DNA from: a virus
DNA: 64,000 nucleotides
Reading direction: 5' to 3' (one strand)
IMG/VR virus record: IMGVR_UViG_3300036399_001571
Location: 1-64,000 of that record
The notes under the pieces are model-generated. The model was not told the DNA's origin and did no database searches. It was given only the letters and a program-made list of their open reading frames with translations. The translations under genes and the position numbers were made by a program. Positions 1 through 64,000 of this stretch are shown here, piece by piece (positions within the stretch are counted from its first letter, which is position 1; each line of letters begins with the position of its first letter).

Positions 1-3000
1 GTGTTCCACGTTCACGAGCCATGTGGCGCATTTCTGCCTGTCGCACATCTTCGCGTGTCATTCCAAGAGCCGAAGCAGTGTCCATGAGCGATTCTCCACC
101 CATGCGGCGCTCAAATATCTCCCTGTCGGAGATGCCAAGCTCCTCTTGATTCTTTCTCTTTCCAGAAGACAGATTTCTTGCTTGACGATTGTCGTACTGT
201 GTTTCTAGATAATCCTGGTATAGCTGTGACGCAGCGTACGCAACATCTTGAGTAAATCTTTCTCCACCAGCACCATACTCGTTGATGTACTCATCCCGTG
301 TTTCGCCGTCAGTATCCATCCAATGGTCAAGGATTCTCTCGGCCTCCTTATCGGTGTGGCCAATCTCTCCCAATTCCCAAATCTGGTCTTTTCTTATTGT
401 CGTCTCTGGGTCTTCCCCTGGTGTATACAGGCTTTCCCCACGACGACCCCCACGACGGCCCGAGCTGAGTCCTCGTGACTCTGAATTAGCAAATTGTCTT
501 TGTCGTATTTGTCCTAGTTCACGACGAAGCCTGGACTTGTACTCATCTCCATGCCCCCTGTATTCCAGGCTCGACAAAATCTGTCTTGCTCTTGCTTCGT
601 CTCTTGCTGGTTGCATGGCTTTTAGCTTTTCATCAGCCAAATCGTAAGCAATATCATCATCGACTTTGTTGTCGTCAATTTGTATAAGGGTGAAGCCTTC
701 GTTTTCTTTATCGTTTTGCTTCTTCCACATATCTTCATCTGCAATCAAGAAGCCAGTTCCGTTGTCGGTATCGAAAGAAACTTCATAACCGTCATTTAAG
801 TATTCTGGAGTATCCAGTAGATTGCCATTTTCATCGTGGGTAATCACGATGTCTATGCCACCAGCGATAGGTGTAGGAGTGTCTCTTCTGGAGCTGTATT
901 CACTCTCTCTGAGCTCGATGTCGAAATCAGAGCCATCAACAATGACGCCTCGTCTTCCGTCGTTCAGGGTTACTGTGTTGCCGATAAAATCGGTTCCATT
1001 TGCTGAAGATATGGTGTCCAGGTCGACTAGGTAATCGTCTGAGAATGGGCCACTATCATCCCATCCACCGGTTGCGAACTCTGCGTCAATGTCTCCGCCG
1101 TACCCATCAAAAGATGCTGGTTTTGAATCTCTGGACATTGCATCATTTAGTGCTTCTTTTCGGCCAGAAGAAAGACGAGAACCATCAGTGTCTTGATTTT
1201 TTTCTCCTGCAATGAATTTCTTTATGTCGTCAATCGAGATGTTCCCAGTCATGTCTTCGTAGTACTGGTCGATAACATCTTGCTCTGATGGCACGACGTC
1301 TGGCTCTGAGCCATACGGTCCAACTGGTTCAAGTCCCCAATCGGTTCCAAGTCTTACATCTTCCAGGTCGTCAGAAGTTGGCGCTCCATATATGGCGTCA
1401 ACCACTTCTTCCTTGCCATAATCGTTGTATACATCAATTATTTCGTTGTGAGTTACGCCTGTATCAGGGTCAACATAGTCTGGGTGTATTTCAGGATTTT
1501 TCTCTAGTAAGTCGCTAAAAAACTCGTCGTTATCATTGAGTGTTAATTGGTTGTTTCTGTCTCTTTTTGCTTTTCCAGTATTCCAGTCGCTATCCCAGCC
1601 ACGATTCCTCCACGCATAGGTGGCTTGAAGGATGCCCTTCTTTTCGTCATTGTCAAGATTTTCCCATGACCGCAATTCTGGAGTTTTATCGGAACGACCA
1701 GAAGAAAGGCGTGAAGAATCAGGCATATACTCATCAGCACCACTCATGCTCTCAATTATCTTGTCGTAATCTTTTTCTGCCCATCTCTTCGCAGCTGAAG
1801 GACTGCTGAATGTTCTATCGACATCTTCATCAAGTGCGTTTTGTCCACCATTTCTGTAGATATCAGAGAAACGGGTTATTGAGTACTTACCCTTGCCCTC
1901 GCTATTGATTCGGTACATGCCGTCAATATCTGGCGCGTCCATCTCAAAACCGTCTTCTGTTTCTGTCCAGTTATTTGTTGGGGTTTTCCCATAAAACACG
2001 TAGTCGTCTATGACGTCTCTGGCACTCTTTGGCTTCTTTTTGCCAGAAGAAAAACCAGGTTTTTCTTTTAGAGTTCCATCAGCATTAGCGAGAAATGTTT
2101 CTTTACCTTTATTTCTCTTGACTCGGTCGAGACGCCTCTTCTCAATTCCCTCAGGCGAGAAAAGTCTTTCTCGTGCTGCTCTCGCTCTCTCGGTTCGTGC
2201 AGCCATTTCCTCATTGGAAACCCCTTGAATATCAGCTAATGCTCTTTGACGAGCCCGCTCTTCGGCTCTTTCGGCAGGAGTCAGACCTTCGTCTTCATCA
2301 TCTTCTGCATCCTCGTCAATTACGTCATCTTCAATAACGGGTCTTGGTTTATAGTTCCCGTTTTCATCCCACATTAGGAGGGATTCTTTTCCGTCACCCT
2401 TCGCTTTTGCTCTCTCGTAATTGGCAGCGCGACGCAGACGGCGCTCTTCTTCCCTCTCCTCCGGGGTTGGCTTCTTTTTGTCACCAGAAGAAAGCTTGCC
2501 TTCTGAATTGAGTTTGCGAAGTTCCTGAAGGTCTGGTCCTTTTTCTGTCCCTGAACCACCCTTCTTTTTTTTCTTCTTCAGCTTGTCAACATCCAAAAGA
2601 CCAATGTCATTTAGGTACTCGTTGAGGGTGGCGATGTCTTCTTTTGCCCAGTCCTGCGTGTCTGGGTACTTGGACTTAACATCTGCTCTCAGGGCTGATT
2701 CAATTCCGTCCCAGTTATCTGAGTCATCTCTGCTGTGTGCATCAAGATAGGCACTAACTGATTTTGCATAGCTCGAATACCAGTTACTGTATTCATTGGA
2801 AGCTTTTTGCTTCTCGTTAAACTTTTCAGGACGCTTTCTTACAGAGTCGCCATTCCACATAACACGTGCTTGGTTGACTCCGATTTCGCGACCACGGAGA
2901 TAGTCAGAACTTAAATTGTTATCTGCGTTGTAGCGTGGAACTTCTTCCCAGCCAAGACCCTGCTCATCCCATGCTTTAGCGATTGCTTCGTGGTCTACGC

Positions 3001-5062
3001 GCTTCTGATTTTCTTCAGCATTTGGGAATTGCTTTTCCATGTCGGCAGAACGGTCTGCATGGCGACGCTCATTACGCTTGCCAGAAGAGAGTTTTTCTGT
3101 ATCAGCAAGTTCGGCTCGCTGACTCATCTGCCTCTTTGATGGCTTCGGTGAATTGATGGAGCCAGGACCAGAAGGCGTTGGGTCGGGTTGTTCCCATGGC
3201 GTGCCGTCGCCGACCATGCTGTTTAGGTTTGCGTCTTCGACTGTTCTTGGGTCCCAGCCTGGAGGCGGATTTATACCGGAACCACGAGAGCGCCGACCCC
3301 TTTTACCGCCAAGATTTGGTCGGTCAATTCCTCGGCTTGCAATCGCACGACCGATACGGCGGCCAAGTGCTTTTTCTTCTATTTGCTCAGAAGCTATTTT
3401 TTTTTTTAGAAATTCATAAGCAGAAGATGCAGCTCTAGTTATAGCGTCCTTCGACTCTTCGCTGAGCGGTGAGTTAATCACGATTCCGTACTCGTTGACG
3501 GTTGTGTCAATTCTGTGGTAATCAAGAACTGGGTCAATTACCGACTTGAACTCAAATGCGTCTTCAAGATTTACTGGGATGACGTATGACGAGTCTTGAG
3601 CCAAGAATGGGTCGAGACCCTTTTCCTCAAGCTCTTGCTCCTCTACGCCCCACTCCTCAAGAGTCTTATAAGAGCGACGCTTTCTACGGCGCTTCTTCAC
3701 CGTGTTACGCAAAACCCCAAGAATGAATTCTCCAGGGTACTTCGCTTCGATGTCCTCAACCATCTTGATTTCTTCGTCATCAAGAATGTCGTTGTATTCC
3801 TTCTTGCCAAATCCGACTACAACACCATCTGGGATGATTGCGAATCTGCACTTGGCTTCATCTTCAACCTTGAAGTCAAGAATCTTGCACTTGCCTTCAC
3901 CTTGGTAAAGAACACAGTTTGAGCACTTAACGCCAATGTCTTTTACTTTGTTTTCTGCCGGAGGATAGTATCCAGCCCAAATTCCGTCGCCGTCTTCGTC
4001 AAACTTTCCGTACTTGCGAGCGATACGAACAAGCGATTCGGCAAGCTCGCTCTCTTCTGCACCAAGCTCTGGCTTTTTGTTCTTGTCAGAACCTTCGTAC
4101 TCAACAGGCGCCAATGGAACCATGACCATTCCGCCATTAACTGGCTTCATTGCTACAGGCATTGCCATTGCAGGGTTATTTGTCGACGGCTTATTCGGTT
4201 TGCCCATAATCCCAGGCATTGGCGAAGGGCCAGACTGGACTGGCGGTTTTGCCTGTTCTGCGTGAATTAATTCTGGCTTACCAAACATGTACTCGCTTCC
4301 AGTGAAGTGGTAACCAATTCTGAATTTTCCTTTTCCTGGCTTCACAAAGACCACAGAGTTCTCAGTCGCTTCAACAACCATGACTGGTCCTGCGGCGCGG
4401 CGTGAAAGTTCGGCAACCACTCCTGCAAGCTGTGGTCCACTTATTCTTTGTGAAACACCTTCGTCAAACAGTCCGTCTCGTCGTGGCTCTGATGATGGAG
4501 CGCTTATTGACATAGGCATCATCCCGTGCGTCTTCTCTTCATCGCTCTTAACCGAAATTGTTCCGGTTAGCTGATTGGCTCCATGGAGAACGGGTGAAAC
4601 TTCGTAGAGTTCAACTTCGTAAAGAACGTTTGCCTGAAGGTTTTCATCGTATTGAGCTCTGAGAGTTTTGTAGCCGATTGACCACTCTTGTTCTTCACCA
4701 AAGAAGGCGACGTTTGCGAATGCTTCTCTGCCTTTTTCTGACTGAAGATTGAATTGAACTTTCGCGTAAAGACCGCCGATTCCAGCCATTTTCATCTTCA
4801 TTGGAAGTCTTGGGTCTGATGCTGGAACTTCGTAAATTTCCAGAACTTTACCAATTGGGTCATTCCAGTTGTGGCCCCATACAACACGCGGCTTGCGACG
4901 CTGAAGGCTCTTAGCAAATGCACCAGTAGCGCAGATATCTCCTACAGAGTCCTTGTTTCCAATCCCCGAAACGAAACATTCAACAATGCCCTCTAGTTCA
5001 TCGAGCTTGATGAGACCATTGGAGGCCTTGTATTGAATATTTCCGAAGTTAGAGTTTGGCAT
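1..5062 (-). CDS. HK97-type prohead protease fused to a giant C-terminal extension (3' end off window)
   Basis: Residues 1-170 look like an HK97-family prohead serine protease, which trims capsid precursors during head maturation. The likely catalytic His64 lies in a VVWGHNW context and Ser128 in EEQEWSIGY. The start at 5062 has an AAGGAG ribosome site 5 nt upstream. Such proteases usually have 200-300 residues; this frame stays open for 1,687 codons to the window edge. A Cys-rich motif (C-x2-C-x8-C-x12-C, about residues 376-408) follows the protease. After residue 550 the protein is charged, low-complexity and punctuated by seven (L/F)SSG(K/R/D) motifs starting at residues 658, 857, 1004, 1119, 1297, 1532 and 1631. 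A helix-turn-helix-like stretch occurs near the left edge. The gene lies downstream of the portal on the same strand. Protease assignment is firm; the function of the extension is unknown. Confidence 0.85.
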   Translation of the reverse strand, partial: MPNSNFGNIQYKASNGLIKLDELEGIVECFVSGIGNKDSVGDICATGAFAKSLQRRKPRVVWGHNWNDPIGKVLEIYEVPASDPRLPMKMKMAGIGGLYAKVQFNLQSEKGREAFANVAFFGEEQEWSIGYKTLRAQYDENLQANVLYEVELYEVSPVLHGANQLTGTISVKSDEEKTHGMMPMSISAPSSEPRRDGLFDEGVSQRISGPQLAGVVAELSRRAAGPVMVVEATENSVVFVKPGKGKFRIGYHFTGSEYMFGKPELIHAEQAKPPVQSGPSPMPGIMGKPNKPSTNNPAMAMPVAMKPVNGGMVMVPLAPVEYEGSDKNKKPELGAEESELAESLVRIARKYGKFDEDGDGIWAGYYPPAENKVKDIGVKCSNCVLYQGEGKCKILDFKVEDEAKCRFAIIPDGVVVGFGKKEYNDILDDEEIKMVEDIEAKYPGEFILGVLRNTVKKRRRKRRSYKTLEEWGVEEQELEEKGLDPFLAQDSSYVIPVNLEDAFEFKSVIDPVLDYHRIDTTVNEYGIVINSPLSEESKDAITRAASSAYEFLKKKIASEQIEEKALGRRIGRAIASRGIDRPNLGGKRGRRSRGSGINPPPGWDPRTVEDANLNSMVGDGTPWEQPDPTPSGPGSINSPKPSKRQMSQRAELADTEKLSSGKRNERRHADRSADMEKQFPNAEENQKRVDHEAIAKAWDEQGLGWEEVPRYNADNNLSSDYLRGREIGVNQARVMWNGDSVRKRPEKFNEKQKASNEYSNWYSSYAKSVSAYLDAHSRDDSDNWDGIESALRADVKSKYPDTQDWAKEDIATLNEYLNDIGLLDVDKLKKKKKKGGSGTEKGPDLQELRKLNSEGKLSSGDKKKPTPEEREEERRLRRAANYERAKAKGDGKESLLMWDENGNYKPRPVIEDDVIDEDAEDDEDEGLTPAERAEERARQRALADIQGVSNEEMAARTERARAARERLFSPEGIEKRRLDRVKRNKGKETFLANADGTLKEKPGFSSGKKKPKSARDVIDDYVFYGKTPTNNWTETEDGFEMDAPDIDGMYRINSEGKGKYSITRFSDIYRNGGQNALDEDVDRTFSSPSAAKRWAEKDYDKIIESMSGADEYMPDSSRLSSGRSDKTPELRSWENLDNDEKKGILQATYAWRNRGWDSDWNTGKAKRDRNNQLTLNDNDEFFSDLLEKNPEIHPDYVDPDTGVTHNEIIDVYNDYGKEEVVDAIYGAPTSDDLEDVRLGTDWGLEPVGPYGSEPDVVPSEQDVIDQYYEDMTGNISIDDIKKFIAGEKNQDTDGSRLSSGRKEALNDAMSRDSKPASFDGYGGDIDAEFATGGWDDSGPFSDDYLVDLDTISSANGTDFIGNTVTLNDGRRGVIVDGSDFDIELRESEYSSRRDTPTPIAGGIDIVITHDENGNLLDTPEYLNDGYEVSFDTDNGTGFLIADEDMWKKQNDKENEGFTLIQIDDNKVDDDIAYDLADEKLKAMQPARDEARARQILSSLEYRGHGDEYKSRLRRELGQIRQRQFANSESRGLSSGRRGGRRGESLYTPGEDPETTIRKDQIWELGEIGHTDKEAERILDHWMDTDGETRDEYINEYGAGGERFTQDVAYAASQLYQDYLETQYDNRQARNLSSGKRKNQEELGISDREIFERRMGGESLMDTASALGMTREDVRQAEMRHMARERGT
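161..3091 (-). repeat. Seven dispersed (L/F)SSG(K/R/D) motifs in the protease fusion
   Basis: In-frame codons for L/F-S-S-G occur at 3080-3091, 2483-2494, 2042-2053, 1697-1708, 1163-1174, 458-469 and 161-172. Six start with Leu and one (2042) with Phe; six are followed by Lys or Arg and one (2483) by Asp. Spacing is 99-235 residues. The flanking sequences are different and charged, so the motif itself appears conserved. This pattern fits cleavage or recognition sites between segments of a polyprotein, but that role is inferred. Confidence 0.7.
3841..3936 (-). other. Cys-rich motif inside the protease fusion
   Basis: Four cysteines spaced C-x2-C-x8-C-x12-C, in the context VKCSNC...GKCKI...AKCRF, just after a short acidic, glycine-containing segment. 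The spacing resembles small metal- or iron-sulfur-binding modules (HiPIP-like) seen in some phage structural proteins. Ligand binding is an inference. Confidence 0.45.
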
Positions 5063-5138
5063 AGCGCTCCTTGGTTCTAAACGATATTAGAGGAACAATG
5101 AGCGCGCTCACAGCAAGTATTGATACAAAATCAAATAG

Positions 5139-5177
5139 TTTCAGTAAATGAATTGTAAATCTGTTGTTTTACTGAAA
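5139..5177. repeat. 10-bp perfect inverted repeat between portal and protease genes
   Basis: TTTCAGTAAA at 5139-5148 and its exact reverse complement at 5168-5177 flank a 19-nt spacer. It lies just after the portal stop codon in the 119-bp gap before the protease start. It could be a transcript-processing hairpin or a weak terminator; no U-tract is obvious. Confidence 0.5.
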
Positions 5178-5181
5178 GTCC

Positions 5182-7254
5182 CTAAATGAACTGCCCGAAC
5201 TTCCATGCTCTTCGCGATTCGTCCTCGGCAATTTCAAATCTTTGCTTAGCCATGAGATTTGCGTACATGCTTACAACAGCACCACGGAAGGAAGCAGCTC
5301 TTTCTTCCTCGCCCATCACGGATAGCGAGTTGAACATCATCGAAGATATTTGATTGAAGTTGTCAAGATTCATACTCTTGATGCGTGACATCTGTGAATC
5401 AATCTGGGCATTGAGGTCCGACTGATTTATGCTCTTTTCAGACTTCTGACCGTATCCATCATTGTACGTATTAAACGCATCCTGAATGATTGCCGATATA
5501 ACAGGCCTTATGTCCTCGTCCATTTGCTTGTCCCAAACCTCGGGGGAGAGTATTGAGTCAATTTCTAGAGTTCCAGCAAACAGCGACTTCTTTGCCTTCG
5601 AACCGCTTGCCTTCTCAAGCACAACTCTTTGCTGTCTCTCGATAACTCGCTCAATGCTTCTGTTGAGAATCTCGTTCCATCTCGTTAGCGATTCTGCGCT
5701 TTTTGCCTGCAACTCGCTCTCGATTGACTTGTACATCATTCCGCCTGTTGGAACAGATGCGGCTCCGCCTGGAACAGGCTCTGCGGTTGTCGCAACAGCA
5801 GCAAGTGCCTCTGGCGGAATCGTGCTTTGGGCTAGCTGGTCTGGAGCCGGAGCGACTGGTGCTTCAACTTGAGCCAATGCACCTTGCATTGTATTTGGGT
5901 CAAGTGGTGGCTGTCCTTCTGCGCCAGGGATTGGGGCTTCTGGCATTGGTGCTCCAGGGACTGGCGCGCCAGGGACGCCAGGTGCGCCACCCATCTCTGC
6001 TGACGGAGCGGTTTCCATCTTCTTTTTTGTGTTCGCGATTGGAATCAAGTTTGGATTCATCAATAACGAGTCGGCAAGGTCGGCTTCAACTTCTTTTCTT
6101 CCTGAGCCTGTTCTGTACTCATTGTTGCTGATGAGGCCAGTTTGGAACTCCTGCATCAGATATCTTTCACGCTCTTGCTTGTAGAGCTGAAGGATTGGGA
6201 CTTCACTTGTATCGAAGTCAACGTAGTACTCGTCATCAAGTTCATCCAATGAGCGAGCAAGTGGCTCAAGGTGCGGGAGCATTGTTTCCATCCAGAACAC
6301 ACGAATTTCTTCGCTTGCATTGCTGAAGGTTCTTCCCGCAGCGTTTCCGATTACTGACTCTGGAACACCAAATGATGCAAGGATTTCTTCCTTTGTAATC
6401 TGTCGCATCTGAGCGTACGCAACGTCTCTTGGCGACGCAGAAGTGTCCACATAGTCAACGCCATCGTCGGCAGAGATAACCGTCGTATGACCCGCTCTTC
6501 CGATGTTCCCACGGAATCTGCTCTTTAATTCTTCCTTGTCATCGTCTTCGATTTCTCCACGCAAAACGAGCAGACCACCAGGTCTACCGTCGTTGAGCAG
6601 ATAGTTTCTGTTGTACAGCTTTGCAAGATTTTCAATTTCAATTGCAACACCAGCCGACTCAAGAGGCGTAAGTGACAAATATGGGTCAAGAGGGTGAGGT
6701 CTTCTAATCCAGCAAACATCCTCTGGTTTCATTGTGATTTTTTGACCGTAAGGCATTTGTACTTCGTACCCAGAAACAAACTTCTTTGCATCTGGAATTG
6801 GCGCTGTTGATTGAGGAGGCAAAAGGTTAAGACCAATTATTCTTCCGTCTCTACCACGAACTTTTTCAATGAAAACACCGCGTGTACCCAGCAAGAGTTG
6901 AGCGGACATTCTGTATCGGAAAATAAATGAGTTTTCACCAACGTTTGATTTAGTGTTTAGGACTTCAAGCAAAGAGTTGTTTTTTGCTCTGTTTCCAATA
7001 AGCACCTCTCCGTCTGGAGAATTGTCTTTACGAAGAATGATTGGGAGTCGTGCTTGGTTCCCAGCGATTGCATCGATGCATCTTGCAACCCAGGTAACCT
7101 TCTGCATGCCTTCGCGGTATGCGCGCTCAACATCCCATGAGTCTCTATAAGGTCGTCCTGCATAACTTGGGTTCTGCGCTATGGGCGCACCAGGTCCAAG
7201 CTCCTTGGATTGTGCGTTTGCGAGCGATTTATTGCTCGATTGATTCCATGCCAT
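5182..7254 (-). CDS. Phage portal protein (HK97-like)
   Basis: The 690-residue product matches the portal fold that forms the dodecameric DNA channel at the head vertex. The N-terminal 400 residues carry typical portal segments, including a conserved RRPHPLDPYLSLTPLESAG stretch and a SFGVPESVIGN motif near residue 300. Residues about 413-505 form a Pro/Gly/Ala-rich, collagen-like linker (GAPGVPGAPVPGAPMPEA). A helical C-terminal domain of about 185 residues follows and may contact the capsid or protease. It is on the opposite strand from the terminase, which is unusual since the two are commonly adjacent and co-directional. The portal call is secure; the role of the linker is unknown. Confidence 0.9.
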   Translation of the reverse strand: MAWNQSSNKSLANAQSKELGPGAPIAQNPSYAGRPYRDSWDVERAYREGMQKVTWVARCIDAIAGNQARLPIILRKDNSPDGEVLIGNRAKNNSLLEVLNTKSNVGENSFIFRYRMSAQLLLGTRGVFIEKVRGRDGRIIGLNLLPPQSTAPIPDAKKFVSGYEVQMPYGQKITMKPEDVCWIRRPHPLDPYLSLTPLESAGVAIEIENLAKLYNRNYLLNDGRPGGLLVLRGEIEDDDKEELKSRFRGNIGRAGHTTVISADDGVDYVDTSASPRDVAYAQMRQITKEEILASFGVPESVIGNAAGRTFSNASEEIRVFWMETMLPHLEPLARSLDELDDEYYVDFDTSEVPILQLYKQERERYLMQEFQTGLISNNEYRTGSGRKEVEADLADSLLMNPNLIPIANTKKKMETAPSAEMGGAPGVPGAPVPGAPMPEAPIPGAEGQPPLDPNTMQGALAQVEAPVAPAPDQLAQSTIPPEALAAVATTAEPVPGGAASVPTGGMMYKSIESELQAKSAESLTRWNEILNRSIERVIERQQRVVLEKASGSKAKKSLFAGTLEIDSILSPEVWDKQMDEDIRPVISAIIQDAFNTYNDGYGQKSEKSINQSDLNAQIDSQMSRIKSMNLDNFNQISSMMFNSLSVMGEEERAASFRGAVVSMYANLMAKQRFEIAEDESRRAWKFGQFI

Positions 7255-7256
7255 AT

Positions 7257-7457
7257 TTACTCAAGACCTAATAGGAAGCCGAAAAAACCACACGTTATGC
7301 CTGCCACTATCAGCCCGGCAGGTAGAAAAATCATTGCCGCACCAATACTGGTAAACAGTATAAATGAAATCATGAGCAAGTTGGCGAAGGTAGCCCGTTT
7401 AAATAAAGATTTGACGCGCGATGGCAAGGATTTAATCCTGAGCAGTAATTTTGACAT
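7257..7457 (-). CDS. Small protein with two predicted membrane segments
   Basis: 66 residues. The start at 7457 is chosen because TAGGTGAT lies just upstream of its ATG; a longer frame starting at 7613 would overlap the terminase gene on the other strand. The N-terminus is basic (about residues 1-24). Two hydrophobic stretches follow (NLLMISFILFTSIGAAMIFL and AGLIVAGITCGFFGFLLGLE), joined by a short turn. It ends 2 bp before the portal start, so the two are probably co-transcribed. Two-helix architecture is compatible with a holin or a membrane anchor, but nothing identifies a family. Confidence 0.55.
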   Translation of the reverse strand: MSKLLLRIKSLPSRVKSLFKRATFANLLMISFILFTSIGAAMIFLPAGLIVAGITCGFFGFLLGLE

Positions 7458-7510
7458 ATCACCTACAGTAGCGCATTCCGTGCTTAACTGTATCAAGAGG
7501 CAAATTAAAT

Positions 7511-8818
7511 ATGACAACAAATTGGAATCAGGTTCTGGAGTATCTTCAACCAAAGATGCCACCCTTCTGCCCTGAAGAGCCGTCAATAAATCAGAAAGTT
7601 TTTTTGCGAACAAACTCTATTGAGGCATTGTTTGGGGGAGCGGCAGGCGGTGGAAAGTCTTCTGCGCTACTCATGTCTGCCTTGCAGTACGTGGATGTTC
7701 CCAACTATTCCGCAATTCTCTTTCGTCGAACTTTTGCCGACTTGTCACTTCCTGGAGCGTTGATGGACCGCTTTAAGTCGTGGGTTGCTCTTTACGATGA
7801 CATCCACTGGAACAACAACAGTTTCCAAGCGACATTCCCGTCTGGGGCGAGAGTCTCATTCGGTTATCTGAATAACACCGGCGACTACCTTCGCTATAAA
7901 GGTTCGGAATTCCAATTTATTGGCATGGACGAAGTAACAGAAATCCGTGAAAGTGACTACAGATATATGTTCTCCCGTCTACGCCGTCCAGCATCTGGAC
8001 CCCTTTCCTCGGTTCCCCTTCGGATGCGTTCAGCCTCAAACCCTGCACCCAATTGGGTTAGGCAGCGTTTTATCGTTGAAGGTAAAAGCGAGGGCAGAAT
8101 CTTCGTTCCGTCAAAACTAACGGATAACCCAGGAATTGACGCTGTTTCATACCGCCAAGCCCTTCAGGCTCTTGACCCAATTGAAAGACGCAGACTGGAA
8201 GAAGGAGACTGGTGGAGCACGACTCTGGGCACCCTATTTGACAGGACCTCAATAGTCATTATTGACGATAGCGAAATCCCTCAAATAACCTCATCGGCCA
8301 GAGTGGTCAGATTTTGGGACCTTGCGGCCACCGAGCCAAACCACTCCAACCCCAACCCGGACTGGACGGTAGGAACGCTCATGCTTTTCGACCAAGGAAT
8401 TGCCTATGTTTTGGATGTGAAAAAGGCTCGGGTAAGAGGGGAAAAGGTCGAAGAGCTAATAGCCAGAACGGCCTACGAAGACGGAAAGGCTGTCCCGATT
8501 CGGATGGAACAAGAACCAGGCTCATCTGGAAAGGCCCTTATGGACCAGTACGCTAGATACGTCGTTCCTGGGTATGATTTTGCGGCAATCCGCTCAACTG
8601 GCGACAAGGTCACAAGGGCTAGACCTTTTGCTGCAGCATCCGCTAACGGGAACGTTCGGGTGGTCCGCGGAACATGGCTGTCAGACTGGCTTGACGAATT
8701 CTCCTCATTCCCGGAAGCCTGCGACCATGACGACCAGGTTGACTCTGCGGTTGGGGCATTTACACATTTAACAGGGCTCGGGTTGCCACAGCGAGGAAGA
8801 ATCGCTATAGTCGTGTGA
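7511..8818 (+). CDS. terL: Terminase large subunit
   Basis: 435 residues. This is the ATPase/nuclease motor that packages DNA through the portal. Walker A GGAAGGGKSS is at residues 42-51, Walker B FIGMDE ends in D140-E141, and the C-terminal nuclease fold shows FWDLAAT (D270) and CDHDDQVDSA (about 405-413), the expected acidic residues of the RNase-H-like nuclease. No small terminase subunit is recognised next to it. The gene is divergent from the portal-protease block, with only 53 bp separating it from the small membrane protein gene, so any divergent promoters must sit there. Confidence 0.95.
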   Translation: MTTNWNQVLEYLQPKMPPFCPEEPSINQKVFLRTNSIEALFGGAAGGGKSSALLMSALQYVDVPNYSAILFRRTFADLSLPGALMDRFKSWVALYDDIHWNNNSFQATFPSGARVSFGYLNNTGDYLRYKGSEFQFIGMDEVTEIRESDYRYMFSRLRRPASGPLSSVPLRMRSASNPAPNWVRQRFIVEGKSEGRIFVPSKLTDNPGIDAVSYRQALQALDPIERRRLEEGDWWSTTLGTLFDRTSIVIIDDSEIPQITSSARVVRFWDLAATEPNHSNPNPDWTVGTLMLFDQGIAYVLDVKKARVRGEKVEELIARTAYEDGKAVPIRMEQEPGSSGKALMDQYARYVVPGYDFAAIRSTGDKVTRARPFAAASANGNVRVVRGTWLSDWLDEFSSFPEACDHDDQVDSAVGAFTHLTGLGLPQRGRIAIVV

Positions 8819-8853
8819 GTTAACTATCCAAACCTAATAAGGACACTACTAAC

Positions 8854-9360
8854 ATGACACCAGAAAGAATACTTGAAGTTCGTCGATATCTGCTTGCCCT
8901 CGGTCAAGAGCTTGATGAATACATCAACTCAAACCCAGAGACGCAAGACGCTTGCGACATTCTCTACGAAATGAACATGGTCAAACGGGATATCTCAACA
9001 GTTTACGACTCGTTTTCAGTATCCGTGGGGCAACTAATCGCTGACGGGAAAAACATCCAGCTAAATAACGGCGGTGTGATTGAAAAGAAAAGCTCTTATG
9101 AGCGCCGTGCATGGCAACACAAAGACCTTGCAAGTGTTGTTGCTCAGAAACTTGTAAGAATGTCTGTCGACATTGATACTGGGGAAATAATCAAATCCCC
9201 TGAAGAGATTGCAATGCAGGTTCTTGACTACGTTCAACCTTCATACTGGAGAGTAAAAGAACTTTCCAGCCTCGGAATCAACGTAGATAACTACTGTGAA
9301 ACAGGTGTACTAAAAACAAGCATTATCGTCAGAAAGGGCGACGCAAATGACAAGCAATAA
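8854..9360 (+). CDS. Hypothetical protein upstream of the Rad52-like gene
   Basis: 168 residues, soluble, no signal peptide or membrane segment. I do not recognise a family. The N-terminal half is helical and acidic. The C-terminal half has a conserved-looking stretch with W112 and W-R (SYWRVKEL). It overlaps the start of the annealing protein by 14 bp, so the two are translationally coupled and probably share a role in DNA replication or recombination. An AAGGA ribosome site precedes the ATG. Confidence 0.7.
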   Translation: MTPERILEVRRYLLALGQELDEYINSNPETQDACDILYEMNMVKRDISTVYDSFSVSVGQLIADGKNIQLNNGGVIEKKSSYERRAWQHKDLASVVAQKLVRMSVDIDTGEIIKSPEEIAMQVLDYVQPSYWRVKELSSLGINVDNYCETGVLKTSIIVRKGDANDKQ

Positions 9361-10009
9361 CATCTATCAAACTCTGTCAGAACCATTTCCAGCGGAGATG
9401 GAGAAGAGACTCAACAAGGGTGGGGCGAACCTCATCTACATCCCTGTAAGCGAAGTAATCAACCGAATGAACAAGGTTCTTGGGGTTGAGAACTGGTCGT
9501 TCACTGTTCATAGCTGGCAACAACTTGGAACATCGATTGTTGCTCACATTCAACTTCAGGCAAAAATTAATGGAGAAACCGTTCACCGCGACGGTGTTGG
9601 TGGGCAGAAAATCAAACTGAACAAACAAGGCGAACCAGTCGACATTGGCGACGAGGTTAAAGGTGCAGTATCTGACGCTTTAAAGAAGGCAGTCCAAACA
9701 CTCGGTGTTGGGCTTTACCTTGCGCGAAGCGAAGACGCAATTGAAATTGAACAAGTTATGGACAGCGAGATGGAAGCAGAGGCACGAGTGACACCTGAGG
9801 TTTCAACAAAGTGGGACAATTTCATGGGCATCGCAAAGGGGCTTTCTCCAGAGAATAGAGAAAAGCTCAATGAATATTGGAGCACATACAGCAATGGACA
9901 GCCAAAGCCAAAGCGTGAAACAGTAACCGAAGATGCTCTTGACAAGTTGATTGCAGAAGCGATTCGTCTTTCATTCGGCGGAGACTATGTGGTTGTAGAT
10001 GACAAGTGA
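9347..10009 (+). CDS. Rad52/Rad22-type single-strand annealing protein
   Basis: 220 residues. The N-terminal 125 residues match the Rad52-like annealing core: NRMNKVLGVENWSF, a central beta sheet, then EVKGAVSDALKKAVQTLGVG, the signature helix of the family. The C-terminus is a variable helical tail. These proteins coat single strands and pair them for phage recombination and concatemer formation. It overlaps the nuclease gene downstream by 11 bp, forming a classic annealase-exonuclease pair. Confidence 0.85.
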   Translation: MTSNNIYQTLSEPFPAEMEKRLNKGGANLIYIPVSEVINRMNKVLGVENWSFTVHSWQQLGTSIVAHIQLQAKINGETVHRDGVGGQKIKLNKQGEPVDIGDEVKGAVSDALKKAVQTLGVGLYLARSEDAIEIEQVMDSEMEAEARVTPEVSTKWDNFMGIAKGLSPENREKLNEYWSTYSNGQPKPKRETVTEDALDKLIAEAIRLSFGGDYVVVDDK

Positions 10010-10802
10010 GCTAAAGGCTCCTGACTACTTGTCAGCATCTTCCATTGGGACATTTAAACAGTGCCCACAGAAGTTTAAGTTCAACAAAATTGACCTAATC
10101 CCAGACCCATCTAACCACTGGGCGGTATTAGGTAATTTTGTCCACGACATTCTTGAAGAGATGTATAAGCTCCCAGCTGAATTGCGGACACTTGCAAACT
10201 GTCGCCCATTAGCGAAACAGATATGGGATGAGAAGTGGGCAGAAGAAGCAATGAAAGTTGTTGACGGCTTTAAGGTCACTTACAAAATAGTCTCTCTTAG
10301 CGATGCTGAGGCGTTGAATAAATTTCGTTGGGCTGCATGGTTTTGTGTTGAGAATCTTTGGAACCTAGAGGACCCACAGAAACTTGAACCAACTGGCCTT
10401 GAATATGAACTAAATGGAGAGATAGCCGGAGTAAGGCTTCGTGGATTCATAGACAGATATAGCCAGACAGAAGGCAAAATGTCACTGACCGTAAGCGACT
10501 ACAAAACAGGCAAGACACCAAAGTATGACCTAGACGAAAAGTTTTCTCAGCTTTTAATTTATGCAAAACTTCTAATCAACCTTGGCGTTGGCGATGTCGA
10601 CAAAGTTGAACTTTTGTACCTCAAGGACGGAGTGAAACTCACGCGAGAAGTAACTCACTCTGAAATAGTAAAACTTGAAGAGATGATTCAAGAGACAAAG
10701 TCGCAAATAGATGAAAAATGCAGGACTGGTGAGTTTGAAGCAAAGACTTCGTTTCTGTGTAATTTTTGCAGTTACAAACGCATATGTCCGGCGTGGAGAT
10801 AA
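9999..10802 (+). CDS. PD-(D/E)XK nuclease, RecB/Cas4-like with Fe-S cysteines
   Basis: 267 residues. Motifs in order: SASSIGTFKQCPQKF, LGNFVHDILEEMY (His), RGFIDRYS (Asp), SDYKTGK (Asp/Lys active site), QLLIYAKLL, and a C-terminal cluster CNFCSYKRIC. With Cys near residue 22, the three C-terminal Cys match the four-cysteine [4Fe-4S] layout of Cas4/AddB-type exonucleases. It probably resects DNA ends for the annealing protein encoded directly upstream. Confidence 0.85.
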   Translation: MTSELKAPDYLSASSIGTFKQCPQKFKFNKIDLIPDPSNHWAVLGNFVHDILEEMYKLPAELRTLANCRPLAKQIWDEKWAEEAMKVVDGFKVTYKIVSLSDAEALNKFRWAAWFCVENLWNLEDPQKLEPTGLEYELNGEIAGVRLRGFIDRYSQTEGKMSLTVSDYKTGKTPKYDLDEKFSQLLIYAKLLINLGVGDVDKVELLYLKDGVKLTREVTHSEIVKLEEMIQETKSQIDEKCRTGEFEAKTSFLCNFCSYKRICPAWR

Positions 10803-10804
10803 AG

Positions 10805-11314
10805 ATGATGCTCAACGATGACGCATTTGCAAGAATGGTTGCAGAGGAAGTAAAGAACAAACTTTCTCCGCTTCATAAAAAACAATTGATGGAAAAGGAA
10901 AACTGGAACAGGTGGAGAGACGCGCTCCTATTTCTTTCCGAAAATCTAAAAGAACAGATTGACGAGATTGAGTACGACGCTCAAGCCGATGATGCCAGGT
11001 ATACGGCACTCGGCAGGGATGGCAGAAGGCTTGCTATTGAAGCAAAAGCGGCATACGACTCAAAGCTAAAGAAGGTCAGTAGGTTTAAGTTCCACGTTGA
11101 CAAGCGACTTGATGAAGTTGCTGCAATGATTGAAACTGGCGATGAAATATCTTCAGATGGATGGGAGCAAGTTGATTTCTACAAGAGAGCGATTGCCACC
11201 CATCGTGCAATGTTGAGAGACTACGACCTTGAAGAAACATCAATCGATAGGGCTCTCTGGGCGACCCTTGAAAGCAAGTGGGAGTTTGACCAGATTGACG
11301 TTGAGAATCTCTAA
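10805..11314 (+). CDS. Hypothetical helical protein
   Basis: 169 residues (start at 10805; ATG at 10808 is equally possible). GGAGAT lies 3-6 nt upstream and sets the start; the frame extends further 5' into the nuclease gene. The product is highly charged and helical, without Cys clusters or membrane segments. No family recognised. Its position after the Rad52/nuclease pair suggests a DNA-metabolism role, but that is only by association. Confidence 0.6.
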   Translation: MMLNDDAFARMVAEEVKNKLSPLHKKQLMEKENWNRWRDALLFLSENLKEQIDEIEYDAQADDARYTALGRDGRRLAIEAKAAYDSKLKKVSRFKFHVDKRLDEVAAMIETGDEISSDGWEQVDFYKRAIATHRAMLRDYDLEETSIDRALWATLESKWEFDQIDVENL

Positions 11315-11319
11315 CTAAG

Positions 11320-11694
11320 GTGAAACCTAGAAAGCCGCTCAAGAGAGGCAAACCGCCAAAAAGAGGCGCTCCCCCAAAGCGAACTGGTTCAATAAAGAAA
11401 AGAAGCAAAAAGCAATCTGAGCTTTATGAACTGCGGCGTCCATTTGTAGAAAAGATTCTTAGCGAACGACCTTTTTGTCAGGCTTGCAAAGTTTTTGCAC
11501 AGCATGATGAAAAAGTAACTTTTACCCAAAAGAACAGTACGGACGTTCACGAAATAATTCGTCGCTCACAGGGCGGCTCGATACTTGATGAAGATAACGT
11601 TCTTGCGGTTTGCAGACCATGTCACACAAGAATTGGAAACCATCCACAGCTTGCTTTTGATTTAGGGTTAGCAAAAAGAAGTTGGGAAAAATAA
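11320..11694 (+). CDS. HNH endonuclease
   Basis: 124 residues from a GTG start at 11320 with TAAG just upstream. The first 40 residues are strongly basic (Pro/Lys/Arg-rich) and probably bind DNA. The core has C-x2-C (FCQAC), then DVHEIIRRSQGG, DNVLAVCRPCHTRI, i.e. the zinc-binding Cys pairs and HNH residues in the expected order. HNH proteins beside terminases often help cleave packaged DNA; it could alternatively be a homing-type or recombination nuclease. Confidence 0.85.
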   Translation: MKPRKPLKRGKPPKRGAPPKRTGSIKKRSKKQSELYELRRPFVEKILSERPFCQACKVFAQHDEKVTFTQKNSTDVHEIIRRSQGGSILDEDNVLAVCRPCHTRIGNHPQLAFDLGLAKRSWEK

Positions 11695-11712
11695 TTTATT
11701 ATGTCTTTTTAT

Positions 11713-11744
11713 TTGACACTTTCAGTATTTAAACTCAGTATAAA
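11713..11744 (+). promoter_or_regulatory. Candidate promoter upstream of hairpin region
   Basis: TTGACA at 11713-11718 is followed by TATAAA at 11739-11744. The spacer is 20 bp, longer than ideal. It is the only sigma70-like pair in the 363-bp gene-free stretch 11695-12057 and sits upstream of two RNA-like structures. Confidence 0.35.
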
Positions 11745-11770
11745 CTGGAATTCCTTAGGACCGTTATAGG

Positions 11771-11808
11771 TGCGAAAGTCGGGTGGGGAGACTCACTCGG
11801 CTTTTGCA
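11771..11808 (+). ncRNA. Strong hairpin with G-U pairs, transcribed-strand polarity plus
   Basis: Positions 11771-11785 can pair with 11794-11808 over 15 bp around an 8-nt loop. Three positions are G-U wobbles that pair only in plus-strand RNA, which suggests it acts as RNA. It lies within the 363-bp non-coding stretch. No U-tract follows directly, so it is not a plain terminator. Confidence 0.45.
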
Positions 11809-11919
11809 TGTTCGGTGTCTTTTACTAGATTTTTAATTATAAATGCTTTACTATTTAGCTTTAATAAATAGTGTTACTCTTTTTTCATCTAGCCAATATC
11901 TACTCCGAGTGGAAGAAGG

Positions 11920-11986
11920 GCAGGTGGTCAAAAGGTCTAGTAGCGAAAGCTATGGCAAATCGAAGACTCGACTGCACGCCACCTGT
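11920..11986 (+). ncRNA. Possible structured small RNA, three-way fold
   Basis: A closing stem pairs 11920-11928 with 11978-11986 (9 bp, two G-U). Inside are a 5-bp stem capped by a GAAA tetraloop (11940-11953) and a 4-bp TCGA/TCGA stem (11960-11971). A strong terminator follows about 10 nt later. The fold resembles a reduced cloverleaf, but there is no T-arm consensus or clear anticodon arm, so it is not called a tRNA. The fold was drawn by eye. Confidence 0.4.
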
Positions 11987-11996
11987 GTCACTCGAC

Positions 11997-12034
11997 AAAC
12001 CCGCTGAACCGGCTAGGTGTTCGGCGGGTTTTTG
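11997..12034 (+). terminator. Rho-independent terminator
   Basis: A 13-bp stem, 11997-12009 (AAACCCGCTGAAC) with 12019-12031 (one G-U), 9-nt loop, and T-rich 3' flank (GGGTTTTTG). It would end the candidate small RNA and any read-through from the HNH gene, 24 bp before the RuvC-like gene. Confidence 0.75.
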
Positions 12035-12057
12035 CTTTTATGGATTAGTATCTGTCC

Positions 12058-12588
12058 GTGAATATCAATCTACTTGGGCTTGACCTCTCCTTAACGTCCA
12101 CTGGGTATTCTCATAACGGCGATACGGGTGTCATCTCAACCAGCGAAAAGGGCGTCCAAAGGCTAAGGACAATTTCTGAAACAATTAAAAAAATAGTTTT
12201 AGAAAATGATATTGATGTTGTCATTGTTGAGGGTTATTCCTTCGCATCTCGCAGTGGGCAAGCATTTTCCATTGGAGAACTTGGTGGAGTCGTGCGGCTT
12301 TGCCTGTTTGAACTAGGCGTTCCATTCGTGGAAATACCGCCAACATGTAGGGCTAAGTTTGCCACCGGAAAAGGCAACGCTTCAAAGAACGAAGTAATTT
12401 CTGCTGTTTCTGCCAAGACCGGAATCGTATGGGGGAACCCTGGGGCAGACGACAAATGTGACGCTTGGATTCTCGAAGAGATGGCTCTTGCCTTTATAGA
12501 AAAACCGAGGTTTTCTTGGCCAGCAACGAATATGTCAGCCTTAGACAAAGTAGATTGGAGCCCACTACAAGTGAAAGGCAGTACATGA
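12058..12588 (+). CDS. RuvC-like Holliday junction resolvase
   Basis: 176 residues from a GTG start. The RNase-H fold acidic residues are visible: LGLDLSLTSTGY near the N-terminus, VVIVEGYSFA in the middle, and GADDKCDAW near residue 140. Length fits phage RuvC-like resolvases, which cleave branched DNA before packaging. The stop codon overlaps the next start (ATGA at 12585). It follows directly after a terminator, so it needs its own promoter or read-through; I see no convincing one. Confidence 0.8.
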   Translation: MNINLLGLDLSLTSTGYSHNGDTGVISTSEKGVQRLRTISETIKKIVLENDIDVVIVEGYSFASRSGQAFSIGELGGVVRLCLFELGVPFVEIPPTCRAKFATGKGNASKNEVISAVSAKTGIVWGNPGADDKCDAWILEEMALAFIEKPRFSWPATNMSALDKVDWSPLQVKGST

Positions 12589-12920
12589 GAAGCGCACCTA
12601 TTAGTCAAGTTGAAATTGAACAAGAGATGCTCAGGCTCGTTGGGGAACTAGAAAAAGAAACTGAAGCATTTGAGGTTTTAGCCGTTGAGGCGGCCAAGAA
12701 AGAAGCAAGGTACAAGTCGAACTGGGCAAAGGAATATCTCGCTCGTTCTGGCTCAATCAAGGAACGTGAAGCTTGGGCCGACTATAAGCTTGATGACGTT
12801 AACTATGAATACAAGATTGCAGAGGCTCTTGTTAAAACAAAACGAGAAGCACTATTATCTTTGCGAACATCAATAGATGCAATGCGAACACTTAATGCAA
12901 ACGTGAGAGTACAGGTATGA
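12585..12920 (+). CDS. Hypothetical coiled-coil protein
   Basis: 111 residues. The start at 12585 forms an ATGA overlap with the resolvase stop; a longer upstream frame exists but would sit inside that gene. The sequence is almost wholly helical and charged with Leu/Ala heptads, and has Trp residues in KSNWAKEYL and REAWADYKL. No family recognised. It overlaps the ParB-like gene by 4 bp. Confidence 0.65.
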   Translation: MRSAPISQVEIEQEMLRLVGELEKETEAFEVLAVEAAKKEARYKSNWAKEYLARSGSIKEREAWADYKLDDVNYEYKIAEALVKTKREALLSLRTSIDAMRTLNANVRVQV

Positions 12921-13711
12921 GCGGAATACATCCTTCTTTAAAATCACTCGCCGTAGACATCGACACTCTTGACTATCTTGAGGGGAATCCGCGAATAGGA
13001 AATGTTGAAGCAATCATGGCTTCATACTCAGAGTTCGGTCAGGTTAAGCCAATTGTCGCCAAGAAAAACGACGATGGAACTGCAACTGTTATCGCAGGTA
13101 ATCACCAACTTGAAGCAGCAGTCAATCTCGGATGGGAACAGATTGCGGTTATTTTCCTAGACGCCGACGACAAAAAAGCAATTGCTTTTGCTCTTGCCGA
13201 TAACAGGACAATGGAGCTTGGTTATACAGAACCAGAGCTCTTAACCGACATGCTTCTAGAAATTAGCGAGTACTACCCAGACCTTCTTGATGGATTGGGC
13301 TGGGACGAATTCGAACTTGCATCAATGGAAAGCGACATGATAATTGAGCAAGCAAGAATGGATAACTCCGAAGAAGAGATTCCACAGACTAGAGAACAAA
13401 TAGCAGAGCAAAAAGTTTACGACGATGCTGTTGACTCAATAAAGGGAATGGTTCAAAAAGATGATTCTGGAGAAAACAGAATCGTTGCCAATTCGAATCT
13501 AGACCATTCTGATATTGCTACTCGTGGCTCCACTATTGCTGTACCGGGCTCAGCTCCACAGGCAGCAGTTCAATACACAATTGTTTTTGATAATGCAGAC
13601 CAGCAGGCTCTGTGGTACAAATTTATCAAGTGGCTGCGTTCTGACCCAGCTGTTGACGGAGACACCACGGCAGAGAAATTGATTAACTTCATAGACCCAC
13701 ACATGCCATGA
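12917..13711 (+). CDS. ParB/Srx-type domain protein (first copy)
   Basis: 264 residues. Residues 10-110 carry the ParB N-terminal (ParB/sulfiredoxin) fold: DTLDYLEGNPR, FGQVKPIVAKK, VIAGNHQLEAAVNLGW, ALADNRTMEL. In ParB proteins this fold binds CTP, while some phage relatives act as nucleases or adaptors. The C-terminal half is acidic and unrecognised. ATGA-type overlaps link it to genes on both sides. Pairing with a PAPS-reductase-like protein recalls the IbrB/IbrA pair of E. coli. Confidence 0.8.
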   Translation: MSGIHPSLKSLAVDIDTLDYLEGNPRIGNVEAIMASYSEFGQVKPIVAKKNDDGTATVIAGNHQLEAAVNLGWEQIAVIFLDADDKKAIAFALADNRTMELGYTEPELLTDMLLEISEYYPDLLDGLGWDEFELASMESDMIIEQARMDNSEEEIPQTREQIAEQKVYDDAVDSIKGMVQKDDSGENRIVANSNLDHSDIATRGSTIAVPGSAPQAAVQYTIVFDNADQQALWYKFIKWLRSDPAVDGDTTAEKLINFIDPHMP

Positions 13712-14853
13712 CCAGACAAAGAATGTTCTTGAACATTTCTTGCGTGGAAGCTGCGCGCCAAAGAATCAGGCATGTCTACGACCAGTTCGACACTGTGTGC
13801 GTGCAGTTCTCTGGTGGCAAAGACTCAACGGCTGCTCTGCTATTGGCAAAGGAAGTTCACGAGGAACGTGGGCTTGGACCAGTCAAAGTTATCTTCAGAG
13901 ATGAAGAGATGGTTAGCCCAAAGACAATTGAATATGTTGAAAGAGTAAGGAACTACGACTGGGTAGATATGGAATGGTATTGCCTTCCATTCATTGCTGA
14001 AGTTTGGGTTCTTGGAAAGCGTGAACGAATCCTTCTATGGGGCGCTCTTCGCGGAAGCGAGGGCAGGTGGGTTAGAGATATGCCACCATGGGCAATCAAT
14101 GCTCAAACACTTGGATTGAATCCAGCCATGTCTCTTCCAGAGCAAACCGACTATTACACAATGCAGGGAAAGGTCGGCAACGTTGCCTTCATCACTGGTG
14201 TTCGTGCAAGTGAGTCAATGGTTCGTTATCGCTCAATTGTTCAGAAGCTTCATGAAAATTACATCGTTACTCCATACAAGCTAAAAAGAGGAATACCTCT
14301 TAAGTTCGCAAAGGTCATTTACGACTGGAATACGGATGATGTTTTCAAGTTCATAGTCGAAGAGCACGGTTCTGATTATTGCGAGTACTACGACCTTGCA
14401 GCTTTGACTGGCAGCAATACGCGAGTCGGTATCCCACTCCACTCCATTGCTATCAGAAGAATCGGAGATGTGGTTGCCACCGAACCGGAATTCTACGACA
14501 AGCTTGTTGAGTGTTTTCCGCACATTGACGCTCAAAGAAGAATATGGAAAGACTTCGATGTTGAGAAGTTGATTTCTAAGTATGCCAAGGATGGTTTTAC
14601 TGGTGCATCCAACTTCATCAATGATTTTATTATTGGCGAAGAAGCAGCTCGGTCTGCAAGAACTTTCGTTGCGAAGTTTAGGCAGAAGCACGCTATAGAC
14701 CCAGGCGGGTATCCACTCAATTATCTAATTAGAACTCTTCTCCTAAACCAGTTTGACTCAAACTCACCGACACCAGTTGGCCCCAAAACAAAAGCTCATG
14801 CCGTAAGAACCATTGAATCGACGGAGGAACAAAGTGAAACATTTGAATATTAA
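13708..14853 (+). CDS. PAPS-reductase/PP-loop family protein
   Basis: 381 residues. The PP-loop SGGKDST sits at residues 35-41, as in PAPS reductases and other adenylating enzymes of the adenine nucleotide alpha-hydrolase fold. RGSEGRW, ITGVRASESMVRYRS and PLKFAKVIYDW fit the phage/IbrA-type subgroup. It lies between two ParB-fold genes with overlapping ends on both sides, so the three proteins probably act together. True sulfate reduction is unlikely; possible roles are adenylation or thiolation of nucleic acid, or regulation. Confidence 0.8.
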   Translation: MTRQRMFLNISCVEAARQRIRHVYDQFDTVCVQFSGGKDSTAALLLAKEVHEERGLGPVKVIFRDEEMVSPKTIEYVERVRNYDWVDMEWYCLPFIAEVWVLGKRERILLWGALRGSEGRWVRDMPPWAINAQTLGLNPAMSLPEQTDYYTMQGKVGNVAFITGVRASESMVRYRSIVQKLHENYIVTPYKLKRGIPLKFAKVIYDWNTDDVFKFIVEEHGSDYCEYYDLAALTGSNTRVGIPLHSIAIRRIGDVVATEPEFYDKLVECFPHIDAQRRIWKDFDVEKLISKYAKDGFTGASNFINDFIIGEEAARSARTFVAKFRQKHAIDPGGYPLNYLIRTLLLNQFDSNSPTPVGPKTKAHAVRTIESTEEQSETFEY

Positions 14854-15391
14854 TTACGTAAAGGCAAGCGACTTAAAGATTCCGGAATGGAAGGCAACGC
14901 ACATACTCCGTCCAGACTTGCTTGTCTTGTCTGCATCGCTAATGGAATTTGGTTTTATTGAGCCAATCCACATCCGGGCATCAACCAAGGAAGTTATAGA
15001 CGGAAGCGAAAGACTCAGACTGGCCATGAATGTTTCAAGAATTGCCGATGCTCATGGGGACATGATTCCAGTCATCGAGCACGATTGCGATGGTCTGACC
15101 GCAATGATGATGCATCTACGCCTAAACAGGGGGCGCGGAAACCTGGTTTCAAAGAAGATTTCCAACATAGTACGGAAGCTAAAGCAGTCTGGAAAATACA
15201 ATCGCCATGATTTTGATTTGCTTTTGTGCATGAAGACTGACGAGCTTGAGGTAATGTTAGAGGCGTCAATCATCAAGACGAGAAACATAGCTGAACACAC
15301 GTACTCCCGTGCTTGGGTCCCAATTGAGGCTCCTGCAGGAACAGTGGACAGCGAGCCAGTTGTAGAAAGACCACCGAATCCGGATAGGTGA
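14834..15391 (+). CDS. ParB-like domain protein (second copy)
   Basis: 185 residues from a GTG at 14834 preceded by GGAGGA; a TTG 21 nt upstream lacks a ribosome site. ParB-type pieces are present: SASLMEFGFIEPIHIR, EVIDGSERLRLAMN and MMMHLRLNRGRGNLVSKK. The C-terminal part is helical with a short Pro-rich tail. It overlaps the PP-loop gene by 20 bp. It differs clearly from the first ParB-like protein, so this is not a recent duplication. Confidence 0.75.
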   Translation: MKHLNINYVKASDLKIPEWKATHILRPDLLVLSASLMEFGFIEPIHIRASTKEVIDGSERLRLAMNVSRIADAHGDMIPVIEHDCDGLTAMMMHLRLNRGRGNLVSKKISNIVRKLKQSGKYNRHDFDLLLCMKTDELEVMLEASIIKTRNIAEHTYSRAWVPIEAPAGTVDSEPVVERPPNPDR

Positions 15392-15394
15392 CGG

Positions 15395-15403
15395 TGATAT
15401 AAT
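15395..15403 (+). promoter_or_regulatory. Extended -10 promoter candidate for the H1-like gene
   Basis: TGATATAAT is a perfect extended -10 (TGnTATAAT) located 39 bp before the ATG at 15442. No good -35 is visible, as is common for extended -10 promoters. Confidence 0.5.
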
Positions 15404-15441
15404 TATTTTATTAGTCCGTCCAAAAACAAGGAACAATTAAT

Positions 15442-15894
15442 ATGCCACAGCCAATTCAAGGACCAACGCTTGCTGAAGTAGCTTTGAATCGAAGAGAAAA
15501 TGAAAAACTTGTTAAAGCGAGGGGTGTTCTTTCCAAAGACGGCAGGGACAGACTGAAGAAGGCGCTGAAAGCTCCAGACATGACTGGTGCCACTCAGAGA
15601 GAAAAAGCCAGACAAAGACAGATAGCCAGGGAACTCAAGAAGTACAGAACAGGAGCAAAGGGCGCTCCGTCGACACGAAAAGCCAACGCTCTTTTCAACG
15701 AGTCTGGAAGAATTGGCGCAAGAGCAAGAAAACGAGCAGCTGAAAAAACAGCAGCAGCAGCCAAGAAGGCAAAGAAGGCCAAGAAAGCCGCTAAGAAGGC
15801 ACCCGCCAAAAAGGCTGCTAAAAAGGCTCCAGCCAAGAAAGCAGCCAAGAAGGCAGCACGACCAGTTAAGAAAGCAGCCAAGAAAAGTCGCTAG
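15442..15894 (+). CDS. Histone-H1-like Lys/Ala-rich DNA-binding protein
   Basis: 150 residues. The N-terminal 90 residues are basic and helical. The C-terminal 50 residues are a repeated KKA/PAKKAAKK tail, like eukaryotic histone H1 and the C-terminal tails of actinobacterial HU proteins. It probably binds DNA non-specifically. It has its own candidate promoter and sits between the ParB cassette and the neck genes. Possible roles are nucleoid takeover, DNA condensation for packaging, or protection of phage DNA. The repeat is low-complexity, so homology cannot be inferred from it alone. Confidence 0.75.
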   Translation: MPQPIQGPTLAEVALNRRENEKLVKARGVLSKDGRDRLKKALKAPDMTGATQREKARQRQIARELKKYRTGAKGAPSTRKANALFNESGRIGARARKRAAEKTAAAAKKAKKAKKAAKKAPAKKAAKKAPAKKAAKKAARPVKKAAKKSR

Positions 15895-15898
15895 GACT

Positions 15899-15922
15899 TA
15901 ATTATTGAGTTATAAATAATTA
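15899..15922 (+). repeat. AT-rich inverted repeat after the H1-like gene
   Basis: TAATTATT at 15899-15906 pairs with AATAATTA at 15915-15922, right after the stop. It could be a weak terminator or an operator for the downstream late operon. Confidence 0.35.
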
Positions 15923-15938
15923 GTGCTTTTCTTTAAAG

Positions 15939-15947
15939 TGCTACAAT
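15939..15947 (+). promoter_or_regulatory. Candidate promoter of the neck/tail operon
   Basis: TGCTACAAT fits an extended -10, 33 bp before the connector gene ATG. The adjoining TACAATTG recurs upstream of the sheath gene at 17799. No clear -35. Confidence 0.35.
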
Positions 15948-15980
15948 TGGACTGAAAAGTTGCAACCTCAGAGGTAAGCC

Positions 15981-16625
15981 ATGCTTGTATCAGTTCAAGA
16001 TTTAGTCACATATATGGACATCTCTCTGTCTATGCGTCAACAAGATGCTGCCGAGATGGTTCTTGAAGGTCTTCAAAGCGAGCTAGAAGCGTATCTTCGC
16101 AGACCTGTCGAGCCAACAGAGTTCACTGAAGAATATGTTCTTGACTCGGGTCACCTTGGCGTTCCAATGGGCACTTTCCTTTCAGTTAATAGGCCGGTTG
16201 GTGACTCATTTAGCACGACGAGTCCTGTGGAAAATACCGTCTATACGGAGCCTCCACAGACAATATATTTGCGCAACTCCCCTGTCGTCTCTGTAATCGA
16301 GGTCACCGTCAAGCCGCAATTCGGCGAAGAGCGCGTTTTGGTTCCGGAAAGCGACTATGTGGTTAGACGATACGGAATTGACTACTTCTTTGGATTCTCT
16401 AACGACATAGTGACGGTTAACTACACTGCTGGCCTTGATGGTGAAAACATAAAGATGTTTAAATTGATGATTCTTCGCGCGGCAACTCGTGAAATGCAAA
16501 ACATGCACGACGATGTCGTTGGTGTAAAAGACCTCAACACAAGAAACGTTGCGCCACTGGAAACAGGGTTCTCCGACCGCGAGCTTGCCTCTGTCAGAAA
16601 GTACAGAAGAGTTAGAGTTGCGTAA
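15981..16625 (+). CDS. Head-tail connector (neck adaptor)
   Basis: 214 residues. The helical N-terminus with MRQQDAAEMVLEGLQSELEA followed by YLRRPVEP is typical of gp6/gp15-type adaptor proteins that dock beneath the portal. A beta-rich middle with SPVVSVIEVTVK follows, then a helical C-terminus. AGAGGTAAG precedes the ATG. The stop overlaps the next start (TAATG). It is the first gene of a run of neck genes preceding the sheath, in the usual order. Confidence 0.7.
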   Translation: MLVSVQDLVTYMDISLSMRQQDAAEMVLEGLQSELEAYLRRPVEPTEFTEEYVLDSGHLGVPMGTFLSVNRPVGDSFSTTSPVENTVYTEPPQTIYLRNSPVVSVIEVTVKPQFGEERVLVPESDYVVRRYGIDYFFGFSNDIVTVNYTAGLDGENIKMFKLMILRAATREMQNMHDDVVGVKDLNTRNVAPLETGFSDRELASVRKYRRVRVA

Positions 16626-17110
16626 TGGCTAGGACAACTGGCAGGATAACAATTGAGGTTGAAGTCAAGGCGGATGATGTTCTTGAACTCCTAGAAAACA
16701 TGAAGGACAGGGCTAATGATATGCGGCCTGTTTTCAGATGGGCAAAGGGTCAACTTGAATTAGCCAATGCGGCAAACTTCATGGCTAACGGCCTTCCAAG
16801 CGGAAAGCCATGGGCGCCACTTGACAAGGACTACGGCACATGGAAATCAGCACGCTTCCCCGGACGCGGAACGATGGTTCAGACTGGCAACCTTTTTAGA
16901 AGCCTTATCAACATGAACGACTCGTCGGTTAACGTTATAGAAAAAGATACAGCTACATTTGGGACCAACGTTGAGTACGCAAAGTTTCATCAATATGGAA
17001 CCACAAAAATGGCCAAAAGAAAAATAGTTTTCACCCCACGGGAATTCCCACGAGAACTTGGAATTAACATGGTCAAATATATGGTTCTTGGTGAGGATGC
17101 GATTACATGA
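16625..17110 (+). CDS. Virion morphogenesis / tail completion protein (Mu gpG / P2 gpS-like)
   Basis: 161 residues. FGTNVEYAKFHQYGT followed by a basic segment and PREFPREL is the hallmark of this neck/tail-completion family (HK97 gp10-like). A conserved GKPWAPL and a TGNLFRSL segment are also present. It overlaps neighbours on both sides (TAATG and ATGA). It likely helps join head and tail. Confidence 0.75.
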   Translation: MARTTGRITIEVEVKADDVLELLENMKDRANDMRPVFRWAKGQLELANAANFMANGLPSGKPWAPLDKDYGTWKSARFPGRGTMVQTGNLFRSLINMNDSSVNVIEKDTATFGTNVEYAKFHQYGTTKMAKRKIVFTPREFPRELGINMVKYMVLGEDAIT

Positions 17111-17715
17111 GCCTGATGCATGGCCCACAGTTTGCCAAGTCTTATGTCAATGAATATCTTAAATTGGATATTCCAACGAGAATAGTTAGCTATCGAAATG
17201 GCTGGAACGTTGACGACATTACTCTCCCGACACCAATCGACTTCTTCATCCACGAACCAATTGCAATGGATACCTGGCCGACAATAATCACCGCAGCAAT
17301 ATCTACAAGTAAATTTGAAAGAATTGGTTATGACGGGTCAGACCCTCTCTACCGTGTTGACTACTCAATGCGCACATATGTGTGGACTAGGTCAGATGGA
17401 GCCGAAGCTGTAACAACAATGAGAGACCGCTTAACCACGGTTCTCAGAGCAGCCCTTCTCGACTACCCATGCCTCAAGGCGTATGACGATAGGAACTCTT
17501 TTCGTGCAATGATTGACGAATCAACCATTCGTGAAGAGTTCTCCGACCTGACGCTGCTAAAGGGTGACAGGTTCCTTGCTGGTTCATACATCTCGTACAC
17601 ACTGCAAATAGACGAGATAGTCACAAGGGAGCCAATAGGTACGGTTTCAGAAATTGACCTGGAAGTAATAAATACTCCACTAACCGATAGTCTCCCTACT
17701 TTTGAACCTTTGTGA
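17107..17715 (+). CDS. Putative tail terminator / neck protein
   Basis: 202 residues. The order (connector, morphogenesis protein, this gene, then sheath) matches the tail terminator slot of contractile phages. A mixed alpha/beta sequence with SMRTYVWTRSDGAEAVTTMRD fits small proteins that cap the tube and sheath. No sequence signature is decisive, so the call rests mainly on synteny. Confidence 0.55.
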   Translation: MSLMHGPQFAKSYVNEYLKLDIPTRIVSYRNGWNVDDITLPTPIDFFIHEPIAMDTWPTIITAAISTSKFERIGYDGSDPLYRVDYSMRTYVWTRSDGAEAVTTMRDRLTTVLRAALLDYPCLKAYDDRNSFRAMIDESTIREEFSDLTLLKGDRFLAGSYISYTLQIDEIVTREPIGTVSEIDLEVINTPLTDSLPTFEPL

Positions 17716-17771
17716 AGTACAATAAAAAAGGTTTAAAACATAAAACCGTTTACATCAAATCTTTTTAACAG

Positions 17772-17804
17772 TTGCATTAGAAAAACGTTTTGCATCTGTA
17801 CAAT
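17772..17804 (+). promoter_or_regulatory. Candidate late promoter upstream of the tail sheath
   Basis: The 140-bp gap before the sheath gene contains TTGCAT at 17772 and TACAAT at 17799. The 21-bp spacing is long. TACAATTG matches the motif at 15942. Tail sheath is an abundant product, so a dedicated promoter here would make sense. Confidence 0.3.
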
Positions 17805-17855
17805 TGAAACTAATAAGCGGGATTCCAATCCTAAAACGAGCAACAGGAGTGTCCA

Positions 17856-19316
17856 ATGCCCGGTGTAGTCATTTCAACAGCAGTAAGAACAGGTCCATCA
17901 GCAACAACGGTTCGCGAATCATCGCAGCTCTTTGTCGTTGGCAAAGCACAGCGCGGACCAGCCGACGAAGCAGTACTCATCGAGAGCATTGCTGACTTCG
18001 AAGCGAAGTTCGGTGGTTATCTTTCAAGCTCTTACTTGCACCCAACAGTCGAAACATTCTTTGAAGAGGGTGGCACACAGTGCTACGTTGCTCGTACAGT
18101 AGGTGCTTCTGCAACAGTCGGAACTCTAGACCTTGATGACTCCTCGTCGACAGCTGTTTTGACGATTGACGCAAACGGACCTGGCACATGGAGCGCCGAC
18201 GTAGATGTTGAAGTTGTCGAAGTTGTTGCTGGAACATCATTCAAAATCAACCTCCACTACCAAGATGCTCTTGTTTACTCAACTGGAACTGTCACATCAG
18301 CAGCACAGGCAGCTGGAAGAATTAACCTCAGCGCAGTAGCAACTCAGTATGTTTCTGCATCAGCAACAGAAGGAGCAACAACTCTTCCCGATGCGCTTGC
18401 AAAAACTGCACTTTCAACAGGAGCTGCTGGTTCAACTGTTGTTGTTGGTGACTATGTCTCATCGCTCGATTTGTTCAACGGAGCTCTTGGTTCAGGAGCT
18501 GTTACTTGCCCTGAAATTTCAAACTCAACAATGCACGATGCATTGATTGCTCATGCAAACACAAACAGCAGAATTGCAATCTTGCATGATGTTGAAAACG
18601 CAAGCATTGCAGCTGTCAAGGTGACTGCAGTAGCTCTCCAAGGCGGAGACAATGCAGAACATGCAGCACTTTACTTCCCATGGATTGAAGTTCCAACAAC
18701 AATCAATGGCGTAACACGCTTTATCCCACCAGTTGGATATGTTGCTGCCAAGCGAGCAACCGCACATAATCAGACTGGTTCACACGTTCCAGCTGCAGGC
18801 TTGCTCTCAGCATCACGTTTTGTTACTGGCGTAAAGACAGACATCGACAAGACAAACGGAGACTCACTCGATGATGCTGGTGTTAATGCAATCAGAATCA
18901 TTCAGAACTCCGTAAGAATCTACGGCGCACGTTCACTCTCGACAGATGATGAGAACTTTAGATACATCACAGCTCAAGACACCGTGAACCATGTTGTTAT
19001 CGAAGCTGGTAGAAGCCTCGAAGACCTCGTCTTCAGCACGATTGACGGAAGAAACACAATCTTCAGCGCAATCGAATCACGCCTCATTGCAATTCTTTCC
19101 CCGCTTCGCGACATTGGAGCCTTGTTTGAGGCTTACGATGCAAACGGAAGAAAGATTGACTCAGGTTTCACCGTCAGATGTGATGCAAAGCTCAACCCAG
19201 TTTCACAGCTTGCCGGTGGCACTGTGAAGGCAAAAGTTGGTCTTCGCGTGAGCAGCGTCGGCGACAAAATCGAAGTCGACATTATCAAGTCAAACCTTAC
19301 GGCGTCAGTCGTCTAA
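17856..19316 (+). CDS. Tail sheath protein
   Basis: 486 residues. The N-terminus (PGVVISTAVRTGPSATT) and the C-terminal domain (DLVFSTIDGRNTIFSAIESR, then FTVRCD and GLRVSSVGDKIEVDI) match contractile tail sheaths. This gene is the direct evidence that the phage has a contractile tail. AGGAG lies 7 nt upstream. The variable middle domain (residues 85-190) is Ala/Thr/Ser-rich and would face outward. The tail tube gene follows 14 bp later. Confidence 0.9.
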   Translation: MPGVVISTAVRTGPSATTVRESSQLFVVGKAQRGPADEAVLIESIADFEAKFGGYLSSSYLHPTVETFFEEGGTQCYVARTVGASATVGTLDLDDSSSTAVLTIDANGPGTWSADVDVEVVEVVAGTSFKINLHYQDALVYSTGTVTSAAQAAGRINLSAVATQYVSASATEGATTLPDALAKTALSTGAAGSTVVVGDYVSSLDLFNGALGSGAVTCPEISNSTMHDALIAHANTNSRIAILHDVENASIAAVKVTAVALQGGDNAEHAALYFPWIEVPTTINGVTRFIPPVGYVAAKRATAHNQTGSHVPAAGLLSASRFVTGVKTDIDKTNGDSLDDAGVNAIRIIQNSVRIYGARSLSTDDENFRYITAQDTVNHVVIEAGRSLEDLVFSTIDGRNTIFSAIESRLIAILSPLRDIGALFEAYDANGRKIDSGFTVRCDAKLNPVSQLAGGTVKAKVGLRVSSVGDKIEVDIIKSNLTASVV

Positions 19317-19330
19317 CGGAGGAATAAAGC

Positions 19331-19804
19331 ATGCCAAATACCAAAGTTTCGCAAAGGCAAGTACTTGGAAGTATTGTGCCAATTAACCAGACTCACCCTA
19401 AGTGGACAAACTTTAAGTTCGCTCAGGTGTCTGGTGGTGAAATAACAGCCTCCGTTGAGAAGATTTACGAAGGCGGAAAACTTCGCCCGACAGTTCTTTG
19501 TGCTCCATCAGAAATTGGTGACATCACATTGACGGCTCACTACGACTCAGATAGAGTCGCTTCAGAGCTCGGAACTGGAATTGCAGAAAAGATTGCCCGT
19601 CTCCGCCCACTTGTTGGTCGTGCAGAGTACGACGTGACAGTGCAGGTTTACGACTGCGACCTCGCAGTGCCTGGTACTGACCGCGTCTACTACAAGGCCC
19701 TTCTTGTTGGAATCACTGAGCCAGATGGTGACTCATCATCAGGCGCACCAGCAACATTTGCTCTGACATTTGCAATCCAGGACGTTGAATCGCCAACAGC
19801 CTAG
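19331..19804 (+). CDS. Tail tube protein
   Basis: 157 residues. Immediately after the sheath, as in most myoviruses. Beta-rich, with ASVEKIYEGGKLRP and DITLTAHYD followed by a helix and a C-terminal strand (APATFALTFAIQ), consistent with the gp19-like tube fold. GGAGGAATAA gives a strong ribosome site. It would form the rigid inner tube around the tape measure. Confidence 0.8.
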   Translation: MPNTKVSQRQVLGSIVPINQTHPKWTNFKFAQVSGGEITASVEKIYEGGKLRPTVLCAPSEIGDITLTAHYDSDRVASELGTGIAEKIARLRPLVGRAEYDVTVQVYDCDLAVPGTDRVYYKALLVGITEPDGDSSSGAPATFALTFAIQDVESPTA

Positions 19805-19829
19805 TTTCTTTAAAACTAGACAAAAAGTA

Positions 19830-19870
19830 GTTGCACTAGCTCCCACTATCTATGTGGTAGTTTTTGCAAC
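19830..19870 (+). promoter_or_regulatory. Imperfect hairpin abutting a start codon that lacks a ribosome site
   Basis: Positions 19830-19846 can pair with 19854-19870 (14 of 17 positions including one G-U) around TATCTAT. The arm ends GCAAC directly before the ATG at 19871. There is no purine-rich ribosome site between the arm and the ATG, and no other in-frame start back to the previous stop. Translational control or coupling to tail tube expression is possible. Confidence 0.45.
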
Positions 19871-20416
19871 ATGAGCGACAACAGCCTTTACAGCACAGAA
19901 GTAGAAGTTCCAGTTTCACCAGCAAAAGCAAAGCAGGCTAAAGCAGAAGCCGCCCCAAAGAGCGACACTGCATTAGACCGACTTCGTGAGGTTATTACCA
20001 AAAAGGTAGAACGCACGGTGGTTTTGCTTGAAGTACCAGAGCGCCCTGGTGTTCATGTTCGCATTAGTCCGAACATCACCCAGAATCAAATGCGCAACTG
20101 GCGTAAGGCATCTGGTGAAGATTCGCGAAATGGTCTTGATGCAACAAAGTTTGCATGCATGGTTATTGGACACACAACTGTCGGTATCGAAATTGACGGT
20201 GAAGAAGTTTTTGATGAGAACGGAAACGAAATCACTTTTGCTTCACCACTTCTCCTTGAGATGACAGAAACATCACGTCCGCTTCCAGATTGCGTTCGAG
20301 CATTCTTTGGTGTTGACCCACACGTTGAGGCTGCTGCATTGGCAATTCTTGATGCATCTGGCTACTCGGATACGGTTGATGCCGTGGACCCCTCGAAGGG
20401 GTCTTCGACGAACTAG
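19871..20416 (+). CDS. Tail assembly chaperone, short form
   Basis: 181 residues. It lies between the tail tube and tape measure genes, the standard slot for the tail assembly chaperone. It is acidic at the C-terminus (DPHVEAAALAIL). The start has no ribosome site and is preceded by a hairpin. The last codons overlap a second open frame in -1 through which a longer product can be made. The chaperone binds the tape measure and primes tube polymerisation. Confidence 0.8.
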   Translation: MSDNSLYSTEVEVPVSPAKAKQAKAEAAPKSDTALDRLREVITKKVERTVVLLEVPERPGVHVRISPNITQNQMRNWRKASGEDSRNGLDATKFACMVIGHTTVGIEIDGEEVFDENGNEITFASPLLLEMTETSRPLPDCVRAFFGVDPHVEAAALAILDASGYSDTVDAVDPSKGSSTN

Positions 20417-20589
20417 TCGATTCGCCGGAAATTAAAACGGCCGCCAGACTTGGCGAACTATTCGGAACAGACCCCATAAAAATCCTTCAATCGGATGACA
20501 TTGACTGGATGATTAGGCTTGCCTGTGCTAAAGTTATATCTAACGACCGCGAAGAGCAAGAGCGAAAGTCGAAGACTCAGCAGGCATAA
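20380..20589 (+). CDS. Tail assembly chaperone -1 frameshift extension
   Basis: This -1 frame has no start codon and is open from 20380 (after a TGA at 20377) to the TAA at 20587-20589. It encodes EIKTAARLGELFGTDPIKIL and continues to the tape measure region. Ribosomes would switch frame between 20380 and the zero-frame TAG at 20414. CCCC at 20389-20392 allows Pro CCC to re-pair on CCC, and GGGG at 20398-20401 allows Gly GGG likewise. A perfect hairpin TCGAAG/CTTCGA (20393-20408) overlaps the site. Slipping at CCCC gives about 174 + 65 = 239 residues. Long and short chaperone forms made by -1 slippage are known in many tailed phages. Confidence 0.7.
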   Translation, partial: CRGPLEGVFDELVDSPEIKTAARLGELFGTDPIKILQSDDIDWMIRLACAKVISNDREEQERKSKTQQA

Positions 20590-20652
20590 ACTGCATAGCT
20601 CGGCCGCTTTTACACTCACGTGACTTAAAAACTCACATGGAGCAGTAAAGGT

Positions 20653-23600
20653 ATGGCAGACGAAAAAATCGTCATAAAAATTGATGTAGACGCAAGGACT
20701 ACAGCTATTGAAAAGACGACGCAGGCGGTTAAGCGTCTCAAGCGCGAGGCTGGGAAGTTCTCATCTGGGCGCAGCGACGTAACTTCTTATCTAAACACAA
20801 TGGATAAGAGTTTAACAAAAAGCACAAGCAAATTAAAAAGACATTTTGACTTCATAGATAAAGGGGTCAAAGCTTTTGGTGGTGTGTTAAAGAAATTTGT
20901 GTCTGTAGCCTTAAAGGGAATCATCCTGGAAATGGCCGCTCTTGGCGCAGCGATGCTTGGTGTCCACGCTTTATTTGTCGCTGGCAAATTCTTAGCCAAG
21001 GCCTATTCGGGGGCGATGCAGATATTAGCCGGAGGTGCAGCAGCCGCCACGGTTGCCATTGCCACTGCAGCAGCTGCGATAAGGGAACAGCAAGCTGCTA
21101 TGTACGCATACCGCGGGAAAGGCGCTAAAGAACTTGGTTCTGGATTAGACCAGGCACGAGCAGGAATGCGCGCCTTGCAAATGGATGCAGACCTAGCTGG
21201 TCTGGGTGTAGCTGCACTGAACAAATCGTATGCAGTCATGTCGAAAACAATGAGCACACCACAAATCAATGCAAGTACAGGTTTGTTCAAGGGTCTTATG
21301 GACTTCGGTTCTGCTGGTCAAGACCCAGCAGCCGCAGCAGAAAAAGTTGCGGCAGTAATTGAATCTCTTTCAAACTCAAAGAAGAGTCTTTCTGATGTTA
21401 AAGCTGCCGCAAATGCTGTTGGTCCAGAAATGGCAGAAGCACTAAAGAAAGCAAACGTAAAAACAAAAGACCAACTTAAACAATTGATTATGTCTGGAAA
21501 GCTTGCTGAGTTTGGCGGTGTTGCCGGGCAGTTTGATGCTGTTAACAATACTCTTATTGGTAAAGTCAAAACATTTTTTAACTTAGTAAAAGGTCAATTT
21601 GCTGACTTCGGACAGCAGTTTCTAGAGCCAGCAAAAGTAGCAATGCAGAAGATATTCAATATCATCTCTCGCGACCTAAGAAAGTTGATGGTTTTAACAT
21701 CCGATTTTGGCACCGGAACGTTCATGGACTCACTTGTAGCTGGTGTCGACAAGGTCAGTTCATTCATGGTCAATGTCATTGAAAAATGGCTCCCCAGGAC
21801 CCAGGGGTTCTTTACCAAAATAAGTAACTGGTGGAATTCATTTACCGGCGGCTGGAAGAGAATGGTCGATTCTATGCGTCCGTTGATTGATGGCGCGCGT
21901 GTTCTTGAAAAAGCATTTTCACCAATTTGGGCAGCGATAAAACAGGGCGGAATCGACAACCTAAACAACTTCAGAGAAGGACTAATTGAAAACGAAACCG
22001 AAGTTCTTGAGTTTGGGAATAGGGTGGGCGAACTTATATCTGGTATTTCAGATTTTGCCCAAGGTCTAAAGAAAGCATTCTTCGATATATTGCCAATCAT
22101 CAATGATGTTGTTGGTGGTCTCACCATGATGTTTAAGCAAGCAGCTGGATTCATGACGATGTTCAGCGGTAAGGGTGCCTTTCTTAGTCTTCTTCCAATC
22201 TTGACCATGTTCCTTGGTGGCAAGAAAATGGGGGCGACCAAGGGTGGATTCATGACTGCTGGGAGCATGGGTCTTCAGAACATGAACGTCAATGCACAAA
22301 ACGTGACGATAACAGGGACTGGTCCTGGTCCAGGTGGGCCACGTGCTCCGACACCAGGGCCTGGTACGCCAGGTTTTTCTAGCGGCAGAACAGGTGGGGC
22401 TCCAGTCCCACCTGGATACACGACCACATCAACTGGTCTAATAGTTCCTAGCAGTCCAAGAGTTATCCCTGGAGCACCTGGTGTGAGCGGAGCGCTTCCG
22501 CATACCGCTGCAGCATACGGTGGCCCAACTGCAACGGCACAACAAAGCGCGGGTATGCGGCCAGGCGTTCACTCGTATGGTGCAAACTTCGGCGTAGCAA
22601 ATGCATTTGTTCCTGGAAATTTTGCAGAAGGTAAAACTGGTTTTAGAAAAGGTATTGGGCGATATAGGGATTTTGCCATGAAACAAAGATACATGCGCAC
22701 ACAATCGGCCTATGGTTCAAGCCTCTTTGGGAACGAAGCACTTGGCAAAAAGGGCATCAATAACAGCATGACTGCAAAAATGGGAACCGCAATGGCTCTC
22801 AGTACTATGAGTCAATTTGCACCAGAAGAAATGCGTGGAGCAATGGCTCTTGGTGGCGCTGTTGGCGCATTTAATCCATTGGCCGGAATTGGTATCGCTG
22901 GAATTGGTGGAGCAATGAAAGCTCAAGGAGCAGGAAAGGGCGCACTAGCAGGAGCTGCTGGCGGTGCTGCAATGGGTGCATTCTTTGGTCCGGCAGGAAT
23001 CGCGATAGGCGCAGGAATTGGTCTTCTTGCTGGCGGAATAATGGGTGGTGTAAACGAAGTTAGACAACGAGCAAAAGAAGCACGCGCTGCAATTAAGAGC
23101 TCTGTTGGAAGTGTTCTTACAGGGATAATGACAGAACGTTCAATTGAATTTCAAGACAACCTCAATGCAGTGAACCGTGGAGGAATAACAACGGGTCGTC
23201 GCGGCTCACTTGAAGGTGTTGGCGCTGATTTCATTTCAAAAATGGCACCACTGTCAGAAAAAGCAAAAGATGCAAATCGTACGCGCAAAGGCGAACGCTA
23301 CTCGGATGTTATGAACTCAAACATCACAACAGCGGCAATGCTCAAGACACCACTTGCTCCATTGGGTGTTCTGAGAGCAAAGGTTCGCGTAATGAGCGCA
23401 CTAATCCCAGACATTATGGACGTTGGTTCTCTGATAGGTAAAATACCTGGTGCCGGGAAATTAAACAAATTACCAGGTGTTGGTGCTATAAAAAGCACTA
23501 TTGGGATGGATGTAAAAACAGCACGAACTGGAAGAAACGAAGCTTTCATTCAAGACCTGTTTGATAATCAAGCCAAGTATGGCATGAAGATGACAGAAGA

Positions 23601-25113
23601 TGAACTGAAAAAAGCTCTTAAAGACCCACAGAATTCAGTTCAAGAATTTGTAAAGCAAATAGAAGAACGCGGTGAAGCTTTCAAGATGATGGACGATGTC
23701 AATAAAACTCGCCTTGACACTCTTTCAAAAATGAGCGGAAAAACAAAGCCTGAACTCGAAGCTTTGGCTAAAAGCCTTGGTGTAAACCTGTACGACGCAA
23801 CATTGAAATTTGACGACCTGGTAACAAAACTGAAAATAAACATGCTTCGCTCTGCAGAAGAAATGAAGGCTGCACAGACAAATGCGTTGCTTGACTCAAC
23901 TAGCCTATTTGATGATGCAATAAAGCAGATAGACGCATCATATGCAATTGACTCTAAGTCAAGAACCCTTAAAGACCAATTTGATGCAGGAAGCCTAAGC
24001 GATAAGAATCTTCTTGAGTATATGAAGACTCTCCCAGCAGACCTTGCTGCCGCATACGGTGGAGACCCAGTAAAAGCTTTCTACGAACTACGTAGGTCTG
24101 TTGGTTCAGAAAAGGGAACTCAGTTCCAGACCGGCGGCGCGCTGGAGGGCATGGCGGCAACGTTCCTTAATAATCCAGTCTTCCAAAAGTATATGAAGCA
24201 GTCAGAGGACGCGATGCTTGGTGAAGCAGCCACCCAGGTTGGTGGAGTCATTAACCAAGGCGACAAAATGGTCGACCCAGCATTAATCAAGCAAAAACTT
24301 GCAAGCATGGACCCAGCTAAGCAAGAAGCATTCATGGCAAAGATATCTGCATACGAAACAACCATGAATCTTCCAGGCACCGATGCAGCAACGCGTATGG
24401 CAAAAACAAAAGGTTCAGAAGCTCTTATGGCTGAACTTGGAATACCACTAAGTGCATTGGAGAAGATTCCAGACAACGTAGACGCTGCTGCGACCTTGGA
24501 GGGTGCAAGCAAAAACTTCAAAGATGCAGTTCAACAGTATGTTGACAATACATCTAAATTTTTCGGTCCCGATGCCGATAAGCCAGATTGGTGGTCAAAA
24601 GAAGCCATGAAAGACATCATGACTGGTGGAGATACATCTTCTCCAAGAGGCAAAGGCATTGGCGATACAACAGCATCGCGCCTATCACAAACGATGAGCA
24701 GACATGCGGCGATGAATGGGCAGCTGACTGGAACAAGAAATATTACGTCTGCTTTCAGAACATTTGGTCTTGGCTCTCCAAGTTCCGACCATGCAACGGG
24801 AAGAGCTTACGACCTAACCGGACAGAACCTTGGCGCATACTCAAAGCTTGTTCATGCAAATGGTGGCTTTGCTGAGTTCCACGGCAACAACGCGAACAGA
24901 CATCTCCATGTTGTTCCTGGTCCTGGAGCAATGGGTGACACATCAGTTCCTTCGTTTGGAAGGATGCCACAATCAATGCCTGGTCAGAGCGGTTCAAGTA
25001 CTACAAACAACATAACCGTGAACGGCGCTCCTGGTCAATCCCCTGAAGCAATCGCTGCTGCAGTAATCCAAAAGATTGAAGCACGTGAAAGAAATATCAG
25101 GGAGCGTAGATAA
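20653..25113 (+). CDS. Tape measure protein with C-terminal M15-type peptidase-like domain
   Basis: 1,486 residues. The largest gene of the tail block; it sets tail length and is ejected with DNA. N-terminal coiled coil (1-75), an Ala-rich hydrophobic stretch (90-145), alpha-helical body, a Pro/Gly-rich linker (about 555-640), and a glycine-rich hydrophobic segment (about 745-805) that could enter membranes. Residues about 1340-1425 carry SSDHATGRAYDL and RHLHVV, the His/Asp/His zinc pattern of D-Ala-D-Ala carboxypeptidase-like (M15) peptidases, suggesting peptidoglycan digestion during infection. GGAG lies 9 nt upstream; the stop overlaps the next start. Confidence 0.9.
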   Translation: MADEKIVIKIDVDARTTAIEKTTQAVKRLKREAGKFSSGRSDVTSYLNTMDKSLTKSTSKLKRHFDFIDKGVKAFGGVLKKFVSVALKGIILEMAALGAAMLGVHALFVAGKFLAKAYSGAMQILAGGAAAATVAIATAAAAIREQQAAMYAYRGKGAKELGSGLDQARAGMRALQMDADLAGLGVAALNKSYAVMSKTMSTPQINASTGLFKGLMDFGSAGQDPAAAAEKVAAVIESLSNSKKSLSDVKAAANAVGPEMAEALKKANVKTKDQLKQLIMSGKLAEFGGVAGQFDAVNNTLIGKVKTFFNLVKGQFADFGQQFLEPAKVAMQKIFNIISRDLRKLMVLTSDFGTGTFMDSLVAGVDKVSSFMVNVIEKWLPRTQGFFTKISNWWNSFTGGWKRMVDSMRPLIDGARVLEKAFSPIWAAIKQGGIDNLNNFREGLIENETEVLEFGNRVGELISGISDFAQGLKKAFFDILPIINDVVGGLTMMFKQAAGFMTMFSGKGAFLSLLPILTMFLGGKKMGATKGGFMTAGSMGLQNMNVNAQNVTITGTGPGPGGPRAPTPGPGTPGFSSGRTGGAPVPPGYTTTSTGLIVPSSPRVIPGAPGVSGALPHTAAAYGGPTATAQQSAGMRPGVHSYGANFGVANAFVPGNFAEGKTGFRKGIGRYRDFAMKQRYMRTQSAYGSSLFGNEALGKKGINNSMTAKMGTAMALSTMSQFAPEEMRGAMALGGAVGAFNPLAGIGIAGIGGAMKAQGAGKGALAGAAGGAAMGAFFGPAGIAIGAGIGLLAGGIMGGVNEVRQRAKEARAAIKSSVGSVLTGIMTERSIEFQDNLNAVNRGGITTGRRGSLEGVGADFISKMAPLSEKAKDANRTRKGERYSDVMNSNITTAAMLKTPLAPLGVLRAKVRVMSALIPDIMDVGSLIGKIPGAGKLNKLPGVGAIKSTIGMDVKTARTGRNEAFIQDLFDNQAKYGMKMTEDELKKALKDPQNSVQEFVKQIEERGEAFKMMDDVNKTRLDTLSKMSGKTKPELEALAKSLGVNLYDATLKFDDLVTKLKINMLRSAEEMKAAQTNALLDSTSLFDDAIKQIDASYAIDSKSRTLKDQFDAGSLSDKNLLEYMKTLPADLAAAYGGDPVKAFYELRRSVGSEKGTQFQTGGALEGMAATFLNNPVFQKYMKQSEDAMLGEAATQVGGVINQGDKMVDPALIKQKLASMDPAKQEAFMAKISAYETTMNLPGTDAATRMAKTKGSEALMAELGIPLSALEKIPDNVDAAATLEGASKNFKDAVQQYVDNTSKFFGPDADKPDWWSKEAMKDIMTGGDTSSPRGKGIGDTTASRLSQTMSRHAAMNGQLTGTRNITSAFRTFGLGSPSSDHATGRAYDLTGQNLGAYSKLVHANGGFAEFHGNNANRHLHVVPGPGAMGDTSVPSFGRMPQSMPGQSGSSTTNNITVNGAPGQSPEAIAAAVIQKIEARERNIRERR

Positions 25114-26699
25114 TGACAACCGGAGATACAGTTGGTCCGTACTACACGGGCTCAATACATTACAGAGTTATTAGAAGACTCAGCTATCTAGACGCTCTCA
25201 GCAAATACCAGGGATACAGAATTTGGGGCATGTTCAAAGTAACTGATTCTAGGTTGGCAAAGCCCGATGAGCCATTGGGTGCTGGTTGGCTTCGACTAAA
25301 TAACAAACAATATTGGAATCCATTTCCATTTTATGCAACAACGCACGTTCAAGAGTATTTTGCTGGAGACGAATACACAACTCAGGTGTATGGGTCAAGG
25401 CCTGTTGGGCCGAATCTAACTGACCCAAGTGGTGTTGATGTTTCAAAACTTGGAATTGTTAATGCTCAAAGCCAACCAGGTTACAAATTTGTTGACCCTG
25501 GGACATCAAGACTGTGGGTCTCTTCTATATACAGAGCAACATTTCAATACGTCCAATGGGAATCAATCAAAAACACATCTCAGGCAATAAAATCAAAAGG
25601 CATAAATCCATACGGAGGAACAACAGTCCAAGTATGGGTCAAGGTGACCGGAACCGGAACAAGTACAGAAACCGGACTGACGTACTGGTATCACCCTACA
25701 TTCCAGGCGTTTTATTCAATACCTCCAAGTGTTGATTATTTGATTGGCGCTGTTGGGAATGAAACTACAGACTCTCTTAGAGAGGGAAAAATACTTTCAC
25801 TAATAGCTCAAGGAAACACTAGAGCACAGGCAATTGCTCTTATCGATTCGAAGACCGCAGGCCCAGGTTCACCTGGAGCTGGTGGCGGTGCTGGGGCAGG
25901 AGGGGCAGGAGGGGCTGGGAATGGGAATGGTGGGAATCAGAATGGAAGTCAGTCAGAACAGTCTGCTGGACCAAAAGCTGCAATAAAAGCAACAGTCAGA
26001 GTGCGCGGGAATTTCGGATTCGTAGCCCCAGGAGAGCCAGAGGGCGGAGAACCGCAGATGGTTCAGTACTACAAGTCTGGTGACAGTCAGTTACAGACAA
26101 CTGCTAGACATTATTTCCTGCCAAAACCAAACCAGGTTAATTATCAGAACCTTGGTTCCGAATGGACAGAGATAGAGCGAGTTGGAAGAATTCCATTGGT
26201 CGACTGGAAAAACTACAGACTAATGAAGGTTTCATTTCAGTTTTTAGTTATTCCAGACAATACATATAGAACCGGTGCATTTGGAGAAACAGCAGACGAT
26301 GGAATAACGTTCTCAATTGATGAAAAGTTGGAAAATCTTAGAAATATGGCGGCAAGGCCGTACCCGGTAATACTTTATGGATTTGATGACCTTTTGATAA
26401 ATTCGAATCCATTTTCTATGTCAACCGGTGCAGGCGTCCAGTTTGTAATAAATGAATTAACAATATCTTCTCTAATCAGAACAACAACAGGCTCGATAAA
26501 TAGAGCAACGTGTGACATAACTCTTCAAGAAGTACCAATTGAATACATCAATATCATTTCATTGCCAAAACTCGTTCCTGGACAAATAATCCCTCCTCCG
26601 CCAACCCTTGTCCCACCAGCATTCGGAGAGAGAGACTCCTTCCTAGACAGAGTGCAAAATTATGGGAATCCATTCAAGACAACAACGCAGGAACCATAG
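25113..26699 (+). CDS. Tail/baseplate protein with glycine-rich linker
   Basis: 528 residues. An N-terminal domain (1-245) rich in aromatic residues, a Gly/Asn/Ala low-complexity linker (about 250-290), and a C-terminal domain (about 320-490). The C-terminal part (VSFQFLVI..., LENLRNMAARPYPVILYG, INELTISSLI, ITLQEV) resembles P2 GpU or baseplate gp53-like proteins that sit between tape measure and hub. The match is a pattern, not a firm family call. It overlaps the tape measure stop by 1 bp and abuts the hub gene. Confidence 0.55.
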   Translation: MTTGDTVGPYYTGSIHYRVIRRLSYLDALSKYQGYRIWGMFKVTDSRLAKPDEPLGAGWLRLNNKQYWNPFPFYATTHVQEYFAGDEYTTQVYGSRPVGPNLTDPSGVDVSKLGIVNAQSQPGYKFVDPGTSRLWVSSIYRATFQYVQWESIKNTSQAIKSKGINPYGGTTVQVWVKVTGTGTSTETGLTYWYHPTFQAFYSIPPSVDYLIGAVGNETTDSLREGKILSLIAQGNTRAQAIALIDSKTAGPGSPGAGGGAGAGGAGGAGNGNGGNQNGSQSEQSAGPKAAIKATVRVRGNFGFVAPGEPEGGEPQMVQYYKSGDSQLQTTARHYFLPKPNQVNYQNLGSEWTEIERVGRIPLVDWKNYRLMKVSFQFLVIPDNTYRTGAFGETADDGITFSIDEKLENLRNMAARPYPVILYGFDDLLINSNPFSMSTGAGVQFVINELTISSLIRTTTGSINRATCDITLQEVPIEYINIISLPKLVPGQIIPPPPTLVPPAFGERDSFLDRVQNYGNPFKTTTQEP

Positions 26700-28325
26700 A
26701 TGGCAACTTTTCAATACGTAAGTCCAGACATTGGTGCGTATTCAGGGAATCTACCAAATACTGCTGGAAAGATTTCAATTGGCTCACTATCCGATGGCGT
26801 GATGACCAACATAGACCACTCCATCATTTCGGTAAGCGTTGATTACTCCATGAATGAGGCATCCCAGCTGAGCTTCGATGTGATTGAAACAATGAATACT
26901 GATTTTTCACAGATTGCAGAAGCTGAGAGAACATATCCAAGAGTTCTTGAATTTGCACAAAATAATTATTTTCAAATCGGCAGAGATGTAATATATGAAA
27001 CAAATACCCTGAATGAGATAAGCAATACAAACAACTCTGGAACAAATTTAATAAAACAAAAACAACTTTTTGAGATTGCAAGCGTAACATTTACCCAGGG
27101 TCCTGGCGGAAGTCCAGTATGGCAGGTTAAGTGTTTTACAAAAGCAATACAACAGATGAAGAGAGACAGAAAACCAGGCACGGTAAAAGGAACTGGAAGT
27201 ACATTTGTAAAAAATGCAGCAAGAAAATACGGGCTTAAGTACTTTGGTGAAGAAACATCAAAAAAACAGACCGTAACAAAAGCATCTGGAGATAAACAAG
27301 CCGACTCGCTATGGGACGTTCTAACCAGACTTGCGCAAGATGCAAAATTTGTTATTTATGAAGTCGATGGATTCTTGGTGTTCGCTTCAGAAAAATTCCT
27401 TATGCATAAATGGGGTATTGACAGTGGTGACACTGTTCGAGTTTGGAGTAAAAAAGAAAAAAAGTTTAAAACAAAAAGCACAAAATACATACCGCTTCAA
27501 TACCCTGCTGTCGGCAAAGGGACTCCTGGTTATTTTTTTGCTATGTCCTACCCGACTATAAATGTGTCAACAAATGACCCCAGGTACGGAGATGGCTCGA
27601 TAGTTGTTGATAGACAAAACGGAACTCAGATAAGACCAGGAATGACAGCGTATGTTGGTGATGTTCCAAGTCTGAACGGATACTACCTAATTGACTCGGT
27701 GGGCTTCACAGACAGAACACCAGACCCGGTGACTGTTAATTTCAGAAAACCAACACTTGAGAAAAAAGAAGAAAAAGAACTACCAGTAGGAGTTAGGTTT
27801 CTTCAAACAAATGCTGAAAGACCAATACCTACAAGGGTTGCAGCAGCCGCCGTACCATATCCACCAAACGGCGCATACTTTCCGCTTCCGACAGAATTCA
27901 CTGAATATGATTTTCCATCTGTCTACCCTCGCATGAAAAGCGGTTTGGTGTCTATCGGCAACATCCCTCTTTACTCGCGTCCAATACTGACGGTAAATGG
28001 TGAACCCAAAACTACATTTTCAATCACGATATTCCAAAAACCAGATTTAACAATTAATCCAAATGGATGGAAACCAGGGAATACTGCGGTTCTAATAACA
28101 CCAATATGGACTGTTGGTGGATTTGCGGTAGAACTAACAGAGGCAGAGGCAATTGCTAAGTATCTGTCTGATGGATTGTTTTTAGCAAAACTTGACAGTC
28201 CTGCAAATGCATCAAAGTATGCAGACTTTATCCATAGGCAGCAAGTAGAGATACTGAGAGTCAGATTTCCAGAAATTGATTTCTATAACGGTGGCGTCTA
28301 TCCCAATACGGCTGGTTTGACATGA
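26700..28325 (+). CDS. Tail hub protein (gpD/gp27-like)
   Basis: 541 residues. SIISVSVDYSMNEASQLSFDV at the N-terminus, FVKNAARKYGLKYFGE and SLWDVLTRLAQDAKFVIYEV in the middle are typical of late control protein D type hubs, which form the trimer at the end of the tube. The C-terminal 170 residues after EKKEEKELPVG are an extra region with Pro-rich strands, possibly contacting the baseplate or membrane. It starts 1 nt after the upstream stop codon. Confidence 0.75.
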   Translation: MATFQYVSPDIGAYSGNLPNTAGKISIGSLSDGVMTNIDHSIISVSVDYSMNEASQLSFDVIETMNTDFSQIAEAERTYPRVLEFAQNNYFQIGRDVIYETNTLNEISNTNNSGTNLIKQKQLFEIASVTFTQGPGGSPVWQVKCFTKAIQQMKRDRKPGTVKGTGSTFVKNAARKYGLKYFGEETSKKQTVTKASGDKQADSLWDVLTRLAQDAKFVIYEVDGFLVFASEKFLMHKWGIDSGDTVRVWSKKEKKFKTKSTKYIPLQYPAVGKGTPGYFFAMSYPTINVSTNDPRYGDGSIVVDRQNGTQIRPGMTAYVGDVPSLNGYYLIDSVGFTDRTPDPVTVNFRKPTLEKKEEKELPVGVRFLQTNAERPIPTRVAAAAVPYPPNGAYFPLPTEFTEYDFPSVYPRMKSGLVSIGNIPLYSRPILTVNGEPKTTFSITIFQKPDLTINPNGWKPGNTAVLITPIWTVGGFAVELTEAEAIAKYLSDGLFLAKLDSPANASKYADFIHRQQVEILRVRFPEIDFYNGGVYPNTAGLT

Positions 28326-28370
28326 GCAATGTGAAAATTATGAACCTTCATTCAATTAAGCACTTTAATG

Positions 28371-28376
28371 TAAACT
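28371..28376 (+). promoter_or_regulatory. TAAACT -10-like motif in the hub-spike gap
   Basis: In the 84-bp gap 28326-28409, TGTAAACTTTAC contains a near-perfect palindrome (GTAAAcTTTAC) and a TAAACT hexamer. The same hexamer recurs at 11741 and 32082 in other gaps. A phage-specific promoter or operator is possible but weak. Confidence 0.25.
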
Positions 28377-28409
28377 TTACTTGTCAAACTCAAAGAAACA
28401 AGGCTTAAC

Positions 28410-28787
28410 ATGACTACCCCTAACATTGTAAATAGAGAAAAAGGCTCGTCTCACCCGCTTCAGCCTGGACAGTTTTATAAGGGAATCGTTGAATATGTTA
28501 ACGATTCTGGTCTTGTGACGGTCAAAGTAAACGCACTTGGTGCTTCATTCGGCCCGGTTGCGCCGGTTGGGGTGACTACCCTCAATAAGCTCAACAAGGA
28601 TGACGTCGTAACGTGCACATTTACTGATGAATTTTTTACTGAATTGATAGTTTTTGGTTCTTCCAATATAAAAGCCGATGTATTTGCATCGAAGGTTGTT
28701 GTCGACGGTCTTGTAGCCACAATAACAAGTCTTCAGAGTCAAATCACAGCCCTCGATGGGCGCGTAACCACATTGGAGAACGCATAA
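28410..28787 (+). CDS. Small baseplate spike-like protein (OB-fold, coiled-coil tip)
   Basis: 125 residues. Beta-rich residues 20-90 with FYKGIVEYVNDSGLVTVKVN fit an OB-fold as in gpV/gp5 type spikes. The last 35 residues form Leu/Ile heptads (LVATITSLQSQITALDGRVT) suitable for a trimeric coiled coil. Position between hub and gp25-like wedge genes is the normal spike slot. It ends 1 bp into the next gene. Confidence 0.6.
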   Translation: MTTPNIVNREKGSSHPLQPGQFYKGIVEYVNDSGLVTVKVNALGASFGPVAPVGVTTLNKLNKDDVVTCTFTDEFFTELIVFGSSNIKADVFASKVVVDGLVATITSLQSQITALDGRVTTLENA

Positions 28788-29095
28788 TGGACATGATTAA
28801 ATTTCCAGTAAAGTTTGACAGAAGCGGTTTACAAAAACACAGAGATGGGAGCGAGGACTACTACGCCCAGCTCTTGACAATATCAATTCTCACAGAGCCA
28901 AGAACACACGTATTCTCTCCACGTTTTGGCGTTCTTGACCCATCATTTCGCGGAATTGACAAGGGCGTATTTATTTTAAATGCTGCGAGATTCGTGCCTG
29001 AAGTACAAATAACAAACTTAAATACGAATATCAATACAAATGGGAACGAAATGAAAGTTGAGTTTTCTTTTAGGGTTAAAGGCGAGGTTAGATAA
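28787..29095 (+). CDS. Baseplate wedge protein, gp25/gpW-like
   Basis: 102 residues. Small acidic protein of the T4 gp25-like family (P2 gpW), with IKFPVKFDRSG at the N-terminus, LLTISILTEPRTHVFSPRFG and a C-terminal strand MKVEFSFRV. These form part of the inner baseplate and contact the first sheath disc. It shares single-base stop/start overlaps with both neighbours. Confidence 0.75.
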   Translation: MDMIKFPVKFDRSGLQKHRDGSEDYYAQLLTISILTEPRTHVFSPRFGVLDPSFRGIDKGVFILNAARFVPEVQITNLNTNINTNGNEMKVEFSFRVKGEVR

Positions 29096-30543
29096 TGGCC
29101 GCAGATTTTTCCAAATATATCGACCTAAGCATATTTGATGCTGAGCCAGGCGACATTTATTTTGACGCGATAGAAGCTGCAAGATTAACTCTTCCTGAAT
29201 TCAATCTGCGCGTAGGAACTCCAGAGGACGCAATATTTCAAGCTGCAGCATATATTGGCTCGTTGAGTATTGCATCAATAAACAGACTTCCAGACAGGTT
29301 GATGGAAGGAATAATGAACATACTTGGCTACTCAAAGCAGCAGGCTGTTTCGGCCGAGGTCGACGTAACCATAACTCTCGATTCTTATTCGGGCGGAACG
29401 ATTCCTGCTGGAACAATATTTAGTTATGAGACATTATTTGAAGACGAAGTGACAGAATTTGCTTTTCAGACTTCCACAACAGTTGTTATTGAAGGGATTG
29501 AGAACCCTGGACCAGAAGACGACTTGCCTAGTGCCTCGGTAACAGTATCCTGCCTGACTCCAGGAATAATCCCACCAATAACCACGCCGGGGACAGAACT
29601 TAATGTAATCAGTGCTGGAACAAATATATTTTCCGTAGTTACTTTTTCAAATTTTACAAACGGCATAAATGCGGATGAGGATTCAGATTACTTGTCTAAA
29701 TCCGCAACATATCTTCGCTCGCTGAGTTCCGCTATAAATAAATCATCACAGCTTGATGCATATGTTATATCAAGCTATCCAGATGTTGTTGGTCGCGCTA
29801 AATCATATGACCTAACAGATGGCGACCCAGGACTTGGCGATATATCTGTTCCAAGACAGTCGAACGTTGTGACAACATTTCTTAATACAAACCTTGCTAC
29901 TGTTGAGACTGACGAAAATCACCTATTTGTTGTTGGAGACGTTGTTACCCTTGAAAACTGTGGAGCTTCATTTAACGGACAAAGAACAATCACTGGAGCA
30001 TCAGACACAACATTTTCTTTTGTTAGCGTAAACACAAACTCTGGAAGCACAAGCATAACTGGAACAGCATCTGCTGGAATCGAAAATCCTGGCAATGTTT
30101 CACTATTCACTTATGGACTTAATACTTTTTTAACAAGTACCGAAAAAGAAACGATACTCCTAGATATCACAGATAGGTCTGTTGCTGGTCTTTCCTTCAA
30201 TGTGCTTGATGCAAATCTATTAACAATGGAGTTGGTTGCATCTATTGTTCTTGACCCATCATTTGTGCAAGAGACATTGCAGGAGAATATTGAAAACAAT
30301 ATAGTTGCATATCTATCCCCAGCTGAATTTCCATTTGGTGATGACAGGGTTAGAAAAACACGTCTTATTTCTTTAATTAGTAATATCCCTGGTGTAATTT
30401 ATGTTGAGTCTCTTTCAATAACTGGAACAAATAATGGATGGCTGCCTCAGTTTGGTGACGATATTCTCTTTTTGAATAAAGGCTCTCTCCCGCTTATCTC
30501 TGCAGAAGATTTGACTATAACTTATACATTGGCGCCTGAATGA
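29095..30543 (+). CDS. Baseplate J-like wedge protein with inserted beta module
   Basis: 482 residues. LTLPEFNLRVGTPEDAIFQA and DVTITLDSYSGGTIPAGTIF match the baseplate J/gp47/gp6 family that builds the wedge ring. Residues about 258-332 (29866-30090) are an extra module, LFVVGDVVTLENCGASFNGQ followed by FSFV, of a type that also occurs in two fibre proteins on the other strand. The C-terminal ELVASIVLDPSFVQETLQEN region is again J-like. Runs directly into the gpI-like gene. Confidence 0.85.
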   Translation: MAADFSKYIDLSIFDAEPGDIYFDAIEAARLTLPEFNLRVGTPEDAIFQAAAYIGSLSIASINRLPDRLMEGIMNILGYSKQQAVSAEVDVTITLDSYSGGTIPAGTIFSYETLFEDEVTEFAFQTSTTVVIEGIENPGPEDDLPSASVTVSCLTPGIIPPITTPGTELNVISAGTNIFSVVTFSNFTNGINADEDSDYLSKSATYLRSLSSAINKSSQLDAYVISSYPDVVGRAKSYDLTDGDPGLGDISVPRQSNVVTTFLNTNLATVETDENHLFVVGDVVTLENCGASFNGQRTITGASDTTFSFVSVNTNSGSTSITGTASAGIENPGNVSLFTYGLNTFLTSTEKETILLDITDRSVAGLSFNVLDANLLTMELVASIVLDPSFVQETLQENIENNIVAYLSPAEFPFGDDRVRKTRLISLISNIPGVIYVESLSITGTNNGWLPQFGDDILFLNKGSLPLISAEDLTITYTLAPE

Positions 30544-30544
30544 T

Positions 30545-32071
30545 ATGGCAACAACAGTAAACCTCCTATCGGCTGACAGCGCCCTGCTGAGGTCAACATC
30601 TGCAAGCGTCACTATCCCTATTTCTTCCTCTGGAACAGAATGGATTTCAACAAATAGCACGCTCAGCGTTATACCAACTGAATTCATCACAAACTTGCGG
30701 TACGTTCTACGAATTGCGCCTTCTGGTTCTGGTGATATAACCATAATTCTAGATGAGCAACTTTTAAGACTTGCTGAAAATGGAGAAACATTATCCTTTA
30801 ACGCAAAGATAAGACCATCTTCCGAATGCACTATTACTTCTCAGCTCGTGGTTGATGGCGAGACCGCAATCGACCCTCATCAACAAAGTCTTTCTGGTGG
30901 AGTGTATGGTGCCATACAGTCAAATACTGTTTTGGTTCCAGATGATGAGCAAGTGCATTCTGTTTCCGCATCAATAACGGTATCTGGTCATGGTGGTGGA
31001 AATATATACTTAACCTATCCAAACCTAATTAATGACAGAGCTTTCTACAACAATCAATACATACCGCTGTCTAGAAACTTCATGCCAGATTTCTATTGGG
31101 AAATAGATAGCGCAGAGCAGTATCCGACTGCTCCATTTCATAGATTAATCGATGTTCTCACATCTGCAGGAAATGAGGTAATGGCCGAGTACCAATCAAT
31201 ATATCCATTTGAACGTAACGAAATCAGTAACGCAGAACAGCTTGCAGAGCTAGAAATAAACAGCTCTCTTACAAATCCTGCATTTGTAAAAGACAAGTAC
31301 ATTAACTGGCTCTCTCAGTTCAGCGGCTCCGGTATTCGAAAAAATATTTCCAAATCAGATGGGTCACGATTTTTTGAAACTTATGGGGAAGAAAGAGAAT
31401 TCATAGAATGGCAGCTGCTTACATCCTATTATGGACGTGGTTCTGGTACTCGAGGTGCTTTACTCAACTCGGCAAAGCAAGTGCTAATAAAAACCAAAGA
31501 CGATACCGAATCATCAAGAAGCGTTTCTATAACTCCAAACTACAACGGGGATAATTGGAGCTTTCTTGTAAGAACTCTAGAGAACGAAACGCCAGATGCA
31601 TCAAACGGTGAATCCAGCCATCTCGTCCTTGCTGCAATGGAACCAGCAAGGCCAATGGGTTATAAAATTTACCATAGCACCGTTGATGAGTTCTATTTAA
31701 CACTTAACGATATATCATTTGGGCGTCTCTCGGAGATAAGACTTGGTGTCGTTGTTGCCCCCACAGACGCTCCAGACAGCATTACCGTGACCTCTGTGAC
31801 GTCTACAAGTGCAACCCTTACGTTCTTGCCACTTTCTGTTCCAGGGGGCGGAGATGGTGGTGGAATCATCTCGAATTACCAGTATGCGCTGTCAACAAAT
31901 GGGACAACTTATGGTTCATACACAGCACTGTCGCCTGCAAAGGGGAGCCCGCCCATCACCATAACAGGGCTTAGTAGTTCAACAAATTATTGGGTCAAGT
32001 TGAAAGCGGTTAATGAAGCTGGTGTTAGCGCAGTTGAATCAGCCGCCGTTACCTTCACGACTTCGGCATAA
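30545..32071 (+). CDS. Tail protein (gpI-like) with C-terminal FN3 domain
   Basis: 508 residues. The position after the J-like wedge protein and features such as FMPDFYWEIDS, FHRLIDVLTSAG and DKYINWLSQFSG followed by EFIEWQLLTSYYGRGSGTRG fit P2 gpI-like proteins that link wedge to fibre. Residues about 415-508 are a fibronectin type III domain (ITVTSVTSTSATLTFLP ... YWVKLKAVNEAG). FN3 modules on phage tails are thought to bind cell-surface carbohydrate. Confidence 0.75.
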   Translation: MATTVNLLSADSALLRSTSASVTIPISSSGTEWISTNSTLSVIPTEFITNLRYVLRIAPSGSGDITIILDEQLLRLAENGETLSFNAKIRPSSECTITSQLVVDGETAIDPHQQSLSGGVYGAIQSNTVLVPDDEQVHSVSASITVSGHGGGNIYLTYPNLINDRAFYNNQYIPLSRNFMPDFYWEIDSAEQYPTAPFHRLIDVLTSAGNEVMAEYQSIYPFERNEISNAEQLAELEINSSLTNPAFVKDKYINWLSQFSGSGIRKNISKSDGSRFFETYGEEREFIEWQLLTSYYGRGSGTRGALLNSAKQVLIKTKDDTESSRSVSITPNYNGDNWSFLVRTLENETPDASNGESSHLVLAAMEPARPMGYKIYHSTVDEFYLTLNDISFGRLSEIRLGVVVAPTDAPDSITVTSVTSTSATLTFLPLSVPGGGDGGGIISNYQYALSTNGTTYGSYTALSPAKGSPPITITGLSSSTNYWVKLKAVNEAGVSAVESAAVTFTTSA

Positions 32072-32115
32072 ATAAAAATGATAAACTTTTCACTTAATAA
32101 TAAGGAGATTTAAAA

Positions 32116-33093
32116 ATGGCTGGCTCAGGAATCAGGGTATTTGCTTCTGGAGAGATACTCACGGCAGCACAGGTTAATGGCTATCTCATGGACCAGACTG
32201 TCACCCGTTTCGCGGACGCCGCAACTCGCGACGCCGCTTTTGGCGGAGTGGGGCAGCCAGCGCTAGATGAGGGCCGTATTTGCTACCTCGATGATGTGAA
32301 CTTAATTCAATTTTTTGACGGCGCTACATGGGTTGACTCAGCCCAGTTTACCGTAGGCGACGGAACAATCTCTAACGTAAAGCTTGCTGCAAACTCTGTA
32401 ACATCAGACAAAATTGCTCCGGGAACCGTAATCGCGGCGGATATAGCTGCTGGAACAATCACGGCAACAGAGTTGGCAGATGGGGCGGTTACTTCAGGCA
32501 AAATTCTTAACGACACCATTGTCAACGCCGATATAAACAGTTCCGCGGCAATTGCTGACACCAAGCTTGCAACAATTTCAACTGCTGGAAAAGTTTCTAA
32601 CTCGGCAACAACTGCTACAGATGCCAACACTGCTTCCGCGATAGTGGCCCGAGATGCTTCTGGAAACTTTGTTGCTGGAAAAGCAACGCTTGCAACGGCA
32701 GATGTAACCACAGTAATTGAAATGGCAAATATTGTTTCAGCTTCAGCCAATGGGACAATCAATATTGATTTCAACACAAATCCAACTGTGTACTACACCG
32801 GAAATGCATCAGCTGACTGGACGCTAAACGTAAGAGGAACATCAAGCGTCTCTCTTAATGACACTATCTCAACTGGACAAATTGCTACAGTGACTTTTCT
32901 TGCAACGATAGGTACGACGCAGAGAAGACCGACTGTATTCCAAGTCGACGGTTCAGCTATTACGCCAAAGTGGATGGGTGGAGCAGCTCCAACTATCGGA
33001 AATGCAAGCTCGATAGACGCCTATACGCTGGCAATTATAAAGACTGGTAGCGCTGCGTTCACGATGCTTGCGAGTCAGACAAGATTCGCATAA
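32116..33093 (+). CDS. Tail fibre protein
   Basis: 325 residues with AAGGAG upstream. The N-terminus (ASGEILTAAQVNGYLMDQTV) is typical of fibre proteins that attach to the baseplate. The middle has degenerate repeats of the form DGTISNVKLAANSV / SDKIAPGTVIAADIAAGTIT, and the C-terminus a beta domain (NASADWTLNVRG ... FQVDGSAITPKW). A TAAACT hexamer sits in the 44-bp leader. The repeats resemble those of the fibre gene at 55444-56220. Confidence 0.7.
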   Translation: MAGSGIRVFASGEILTAAQVNGYLMDQTVTRFADAATRDAAFGGVGQPALDEGRICYLDDVNLIQFFDGATWVDSAQFTVGDGTISNVKLAANSVTSDKIAPGTVIAADIAAGTITATELADGAVTSGKILNDTIVNADINSSAAIADTKLATISTAGKVSNSATTATDANTASAIVARDASGNFVAGKATLATADVTTVIEMANIVSASANGTINIDFNTNPTVYYTGNASADWTLNVRGTSSVSLNDTISTGQIATVTFLATIGTTQRRPTVFQVDGSAITPKWMGGAAPTIGNASSIDAYTLAIIKTGSAAFTMLASQTRFA

Positions 33094-33099
33094 AAATAT

Positions 33100-34035
33100 A
33101 TGCCATTTGTCAATCGCATCGGAAGCGGAGCAACCCGCAAGTTCGGGTTTGGGACAGGGGTTAAACCTGGCGCACCAACGATTGGGACGGCCACACGGGG
33201 AGACCAGCAGGCAAGCGTTGTTTTTACTGAACCCGCAGTACTTGGAACTGGGGCACCTACGTATACGGCTACTTCAAGCCCAGGTGGCTTAACGGCGTCC
33301 GGTGCAAGCTCGCCAGTCGTGGTTACAGGTTTAACAAACGGTACCGAATACACATTTACAGTCACGGCATCCAACTCTTTTGGCTCGTCGACATCTGGGT
33401 CTTCAAATTCAGTGACCCCAGCAGGAGTTCCAGCTACACCTTCAGCTCCAACGCAATCTGCAGGGAACGCTTCAGTCGCCCTCTCATGGACTGCACCATC
33501 GGCCAATGGTTCTGCAATTACCGATTACAAGATTTACTACGCAACTTCAGAAGCCGGCACTTACACGCTATTCAGCGACACCGTAAGCACCACTACGTCA
33601 GTCACGGTTACTGGACTAACGAATGGCACAGCCTATTACTTCAAGATTGCCGCAGTAAACTCAGTTGGAGATAGCGCCCTGTCTGCTGCTTCTGCTTCTT
33701 CCACTCCTGCCGCTCCACCGTTCTTCCCGTTCTTCCCTACCTTCGCTCCACCGTTCTTCCCGTTCTTCCCGTTCTTCCCTGACTTCGTCGACCCATGTGC
33801 TGGCGTGAATTGCGCTGCATACGGAGCCCCACCAGGGGGAGTATGGCAATCACAGGGATTTAACACCCAACCTTGGGACCCACACTGCATTAATGCAGGA
33901 TACCCTGCAGACCCACCATACTGCTGTAACTTTGGCACCAACACATGTGGGAGCGGTAATTCGTATTGGACCTCGTATATCAGCTCAGATGGTTGTTGTC
34001 AATTTAACTTGTATGTATACTGTGCTTGCAGTTAA
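33100..34035 (+). CDS. FN3 protein with PFFP-repeat tail and Cys-rich C-terminal domain
   Basis: 311 residues. Two FN3 domains (about 23-112 and 113-200; the second ends in TSVTVTGLTNGTAYYFKIAA), then a Pro/Phe repeat (APPFFPFFPTFAPPFFPFFP, about residues 204-230), then an 80-residue domain with about ten cysteines (DPCAGVNC, YCCNFGTNTC, GCCQF, YCACS). There is no signal peptide or membrane segment. It is probably a virion surface or fibre-tip protein, its Cys-rich domain held by disulfides or metal. The FFP-repeat DNA at 33711-33790 reuses the unit GTTCTTCCC, also present on the other strand near 63650. Confidence 0.8.
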   Translation: MPFVNRIGSGATRKFGFGTGVKPGAPTIGTATRGDQQASVVFTEPAVLGTGAPTYTATSSPGGLTASGASSPVVVTGLTNGTEYTFTVTASNSFGSSTSGSSNSVTPAGVPATPSAPTQSAGNASVALSWTAPSANGSAITDYKIYYATSEAGTYTLFSDTVSTTTSVTVTGLTNGTAYYFKIAAVNSVGDSALSAASASSTPAAPPFFPFFPTFAPPFFPFFPFFPDFVDPCAGVNCAAYGAPPGGVWQSQGFNTQPWDPHCINAGYPADPPYCCNFGTNTCGSGNSYWTSYISSDGCCQFNLYVYCACS

Positions 34036-34072
34036 GATGTTCACAACCAACACGCTAAAGGATTGACTATCA

Positions 34073-34306
34073 ATGGAACCAATTAACATTTATCCGCAAG
34101 ATAACCCGGACAACTTTCTATGGGTTGCTTTTGTCGTTGATGGAGAGGTTGGGGTCAAAATGCCGTTTCCACTACAAGCAAACCTATTGACAGCGGTTAT
34201 GTCATCAAACCCACAGGCTATTGTCATCACTGAAGAAGACAGACTCAATGTTACAACCGGATGGACATATAGTGACGGAGTATTCAGTCCGCCGGCAGGT
34301 GAGTGA
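34073..34306 (+). CDS. Small hypothetical protein, paralogue of the gene at 63253-63498
   Basis: 77 residues with AAAGGA upstream. The core VAFVVDGEVGVKMPFP ... GWTYSDGVFSPPAGE shares VVDGEV, W-x-Y, (D/E)NG-like turn and a terminal Pro-acidic tail with the protein encoded at 63253-63498. Both lie immediately beside a PFFP-repeat protein gene. Possibly a fibre-assembly or tail-tip accessory protein; the function is unknown. Confidence 0.6.
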   Translation: MEPINIYPQDNPDNFLWVAFVVDGEVGVKMPFPLQANLLTAVMSSNPQAIVITEEDRLNVTTGWTYSDGVFSPPAGE

Positions 34307-34308
34307 GA

Positions 34309-34536
34309 ATGACGCCATGGCAGGAATATAAGAAAAAACTTGGCACGACCAGGCCATGGGACATGGTCAATCCAAAAGCTGAGCATGTTTCGGTAGAGGA
34401 GGCTACGGCGCGTATGGATATATGCGAATTGTGCCCAAGTCTTCTAGGGGCTACTCATCAATGCAAGGAGTGCGGATGTTTCATGAAGTTGAAGACGAAA
34501 CTCAAGAACGCTGAGTGCCCTCTTGGAAAATGGTAA
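34309..34536 (+). CDS. Small Cys-rich (zinc-ribbon-like) protein
   Basis: 75 residues from the ATG at 34309, with AGGTGAG upstream; a GTG at 34303 is also possible. Two Cys pairs, CELCPS and CKECGCF, plus CPLGKW at the end suggest a small zinc-binding fold. Proteins with this CPLGKW ending are familiar from aquatic phages. It is the last gene of the plus-strand structural block; the next genes converge on it. Confidence 0.65.
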   Translation: MTPWQEYKKKLGTTRPWDMVNPKAEHVSVEEATARMDICELCPSLLGATHQCKECGCFMKLKTKLKNAECPLGKW

Positions 34537-34552
34537 TTTCAATCACTAATCT

Positions 34553-35212
34553 TTAATACCTGTTTCTTTCGTAAAAACCTATTTCTTTTACGAAACCAAC
34601 TACAACATACCTCACTGGTCCATCAGAAACAGTCTTTACCCCATGTTCGTACTCGCTGTTGCCAGGGAAAAATAAAAGGTCTTTTGGATTTGGTTTCAAG
34701 GCAATTTCACGATTCTTGAAGAAAATCTCCCCAGAATTGTAATCATCGTTTATATATAGTATTGAGGCATACCTGATTGACGGGTCAGTATGTTGGTCAA
34801 CATGTGATTTCAATTCCGTGCCGGGTGGCAATCTTTGCACGGTTGATAAACCGCTAAGAGTTAGAGATTGGTCGCATTCAAGTATCATTGATGACAAGCG
34901 GCGATGAATAGAGCGACAAACACCAAGATGCTCAATACCTAGTGTCTTGTCTGAAAAACCATGGGTGATTTCAAATTTTCCCTCTGCAATCAAGTTGTCA
35001 ATATCGGTTCTTCCAAACTTGAGCTTGCAAAAATTAACAACACCAGACATGTAGTGGGTTTCCCAATCTTTTTGCGTAGTGTTCTCTATTGCACTAGTTA
35101 TCGCATCTAGCTCTTCCTGTGTTATGAAATTTTTAATCCGAATCAACTCGTCGGTAATTTCTTCAAATTCCAGATTATTCAACTTGAGTTGAAGCAGAAA
35201 GTTCTCAATCAT
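34553..35212 (-). CDS. 2-oxoglutarate/Fe(II) oxygenase, prolyl-4-hydroxylase-like (C-type)
   Basis: 219 residues from the ATG at 35212, which overlaps the glycosyltransferase stop (ATGA). The iron ligands are visible as HVDQHTD (H137, D139) and YEHGV (H190), and VRYVVVG supplies the 2-oxoglutarate-binding Arg (R201). YINDDYNSGEIFF is the family core strand. Such enzymes hydroxylate Pro, Lys or other residues and small molecules using O2 and 2-oxoglutarate. Coupling to a glycosyltransferase hints at hydroxylation followed by glycosylation. Substrate unknown. Confidence 0.85.
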   Translation of the reverse strand: MIENFLLQLKLNNLEFEEITDELIRIKNFITQEELDAITSAIENTTQKDWETHYMSGVVNFCKLKFGRTDIDNLIAEGKFEITHGFSDKTLGIEHLGVCRSIHRRLSSMILECDQSLTLSGLSTVQRLPPGTELKSHVDQHTDPSIRYASILYINDDYNSGEIFFKNREIALKPNPKDLLFFPGNSEYEHGVKTVSDGPVRYVVVGFVKEIGFYERNRY

Positions 35213-35901
35213 TGGCGACACCACAAACAGTCACAATATTCCTCAACAAAATAACTATGATTCATTTGTTTTTCATTTCTAAGCCTATAATCTGTATCTG
35301 GCTTGTAGTCTCTGCTATGAGTGACATATCGCTGGTCGAATATCTGCGCCACTTTAGACCTGTTAGAAGCAACTGTTTTTCTAAATAAGTGATGTGTAGG
35401 TGTTTTTTTTGGTTTTGCATTATTTTTGAGTCTTTCTTCATTTTCTTCAAAATGTTTTTTTACGTCAGCTAAAAGACTAAGACCTATTTCACTATGTAAT
35501 TTAAGAATAAAATTACAATTGTTGGACCCAGGAAGCCCATTTACTTGGTCCCCATTTGGCAAGGCAACCATTTCTATTGTGTGGTTTAATTCATGAAGTA
35601 TTGGCTCTATATTTAATATTGGAATTGAATCCAAATCCGCATACATGCCGCCGTAAAAACAGGTCACAGAATATCTCCAGATATCCGATTGAGTCATTCC
35701 TGAATAATTGTCATATATTTCGGCCTCAATTGGAGATAGGCATAAAATATTTATTACTTCTTCGCGTCTTTCTTTGGGGTTTTTAAAACAATATTTCCAA
35801 TCTGGATATGTGTTTTTCCATAAGTTGCAGCATTTTTTGAAAGATTCATGAAGTTCTTCAAAGTCGCACTCATATGTTTGAAATATGTTTTTATTCCACA
35901 T
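35209..35901 (-). CDS. Glycosyltransferase, DXD-sugar-binding (Och1/Gly_transf_sug-like)
   Basis: 230 residues. NIFQTY at the N-terminus and IWRYSVTCFYGGMYADLDSI around residues 75-94 give the DXD motif (D89-D91) that binds nucleotide sugar via Mn2+. This arrangement is typical of the GT32-like family that includes Och1 and capsular sugar transferases. A basic C-terminal region ends with a Cys-rich tail (CDCLWCRQ). It is translationally coupled to the 2OG oxygenase downstream. The acceptor could be a phage protein, host lipopolysaccharide or modified DNA. Confidence 0.75.
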   Translation of the reverse strand: MWNKNIFQTYECDFEELHESFKKCCNLWKNTYPDWKYCFKNPKERREEVINILCLSPIEAEIYDNYSGMTQSDIWRYSVTCFYGGMYADLDSIPILNIEPILHELNHTIEMVALPNGDQVNGLPGSNNCNFILKLHSEIGLSLLADVKKHFEENEERLKNNAKPKKTPTHHLFRKTVASNRSKVAQIFDQRYVTHSRDYKPDTDYRLRNEKQMNHSYFVEEYCDCLWCRQ

Positions 35902-35930
35902 TTCAAATTCTTACACTGTTATATAATTTT

Positions 35931-36635
35931 TTATTTTGTTGTGTCATTCACATATAATCTTAACACTTTTGCTTCGTGCGAACCTATGGATTCGTTCTTC
36001 TCGTTTACTGCATCCCTGTACCAGTCGGTGAACTCTCCAGCTCGATTAAGTTTTTGCGCTGCGTACCCATAGCTCGAATTTGCTTTAAGTCTTGTGTTTT
36101 CTGGGTCCGAATAAGTTGTGATATTTATTGACGAATTATTTAAAGCAGTTAGCGATATAGGGATTATTGTGGCAATTGGTGTTCCAGCTATTATTCGTGT
36201 CTCCGCATTGGCATTTTTTGCTTTTATTGCCAGAGGTATCGGGTGGTCATAAAATGACGTGCTAATAAAGTTGGACATTGTCTCAAAATCATTATTAAAA
36301 TAATTGACTGGATTGATTGTCCAAAGACTTATGTCTTCGGCGGTTCTAAAAATTAGTCCGGTGTTTAAACTTATCGAAGACTGACCCCTGCCAGCATATG
36401 CATCAATAGGGCTTGTTATTTTTATATGGTCTGGGGTCTGGTCGTTGATTCCGTCCCATGTGAAAACTATGTCTTCTTTACAGGAGAGGCTCCACCCGAC
36501 CACATTCGCCTGCGTGACCGGGAAGCACCTATACGCATGGTTCCCTGATGTTTCGTCCATCCAGTCTCTTTTTACGGACATCTGAGAGATTTCAAAAATT
36601 GAACCGTTTGTTTTTTCAACAGAAATTTCAATCAT
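35931..36635 (-). CDS. DUF6065-like protein (copy 1)
   Basis: 234 residues. VKRDWMDETSGNHAYRCFPV, then ANVVGWSL near the N-terminus, and TGLIFRTAEDISLWTINPVN in the middle, are shared with the protein at 49466-50167 (KRDWMDNT...HAYQCLP, ANVYGWEL). I assign both to the DUF6065-like group of phage proteins. The fold is probably beta-rich and cupin-like. It overlaps the upstream K-type 2OG oxygenase by 4 bp, suggesting the two act together. Function unknown. Confidence 0.65.
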   Translation of the reverse strand: MIEISVEKTNGSIFEISQMSVKRDWMDETSGNHAYRCFPVTQANVVGWSLSCKEDIVFTWDGINDQTPDHIKITSPIDAYAGRGQSSISLNTGLIFRTAEDISLWTINPVNYFNNDFETMSNFISTSFYDHPIPLAIKAKNANAETRIIAGTPIATIIPISLTALNNSSINITTYSDPENTRLKANSSYGYAAQKLNRAGEFTDWYRDAVNEKNESIGSHEAKVLRLYVNDTTK

Positions 36636-37381
36636 TTCTCATCATTCCATTTCCTGTCGTACATATCTGGCGTATGATATTTTTTGCTGTAATCAAGCAT
36701 GGTTACGATTGAGTACTTTGTCCCTGCGGTCACCGGCATGGCTTGATGTGGGTACATGTAGTTTGACGGAAATACATAAAGGTCTCCTGCCTGTGGTTTT
36801 ATTTTTAAATTTTGCAGTCTAAAAAATAGCTCTCCGCCTTCGTAATCGTCGTTGACATATCCAACCAACGAGACCGTGCAGTTATATGAGAATCCGTGGT
36901 CTTGGTGTTCTTTGAAGTGCTGACCTGGGCCATACTTAACAAAATTCATTGCTTCCCAATACTTGAGGGACGCTATGTTGTGTTCGGAGCGATAGTCTCT
37001 GACGGCCGGAAGTGCGGAATCATAAATGTCCTGCCAAAGCGATTGTAAATTCAAGCTAACAGTGCTTTTGTCGTGTTCAATATCTGTTTTTTTAAATTTA
37101 AAATCAACACAGTCTCTGTACTCTGGCACTAATTCTTGGTATCCAACATATGCTGGCTGCCAACTATAACCAGTTGTATCGCCGACTGGTTTTAGGTTCG
37201 ATTCAATTCTATTGATAACATCAAAACTCGATTTGATTATATTTCTGTAACACTTTATGCCATGCCCAAAATCGATTTTTTCTGTCCATGTTTGCATTTG
37301 AAATGCCCTACTTGTATTTTCTTCTTGACCAAATTTTGTTTTTGTAAACCCCACCATCGGGCTGGCGGTAAAATCTTGCAT
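36632..37381 (-). CDS. 2-oxoglutarate/Fe(II) oxygenase (A-type, Lys variant)
   Basis: 249 residues. HQDHGFSYNCTVSLVGYVN carries the HxD iron ligands, YPHQAMPV the distal His, and TKYSIVTM a Lys in place of the usual 2-oxoglutarate-binding Arg, as in collagen-type prolyl hydroxylases. The long N-terminus overlaps the upstream gene by 74 bp but aligns with that of the oxygenase at 38081 (FTK...SR), so the ATG at 37381 is favoured; 37297 has a better ribosome site. Closest relatives in the window are at 38081 and 50164. The DUF6065-like gene overlaps its 3' end. Confidence 0.85.
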   Translation of the reverse strand: MQDFTASPMVGFTKTKFGQEENTSRAFQMQTWTEKIDFGHGIKCYRNIIKSSFDVINRIESNLKPVGDTTGYSWQPAYVGYQELVPEYRDCVDFKFKKTDIEHDKSTVSLNLQSLWQDIYDSALPAVRDYRSEHNIASLKYWEAMNFVKYGPGQHFKEHQDHGFSYNCTVSLVGYVNDDYEGGELFFRLQNLKIKPQAGDLYVFPSNYMYPHQAMPVTAGTKYSIVTMLDYSKKYHTPDMYDRKWNDEK

Positions 37382-38084
37382 TGTTCATGTATTTGGACTG
37401 CATTTCTTCTTGTCCCAACATTTCCACTTTGTGTTCCCAGTCTTCTCTTTTGAACGGGAAAATCTGGAGATAGGGAGTCCCAGCAGGTATTACGCCCTCC
37501 CAGCCCTCAATGAGGAAAAACGGAAAACTTCCCAGTAAATGAACCTTATCTGAGTCAACGATTCCTGTTGTGTTCAAGAATGGAAGGTCAAACCTATTCA
37601 TCGGCGTCATAAACAAGGCACTATAACCTTCTGGGAGTTCTATGCCCCAGTCAGCAAACCATGCAAAATGGTGGTCGTAATAACCCTGTGGATGTACGAA
37701 ATCCGGCATCGGCGTTCTTGGCGTGCAGAAGTTTTTATACTGACTATTTTCTACCTTGACGTCAATTAAACCTTGAGTGTTTTTGTAAAATGTCAAGTCG
37801 CAAGGAGTTTTAAAAACATATCCGGTTAAAAAGGCGTCCAGAATAGCAGGACAGGCTTTCCATGTCGGAATTTTACCGTAATCGTCTGTTGTTCCTTCTT
37901 TTGGAAATGGACAAATTTCTTTTGTTGCTTTACGGTATTCCCCGTTTAGATTTTTTTCAAAACTGTCAGCATCTTTATACCATTGTGGAGCGGCGCTTTG
38001 TGCTGCTGATGGGGCGTATTTATTTTCTTTGTCCAGCCATGGTCTATGTGGTCTGAATATTGCGATGTTGTATTGCTCGCTCAT
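37308..38084 (-). CDS. Remote DUF6065-like protein (copy 2)
   Basis: 258 residues. KIPTWKACPAILDAFLTGYV and DLTFYKN, then LPEGYSALFMTPMNRFDLPF and IPAGTPYLQIFPFKR, follow the same order as the DUF6065-like proteins at 35931 and 49466 (GW-x-L, EEGYNTWFSGSPNYF, EAGSPF), although identity is low. Related sequences are known from cyanophage-type genomes. It sits between two A-type 2OG oxygenases with which it overlaps (4 bp upstream, 74 bp downstream). Function unknown. Confidence 0.55.
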   Translation of the reverse strand: MSEQYNIAIFRPHRPWLDKENKYAPSAAQSAAPQWYKDADSFEKNLNGEYRKATKEICPFPKEGTTDDYGKIPTWKACPAILDAFLTGYVFKTPCDLTFYKNTQGLIDVKVENSQYKNFCTPRTPMPDFVHPQGYYDHHFAWFADWGIELPEGYSALFMTPMNRFDLPFLNTTGIVDSDKVHLLGSFPFFLIEGWEGVIPAGTPYLQIFPFKREDWEHKVEMLGQEEMQSKYMNNARFYRQPDGGVYKNKIWSRRKYK

Positions 38085-38794
38085 TGTTTATGCCCTAGCT
38101 TATTTATGTCGGTCATGACTACTACACAGTACTTTATGCCAGATTTTATTGGAAGTGACGCATGCTCGTAAATATAATTTGATGGAAAAATTGCAATATC
38201 CCCAACTTTTGGTTTGTGCACATAACCGTCAAGTCTTGGGAATTCAATTTCTCCACCCTCATAATCGTCGTTGATGTAGATGACGGCAGAAACAGTGCAA
38301 TTGTATGCCGGTCCATGGTCTGCATGTATATTGAAATGCTTACCCTCGCCATCGTATTTTACGAAGTTGAAAGCTTCATAGTAAACAACACTTATACCCC
38401 AGTATCTAGCATAGTCATCAATGCAAAACTTGAGTTTTTCATATATCTCTTGATGAAGGTCCAGAAGCTCGGAGTTGTGCTCGTCTCTTGGTCCTAGATT
38501 TTCTTGCTTGTATTTGAAATCGTAACAGTCTCTTGCTTTTTTTATCGGAATATTAGAATTTGTTACCTGGGCTTCGTTCCAGCTGTATTTTTTGTTCCCG
38601 GACAAATTTGACTCAAGAATCTTGATGTATCTATTTGAATCTTCAAGCGAAAAAGTATTTTGGTATATGTTTAATCCTAGTGCTGGATTTTGGGCTGTAA
38701 TTGTTTCACTGGCAGCTCGATGGATTCTATTTGACGCAGTCTCTGACCTGTCTTTTGTGAACCATGGAATTGCGTTTTCATCATAAATACTCAT
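38081..38794 (-). CDS. 2-oxoglutarate/Fe(II) oxygenase (A-type, Lys variant)
   Basis: 237 residues. HADHGPAYNCTVSAVIYIN gives the iron ligands, YEHASLP the distal His and IKYCVVVM the Lys that would bind 2-oxoglutarate. INDDYEGGEIEFP is the core strand. It is the first gene of a minus-strand operon; its start lies within a 10-bp palindrome ATACATGTAT (38793-38802) in the 40-bp divergent gap. Paralogue of 36632 and 50164. Confidence 0.85.
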   Translation of the reverse strand: MSIYDENAIPWFTKDRSETASNRIHRAASETITAQNPALGLNIYQNTFSLEDSNRYIKILESNLSGNKKYSWNEAQVTNSNIPIKKARDCYDFKYKQENLGPRDEHNSELLDLHQEIYEKLKFCIDDYARYWGISVVYYEAFNFVKYDGEGKHFNIHADHGPAYNCTVSAVIYINDDYEGGEIEFPRLDGYVHKPKVGDIAIFPSNYIYEHASLPIKSGIKYCVVVMTDINKLGHKQ

Positions 38795-38802
38795 ACATGT
38801 AT
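38793..38802. promoter_or_regulatory. Palindrome in the divergent gap, overlapping a start codon
   Basis: ATACATGTAT is self-complementary and covers the first bases of the oxygenase start on the minus strand. The two divergent genes are separated by only 40 bp, so a repressor or shared promoter here could switch both. Confidence 0.3.
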
Positions 38803-38834
38803 CTTATAGTCAGGCTCGGTGCTAGCATCGTTAC

Positions 38835-39134
38835 ATGGAATTAATAGGAACATGGTTCATAACCGCAACCTCGCCCCTGGGAAAAGAGACATATAACCTG
38901 CGTTTGAATGACGATGGTTCTGGCTCAATTTCACATGACAGGGGAATCGTGGAATTTTCAGATGCTCTAATCAGCACCTCTGACGAGTCCATGACAGTGA
39001 AGATTTGCGGCCACACAGACATACCAATGAGCGTCGACTTTCTGTGTCAATTTGAGTCAGTAGGCAAATCTCTTGCTGGATTTGTAGAAATCGGCAAATA
39101 CGCAAACATCGAAATAAACGGGGTAAAGATATGA
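38835..39134 (+). CDS. Hypothetical small beta-rich protein
   Basis: 99 residues. MELIGTWFITATSPLGKET followed by LNDDGSGSISHD and a C-terminal FVEIGKYANIEINGVK suggest a small beta-barrel (lipocalin- or calycin-like pattern), but no family is secure. It overlaps the peroxidase-like gene by 4 bp. First gene of the plus-strand segment inside the accessory island. Confidence 0.55.
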   Translation: MELIGTWFITATSPLGKETYNLRLNDDGSGSISHDRGIVEFSDALISTSDESMTVKICGHTDIPMSVDFLCQFESVGKSLAGFVEIGKYANIEINGVKI

Positions 39135-39754
39135 GCATCAAGTCAGTTTTTGATATGCCGATAAAATCTGTAGATGGAACGTTTGATGTTATGGACTCGG
39201 TTCGTGGCAAGGTTTGCTTATTCACGAACATCGTCACCAAGACTGGCTACACCCCAAAATGTAGCCCCATCTGGTCTTACGCAAGAGCTGCCAGACAATT
39301 ATGGGAGCTACAGCAGCTTCATGAAATGTTTTCAGACAAAGGTTTTAGCGTTGTGGGATTTCCGTGCAATCAGTTTGGCCAAATGGAACCATCCGACAAT
39401 GAGGATATAAGTCAATTCATATCAGAGGCCTATCCATTTGTGACTTTCCCAATTACAGAAAAAATTGAAGTAAACGGTCCGGGCGAACATAAAATATGGA
39501 GTTTCCTAAAAGGTGACACCGTTCGTGCTTTTGATGACAGCAAGGCAGATGGTTCAGATAAAGCTGCATCCGGGCAGAACCTAGCTGGACAAGCGATAAT
39601 GCGCATACCTCACAACTATGAGAAATTCATGGTTAGCAGAGAAGGTCAGCAAGTTGCGAGATTGAACTGGGCCGACCTCCCACTTGCCGAACAGCCGCTT
39701 GCAGCGGGCTCCTCATGGACCGTTATAGAGGCAGTGAAGTCTCTTGTAGGTTGA
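39131..39754 (+). CDS. Glutathione-peroxidase-like protein lacking the catalytic Cys
   Basis: 207 residues. Thioredoxin-fold signature pieces of glutathione peroxidases are clear: GFSVVGFPCNQFGQMEPS (with the conserved Gln81) and FPITEKIEVNG. The peroxidatic Cys/Sec site, normally in a VASKCG context, reads IVTKTGYT, so T38 replaces it; a Cys occurs six residues later (C44). Peroxidase activity is therefore doubtful unless C44 substitutes. An insertion of about 20 residues (DDSKADGSDKAASG) precedes the C-terminus. It could be a redox chaperone or structural relic serving the oxygenases. Confidence 0.8.
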   Translation: MSIKSVFDMPIKSVDGTFDVMDSVRGKVCLFTNIVTKTGYTPKCSPIWSYARAARQLWELQQLHEMFSDKGFSVVGFPCNQFGQMEPSDNEDISQFISEAYPFVTFPITEKIEVNGPGEHKIWSFLKGDTVRAFDDSKADGSDKAASGQNLAGQAIMRIPHNYEKFMVSREGQQVARLNWADLPLAEQPLAAGSSWTVIEAVKSLVG

Positions 39755-39756
39755 TT

Positions 39757-40755
39757 ATGAAAATGCCTTCGACCCCGACCATTGGGGCCAATGAACTTAA
39801 AGAGATAAGTGAATTAGTTGTCGAGGACCTTGGCAGTGGAATAGTCGTTTTTAGAAACGCTTTTTCCGTTGAGGACTTTATTCTCAGACATATAGACGAT
39901 TGTGCTGCAGAGGCACATAAGAGCAGATGGTCGTATGTAACCGATGAGGATGGGGTTGAATACGGGATAAACGAGGACGGCTTTAGATACCGCCTAGAAG
40001 ACGTCCCAAATGCCCCTGTAAGGCTCCTGGAGCCCGTTACAGAGGCGACAAGCCCCAATGTGGTCGAATACTTCACCTATCTTGAGGACGCAATCTACAA
40101 GTGTCTAATACGCTATACGGACATGTTTCCGCTGATAGTCGGAAGCCTCTGGTGGAGGACCAGGGGTCACATACTCAGATATGACGGTGGGGGCATTCTT
40201 GGGTGGCATCAAGACAATGACACGAACTACAAAGTGACCCAGGGTGTCAGGTATATGCCAAGGGGGCAGGTGGCGCTCCGACAGACCGCTGGAGCCCTTG
40301 CGTATTTCAACGACTGCGTTGACACTAAGGAAGAACTTGATGGCACCAACTTTTCTGGCGGCCATCTTAAGTTTGCATACCTCGGGATTGACTACAAGCC
40401 CAAAAAGGGGGACATCATTATGTTCCCTACAAACTACATATGCGCTCACGGTGTAACAAAGATGGATGGTGGCACAAGATATGCATATCTCTCGTTCTTC
40501 GGACAAGGCGGAACAGATAATGCTGCAAACATAAGAATAAAGGAAAAAGACGCGAGTATTCAATGGTGTGAGCCAGTTTGGTTCGACAACATCTATGACG
40601 ACTACGAGTTTTATTGCAAGTCTGAATACTCAATCTGGTCAAAACCAACCCCAGGTTTAGAGCTTGGCTCAAACCCTGTATTCCAAAATAGATGCGTCAC
40701 TCAATACGGCGATACGCACACTGCGCTGGAGGTGAACCAAGTTGAAACGATATGA
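39757..40755 (+). CDS. 2-oxoglutarate/Fe(II) oxygenase (B-type)
   Basis: 332 residues from the ATG at 39757 (TAGGTTGATT upstream), 2 bp after the preceding gene. N-terminal LGSGIVVFRNAF, WWRTRGHILRYDGGG, HQDNDTNY (iron ligands), CAHGVTKM (distal His) and TRYAYLSFF (Arg) are shared with the paralogues at 40742, 42982 and 43869. This B-type group is longer than the others, with a C-terminal extension. 13-bp overlap with the next gene. Confidence 0.85.
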   Translation: MKMPSTPTIGANELKEISELVVEDLGSGIVVFRNAFSVEDFILRHIDDCAAEAHKSRWSYVTDEDGVEYGINEDGFRYRLEDVPNAPVRLLEPVTEATSPNVVEYFTYLEDAIYKCLIRYTDMFPLIVGSLWWRTRGHILRYDGGGILGWHQDNDTNYKVTQGVRYMPRGQVALRQTAGALAYFNDCVDTKEELDGTNFSGGHLKFAYLGIDYKPKKGDIIMFPTNYICAHGVTKMDGGTRYAYLSFFGQGGTDNAANIRIKEKDASIQWCEPVWFDNIYDDYEFYCKSEYSIWSKPTPGLELGSNPVFQNRCVTQYGDTHTALEVNQVETI

Positions 40756-41713
40756 GACCAGGACACTTGAAGTCACGGATGAGGTTATAGAAGAAATATC
40801 GAATCTTGAATTCACGGACCTTGGTGGAGGTGTGATTGTATTTCATAATGCAGTCGACGTTGACCTAGAAACCATGTCGAATTGGATTGACAAAAATGCT
40901 CTTGCAGCACACCAGCAAAGATGGAAGTACGACATCGACATAAATGGCGTAGTCTACGCAAAGAACGAAGATGGGAATAAGTTCTCTATCGAGCAAGTGG
41001 AGAGAGTCCCTGTAAGAGTTCTTGAGCCGGTCCAGGACCATACAGAAGAAGAAATTGTATCCGTGTTCAGAAACTGGGAAGACTGCATATACAAGTCTCT
41101 AATACGGTATGTGGATATGTTTCCACTCGTGGTTGGGACTATATGGTGGAGAAGCAGGGGACACGTTCTGAGGTACGACTCTGGAAAGTACCTGGGACTA
41201 CACAACGACAACGACACAAACTATAGAGCCACGAACGGGGAGAGGTACATCCCCTATGGTCAGCTTGGAGCCAGGCAGACAGTTGCCGTCTTGCTGTATA
41301 TAAATGACTGCGTTGCCACTCCGGACGAATTAGACGGAACGAATTACTCTGGAGGGGAGCTCTACTTCCCATACCTTGGAATTAGCCATATGGCAAAGCG
41401 TGGGGACATCATAATATTCCCAACAAATTACATTGCTTCGCACGGGGTAAACACCGTCACCGGCGGAACAAGGTACGCCTATCTTGAATTCTTTTCGCAA
41501 GGAAGCCCTGACCCAAACGCAAGGATAGAAGTCTCGGAAGAGGATGAGGTTTCCAGCTGGTGCGTTCCGCACTGGATTGATACGATTTACGATGACTACC
41601 AAAAGTACGCGTCCTCAGTTAACCCAGGTGACAGCAAAACACTCGTAAGAAATCTTGAGGGCAAAAATGGTTACATTAATCCGTTGAACATGAAAGCTGA
41701 ATCAGTTGAGTAA
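40742..41713 (+). CDS. 2-oxoglutarate/Fe(II) oxygenase (B-type)
   Basis: 323 residues from a TTG at 40742 with an excellent ribosome site GGAGGTGA six bases upstream. LGGGVIVFHNAVDV, WWRSRGHVLRYDSG, HNDNDTNY, ASHGVNTV and TRYAYLEFF parallel the upstream gene throughout, so this is a tandem duplicate that has diverged. The shared VPVRVLEPV near residue 90 marks the group. It overlaps the Rossmann-fold gene by 8 bp. Confidence 0.85.
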   Translation: MKRYETRTLEVTDEVIEEISNLEFTDLGGGVIVFHNAVDVDLETMSNWIDKNALAAHQQRWKYDIDINGVVYAKNEDGNKFSIEQVERVPVRVLEPVQDHTEEEIVSVFRNWEDCIYKSLIRYVDMFPLVVGTIWWRSRGHVLRYDSGKYLGLHNDNDTNYRATNGERYIPYGQLGARQTVAVLLYINDCVATPDELDGTNYSGGELYFPYLGISHMAKRGDIIIFPTNYIASHGVNTVTGGTRYAYLEFFSQGSPDPNARIEVSEEDEVSSWCVPHWIDTIYDDYQKYASSVNPGDSKTLVRNLEGKNGYINPLNMKAESVE

Positions 41714-42248
41714 GGTTGGAATAGTATCTCTTGGCAATATGGGTGTGACAATTGCTCACAGCGTTATTAATTCTGGGCATATTGTCCACTGGACATCAGA
41801 AGGTCGTTCTGAAACGACAGTTGCCGCAGGCAGAAAAATAAAAGATGCCATAGAACACGAGTCGGTTAAAGAACTATTTGGCTCAGTAGACATTTTCATT
41901 TGCATCGGCAGAGGTGGAGTTGCAGAGGAAACAATAGAGCTGGCAAAGAAGTACGCATTTACAGGAATATATGTAGACGGCAACAATCTCCACGGTCTAG
42001 AATCAGAACTGAATATTGCATCAATAGCGGAATCTGGCGGGATTAATTATGTGGAGGCTCTTTTCCGAGGCTATCCGCTTGGTTATGACCAAGGTGGAGG
42101 AGAGGACAAAAGAAATTTATATCTTTCAGGTCTGTGGAAGTCAGCAAAAGTGATTGAATCACTATTCGTTGACGGAATATGGAAAGTAGAAATTGTTGCA
42201 GAGTCAGCAAAAGCTTTAAACCGAACAAGATTTAAAAGACTTTTTTAA
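41706..42248 (+). CDS. Rossmann-fold NAD(P)-binding protein (6-phosphogluconate/hydroxyacid dehydrogenase-like)
   Basis: 180 residues from a TTG start. KVGIVSLGNMGVTIAHSVIN is the N-terminal nucleotide-binding motif, as in 3-hydroxyisobutyrate and 6-phosphogluconate dehydrogenases. Full enzymes have about 290 residues with a helical dimerisation domain; only the first part of that domain is present here, so the protein is short or simplified. It could act on a product made by the adjacent oxygenases. Its stop overlaps that of the converging gene by 3 bp. Confidence 0.7.
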   Translation: MSKVGIVSLGNMGVTIAHSVINSGHIVHWTSEGRSETTVAAGRKIKDAIEHESVKELFGSVDIFICIGRGGVAEETIELAKKYAFTGIYVDGNNLHGLESELNIASIAESGGINYVEALFRGYPLGYDQGGGEDKRNLYLSGLWKSAKVIESLFVDGIWKVEIVAESAKALNRTRFKRLF

Positions 42249-42985
42249 TGGTTTTGTGTTTTATGCTCGCCGACTAAAACCTGTTTTTGTTGGCTATTCA
42301 GCAAACCAACATCTGACCTGAATTTATTAACCCAATCATAAGCGCCTGGTTTATTTTCTTGGCCATTACCGTGATAAAACCACGACAGAAATGCCCAGCG
42401 CTCTCCACTTGTGACTTCATCTACTTCGTGGCAACCAATAAAATTAGATGGATATATAAGTGCGGAGCCAAACTCCGGTTTTGCATTTATTCCCCAGGTC
42501 CTGAATCTGACGTCCCCGCCTGCATAGCCATCATTTATAAAAATTGATGTTGTGAGCGTGTTGAAAGCAGGGCTTGTTGTTAGTGGTTCCAATGTTCCGG
42601 GTTTGTAAGGAATGTTGCAGTCTGAATGCGGCCCCATTCCATTGCCAGTTAGGTATCTAATTAGGTATCCATCGGTTTGACCAGTTATGCACTCCGTTGC
42701 AACAGGAAAAATTTTGCAGTACTCCACAGCAGCTGAATAAATTGCTTTTCTTAGCAATGTTGTTATCCCGAGTTCTTCTATGTCCGTGTATCTGCTTGGA
42801 GCTGCTTGCTTGCCTTGTTCGTCAAATTCATAACCACCATCACTTATAAGCTTGCCGTCAATAAGCGAATAACCCTGAGGAATCTTTGCATTGGCTATAT
42901 GCAGCAATTCGTTTTCGTCAATTTCATCACGCTCGATTAGGCCATAAACGATGGCTATCCCATGACCCAAGTGTTTGATTTTCAT
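42245..42985 (-). CDS. 2-oxoglutarate/Fe(II) oxygenase (B-type, divergent)
   Basis: 246 residues. N-terminal IKHLGHGIAIVYGLI resembles the LGGGVVVFRNA of the B-type set. PHSDCNIPY carries HxD, GCHEVDEV the distal His and ERWAFLSWFYHG the Arg, here followed by Trp rather than Tyr. YLIRYLTGNGMG replaces the RGH-LRY segment. It overlaps the upstream paralogue by 4 bp and the converging dehydrogenase-like gene by 3 bp. Confidence 0.8.
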   Translation of the reverse strand: MKIKHLGHGIAIVYGLIERDEIDENELLHIANAKIPQGYSLIDGKLISDGGYEFDEQGKQAAPSRYTDIEELGITTLLRKAIYSAAVEYCKIFPVATECITGQTDGYLIRYLTGNGMGPHSDCNIPYKPGTLEPLTTSPAFNTLTTSIFINDGYAGGDVRFRTWGINAKPEFGSALIYPSNFIGCHEVDEVTSGERWAFLSWFYHGNGQENKPGAYDWVNKFRSDVGLLNSQQKQVLVGEHKTQNH

Positions 42986-43872
42986 GCGTGTTCACCCATT
43001 GCCAGTCGATATGTATTAGAAGATTTTTCCTCGCCAACCGATTCCAGATATTCAATAAATCTTTCCCTGAGATGCGGGATATAAACATTGGAGGATACAG
43101 CCGCTTTTTCTGGGTTGACGAGAGGGTCTTCAACTTCTTCGTTAACTGATGGATTTGGCGTTCCATGAGCGTACCATCCAAGATAGGTGAATCTGTTGCC
43201 TGATTCAACCGGAGTAACTTCATGCGCAGCAATATAGTTTGATGGAAACATCAAAACATCGCCTCTTCTTGGAATGTACTCAATATCCAAATATGTAAAC
43301 TTATGATGCCCACCTGTAAAGTCACCCAGCTCAAAAACTTTCTCCCCATCTAGGCAGTTACCAAAATAAACCAAACATGACAGTGTGTTTCTTGAAGCAA
43401 GCTGATGTTGAGGGTGTGGTAATCCATAAACATAGTCAACGCTCGTGTCGCTATGCTCCCCTATGAAACCCCCACACTCGGAAGAGTAATTGACTAAATG
43501 TCCTTTCACTTTCCACCATATGTTTTTGAAAACAATTGGGAACATGTGCATATATCTGAAAAGATATTTATCTTTGCATTCCTCAATAAAACAAAATAAT
43601 TCAGCTACTTCTGGTCTTGTGTCCTGGTGTACCCTAGACCCCCTTCTTGGCATTCTATCTATCCCATTTTTTGAAAAAAAATAACCACTTCTGTTAACAT
43701 ATTCTTCCAAGCCATTGTCTGGATTGATAGCCGGCTGGTACATATCGCCCATCTCTCTGTCAACAATTTCTTTAGATATTCGGTTAACGTAATCCCAATC
43801 AAGGCTTATGGCGTTACGAAATACAACAACACCACCACCAAGATGTTCGGCTTTAGAGTTGTTAAAAATCAT
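42982..43872 (-). CDS. 2-oxoglutarate/Fe(II) oxygenase (B-type)
   Basis: 296 residues. LGGGVVVFRNAISLDWDYVN, WWKVKGHLVNYSSECGGF, EHSDTSVDY, AAHEVTPV and NRFTYLGWYAHG follow the B-type order, with HxD, distal His and Arg all present. YLDIEYIPRRGDVLMFPSNY is the conserved barrel strand. It sits in a 4-bp-overlap chain with genes on both sides. A C-terminal 60-residue tail is variable. Confidence 0.85.
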   Translation of the reverse strand: MIFNNSKAEHLGGGVVVFRNAISLDWDYVNRISKEIVDREMGDMYQPAINPDNGLEEYVNRSGYFFSKNGIDRMPRRGSRVHQDTRPEVAELFCFIEECKDKYLFRYMHMFPIVFKNIWWKVKGHLVNYSSECGGFIGEHSDTSVDYVYGLPHPQHQLASRNTLSCLVYFGNCLDGEKVFELGDFTGGHHKFTYLDIEYIPRRGDVLMFPSNYIAAHEVTPVESGNRFTYLGWYAHGTPNPSVNEEVEDPLVNPEKAAVSSNVYIPHLRERFIEYLESVGEEKSSNTYRLAMGEHA

Positions 43873-44729
43873 TGATGGTCATCTTTTCTTGATTTGAATG
43901 GAGTCTTTCCTGATGGTATCTTACCCTCATCACCATATTTATCCATTAAGTATTGTTCGTAGTCTTCAACTATGGTTTTCATCCACCATTGTCCACCCAC
44001 CGGCCTTTGTGCGGAATCCGTTGGCTCTTGCGGTGAGACCCCTTTGTCTTGTTGCGGGGAGCCCTGTGCAAACCACGAAAGGTATGAGTACCTAGAACCT
44101 GAAGTTACTTCTAGTATTTCATGAGCGCCCAAGTAGTTTGCTGGCATAAAAAGAATTGTTCCACTTTTAGGTTTTATGGTTATGTCAAAATACGGCAAAA
44201 CCATTTCTCCGCCAGTAAATGAATACTCATCGCAATCCGATTCATCGCAATTATCGTTTATATAGAGGAGAGCACTTATGACGTTTCTAGTGGCGTGCTC
44301 AAAAGGAGGGAAATGACCATACCTGTAGTTGACATCGTTGTCGCAGTGGAAACCCAGTTTTGAGCCAGATGGATATTTAAGTGCGTGCCCTTCGCTTTTC
44401 CACCAAAGACACTGCAGTACAGCGGGAAACATTTCTACATACTCAAGTAAGCACCTGTAGATAGCTTCTTCGCACTCTATAAAGAAACCGTGATTCAGCT
44501 CTTGAACTCTTATTGGAGTTTTTGATATTTCATTAAGTTCGTAAATAAAACCACTTTTGTTTATTGCGTGAATTGGTTTTCCGTCAATATCGTATACATA
44601 CTCATACTGTGCTTTTATGGCTGCGTCAGAAAGTTCATCTATCAGGCCTGTAATCTCCACGACTGGAACATTTACTGCATCCCTGAATACAACTACACCA
44701 CCACCGAGATTTTCCACATTGAAAGACAT
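43869..44729 (-). CDS. 2-oxoglutarate/Fe(II) oxygenase (B-type)
   Basis: 286 residues. LGGGVVVFRDAVNV, TPIRVQELNHG, WWKSEGHALKYPSG, FHCDNDVNY (HxD), GAHEILEV (His) and SRYSYLSWFAQG (Arg). First of three co-directional B-type genes (43869, 42982, 42245) joined by 4-bp overlaps, so they are expected to be co-expressed. Active-site residues are intact in all three, which argues for selection on activity. Confidence 0.85.
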   Translation of the reverse strand: MSFNVENLGGGVVVFRDAVNVPVVEITGLIDELSDAAIKAQYEYVYDIDGKPIHAINKSGFIYELNEISKTPIRVQELNHGFFIECEEAIYRCLLEYVEMFPAVLQCLWWKSEGHALKYPSGSKLGFHCDNDVNYRYGHFPPFEHATRNVISALLYINDNCDESDCDEYSFTGGEMVLPYFDITIKPKSGTILFMPANYLGAHEILEVTSGSRYSYLSWFAQGSPQQDKGVSPQEPTDSAQRPVGGQWWMKTIVEDYEQYLMDKYGDEGKIPSGKTPFKSRKDDHQ

Positions 44730-44738
44730 GTCAGTATG

Positions 44739-45389
44739 TTAGTCAGTTTTTTTAACCACCGGAGATTCTATGATTGGTCTATCCGTGTATATTCCCCAAT
44801 CTGCATTTGGGTTTACTCTGGGTTCAATTGGGCTAAGATTCATGCTTACAACAATCCTTGGACTTTCAATCATTTGCCGTGCTGTCATGTGGGTAATAAA
44901 TGAGTTAAAAATAATCAACAGTCCATCTTGCGGCTTAACAGAAATAGTGTTGTGCATATAACCACACCAGTGCGCTGAAAAAATTAAATCCGCAGAATCA
45001 AGTGGGGCAGATGGGTAGTAAGCAATAGAAAAATAGTCACCAGGGTGTGTGTGATGGTTTTTGTAATGACTGTGAGCTATCACACTCTGCCCAGGCATTA
45101 ATTTTATCGCCCATATTTCATCAATTTTGTATTTACGATTTGTTACTTCGTCAACAATTTGAACAATTAATTTTTCAAGTTTTGTGAATTCAGGTGTTAC
45201 TGGAACAACTGTATCTTCATACTGCACAAAACCACGACTTACTGAGCCATATTCTTCGCAATCTGCATTAACTGGAAAACCGTATAAGTTTATATCGGAC
45301 ACAATCTGTTCATTGTCTATGTCCAAAAGCTGCGATGTAAATATGTTTTGATTTATTAAAGGAATAGTATTTATTTTACTCATATACAA
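44739..45389 (-). CDS. Putative 2OG-Fe(II) oxygenase of the 2OG-FeII_Oxy_5 type
   Basis: 216 residues (an in-frame ATG at 45383 is an alternative start). VIAHSHYKNHHTHPGDYFS, followed by IAYYPSAP, then SVKPQDGLLIIFNSFITHM and SPRIVVSMNLSPI, match the layout of this divergent family common in cyanophages, with His-rich first motif, distal His and Arg. The first motif has HxH rather than HxD, so the metal set differs from the canonical one. It overlaps the next upstream gene by 14 bp. Confidence 0.65.
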   Translation of the reverse strand: MYMSKINTIPLINQNIFTSQLLDIDNEQIVSDINLYGFPVNADCEEYGSVSRGFVQYEDTVVPVTPEFTKLEKLIVQIVDEVTNRKYKIDEIWAIKLMPGQSVIAHSHYKNHHTHPGDYFSIAYYPSAPLDSADLIFSAHWCGYMHNTISVKPQDGLLIIFNSFITHMTARQMIESPRIVVSMNLSPIEPRVNPNADWGIYTDRPIIESPVVKKTD

Positions 45390-46047
45390 AGTTGGACATA
45401 TCTACTGGTGGGTTTGATTTCAGCCACACATTGACAACCATTACATTTCTAACCCCATACAAACAAGGGCTAGTTTGATGCACAACCCGACCTGCATCAA
45501 ATATAACCAATCGATTTTCTCTAAAGGCAATTCGCTCTCGCATCTCAATCGGGTCAATATGTTTTTTCAAATTTTCCCATTCAAGCGCATTGTGCTCACC
45601 AAAGACAAGCTTTGATTCAAAAAGCTCAAGAAACCCACCAACCACTTTTTCTTTTGATGGGCCGTAATAGACACACCCAACTTCAGGCCCGTTGTATATT
45701 TTTTTATCCTGATAAAGAAAAGTGTCTTCATCAACATGGGGTCCAAGAAACTGTCCAGCCCCAAATGTTCTTGTCCAGTACTCAAATCCAAGAACTTCAC
45801 TTATCGGCATTGGTAGATTGGTTTCCCATATCTCCCTAATGACTTGCTTCCTAAGTGTGTTGGCCGAAGAAGACCACCAACCATGCCAAAACATATAAGG
45901 TGCATAGCAGCTGGATTTTTCATCATGATAAGAGTTGAGCTCGCTAGCAATGCGTGAATCAGCTGTCATTGGACCAGGGAAAAATGATGCATCCTGGATG
46001 ATTGCTGAATAAACAGTCTCATCTATGGCGTCATCGTAAATTTTCAT
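45376..46047 (-). CDS. Putative 2OG-Fe(II) oxygenase (divergent)
   Basis: 223 residues. EYWTRTFGAGQFLGPHVDED gives HxD; RLVIFDAGRVVHQTSP gives the distal His; RNVMVVNVWLK provides a candidate Arg. The jelly-roll spacing agrees with the family, but an inserted 30-residue helical segment (HNALEWENLKKHIDPIEMRE) lies between strands. It is coupled by 4-bp overlap to the desaturase gene upstream and by 14 bp to the next oxygenase gene. Confidence 0.7.
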   Translation of the reverse strand: MKIYDDAIDETVYSAIIQDASFFPGPMTADSRIASELNSYHDEKSSCYAPYMFWHGWWSSSANTLRKQVIREIWETNLPMPISEVLGFEYWTRTFGAGQFLGPHVDEDTFLYQDKKIYNGPEVGCVYYGPSKEKVVGGFLELFESKLVFGEHNALEWENLKKHIDPIEMRERIAFRENRLVIFDAGRVVHQTSPCLYGVRNVMVVNVWLKSNPPVDMSNFVYE

Positions 46048-46868
46048 ATATTTTTAACTTTATTCAATTTGTAAAATGGTACGCTTGGCTTTAGGTGGTG
46101 GTTAAGGTGCTTATGGTGTAGTCCGGTAAATATGAATCCAAAAACAAATTTATTATTTTTTGCAGTAAAATTTTGGTTCTCTGCCTCTGTTGTTTTCCCA
46201 GAAACGTACGAATAGCTTATGTGTGGGAACCACGATAAGAAAACGAACACTAGATACGGAAAAATAAAGGTTGGGAAAAGCCATATGAACGTAAATTCCA
46301 TCAGTTTCCCAAACATATACGACGAAAGAAATAAGACGAAAGTTGCTCTGTAAAAATTAACTTGAGCCTTATCTTTATACATTAAATACGCAAATATCGC
46401 CTCTCTTCTGCCTAACGTTTTTTTTAAAAGCTTAATGCCACCTGGAAAACAAACAACTACTTTTTCGTACAATCTTTTTGTTGGGAATTCAATTATTGAA
46501 ATAGCACCATCCGAACAACTACTATCAGGGTCCAATTTTGAATTTGCGTACCTATGATGCGCGATATGTAATTTGCCGTAACCCAAAAACGGCAAACCCA
46601 AAAACACGGAACTAGAATGACCAACTAACTTATTCAAAAATTTAAACTTTTTTATTCCACCGTTTACGTTCCCGTGTATTGCCTCGTGCATTACCACAAA
46701 TAGGTAGTAACAAATTACCGTGTTTATTAATGTGGCGATAAACAGTGGGAAATGCCCAACAATGGAAACTAACGCAACCAACACGTAGGAGAACATAAGA
46801 GAAATCCAGAAAAAAATTATCGGCCACCTTATTCCGTCGTTTGTTTTGTCTGGGTACAGTTGGTTCAC
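46044..46868 (-). CDS. Fatty acid desaturase-like membrane di-iron enzyme
   Basis: 274 residues. Three histidine boxes are present: HEAIHG (61-65), HIAHHRY (101-105) and HHKHLNHH near the C-terminus, as in membrane desaturases/hydroxylases. Hydrophobic segments at about 16-38, 41-60 and 175-225 would span the membrane. Length fits short bacterial desaturase-type enzymes. Substrate could be a fatty acyl chain, carotenoid or sphingoid-like lipid. The gene overlaps both neighbours by 4 bp, so it is expressed with oxygenases that, like it, use O2 and iron. Confidence 0.8.
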   Translation of the reverse strand: MNQLYPDKTNDGIRWPIIFFWISLMFSYVLVALVSIVGHFPLFIATLINTVICYYLFVVMHEAIHGNVNGGIKKFKFLNKLVGHSSSVFLGLPFLGYGKLHIAHHRYANSKLDPDSSCSDGAISIIEFPTKRLYEKVVVCFPGGIKLLKKTLGRREAIFAYLMYKDKAQVNFYRATFVLFLSSYMFGKLMEFTFIWLFPTFIFPYLVFVFLSWFPHISYSYVSGKTTEAENQNFTAKNNKFVFGFIFTGLHHKHLNHHLKPSVPFYKLNKVKNI

Positions 46869-47560
46869 AGGTACCCACTACCAACCGTATCGCGTAGATA
46901 CTCTAGGTCAAAATCAAATATTAAAACCACCCTGTCATTTGTTCCTTCGTGTATTACAGAGTGCCTGTATGGCGGGCCATCCTTGAACGCAAGAATTTTC
47001 CCCTCATCCCATGTCCTGGTCTCATTTCCAACGGTAATTTTGCATTGTTTATCGTTTACAATGCATAAGTGACATCTCATTATTTTGTCAGAACCATTGT
47101 GTGGATTAATTATTGCCCCTGGTTTCACTATGCTGAACATTCCGCCAGAACACTGTCCATCATCTGCAAACTCTGAGACTATTGAATTAAATGTCTTAAA
47201 ATAAGAACTTGAGTAATCAAGATGTGCCTCTAGGTCTTTTTTTGTCTTCCACTTAACCACGCTACCCAGCAGTTCGGTATTTCCCCACTGCCTGCTATCT
47301 GCGCTTGGTCTTGTCCCAGCAAAACAAACATCCCACACCCCTGAATAAAGGTCTATTTCTTCTTCTTCTTCTTTTTCGTTTGATTTTATCTTGAGCTTTG
47401 GCGACGCAAGAGTGTTGCCGCCACCCCTGGTTGGGAATGGGTGGCTATGTTCCATATAGGAATTAAATTCGTCTTTTATAGAGAGCCAATTTTTTTCAAT
47501 CTCCACGCATACGGGGATTTCCCTAATAATATCATCCCAGAATGCTGGCTCCATTGACAT
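46865..47560 (-). CDS. Aspartyl/asparaginyl beta-hydroxylase-like oxygenase
   Basis: 231 residues from the ATG at 47560 (AAGGA upstream, 1 nt after the preceding stop); an upstream in-frame start would lie inside the preceding gene. IINPHNGSDKIMRCHLCIVN, TWDEGKILAFKDG and HSVIHEGTNDRVVLIFDFD match the Asp/Asn hydroxylase branch of the 2OG superfamily, which uses a His-His pair plus an Arg to hold iron and cosubstrate. Such enzymes hydroxylate Asp/Asn in proteins or act on lipids. An acidic loop (NEKEEEEEID) interrupts the N-terminal half. Confidence 0.75.
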   Translation of the reverse strand: MSMEPAFWDDIIREIPVCVEIEKNWLSIKDEFNSYMEHSHPFPTRGGGNTLASPKLKIKSNEKEEEEEIDLYSGVWDVCFAGTRPSADSRQWGNTELLGSVVKWKTKKDLEAHLDYSSSYFKTFNSIVSEFADDGQCSGGMFSIVKPGAIINPHNGSDKIMRCHLCIVNDKQCKITVGNETRTWDEGKILAFKDGPPYRHSVIHEGTNDRVVLIFDFDLEYLRDTVGSGYL

Positions 47561-47561
47561 T

Positions 47562-48323
47562 TTAGTCCTTAACGAAAGCCGTGTATCCGTAACTTTCAGA
47601 GTTGTGAAATGTGCTTCCATTTGAAAACTTTAGCACTTCGTGTAAATCACTTAGTGGGTGCAGGTTGTAATCGTCTCTGTAAATCTTCCCGGAATTGTTT
47701 GTTGAGTTTATCAGCAGCACACCGCCAGAAGACAGGGAGCCAATGCATTTTTCAAGCAACTCTATATCGTAAGCAACATCCCAGCCCATAACTTGAATTA
47801 GGTCAAAACCGGAAGCCTCTCCGTCGCCTATCTCGTCTGGCTCGACAACGCCATAACTTGTATCTCTAAGGCTTTCCGAACCGATACTCATGGAGTGGTC
47901 ACGTAGAAAAGTTTCAAAATTATAAAGAGATTGATTGTTAACAAAATTTATGCTGATGTTTTTTCTCTTAGAGAATTCTATGAATTGCGAACTCCACAAA
48001 TCCGGACTAAAAAACAGTATTTTTTCTGGATTCTTGACAGACATAAACAACTCAACCGAGTTATGCATGTTTGCCATTATCTCTCTCCACCCAGTCTGTG
48101 GGTTTAGGAGCAAATCCATATACCAAACCCCCTCCGAAGTACCCCTGGATGCGATTGACATATTCAAGTTCAAGGATGCTCGCCAATCAATTGCTTTTTG
48201 CGCTGACTCAAAGACCTCGTTAGTTATATCTTCCCAGGATGATTCCGTCCCCAGAACACGCTGCATGGGAGTATTACTCAACAGATGCGTAACCATTGCA
48301 GTACGTAGCCACCTATTGTCCAT
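47562..48323 (-). CDS. SAM-methyltransferase-like protein
   Basis: 253 residues from the ATG at 48323, with AAAGG nearby; the stretch upstream overlaps the previous gene. The C-terminal half has FDLIQVMGWDVAYDIELLEK and GGVLLINSTNNSG, the pattern of strands 4-5 in class I methyltransferases; the earlier glycine motif is weak. The central region (SVKNPEKILFFSPDLWSSQF) may be a substrate domain. It could methylate a product of the neighbouring oxygenases. Family call is tentative. Confidence 0.5.
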   Translation of the reverse strand: MDNRWLRTAMVTHLLSNTPMQRVLGTESSWEDITNEVFESAQKAIDWRASLNLNMSIASRGTSEGVWYMDLLLNPQTGWREIMANMHNSVELFMSVKNPEKILFFSPDLWSSQFIEFSKRKNISINFVNNQSLYNFETFLRDHSMSIGSESLRDTSYGVVEPDEIGDGEASGFDLIQVMGWDVAYDIELLEKCIGSLSSGGVLLINSTNNSGKIYRDDYNLHPLSDLHEVLKFSNGSTFHNSESYGYTAFVKD

Positions 48324-48633
48324 TTTCAGACGCCTTTGCCAACTTGTAGTTCCAGTATGCCTCTCGTGCAATACTTGTCATCTTTACATTTATTTTTGCC
48401 AAAAATCTTGGTATTGAATTAGACGTATAATCAGCGCTTGCGCCTCCCCTAATGTCACTGCTGTACTTCCAGAGCTGGCGTATTTTTACAGCTGCGTAAT
48501 CAATCCTCATTGAATCAATGTCGCTTGGGTCTTGGTCTGTAATAAAACATATGACCGCAAGTTTTTGTTCATTTCTTTTGGCGTCTTTTTCGGCGTCGTA
48601 CAAGTTTGCTCCGCCACTTTCCCTAGTTCTCAT
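48313..48633 (-). CDS. Hypothetical protein
   Basis: 106 residues, charged, without membrane segments. VICFITDQDPSDIDSMRIDY and AREAYWNYKLAKASENG do not match a family I know. It is chained by 11-bp overlaps to genes on both sides. Small proteins 48313-49420 together form a run of four short genes. Confidence 0.6.
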   Translation of the reverse strand: MRTRESGGANLYDAEKDAKRNEQKLAVICFITDQDPSDIDSMRIDYAAVKIRQLWKYSSDIRGGASADYTSNSIPRFLAKINVKMTSIAREAYWNYKLAKASENGQ

Positions 48634-48931
48634 TTGCTATTTCCTCCACTAATTCGTTACGGGTGAAGTCTCCAGGTTCTGTTTCTTCCCATTTTCTCTG
48701 TGGGTCATTTGACTGGAGTAGGTCGCAAAAAAAGGCAGCTCCATCTGGGAGTTCAAAGGATAAAAGCGCTGGATTCCAGCGAGGAACTTGGCTATCCCTA
48801 TTCGGGTTTTGCATTGGTTCTTGGATGAATGGATAATCCGGGTCCATATCTGGGCATATTTCATACCTCCCAGAATTTAGTGCAATTTCGACTATTGAAA
48901 TCTTCCGTGGTATTTTTGGAGCTATTTTCAT
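48623..48931 (-). CDS. Hypothetical protein
   Basis: 102 residues. Pro- and Trp-rich middle (VPRWNPALLSFELPDGAAFF) and an acidic C-terminus. No family recognised. It overlaps the next gene by 11 bp. Possibly a regulatory or structural accessory protein of the island. Confidence 0.55.
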   Translation of the reverse strand: MKIAPKIPRKISIVEIALNSGRYEICPDMDPDYPFIQEPMQNPNRDSQVPRWNPALLSFELPDGAAFFCDLLQSNDPQRKWEETEPGDFTRNELVEEIANEN

Positions 48932-48940
48932 AACCGCCCA

Positions 48941-49174
48941 CTAATCCCGGAGTCTTGCCAGCGCCGCCAATTGAAGTTTCAAACATTCGTATGCATCGTA
49001 CTGTGCAAGCAATGCAGTGTTTTCGTTTACCGAAAGGTCAACTGGGTTTTCCATACCAGCCTCTAGGTCATCATCTTCCACACCAAGAACAAAAGCAAGC
49101 GTGTATATTGAGTATTCGAGTATCTGAATTGCTTCAGCCTTGGCCTTTGCCAATTGTTCTGGTGTTAGTGCCAT
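48941..49174 (-). CDS. Hypothetical helical protein
   Basis: 77 residues. Mostly helical with an acidic loop (GVEDDDLEAGMENPVD) between two amphipathic helices. No family recognised. The first of the two short genes with 9-bp spacing on each side. Confidence 0.55.
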   Translation of the reverse strand: MALTPEQLAKAKAEAIQILEYSIYTLAFVLGVEDDDLEAGMENPVDLSVNENTALLAQYDAYECLKLQLAALARLRD

Positions 49175-49183
49175 GTTGGAAGC

Positions 49184-49420
49184 TTACTCAGCAATTCTTA
49201 ACTTGATGTTGTTAATCTTTGAGATAAAATCAGCAATCAATTTGTGGCCATGAATAATGCCGTTTGAGTCCATACCTGGGGTGAAGTTGACATCATCAAA
49301 CGTGTCTGGGTCGAAACCTTCTTGGAGCAGTCTCTCCATAAGCTGTCTCTCAATGTCCTTCAGGGTGCGCTGATAAACAAGCTTTTTTTCCTGAGTTGTA
49401 AAAGAAGATTCAAATTTCAT
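49184..49420 (-). CDS. Hypothetical helical protein
   Basis: 78 residues. Two helices around an acidic turn (GFDPDTFDDVNFTPGMD) and a C-terminal helix HKLIADFISKINNIKLRIAE. Possibly paralogous in architecture to the gene at 48941, but the sequence is not clearly similar. Confidence 0.55.
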   Translation of the reverse strand: MKFESSFTTQEKKLVYQRTLKDIERQLMERLLQEGFDPDTFDDVNFTPGMDSNGIIHGHKLIADFISKINNIKLRIAE

Positions 49421-49465
49421 GGCTGCTCCGTAATCCGTACGTTGGACAAGTACCCATATTCTACA

Positions 49466-50167
49466 CTACGGATTGGCCAATTTCGGCAGACCAGTGAATG
49501 TCGGCCCTATCCGATTATCGTCAGCGTCAAGACCTGTACGAATCCCTTTGGTCCAAGTCCATGGTTTTTCAATACCATTTCGCGCCTTGAGTTCACCATA
49601 TTTCATTCTAGAATCCACCAGCTCGGCATCGTCCCAGAAATTTGAAACAATAACTTCGGTGTTTTCCAGAATTGAATTATCGTAAATATTAAAAAAACAA
49701 AATGGACTTCCTGCTTCAAAAACTACAGGCTCTCCAATTTTTGTTATTTTCCAGTTCATTTGAGATTCATCCGGCCACCAGTAGCTGGGTATTGTCGCAG
49801 TGAGCGGTATTGCTCCATCTACAAAATAGTTTGGAGAGCCTGAAAACCACGTGTTGTAACCTTCTTCAGTATTAATGACCCACCCCATATGGATGGAAAT
49901 CATTCCTATTATTGAAGATGTAGCCTGAACGCGACCGGATGAAGATATCTCGCCAGAAAGAATAACGGGAGGAGTATTTCCTCCATCCCACTGGACAACA
50001 AGGTCTTCCTCCATTTGCAATTCCCATCCGTAGACGTTTGCAACAGTCATTGGCAGGCACTGATAAGCGTGTTTATTGTAGGTGTTATCCATCCAGTCTC
50101 TTTTAATACGAGACTGTTCTATAACAGGTGGTTTCGAGTGCATTTTTTTAAGGAATAACTTTGTCAT
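49466..50167 (-). CDS. DUF6065-like protein (copy 3)
   Basis: 233 residues. KRDWMDNTYNKHAYQCLPMT, VANVYGWEL, GWVINTEEGYNTWFSGSPNY and FEAGSPFCFFN form the same ordered motifs as the protein at 35931-36635. The shared RDWMD/HAYxC pair may hold ligands. It overlaps the A-type 2OG oxygenase upstream (50164) by 4 bp, the same arrangement as copies 1 and 2. Function unknown. Confidence 0.7.
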   Translation of the reverse strand: MTKLFLKKMHSKPPVIEQSRIKRDWMDNTYNKHAYQCLPMTVANVYGWELQMEEDLVVQWDGGNTPPVILSGEISSSGRVQATSSIIGMISIHMGWVINTEEGYNTWFSGSPNYFVDGAIPLTATIPSYWWPDESQMNWKITKIGEPVVFEAGSPFCFFNIYDNSILENTEVIVSNFWDDAELVDSRMKYGELKARNGIEKPWTWTKGIRTGLDADDNRIGPTFTGLPKLANP

Positions 50168-50898
50168 TTTTTAAAAATAAACCTTTCCCCAATGTCGCTA
50201 GATGTTGAAAAAACATTTGACTTATCGTATGTTGCTTTTTCCCCGTCAAGGTCTTTGCCGTAACCTTTCCACATTTTATGGAATCTGTCATTGTAGTCAA
50301 ACATTGTAACTGCTGCGTATTTGGTACCCCTCGTTACAGGCAGAGATGCATGAGCATAAATGTATGTAGATGGGAACATCACTATGTCGCCATAAGTTGG
50401 TTTGAACTTTATGTCAAGGTATGGGAACCATAATTCTCCACCCTCGTAATCGTCATTTAAATACATAACCGAAGACACTGTGCATATGTAAGAAAAACCA
50501 TGGTCAGCGTGTATGCTGAAGTGCTGCCCCTCCCTGTATCTAACATAATTAATTGCCTCCATAAAATCCATGCGCAAGTTGTATCTTGCTTCGTAATCTT
50601 GAAGGCAGGCTGTTAATCCATATACGGTATCGTTGTATATATTTATTAATTCAGAAAATTCTGATGGACAATTTTCAAGATGTGTTGGACTTATTTTACA
50701 GTCCACGCAATCTCTGTAGTCCTTCATTACTTCACCATCGCCAACCAGCGCCTGCATCCATGAGTATGGTGGCGTACTGCTTCCCCCAACAGTCGCCTCG
50801 AGGCGCTCTGGGATTCTCAAATCCTCGCTAAGCACATTTCTGTAAACTAGAAAACCTGCTTTGGGGTCGCCAACATATTCTACTTCAATGTTTTTCAT
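50164..50898 (-). CDS. 2-oxoglutarate/Fe(II) oxygenase (A-type, Lys variant)
   Basis: 244 residues. HADHGFSYICTVSSVMYLND carries HxD, YAHASLPV the distal His and TKYAAVTMFDY the Lys. It resembles the enzymes at 36632 and 38081 closely, including the YRDCVDCKI segment near residue 60, which matches YRDCVDFKF and ARDCYDFKY in the others. It is followed by a DUF6065-like gene, as those are. Confidence 0.85.
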   Translation of the reverse strand: MKNIEVEYVGDPKAGFLVYRNVLSEDLRIPERLEATVGGSSTPPYSWMQALVGDGEVMKDYRDCVDCKISPTHLENCPSEFSELINIYNDTVYGLTACLQDYEARYNLRMDFMEAINYVRYREGQHFSIHADHGFSYICTVSSVMYLNDDYEGGELWFPYLDIKFKPTYGDIVMFPSTYIYAHASLPVTRGTKYAAVTMFDYNDRFHKMWKGYGKDLDGEKATYDKSNVFSTSSDIGERFIFKK

Positions 50899-50902
50899 GA
50901 AA

Positions 50903-51436
50903 TCATCCTACACCCTCAAACCAGAGCGGCAACACCAAGCGATAGCCGTTTTTTACATTATCCACATAGTGCGAATAATCGATTCCGCTTGGGAAAAGCA
51001 CGCAGCTACGAGCAATTGGTTTGTATGAAATAGATAATTTTGGAAAAACTAGTTCTCCTCCTAAAAAATCATCATTAAAGTAAACAATCGAAGAAACAAC
51101 AAAATTTGAACAGCCATCCTTGTGGGAGCCATCCATGTTGACATTGTCTGCATGCTCTTCCGGTTTGTGGCCGACCTCCGTTTTGAACAAATTTGGCACA
51201 CAGGAATCAAGACTCAAACCGAACATTTCCTCAGCAGCAATTCGCACCCTTTCGGAAATAGAAAAAAGAATACCGTAGACAAAATCGTCTAAACACAAAA
51301 TATAATCACTACTGTAATACCTTACGCAATCATCGTCTTTTGCGTGATTTTCAACTTCTGGATATTTATTTACAAATTCAATAATTAACGAGCGTTCTTT
51401 CTCGGAAATAAAATTAAATTCATAGAATATTTTCAC
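50903..51436 (-). CDS. 2-oxoglutarate/Fe(II) oxygenase (C-type, short)
   Basis: 177 residues. EEHADNVN (HxD), YSHYVDNV (distal His), YRLVLPLWF (Arg), plus VYFNDDFLGGELVFP in the core. One of the smallest in the island but with a complete active site. It starts 1 nt after the preceding gene (51437) ends. Confidence 0.8.
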   Translation of the reverse strand: MKIFYEFNFISEKERSLIIEFVNKYPEVENHAKDDDCVRYYSSDYILCLDDFVYGILFSISERVRIAAEEMFGLSLDSCVPNLFKTEVGHKPEEHADNVNMDGSHKDGCSNFVVSSIVYFNDDFLGGELVFPKLSISYKPIARSCVLFPSGIDYSHYVDNVKNGYRLVLPLWFEGVG

Positions 51437-52066
51437 TCACTTCTCCACAGTATAAAAAGATGGCGTTGTATACCTGTAGCCTTTTTCAATCATGGTCACA
51501 CCATGCAAATAATTAACATCTCCTGGGTGTATTACTGCTAAACCTGGTCTTGGTTTAACGCTGATTTCGTGTTGCGGATAATAAAGTTCGCCACCGTCAA
51601 AATCATCGTTGTAATAAAATAACGAGTTTATATCGTAATTTACAAAAGCGTTTGGTCTTCCATCATTGAGCTGTTTGTCTGCATGCGGGCGTTGCTCTAT
51701 CCCGGGTCGCCACTTCATTATCACGGGTGGTCGGACTGATACCTGTACATTGAAAATATTTTCAATTGTGTTCTTCATTTTATGTATATATTTATCTATT
51801 ATTTTATGGACATCAGGATTTAGTCTAAGAATGATTTCGCTGCTGCACTGTCTATCATTCCAATAATCAGCGTTGTACAAACATGTTCCATCTTCCGAGT
51901 AAACGCTTTCTGCTTCATTGTTCCACTCGTTTATAGTTGGGCAAAAATTTTGTATTTTGTTTAGGTCTTCTTGGTCTATAAAATTTTCGATTATATGAAT
52001 ATTTTCTGGACCGCTACCAAAATGGCCCGGTGGTATTTCCCATGGTGAATTTTCAATTGCCGACAT
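51437..52066 (-). CDS. 2-oxoglutarate/Fe(II) oxygenase (C-type)
   Basis: 209 residues. PHADKQL (HxD), YLHGVT (distal His) and YRYTTPSFYT (Arg), with YYNDDFDGGELYYPQ. N-terminal GPENIHIIENFIDQEDL marks the C-type group shared with 53575 (NPGNIVIKENFISAENV). Gene order places it next to the sulfotransferases. Confidence 0.85.
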   Translation of the reverse strand: MSAIENSPWEIPPGHFGSGPENIHIIENFIDQEDLNKIQNFCPTINEWNNEAESVYSEDGTCLYNADYWNDRQCSSEIILRLNPDVHKIIDKYIHKMKNTIENIFNVQVSVRPPVIMKWRPGIEQRPHADKQLNDGRPNAFVNYDINSLFYYNDDFDGGELYYPQHEISVKPRPGLAVIHPGDVNYLHGVTMIEKGYRYTTPSFYTVEK

Positions 52067-52084
52067 GTCAACAAGACTACCAAA

Positions 52085-52846
52085 TTACCGTTTCTGCACC
52101 AAATCATACAAATATTGGTCTATCTCAGAACGTCGTTTTATTTCTTTTATGTGGCTTTTATCTGGTTTGAATCCATTTTTATTTGAACAATTTAATGTGT
52201 TATAAATTGATTTATCCAAAGAAAAACCATGTGATTTTTTTAATTTTTGCTCAAGCCAGCTAATTGCCTCTAATCTTTTAGGAAGCGAAAACAAGTTCAT
52301 ATATTCAATTAACTCTTTTATCCCATCTTCGTCCGGCATGTCATTTTCTATAAAAACAATATTTTCATCATTCCGAACATCGTCATTACTAAGCGACACA
52401 AGAGACTTGTCAACAAATGCAATTCTGCAAAACAACATTTTTGACTGTATGTTTCCAGAGTTTGAAAACAGCTCATTAACCCCAAAGGGTGTCATGTTCC
52501 CATAGATGAACTCATCCATGTATTCATTCGACATTTTTAAACCAGCGCCAACTGATGCGTAAGCCGCAATACTCACAAAATGCTCTACTGGGTCTCTGAC
52601 TATTGAGAAAACTTCAAAGCCGTCGTTATTGTAAACAATTGGATTTTTTGCAAAGTGTCCAGATATGAAAGGAAAGTCTCTCATTCCTTCGTCGTCGTAC
52701 ATTAGCTGTGATTCATGTGCGTCTGGTAAATACACATCAACAATTCCATTATTGTAAAATGTTTTCCATAGTGCGTGGCAAATACCCATTCCTGAAGTTC
52801 TGGGTATATGCAAGTGGTACAAGCGCTTCATAAATTTATCGTGCAT
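52085..52846 (-). CDS. Sulfotransferase-like protein
   Basis: 253 residues from the ATG at 52846 (52831 is an alternative). LYHLHIPRTSGMGICHA near the N-terminus is the 5'-phosphosulfate-binding loop, and VFSIVRDPVEHFVSIAAY the 3'-phosphate motif, of PAPS-dependent sulfotransferases. The protein is of normal length for bacterial sulfotransferase-family members. Paralogue of the next gene. Sulfation of hydroxyl groups made by nearby oxygenases is a plausible role. Confidence 0.75.
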   Translation of the reverse strand: MHDKFMKRLYHLHIPRTSGMGICHALWKTFYNNGIVDVYLPDAHESQLMYDDEGMRDFPFISGHFAKNPIVYNNDGFEVFSIVRDPVEHFVSIAAYASVGAGLKMSNEYMDEFIYGNMTPFGVNELFSNSGNIQSKMLFCRIAFVDKSLVSLSNDDVRNDENIVFIENDMPDEDGIKELIEYMNLFSLPKRLEAISWLEQKLKKSHGFSLDKSIYNTLNCSNKNGFKPDKSHIKEIKRRSEIDQYLYDLVQKR

Positions 52847-53585
52847 CAAGAATTCTTTTTTGTTCTTTAGTAAAAAGTATGTTGTAAATTTCAAAATCTA
52901 GCCAAATTTTTGACATGATTAAATTTTTATGTTTTTTGCTTATCTTAAAATCTAGTCTTGGTGTTGAATTTACTATCTCAATGCTGTTCTCTATTTTTAT
53001 CTGAAACAAATCATACAAATACGCATTTAAAATATTGATAAAATAATCTCTATTTACAACAGTTCCAATAATTATGTTTTCAATTTTATTCATCACATCT
53101 TCTATTGATTGTGGTTTTTCCACAAACACAACTTTTTCGTGATTTGCAGTTTGCAATGCGAGGTATGAAGTCTTTGAATAAAGAAAACAAGACTGAGGGT
53201 TTTCGCAGCCGGACATACCCTCAAATTGAGACAACATTTCATTGCCCTCTGTCAAAAAAAAATCAAGAAAATCTTCCGTGAACGGTTGATTCGTATAGCT
53301 CGCAGCGTATTTTAATGTGCTTAGGTATTGTTCGTATGGCTCACGAATCATAGAAAATGAAAAAATGTTTTTAACTGTTTCTATTGGATTTCTCCCGAAA
53401 TGTCCACAGATTATTTCATTTGTTTTGGCTGTATCTGGGTTGAATACAAATTCAAATTCGCCCGGCAAATACACAGAAGGCTTAACTTTGTTTTTGCATT
53501 TACGAGCAGCATTTAACAAGTCGTACTGCATCTTCATTCCGGATGTTTTTGGTATGTGCAAAAAATAAGCTTTTTTATATTTCAT
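52836..53585 (-). CDS. Sulfotransferase-like protein (paralogue)
   Basis: 249 residues from the ATG at 53585; a TTG at 53603 would add six residues. KAYFLHIPKTSGMKMQYD and FSFSMIREPYEQYLSTLKYA are the phosphosulfate-loop and 3'-phosphate motifs. About 11-bp overlaps tie it to the oxygenase at 53575 and to its paralogue. Identity between the two sulfotransferases is modest, so they may have different acceptors. Confidence 0.75.
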   Translation of the reverse strand: MKYKKAYFLHIPKTSGMKMQYDLLNAARKCKNKVKPSVYLPGEFEFVFNPDTAKTNEIICGHFGRNPIETVKNIFSFSMIREPYEQYLSTLKYAASYTNQPFTEDFLDFFLTEGNEMLSQFEGMSGCENPQSCFLYSKTSYLALQTANHEKVVFVEKPQSIEDVMNKIENIIIGTVVNRDYFINILNAYLYDLFQIKIENSIEIVNSTPRLDFKISKKHKNLIMSKIWLDFEIYNILFTKEQKRILDAR

Positions 53586-54189
53586 TAATTTTAGCCATGT
53601 CAACCAACATTTTATTTTTTGTTGGAACCCAAAAATGGGCAGATGTGTACCGCACGCCAGAAATAATTTCGTTAACTCCGTGAGTGTAATTTCTGTTTGA
53701 TGGGAAAAATATGAGTGTCCCAGGTTTCGGTTTAAGTTTTATGTGATATTTTGGGAAAAAAATTTCTCCGCCCTCATAGTTGTCGTTCAAATACATAATT
53801 GAACCATAATCAACTATGTAGTTGTATGTAGGCCATCCACCTGCGGTTTCTCCGTCAGCATGAAGGTCTTGTCTTTCGCCTGGATGCCATTTCCTTAAAC
53901 CTGGATTTGCTTTTTCGAGTTCTCTACCAAAATGATATTCAATTTCATATTGAACATCATTTACACAATTTTGCAGTATCTGGTGTATCTGCGGAGAATT
54001 GTTTTGTATTTGAATATGTGTATGAATACTGTCAGAACCTAGTGGGCTCTGTGTTCCCCACTCAGTTGTTTTTTTGCAATATTCGTATATTTTTTTTACA
54101 TTTTCCGCAGAAATAAAATTTTCTTTTATAACTATGTTTCCAGGGTTTGAAAATGGAAGAGACTCTACATCAATCCAATCTGAATCCAT
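53575..54189 (-). CDS. 2-oxoglutarate/Fe(II) oxygenase (C-type)
   Basis: 204 residues. LHADGETAGG (HxD), YTHGVNEI (distal His), VRYTSAHFW (Arg); MYLNDNYEGGEIFFPKYHIK is the core. First oxygenase downstream of the FN3/PPFF-repeat gene and only 9 bp from its stop. Its relation to 51437 suggests duplication with the sulfotransferase pair in between. Confidence 0.85.
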   Translation of the reverse strand: MDSDWIDVESLPFSNPGNIVIKENFISAENVKKIYEYCKKTTEWGTQSPLGSDSIHTHIQIQNNSPQIHQILQNCVNDVQYEIEYHFGRELEKANPGLRKWHPGERQDLHADGETAGGWPTYNYIVDYGSIMYLNDNYEGGEIFFPKYHIKLKPKPGTLIFFPSNRNYTHGVNEIISGVRYTSAHFWVPTKNKMLVDMAKINEI

Positions 54190-54198
54190 CTACAGCGC

Positions 54199-55440
54199 TC
54201 ACTTAAATCCTGGAAAGAATGACGGAGGGAAGAACGGTGGGAAGAAAGGTGGGAAAAACGGTGGGAAAAACGGTGGGAAGAAAGGTGGAAAAAATGGAGG
54301 GAAGAATGGCGGGAAGAATGGAGGAAAATAAGGTGGAAAGTAAGGTGGGGCAACTGGTGTAACCGAACCTGAAGTTGCAGATTGCGAGCCATACGCGTTT
54401 GATGCCGTTACGGTAAACGTATAAGAAGTACCGTTGCTAAGACCAGTAAGGGTGACTGGTGATGCCCCAGTTGATGAAACCCCACCAGGGGACGAAACTG
54501 TTGTATGCGTTGTAGCACCAGTTCCAGCAGTGGCATTTGTATATGTAATAGTTGCTTGCGCGTTGCCGCCAGCAGCAGAAACGCTCGTTGGCGCTCCTGG
54601 TCTATTTCCTGCAGTAACAGAGTTTGATGATACTGACGTTGCAGAGCCGTATGTCGTAGATGCACTGACGGTGAATGTATAAGCGGTTCCAGCTGTTAGC
54701 CCAGTTGCTCTGATTGGACTTGTACCAGTAAAAGTCAAGCTGCCTGGAGTCGTGGTTACCGTATAAGTTGGAGAACCAGTCCCAGCTGAACCAGGAGTGA
54801 AGGGGACATCGATTGCTCTGTCCACGTTTTGAACTATTGCTGCGGTACCAATTGTTGGAGCGGTTGGAGCGTTACCTGCAGTCACTGAGTTTGAAGAACC
54901 AGAAGTTGCTGAACCAAATAGGTTTGATGCAGTAACGGTAAACGTATAAGCGGTTCCAGCAGTTAGGCCGGTAACTCGAATTGGGCTAGAACCAGTTGCG
55001 GTTATTCCACCGGGTGATGATGTCGCGGTAAAAGTTGTTACACCAGTTCCTGCAGTTCCAGCTGTGTATGGAACATCAATTGCTCTATCGACGTTTGCGA
55101 CAATTGAAGCAGTTCCAATTGTTGGTGCACCTGGGTTTTGGCCGATTGCAACAGACCCAGTTGTGACAGTGTCGGATGGAACTCCATAGTTTGTGTTTGC
55201 TACTAGAGAAAATGTATAAGTTGTTCCAGAAGTAAGACCTGTGAGTGTTATTGGTGAGCTAGATGCTGAAGCACTAACGTCTCCAGGGCTAGACGTCACC
55301 GTATAGGTAATTGTGTCTTTGCCAATATATTCAGACGGGGTAAAAGATATTGAAGCTACTGTGCCTGCGCCGGTATTGGTCGCAACGACATCTGTCGGTG
55401 TCGTTGGCTTTTTACCGCCACTATCTTTTAGTGCTTCCAT
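54199..55440 (-). CDS. Four-FN3 protein with (PPFF)n C-terminal tail
   Basis: 413 residues. Four FN3-like repeats of about 90 residues (each with SSP-G, then a GLT-GT-YTF strand) occupy residues 12-360. The last 50 residues are PPYF x2, PPFF x8 and PPSFFPGFK (DNA tract about 54208-54350). FN3 sequences match those of 33100-34035 (YTFTVTASN-FGS-TSGSSNSVT). The Pro/Phe tail is highly regular and could form an extended or helical rod. It is a candidate substrate for the neighbouring prolyl-hydroxylase-like enzymes. Likely a fibre or surface decoration protein. Confidence 0.8.
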   Translation of the reverse strand: MEALKDSGGKKPTTPTDVVATNTGAGTVASISFTPSEYIGKDTITYTVTSSPGDVSASASSSPITLTGLTSGTTYTFSLVANTNYGVPSDTVTTGSVAIGQNPGAPTIGTASIVANVDRAIDVPYTAGTAGTGVTTFTATSSPGGITATGSSPIRVTGLTAGTAYTFTVTASNLFGSATSGSSNSVTAGNAPTAPTIGTAAIVQNVDRAIDVPFTPGSAGTGSPTYTVTTTPGSLTFTGTSPIRATGLTAGTAYTFTVSASTTYGSATSVSSNSVTAGNRPGAPTSVSAAGGNAQATITYTNATAGTGATTHTTVSSPGGVSSTGASPVTLTGLSNGTSYTFTVTASNAYGSQSATSGSVTPVAPPYFPPYFPPFFPPFFPPFFPPFFPPFFPPFFPPFFPPFFPPSFFPGFK

Positions 55441-55443
55441 GAT

Positions 55444-56220
55444 TTACGCCGAAAGGTCTCCGATGAGCACCCAGGTATCGGCTGCTCTTTTTATCAGCGT
55501 AGCACCAGACCACTGTGCGCGAAGCTTACGTCCTGGAGTTGCATTGACTGTCACCCCTGAACCTTGTGTTACAGTGCACTGCCCTGAGCCGGTCTGAATA
55601 ATCGTGATGTGAGTTCCAGTGGGAAATAGGACTGTTGAGTCTGGCGGAACCGTCAAAGTGTTTGCAGTTCCAACACCCATTTCAACAATCTTATTTCTAT
55701 CTGAAAGCACAAGTACGTAACTGGCTGCTTGAGCATTTGTCAATGGCTCGGCCAATTTGTTTCTACCTATTCCAGCATCTGATGATATGTCTCCGTCGAC
55801 GATGGTTCCATCTTCAATCATGTATGAAGTAATCACTGCCTGGTCTGTTAAAACTACAGCAGTACCCGCAATTTTGTCCGGGTTAATTTCTGCGCCGCTG
55901 GTAATATGGATATCGCTAATAGCGTCATCATTAATCGTCAAAACACCAGAGCTAGTCATTTCAACATCGCCGGATATGGCGGTTGAAGTAGCAACACCGG
56001 ATGAGTTGTACATAACAATTTTCCCAGCGTCGCTGTCCACAAGTCTGTTGAGAGGAACAGAATCCTCGGTTAGAGACGAACCAGCAACAGCGCCCGAAGA
56101 AAACATTGCTGATGGGATTGTTACAAGAACCCAACCAGAACCGTTGAAGGTCCAGGTCTTACCCGCACTTACGTGAAGGTCGCCTGATTGCGCGTCTGAT
56201 GGAAAGTCAATCGCTGGCAT
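55444..56220 (-). CDS. Tail fibre protein
   Basis: 258 residues from the ATG at 56220, 3 nt after the preceding stop; an upstream start at 56244 is possible. N-terminal MPAIDFPSDAQSGDLHVSAG followed by WTFNGSGW matches the small protein at 62336 (MPIVFPPSP...WVWNGLRW). The middle has shaft-like repeats (INDDAISDIHITSGAEINPD), and the C-terminus a beta domain ending GATLIKRAADTWVLIGDLS. Similar in design to the fibre at 32116. Confidence 0.7.
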   Translation of the reverse strand: MPAIDFPSDAQSGDLHVSAGKTWTFNGSGWVLVTIPSAMFSSGAVAGSSLTEDSVPLNRLVDSDAGKIVMYNSSGVATSTAISGDVEMTSSGVLTINDDAISDIHITSGAEINPDKIAGTAVVLTDQAVITSYMIEDGTIVDGDISSDAGIGRNKLAEPLTNAQAASYVLVLSDRNKIVEMGVGTANTLTVPPDSTVLFPTGTHITIIQTGSGQCTVTQGSGVTVNATPGRKLRAQWSGATLIKRAADTWVLIGDLSA

Positions 56221-56222
56221 GA

Positions 56223-58988
56223 TTAAGCCTGTGCTTCCGTCCATGAGAGGCGGGCAAACACTGTCGCAGAAGCAGAACCGATGTTTGTAGCAACAATGTG
56301 CAATGTGTCTGGACCGTCTGGGTAAATGCCTGTTGTTGTTATCGTCGTGCCTCCGCCAAGAATTGAGTTACCAAGGTCTCGAACGTCTCCGAGGTCAATC
56401 TGCACACCACCTGTACCACCCACAAAGAAACCACCAGTTACTTCGCCACCGCTAACCGTTGTTGATGTTCCTTGGTAGTCTGCAATTTGGGCCAAACTTG
56501 ATGTAACCGCTGTTGGCTTTGCCCATGTACGAGAGTTTGATGGAACACCATTCAGGATAGCCTGAACAAGAACGTTTGATGTAGAAGAAGTAGTCGTTAC
56601 GTCAAGGTTTCTTAGCACCAACTGCATTCTGTTAACAAGCTCTCTTTCACCGAAGAACGCCGAGGTTCCGTTGTCTGCTGATGGAGAGACGCGAATAGCA
56701 ATCAGGGTTCGTGTTGCTCCTGCCGAGATAGAAATACCGGTTGTCTGACCATAAGTAAACACGAGCGACTTGTCGTCGTCGAATCTTCCGTCCATGATTG
56801 CCGATGTACCCCAGTGAGATATTGAAGGCGCATATGTTGGGAATGCAAGCTCAACTCCAACTGGATTGGATGCTGAGTATGTAAATGCAAGAGCTGCGCT
56901 TGTTCCCATCGGGATTGCGTTTACTGTTGGGTTAGCCCCAGTCACAGCAGCACTTAACTTGATATTGGTGCCATCAATCTGTTGAATGAATGTTCCGTCT
57001 GGTACGTCTGTTCCAGTGACTCTTTGACCGACTTGCAGTCCAGAGTTTGATGCGACAGTTCCATCGTTTGCCCCAGCAGCAATTGTTAAGGCGAGGGAAG
57101 CGTTTCCTGTTTTTTGTCTTGTAAGACCAGTAAATGTTGTTGCAGTTTTCCCAGTGTAGTTGATGTATTCGTAACCAGTTGCCGTATTGAATACACACAA
57201 TGTTCCAATGCTTGGGAATCCTGTTGTGCTTCCAACATTCATCGTTGTTGTTTCGGAGTCAGACAAAGTTCCAGTTAGCTGCGTATGTGGCGGCTGGCTG
57301 AGAGATTCGTATCGCGCTGGAAGGTTTCCCGAACGCATGTACGCTTCGGCATTTGTGTTGTTGTTGATTATCTTGTGACAGTAAGTAACTTTTCCGTCTT
57401 TTGCACGCATACCCCAACGGATGAAACCAGCACCATACCAAGAATAGTCGATGTAGAACATCTGCATTCTAGAAAGGTCAACGTTGTAACCAGATGCTCC
57501 AGTTCCATCAAACTTGTCTAGATTCCATTCAGCTTGTGGATACTTTGAGTCCACTGTTTTGGAAACTGAAACCATGGTTGAAGTAGAACCACGCCATGCA
57601 GGGCTGATTGTCAATTCAGTGTTGCTTGCAATGTCGGTAATTCTGTACGACTGACCTCGAGCAACGATGTAGTCACCGATTTCAAGCTGACCAGCATATC
57701 TCGTTGGGAACGCTGCGTTTGTTTGAGTCACGGTGCATGAGCCATTTGTGAATGTTGACTTTCCAGAAATCTGGAATGTTGATGAACGTTTTACGGCCCA
57801 CAACGTTTGCCCGTCAAATTCAAAGAACACTCCGTTTTGGTCGTCAAACAAACCAATTCTGTTTACGTTTCCATACCAACCTGCAACGGTAATGTAATAA
57901 GGACCAGAAGCAAGAACGTTCGTTCCAGTCGAAGTTGCTGGAGTATACGTAAATGTATTGTACCCAGTAATCGTATAAACGGTTGTTGTACCGTTAAAGA
58001 TTGCCTCATTAGCACCAAAAATGGTTATTGTCGAGCCTGGGTAGAGGTTATGCTTTTCCTTGGTTTGCACTGTAACCAAGTTTGTTGACGTGCTGTATGA
58101 CAACTGGTCCAACTGAAGGTCTGGTTTGAGCAGTGTTCCAGATGACATCTGGATGCCTTTTCCTGACTGATAGCGGAAATAACGGCGTGTTTGACGTGCG
58201 GCCATTTCGTAATTAGATGTTCCGTTGTTTGAGAAAATAACACCGCCGTCAAAAGGTCTGTGTAGAAAGTTTCCTGATGGGGCTGTATAAATCGCCGCGC
58301 TTGTTGCTGTAAGAGTCCCGGTTGGTGCAACTGGGGCATGATAAACAAACTGTGTTGCGCTAATTATTCTTGAAACAAAGTTTGCGCCGTTTGGTGGGTT
58401 TGTGCCTGAAGTAGTAATTCCAGTTACTGCCACTTCGTTACCGATTGAAAGACCGTGCGGAATTGTCGTGGTCACTGTAACTGCAGTGCCAGAATACGAA
58501 ACTGTTGGAGCTGCGCCTATTTTTGCGTTTGTAAAAATAACACCAGTAAAAATTGAAGTCTTATTTGCATCAAAAATTGCTGTCAATGTTCCGGTGTTTA
58601 CCGCTTTACCTGTGTACGTAAATGATGTATTTGTCGTAACAGATTCAATTAGGTACGCACCGTTGGCAATAGATAGCTGTGTATCTCTGACGGTAATAGG
58701 CGTTCCAACAGCAAGCCCAGTTGTATCAGTCAGTGCAACCGTGACTGTTCTTGATGAAGTACTCATCGTAATGCCAGTAATCGACGATATAAAACTTGCC
58801 GAGTCATAAATAAACGGTCTATTTCCAACTGTCGTAAGGTTTTCCCACTTTGAAATTTGTGTTCCATACTCAAAGTCGGTGTCAATCAACGACTGTGGCT
58901 GTGAGACTCTTAACTTTTGGACAGGGTCAAAAAGTACTTCTTCTGGTGTAATCGGCGTTAAGCCAGGTGGTATTTGGTTAAGACCCAT
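56223..58988 (-). CDS. Large fibre/adhesin-like structural protein with repeated beta modules
   Basis: 921 residues. The N-terminus (QKLRVSQPQSLIDTDFEYGT) is shared with large structural proteins of cyanomyovirus-type phages. At least three modules of the form HGL-x-GN-x-(V/I)-x-V-x-G ... NG ... F-x-Y-T are present at about 58560-58760, 58300-58510 and 57890-58100. A C-terminal beta domain includes GGTGGVQIDLGDVRD. No coiled coil or enzyme motif is obvious. Probably a baseplate-attached fibre that binds the host. Confidence 0.7.
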   Translation of the reverse strand: MGLNQIPPGLTPITPEEVLFDPVQKLRVSQPQSLIDTDFEYGTQISKWENLTTVGNRPFIYDSASFISSITGITMSTSSRTVTVALTDTTGLAVGTPITVRDTQLSIANGAYLIESVTTNTSFTYTGKAVNTGTLTAIFDANKTSIFTGVIFTNAKIGAAPTVSYSGTAVTVTTTIPHGLSIGNEVAVTGITTSGTNPPNGANFVSRIISATQFVYHAPVAPTGTLTATSAAIYTAPSGNFLHRPFDGGVIFSNNGTSNYEMAARQTRRYFRYQSGKGIQMSSGTLLKPDLQLDQLSYSTSTNLVTVQTKEKHNLYPGSTITIFGANEAIFNGTTTVYTITGYNTFTYTPATSTGTNVLASGPYYITVAGWYGNVNRIGLFDDQNGVFFEFDGQTLWAVKRSSTFQISGKSTFTNGSCTVTQTNAAFPTRYAGQLEIGDYIVARGQSYRITDIASNTELTISPAWRGSTSTMVSVSKTVDSKYPQAEWNLDKFDGTGASGYNVDLSRMQMFYIDYSWYGAGFIRWGMRAKDGKVTYCHKIINNNTNAEAYMRSGNLPARYESLSQPPHTQLTGTLSDSETTTMNVGSTTGFPSIGTLCVFNTATGYEYINYTGKTATTFTGLTRQKTGNASLALTIAAGANDGTVASNSGLQVGQRVTGTDVPDGTFIQQIDGTNIKLSAAVTGANPTVNAIPMGTSAALAFTYSASNPVGVELAFPTYAPSISHWGTSAIMDGRFDDDKSLVFTYGQTTGISISAGATRTLIAIRVSPSADNGTSAFFGERELVNRMQLVLRNLDVTTTSSTSNVLVQAILNGVPSNSRTWAKPTAVTSSLAQIADYQGTSTTVSGGEVTGGFFVGGTGGVQIDLGDVRDLGNSILGGGTTITTTGIYPDGPDTLHIVATNIGSASATVFARLSWTEAQA

Positions 58989-59299
58989 TACGCTATCTCC
59001 ATCCCGCTGATGTGGAATTTAATGTCAGTTGAGTTTGCATTCCCAGTGATTGTGTCCCCTGCCGCGAGAACCTGCTTGAGGTCTAGGGAAATAACAGAAT
59101 TTCCAGGTATTTCAAGTGTTGGAACAAGAGGGATACCATCCAGACCGATTGAGTATGTGCCGCCAGCTACGGCATTATTGGCCACGACAATATTCGTAAC
59201 AACAGTAGTCGTCAACGACGGCACTGTGTAGAGCACCGTCGCAGGGTTTGTGTAAACCGTTGCAGCGCCTCTAAAAAGAATTTCAGCTGTATTAGCCAT
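58988..59299 (-). CDS. Small fibre-associated protein
   Basis: 103 residues. A beta-rich sequence (VYTNPATVLYTVPSLTTTVV ... GTYSIGLDGIPLVP ... GDTITGNANS) of a type often found next to tail fibre genes in aquatic phages. Overlaps the large structural protein gene by 1 bp (TAATG). Function unknown. Confidence 0.65.
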   Translation of the reverse strand: MANTAEILFRGAATVYTNPATVLYTVPSLTTTVVTNIVVANNAVAGGTYSIGLDGIPLVPTLEIPGNSVISLDLKQVLAAGDTITGNANSTDIKFHISGMEIA

Positions 59300-59315
59300 T
59301 GATTACTCCAGTCAT

Positions 59316-62300
59316 TTAGAACGCTCCCATGATAGACGCTACTCCGACATCGTCGGTGCTAGTTGAACGAGATACAAGAACCCAGGCTCCGTCATAGTAG
59401 ACGAAAACTTCGCTAGTTGTATTTTTAAACCAAAATTGTCCATTGGACGGGTTTTCTGGAGAGCTAGACCCAATGACGGCACCAATTCCAGATGAGCCAA
59501 TTTCAACCCAGTACGAGTCGTAGTAGACAAAGGTTATGGCGGAGTCTGTCTCAAACCAGAAGTCACCATCATCTGGGGAGCTTGGCGGCGTTGTACTTAG
59601 CGTCATTTTTGCGCCAGCGTCAATGATGTGGTAGCTACTTCCGTCTCTAGTTGCTTCCCATCTGTCTTCTATTTCATTCCATCTAATATCGACGCTTGCA
59701 CTTGAGCCTCGGTCAATTACGATTGCACCGTTGACCGTAGGTGCGCCAATTGTCCCAGCATTAAGAACAATCTTGCTGTCGGCGATATTTAGTTCTGCTT
59801 GGCTAGTTGTTTCTTGGTTTGTAGCAAATAGGTTAGTTACTACAAGTGTGTCAAACTGAACGCATGCGCTGGTTCCAACTTCCTGCCCAATTGAAATAGT
59901 TGGGGTTGCGCTTTCCCCGGAATTTTCAATAATCGTTACACCTGTGCCAGCAATAAGGTTGGCTACATAATTCCCAGTTGTATCAGTTCCCATTACAACA
60001 GAGTTTGGCTGGATGGCTGTTGACATCGTCACATTGCCAAGGTCGGTGAAGGTAACTGAGCCAGAAACATCACCAGACAATGTCAGTATTGGAGATACGC
60101 CAGTAATTATTGGGCTTGTTAAGGTCTTATTTGTTAACGTGTCTGTGGTGTTCGTTCCAATTAGGGTGGTAGTTGCGTCTGGGAATGAAATAACCCTATC
60201 TGCTGTTGGATTTGTAAACGTGATTACTGTTTCAAATTCATCAGGGCTTGAGCCTTCAAAGGTTATTCCTCCGCCAAACTTCACCTCTGGGCTTCCAGAC
60301 GAGATTGATGATGACGGTGTTACTACTGGGGTGTATCTAAACTGGTATGCAGATGTTACTTGAGCAACAGTAAAGTCTCCGTTATACCCCTCTTGCGTTG
60401 CTCCGGAAACTGTAATCCTTGCTCCGACATAAAGGCCGTGCTCGGAAAGAGTGTTGACAGTAGCAAGATTTGTTCCTGCATTATATGTCAAGTTGCCGTT
60501 TACGCTTAGGTTTGTGTTCCCTATCGAGAGTCCTGAAAATAGTGGTGAGTCTCCAGAACCGACAGGTTGTCCGATATTGATAGTTGGGGTTCCTGCCTCT
60601 GAAGCCACTCCATTTGTTAGAGAAACACCAGTTCCGGCTATGACCGAAGCAACGAAGTTTCCACTTGTGTCAGTGCTTAGGTCAACCAAATCTGGAACCC
60701 AAGCTGTTCCGTTCCACTTAAGAAACTGACCACTTGTTGGTGCTGATGCAGAAACATCAGAAAGTTCATCCAATGCATGAGTTGATATTGATGAAACTGT
60801 TGCCGAGTTTCCTGAGATGCTTCCGTCAACAGAACCGGTTACGTTTCCGGTTAAGTTTCCAGTTACGTTTCCAAATAGGTTTCCAGTAACATTTCCAAGA
60901 ACATCTCCGCTTACGCTTCCAGAGACGTTTCCAATCAGGTTTCCCGTTACATCTCCTGATACGTTTCCAATATGAAGACCTGTTGTATCTCCAAACACAT
61001 CTCCGTAGACATTGCCAGTTAAATCTCCGGTTACATTTCCTGCCACGCTTCCAGAAACACTTCCGTATAGAATTCCTGTTACATCTCCAGTAACTTCTCC
61101 AATATGAGTACCAACTAGCGTGCCTTGAAACTCGGAGGCATAGATATTGTTGGTTGCGGTTATATTGCTGTAGAAAATTGGATTAAGCAGGTCTGCTTTT
61201 TCATTTAGCTGTGATTGAATATTTGCGCTTGCGCTATTTAGATATTCGAGCTGTTCTCTTGTGGTTGCAATTTCAAATAATTTATTTAAATCACCAGAAG
61301 TTGCAGTAAGACCATTTATGTCTGTTGTGTATAGGGTGATATTAGCTGAACCATCAAATGATTGACCGCCAATCAATCTTGGCGTTTCAAGAACTACAGC
61401 TTCAGCGGCTACACCGTTTAGATATGCAGTTACTCCAGCAAATGTAACGCTTGAGCTTGTGGCTACATTTTGACCAATAGCAAGTGTGTTTCCGGTTTTT
61501 GTTATTCCAGTTCCAGCTGTTATTGGTGCTGTTCCAGAAAATTGTGTAAAGTTTATTGCGTCTACGCCGATTATGTGTGCTTTGTCATCACCGGTTCCAG
61601 ACGAGACAACTAGAAAACCTTGGTTTACATTGGTTGCTCCAGAACCTACATAAAGTGCTTCTCCAGGTTGTATTTCTGCGCTATATGTACTTGAGTCAAA
61701 ATCTGAAGCTCTTTCCAAAACCCATTGAGAAGAAACACTTCCCTGAGCTTCTACAACGTAGACACCGTTATGAATGGGATTGGCTTGGTTCTTTACAAGA
61801 ATTCGTTGCCCGTCTGATGCGTTTTGTCCGTCAACAACAAGTCTTGCGTTGCCAACAGAAGTGAGTGTTGCGCCAACACCATTAGTTCCATTTGAGTACG
61901 TTGGTGTGTTTGGAAGAACTGCGGCAGTAGCGAAGATTGCAAAATCATGCCAATTTATAGACGCAGCAATTCCGTCAACATAGGCTTTTGTGGCTGCATG
62001 GGAGTCATCTGTCGGGAGATTATTAAGAGTTACCTGAGCAAATGCTGGAGACGCTGAAACAGCAACGCTCTGCCCGATGTTTATGGTCGGCGTAGTTCCA
62101 GAGCCTGAGTTGCCCGTAATTGTTACGCCAGTGCCCTGTGTGAGGGACTCTACGTAGTTGACAGCGTCAAGACTTCCATAGAAATAGTCAAGCTCAGTCC
62201 ATGAACTCGACCCATCGCCAAGCTTTATCTTCTCAGTGTCTGACTCAAGGCCTATTTCGCCGGCCGAAAGTACTGGGTCTACTGAGGTCCAGTTGGCAGC

Positions 62301-62336
62301 AAGGTCGCGACGGAATAAAATCTTCTTATAAGCCAT
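59316..62336 (-). CDS. Long tail fibre with Gly-every-four repeat shaft
   Basis: 1,006 residues. N-terminal MAYKKILFRRDLAANWTSVD and GLESDTEKIKLGDGSSSWTE are typical of fibre proteins attaching to the baseplate. About 100 residues (DNA 60817-61130) are a repeat G-x-V-x-G-x-V-x, e.g. GNVTGDLTGNVYGDVFGD. Four copies of a GTG-V-T ... TPTINIGQ module recur. One HGLYVGARITVSG beta module matches those of the upstream fibre. Two tandem G-x-FWF ... VYYD-x-WV units close the C-terminus. GGAGG lies upstream. Confidence 0.8.
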   Translation of the reverse strand: MAYKKILFRRDLAANWTSVDPVLSAGEIGLESDTEKIKLGDGSSSWTELDYFYGSLDAVNYVESLTQGTGVTITGNSGSGTTPTINIGQSVAVSASPAFAQVTLNNLPTDDSHAATKAYVDGIAASINWHDFAIFATAAVLPNTPTYSNGTNGVGATLTSVGNARLVVDGQNASDGQRILVKNQANPIHNGVYVVEAQGSVSSQWVLERASDFDSSTYSAEIQPGEALYVGSGATNVNQGFLVVSSGTGDDKAHIIGVDAINFTQFSGTAPITAGTGITKTGNTLAIGQNVATSSSVTFAGVTAYLNGVAAEAVVLETPRLIGGQSFDGSANITLYTTDINGLTATSGDLNKLFEIATTREQLEYLNSASANIQSQLNEKADLLNPIFYSNITATNNIYASEFQGTLVGTHIGEVTGDVTGILYGSVSGSVAGNVTGDLTGNVYGDVFGDTTGLHIGNVSGDVTGNLIGNVSGSVSGDVLGNVTGNLFGNVTGNLTGNVTGSVDGSISGNSATVSSISTHALDELSDVSASAPTSGQFLKWNGTAWVPDLVDLSTDTSGNFVASVIAGTGVSLTNGVASEAGTPTINIGQPVGSGDSPLFSGLSIGNTNLSVNGNLTYNAGTNLATVNTLSEHGLYVGARITVSGATQEGYNGDFTVAQVTSAYQFRYTPVVTPSSSISSGSPEVKFGGGITFEGSSPDEFETVITFTNPTADRVISFPDATTTLIGTNTTDTLTNKTLTSPIITGVSPILTLSGDVSGSVTFTDLGNVTMSTAIQPNSVVMGTDTTGNYVANLIAGTGVTIIENSGESATPTISIGQEVGTSACVQFDTLVVTNLFATNQETTSQAELNIADSKIVLNAGTIGAPTVNGAIVIDRGSSASVDIRWNEIEDRWEATRDGSSYHIIDAGAKMTLSTTPPSSPDDGDFWFETDSAITFVYYDSYWVEIGSSGIGAVIGSSSPENPSNGQFWFKNTTSEVFVYYDGAWVLVSRSTSTDDVGVASIMGAF
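60817..61130 (-). repeat. 12-bp periodic repeat encoding G-N-V-(T/S)-type shaft
   Basis: Around 26 units of 12 bp, each four codons, encode Gly at every fourth position (GNVTG, GSVSG, GDVFG). The repeats are diverged at synonymous sites. This is coding sequence, not a CRISPR array. Confidence 0.75.
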
Positions 62337-62518
62337 TAAGCATCGCCTCCGTCAGCAACCTGGGTATCGTTGGCCTCATCGATTTCGATGTCGGCAAACC
62401 CACCGTCAATTATCGCAGATTTAAACCTTTGCCAACGCAACCCATTCCACACCCAAGACTTTCCGGCGACAGAAAACTCGTCATTTGTTGACGGCGATGG
62501 TGGGAAAACAATTGGCAT
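62336..62518 (-). CDS. Small protein related to a fibre N-terminus
   Basis: 60 residues. MPIVFPPSPSTNDEFSVAGK and WVWNGLRWQRF parallel the first 40 residues of the fibre at 55444-56220. It is therefore a free-standing fibre-base domain, or a remnant of a longer fibre gene. It overlaps the start of the long fibre gene (TAATG). Confidence 0.65.
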   Translation of the reverse strand: MPIVFPPSPSTNDEFSVAGKSWVWNGLRWQRFKSAIIDGGFADIEIDEANDTQVADGGDA

Positions 62519-62537
62519 GTGTTCATTATGGCATACC

Positions 62538-62780
62538 TCAGTCTTTCACTACCTCTAGTCTTTCGTTTTCCATTAGCTTTTTTGAAAATGTATTCAGTCC
62601 GTGAACATAGCCGAGTGGTTCTGGAATGTTTAATTCAATGCAAACATCTACGAGCTTTCCGTCCCTAATGTCAGTCCAGGCATCAATCATTGCTTGCGCC
62701 CCAGATTTGCCACTGATGTGGTATTTATCTGAAATAAGCTGAACAAGCTCATCATCGTAATTCCATGTTTTTAAAGTCAT
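62538..62780 (-). CDS. Hypothetical protein
   Basis: 80 residues, acidic, helical (WNYDDELVQLISDKYHISGK, then an Ala-rich helix). No family recognised. Overlaps the acetyltransferase-like gene by 4 bp. Confidence 0.55.
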   Translation of the reverse strand: MTLKTWNYDDELVQLISDKYHISGKSGAQAMIDAWTDIRDGKLVDVCIELNIPEPLGYVHGLNTFSKKLMENERLEVVKD

Positions 62781-63244
62781 TGTGGATTTTCTTCTGCTCG
62801 CTTCTGCTCAATGTATTTTTGAGCCCATCTTGCTCCGGCTGCAGTGCTTTTTACACCCAATAGACCCTCATTGAAGTCGTATTCATATCCGCGCCCGTTC
62901 AGAAACTCTTCTCGCGAATAATCCAAGACCTTTGAAGCTATTCCCATATTTTGGTAATCTGGGTGGACATTGAGCATGAACGGCTTTTGCACCTCGTCTT
63001 TTATGTACGAACCGTAAACACACAGAAGCAAGCCATCTTCTCCGCGATATAAATCTATGTTTACATCGACCGAATTCTCGTGGCCGAAAAGGTGTGGGGC
63101 GGCTGCTGGAATTGTCTGTTTAGAAAAACCTGGCTCTCCAAATTCTCCAAACCTATACTCCAAAAAAGACCATTCGGCAAATGTGAAATCCTGAACGTTG
63201 GTATCTAGATTTTCCCATGGCTTATCTACGTTTGCATCGCTCAT
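62777..63244 (-). CDS. GNAT-like acetyltransferase
   Basis: 155 residues. FMLNVHPDYQNMGIASKVLD contains the acetyl-CoA pyrophosphate-binding pattern (Q/R-x-x-G-x-A/G) of GNAT enzymes, followed by a helix and a beta strand as expected. The N-terminal 60 residues are less typical. It could modify a fibre or host protein. Linked by 4-bp overlap to the next gene downstream. Confidence 0.6.
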   Translation of the reverse strand: MSDANVDKPWENLDTNVQDFTFAEWSFLEYRFGEFGEPGFSKQTIPAAAPHLFGHENSVDVNIDLYRGEDGLLLCVYGSYIKDEVQKPFMLNVHPDYQNMGIASKVLDYSREEFLNGRGYEYDFNEGLLGVKSTAAGARWAQKYIEQKRAEENPQ

Positions 63245-63252
63245 AACTGTGA

Positions 63253-63498
63253 CTAATCCTCCAATGGCGCTCGTGGGGCGCCGTTTTCATACACCCATCC
63301 ACCTCGGATGTGGTCGTAGTATTCACTATCTATTGGTATCTCTATTATCTTTGGGTCACTTGCTAGGGCTGTAACAATATATTCATAGCCGCCCTGCTGG
63401 TCTATCCATTCAGGATTTGGAGCCCAAGTAAAGGCAACTTCTCCGTCAACGACAACTGAGAATTTTCTTAAACGTTTTGCAGTTTTTTGTTGTTCCAT
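63253..63498 (-). CDS. Small hypothetical protein, paralogue of 34073-34306
   Basis: 81 residues. KFSVVVDGEVAFTWAPNPEW and GGWVYENGAPRAPLED share the VVDGEV opening and the GGW/GW-x-Y-(E/D)-x-G turn with the product of 34073-34306. Both copies lie just downstream of a PFFP-repeat gene. Function unknown. Confidence 0.6.
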   Translation of the reverse strand: MEQQKTAKRLRKFSVVVDGEVAFTWAPNPEWIDQQGGYEYIVTALASDPKIIEIPIDSEYYDHIRGGWVYENGAPRAPLED

Positions 63499-63550
63499 AG
63501 TGTTTAGATTCTAGCGGTATCTAATGCACTACCGAATACCGATTCACACT

Positions 63551-64000
63551 CTAGATACATATAAAACCGTCCTTAAACCCGCCGCAACCAGCTGGAGGGC
63601 AACATGGTCCAATTCCTGGACAGTCAGGGCATGCGAAGGTCGGGAAGAACGGGAAGAACGGGAAGAACGGGAAGAACGGGAAGAACGGCGGCGCTGGGTT
63701 GGTGGTTTCTGATATGTAGATAGCGTCAGAGTTTGCCCACCCTGGTTTTGAAACATATACATATGTGTATCTAGTTGTGTCATAACCAAGACCAAACCAT
63801 CCATGACAACTTCCAGATTGGTCGTTTGGCGCGTCAACATTGAATCCGTAGTAATTGTACGTAGCGGTTCCACCGTTGCCAGGTTGCTCTAGGCCATCAG
63901 TGAAGTAGTTGGTGTAACACCATGGAATTGAACTTTCCGTCTCTGCAATATCTCCAATAATCGGAGTTGGAACCTTGCCGAACAACGGAGTGATTGAGCT
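63551..64000 (-). CDS. PFFP-repeat, Cys-rich protein (5' end off window)
   Basis: The frame enters from the right edge (about 149 codons visible) and ends at 63551. The visible part begins SSITPLFGKVPTPIIGDI, continues as a beta-like domain with Tyr/Trp residues, then a repeat of FFP x5 (DNA about 63641-63690) and a Cys-rich end (ACPDCPG, PCCPPAGCGG, FICI). The architecture parallels the C-terminus of 33100-34035. It is probably the tip of a longer fibre protein; the N-terminus is unknown. Confidence 0.75.
   Translation of the reverse strand, partial: SSITPLFGKVPTPIIGDIAETESSIPWCYTNYFTDGLEQPGNGGTATYNYYGFNVDAPNDQSGSCHGWFGLGYDTTRYTYVYVSKPGWANSDAIYISETTNPAPPFFPFFPFFPFFPFFPTFACPDCPGIGPCCPPAGCGGFKDGFICI

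Follow-up and report, generated by a model that had tools for sequence, protein, structure and literature searches.

Gene organization of the locus

The DNA analysed here, referred to as the window, is a stretch of 64,000 nucleotides taken from a virus record of 172,519 bases. Positions 12917-15391 of its plus strand carry three coupled genes, encoding a ParB-fold protein (A), a PP-loop protein (B), and a second ParB-fold protein (C), in that order (Table 1). The sequence-only reading had described a PP-loop protein lying between two non-identical ParB-fold proteins, with overlapping reading frames on both sides. Both points were borne out: the Pfam and phrog matches, together with the hhalign comparison (98.8%), identified A and C as different ParB-fold proteins flanking B. 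The A and B frames overlap by 4 nt (ATGA) and the B and C frames by 20 nt, given a start of C at the GTG codon at 14834. This codon is preceded, 6 nt upstream, by a GGAGG Shine-Dalgarno sequence (14823-14827), and was preferred to the purely mechanical TTG start of the listed open reading frame (14813).

Table 1. Coordinates and family matches of the features described at the locus and elsewhere in the window.
Feature	Position	Strand	Characteristics
RuvC-like resolvase, heads the overlapping chain	12058-12588	+	phrog_159 2.2e-33; Pfam RuvC 1.7e-7
phrog_1389 gene, upstream neighbour	12585-12920	+	phrog_1389 1.4e-11
Gene A, ParB/sulfiredoxin-fold	12917-13711	+	264 aa; Pfam ParB_N 1.1e-6; phrog_723 7.8e-38
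Gene B, PP-loop (PAPS_reduct)	13708-14853	+	381 aa; Pfam PAPS_reduct 2.8e-10; phrog_2302 4.2e-79
Gene C, IbrB-like ParB-fold	14834-15391	+	185 aa; phrog_2159 1.7e-19
Lysine-rich basic protein	15442-15894	+	no family match; module membership uncertain
Oxygenase array	34553-54189		more than 12 2OG-Fe(II) oxygenase genes (PF13640/PF13759)

Upstream of the triple, ATGA overlaps tie the RuvC-like gene to the phrog_1389 gene, and the latter to A. Together with the overlaps between A, B, and C, these junctions indicate that the five genes probably form a single translationally coupled operon. When A, B, and C were compared with three relatives, the third codon position was by far the most variable in each gene, which points to purifying selection. 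The protein encoded immediately after the cassette is histone-H1-like and basic, with 21% lysine. Further downstream, the oxygenase array is interspersed with genes for a DXD glycosyltransferase, two DUF6065 proteins, an Asp/Asn beta-hydroxylase, a fatty-acid desaturase, and a glutathione peroxidase.

Conservation of the triple and its exchangeable neighbour

Relatives of B were gathered from cultured phages, viral contigs, and bacterial genomes, and dereplicated at 80% identity, which yielded 68 loci. Neighbourhoods were surveyed with profiles on stop-to-stop ORFs, an approach used for GC-rich loci prone to shadow ORFs; six neighbour clusters (0, 1, 3, 5, 7, and 8) were discarded as antisense or out-of-frame shadows. 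A survey of this kind had been proposed in the sequence-only reading, which would have counted the lack of a conserved triple, along with ordinary DNA chemistry in the phage, as evidence against it; the triple turned out to be conserved. A ParB gene was present both upstream and downstream of B in 61 of the 68 loci, so the triple is a genuine module and chance is excluded. When the survey was anchored on C instead, B lay directly upstream in 54 of the 58 loci with room. The loci without a double ParB corresponded to contig ends, a few single contigs, or distant IbrA-type versions, the latter with only a downstream ParB in Gaia and Streptococcus phages and only an upstream ParB in Flavobacterium phages. 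Among these distant versions, no ParB gene was found on either side of the PP-loop gene of Hendrix, a Microbacterium phage; at this locus (L087:2619-6167), the genes ahead of it encode a glycosyltransferase, a methyltransferase, and a GNAT acetyltransferase.

The four exceptions in the C-anchored survey (L254-L257), which are relatives of the window phage, lacked A and B at the locus, with C intact and the phrog_1389-C pair kept, joined by an ATGA overlap (e.g., L255:1587-3007). Where the flanks were read, RuvC preceded this pair and a head gene followed it. A and B were not found elsewhere in the L255 and L257 records, in a search that had no positive control in those records. The retention of C without A and B suggests that C has some use independent of B.

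Cultured carriers of the module included Arthrobacter phage Kovu, Mycobacterium phages Athena and prophi79-1, Bacillus phage 055SW001, and Rhizobium phage L338C. The module is thus not unseen, as public phages contain the family, with annotations for its individual genes; in L338C, the "DNA methyltransferase" upstream of IbrA is actually the ParB-fold A protein. Within the open-access literature, we found no paper that treats the ParB-PP-loop-ParB triple, or the alternating gene described below, as a system. The phrog_2302 cassettes of Kovu, Laroye, Athena, prophi79-1, and 055SW001 exhibited the same gene order as the window, with 34-37% identity in B, and those of the Arthrobacter and Mycobacterium phages adjoin the terminase.

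In most lineages outside the window's clade, a further gene occupied a slot beside C, or between B and C, and encoded either a SAM-methyltransferase-like protein (phrog_11826) or a GNAT acetyltransferase. Among the 61 loci with a known slot state, 21 carried the methyltransferase, 21 the GNAT, and none both (hypergeometric P about 1e-5); the two enzymes were likewise never found together in the 189 fetched loci. This P value rose to 0.002 after thinning at 60% identity and to 0.07 at 55%, and was uninformative (0.6) at 50%. On the B tree, the slot switched between the two states at least 14 times, and supported sister pairs with opposite states were observed (L001/L117 and L002/L131). Kovu, for instance, carries the GNAT, 055SW001 and prophi79-1 the methyltransferase, and Athena and the window neither. 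The GNAT proteins were considered as possible Mom-like enzymes, but produced generic GNAT matches only, and membership in the Mom family is therefore not claimed. In a contig of a Verrucomicrobiales MAG (L101:1-1900), B and C were separated by an MT-A70-like ORF that contains a DPPW motif.

Within the window's own clade, neither slot enzyme was present in the eight loci with room (8/8), and no homologue of the slot methyltransferase or GNAT was found in the available window record. In most members of this clade, including the window and L040, L055, L029, L034, L037, L052, and L079, the place of the slot was taken by a lysine-rich protein. A zinc/HNH-like gene was located nearby in 39 of the 51 non-window loci. 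Of the 46 loci whose sequence extended 5 kb or more downstream, 34 had TerL within 6.5 kb; as the search relied on only twelve TerL seeds, this count is a minimum.

Predicted properties of the three proteins

The B protein was identified as a PP-loop ATP pyrophosphatase of the PAPS reductase/FAD synthase/CysD branch, with the motifs SGGKDS (35-40), D65, E67, GxRxxES (164-170), DW (206-207), YC..YD (224-229), and R239. Invariant residues in 45 homologues were R19, SGGKDS 35-40, D65, E67, W111, R123, G164, R166, E169, R173, D206-W207, D211, Y228, and R239, which correspond to the ATP pyrophosphatase site and its surroundings. The sole widely conserved cysteine, C225 (42 of the 45 homologues), lies within a YC.LYD motif that is also found in human FAD synthase. 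An ECGLH-type motif, with its catalytic C-terminal cysteine, was absent from all 45 homologues, among which there was also no conserved set or pair of Fe-S cysteines. None of the NCBIfam PAPS reductase models reached even 0.1 for the window protein, and other NCBIfam models remained far below their cut-offs. B lacks the reductase cysteine as well as any set of cysteines that could hold an Fe-S cluster. It is therefore not a PAPS reductase and not a DndC, and sulfur reduction or Fe-S-dependent sulfur transfer by this protein is not supported.

An AlphaFold2 model of B (pLDDT 89) and the family profile both gave PAPS reductases, FAD synthases, and CysD as the closest solved structures. The TM-scores of the structure matches were modest (0.3-0.6). 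FAD synthase and CysD transfer AMP from ATP onto FMN and sulfate, respectively, and B resembles the PAPS domain of FAD synthase and CysD in its PP-loop and DW motif, and also has the YC.LYD motif in common with FAD synthase. It differs from these enzymes in its C-terminal half and in belonging to a phage operon with ParB proteins. Based on this kinship, B is predicted to adenylylate a substrate.

The profile of the A family matched Noc/Spo0J (2e-14), and A carries a family-specific C-terminal region (Y220-FD-QQ-W-F-L). In the window protein, Box II reads G61-N-H-Q64, and the NTP-binding arginine is therefore gone, with the ParB fold still recognized by profile. Across 45 homologues, this position was an arginine in 23, and Q, T, or other residues in the rest, with GNHQ characteristic of the window clade. 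Other ParB-fold proteins no longer bound nucleotide once the Box II arginine had been replaced (PMC12704722), which suggests that A of the window phage probably does not bind NTP.

The C protein had no Pfam match, but its family profile matched ParB structures at 9.5e-9 (about 1e-8). Box II is intact (I55-D56-G57-x-x-R60), with IDGxxR present in 45 of 45 homologues, and N98-R99 was also invariant in these 45 sequences. In the profile alignment, a helical region of C aligned to the DNA-binding part of ParB. The AlphaFold2 model (pLDDT 87) matched ParB with bound CDP or CTP analogues (6sdk/7bnr). C is also 26% identical to a Streptococcus phage IbrB over 164 aa. The neighbouring genes that were scanned included no ParA, and a ParABS partition system was rejected on this basis.

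Candidate functions of the cassette

The cassette works like the IbrA/IbrB pair, to which it is partly related: B is a distant IbrA-type PP-loop protein, followed directly by the IbrB-type ParB-fold protein C. It differs from this pair by the additional ParB-fold gene upstream and, in most lineages, by the exchangeable methyltransferase/GNAT gene. The earlier remark that two ParB partners exceed the IbrA/IbrB pair was correct, as the IbrA-type loci of Gaia and Streptococcus phages have a single ParB. Identity of B to the Streptococcus, Gaia, and Flavobacterium versions is only 27-29%.

The gene identities, their linkage, residue conservation, model-level folds, the either/or slot, and terminase proximity are directly established. 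We propose a modification module because, beside packaging genes, a conserved ATP enzyme occurs together with two ParB-fold proteins, one of them nucleotide-binding and equipped with a DNA-binding part, and with a methyl- or acyl-transferase that is interchangeable between lineages. We give an even chance to the view that the cassette serves to modify nucleic acid in an ATP-dependent manner and targets phage DNA near packaging. In this scheme, B would consume ATP in adenylylating its substrate, for which a phosphate-bearing group of DNA or of a nucleotide is the most likely candidate; C would be the nucleotide-binding subunit whose helical DNA-binding part loads or guides B on DNA; and A, which has lost the nucleotide-binding arginine here, would be a ParB-fold partner with a probably structural or targeting role. 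A fourth, interchangeable enzyme, either a methyltransferase or a GNAT acyltransferase, may complete the product in most other lineages, and the window phage would carry a minimal form of the cassette. We infer that DNA is the target and that the purpose is protection from host restriction. A more specific and only tentative version, which we consider rather doubtful, is a putative, hitherto undescribed route of DNA hypermodification: a PP-loop enzyme guided by ParB would produce an adenylylated DNA or nucleotide intermediate to be decorated by exchangeable methyl- or acyl-transferases, the window representing a minimal version without a decorator. The missing slot enzymes in the window clade, the retention of C without B in L254-L257, the weakening of the slot statistics when loci are thinned, and the modest TM-scores of the structure matches all count against the modification reading. 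Of the three roles put forward in the sequence-only reading (DNA modification, anti-restriction, and regulation), DNA modification was the best supported, with that support coming from context only: the methyltransferase/GNAT slot, the nearby terminase, and the ParB/HTH-like C protein.

The GNAT and the phrog_11826 methyltransferase could instead act on protein or small molecules. An unlikely alternative along these lines is that the cassette modifies a small molecule, a protein, or the virion, independently of DNA, with the ParB proteins as SerK-like kinases on a metabolite adenylylated by B. The ParB-fold protein SerK phosphorylates free serine (PMC5120207), IbrB-type C proteins had a weak NCBIfam SerK match, and the GNAT partners would fit such a pathway, as would the ectoine-synthase/ParB fusion adjoining B in phage Gaia; terminase proximity and the ParB-like DNA-binding region of C argue against it. 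In this Mycobacterium phage (L088:4971-7207), the fusion joins an ectoine synthase domain (EctC; Pfam 1.3e-32) to the ParB partner located next to the IbrA-type protein.

It is quite unlikely that, in line with the original description of IbrA/IbrB, the cassette is a transcriptional co-activator or regulator of phage genes, with C binding DNA and B as an accessory ATPase. Such a role would be consistent with the distant relationship of B and C to IbrA/IbrB (27% identity to Streptococcus phage IbrA for B and 26% to IbrB for C) and with the activation of prophage eib genes by IbrAB (Sandt et al. 2002, cited in PMC10434257). ParB-fold precedents also exist in VirB and Noc, which are CTP-dependent regulators (PMC12704722). 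However, regulation would leave unexplained both the strict conservation of the full ATP pyrophosphatase active site and the alternating methyltransferase/GNAT partner.

The same slot enzymes are not accounted for by anti-restriction or exclusion through a ParB-type nuclease/NTPase to which B supplies a regulatory nucleotide, a proposal that we consider improbable. Several ParB-fold proteins nick DNA in an NTP-regulated manner (reviewed in PMC5512222), and the cassette sits among DNA-processing genes (RuvC, HNH, Cas4-like); however, no nuclease motif was identified in the cassette, and A is without the Box II arginine.

Phosphorothioate modification by a Dnd/Ssp-like route, raised in the sequence-only reading, is very unlikely. 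B shares the PP-loop PAPS_reduct domain with DndC, SspD, and BrxP, to which it had weak PADLOC matches (NCBIfam DndC 3.7e-4, far below cut-off), and a ParB-fold partner, DndB, likewise occurs in the Dnd locus. DndC, however, requires an Fe-S cluster (C280; PMC11662687), whereas B has no conserved cysteine pair, nor the reductase cysteine, and its single C225 is shared with FAD synthase. Furthermore, no cysteine desulfurase, DndD/E, SspB, or other Dnd/Ssp gene was found among the 46 main proteins outside the window and the Pfam-scanned window proteins, a set that excludes small ORFs in a record that is possibly a fragment. Phosphorothioation was rejected on these two grounds, the cysteines and the missing partner genes.

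A true PAPS reductase in assimilatory sulfur metabolism (a cysH auxiliary gene) is suggested by the family database name (phrog_2302, category "moron, auxiliary metabolic gene") but was rejected as exceedingly improbable, given the missing catalytic cysteine (0 of 45 homologues with an ECGLH-type motif), scores far below the NCBIfam PAPS reductase cut-offs, and the operon shared with two ParB genes. In PMC9301287, viral cysH appears among the auxiliary metabolic genes conserved worldwide and is interpreted as part of sulfur cycling. As a large phrog_2302-type phage family with a cysH-like name is found without the reductase cysteine and in a ParB operon, some viral cysH counts may describe another function.

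Phage CmoX/CmoY loci are responsible for cytosine carboxymethylation, and a ParBc gene often accompanies DNA-modification enzymes (PMC12783734); these loci use other enzymes, and no PP-loop PAPS-type protein appears in the passages of that paper considered here. Should the proposed module indeed modify DNA, cultured phages of Arthrobacter, Bacillus subtilis, and Mycobacterium smegmatis would make it possible to test a kind of phage DNA chemistry that is widespread and seemingly untested, and the methyltransferase version could be compared directly with the GNAT version.

The sequence GATATCAGATTTACAAAA is absent from the window but was observed in fourteen exact copies elsewhere in the record, between L092:14797 and L094:2037 (about 98.8-126.0 kb of the record). 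These copies sit among small, mostly minus-strand genes, and the sequence resembles a phage promoter or regulatory element present in repeated copies.
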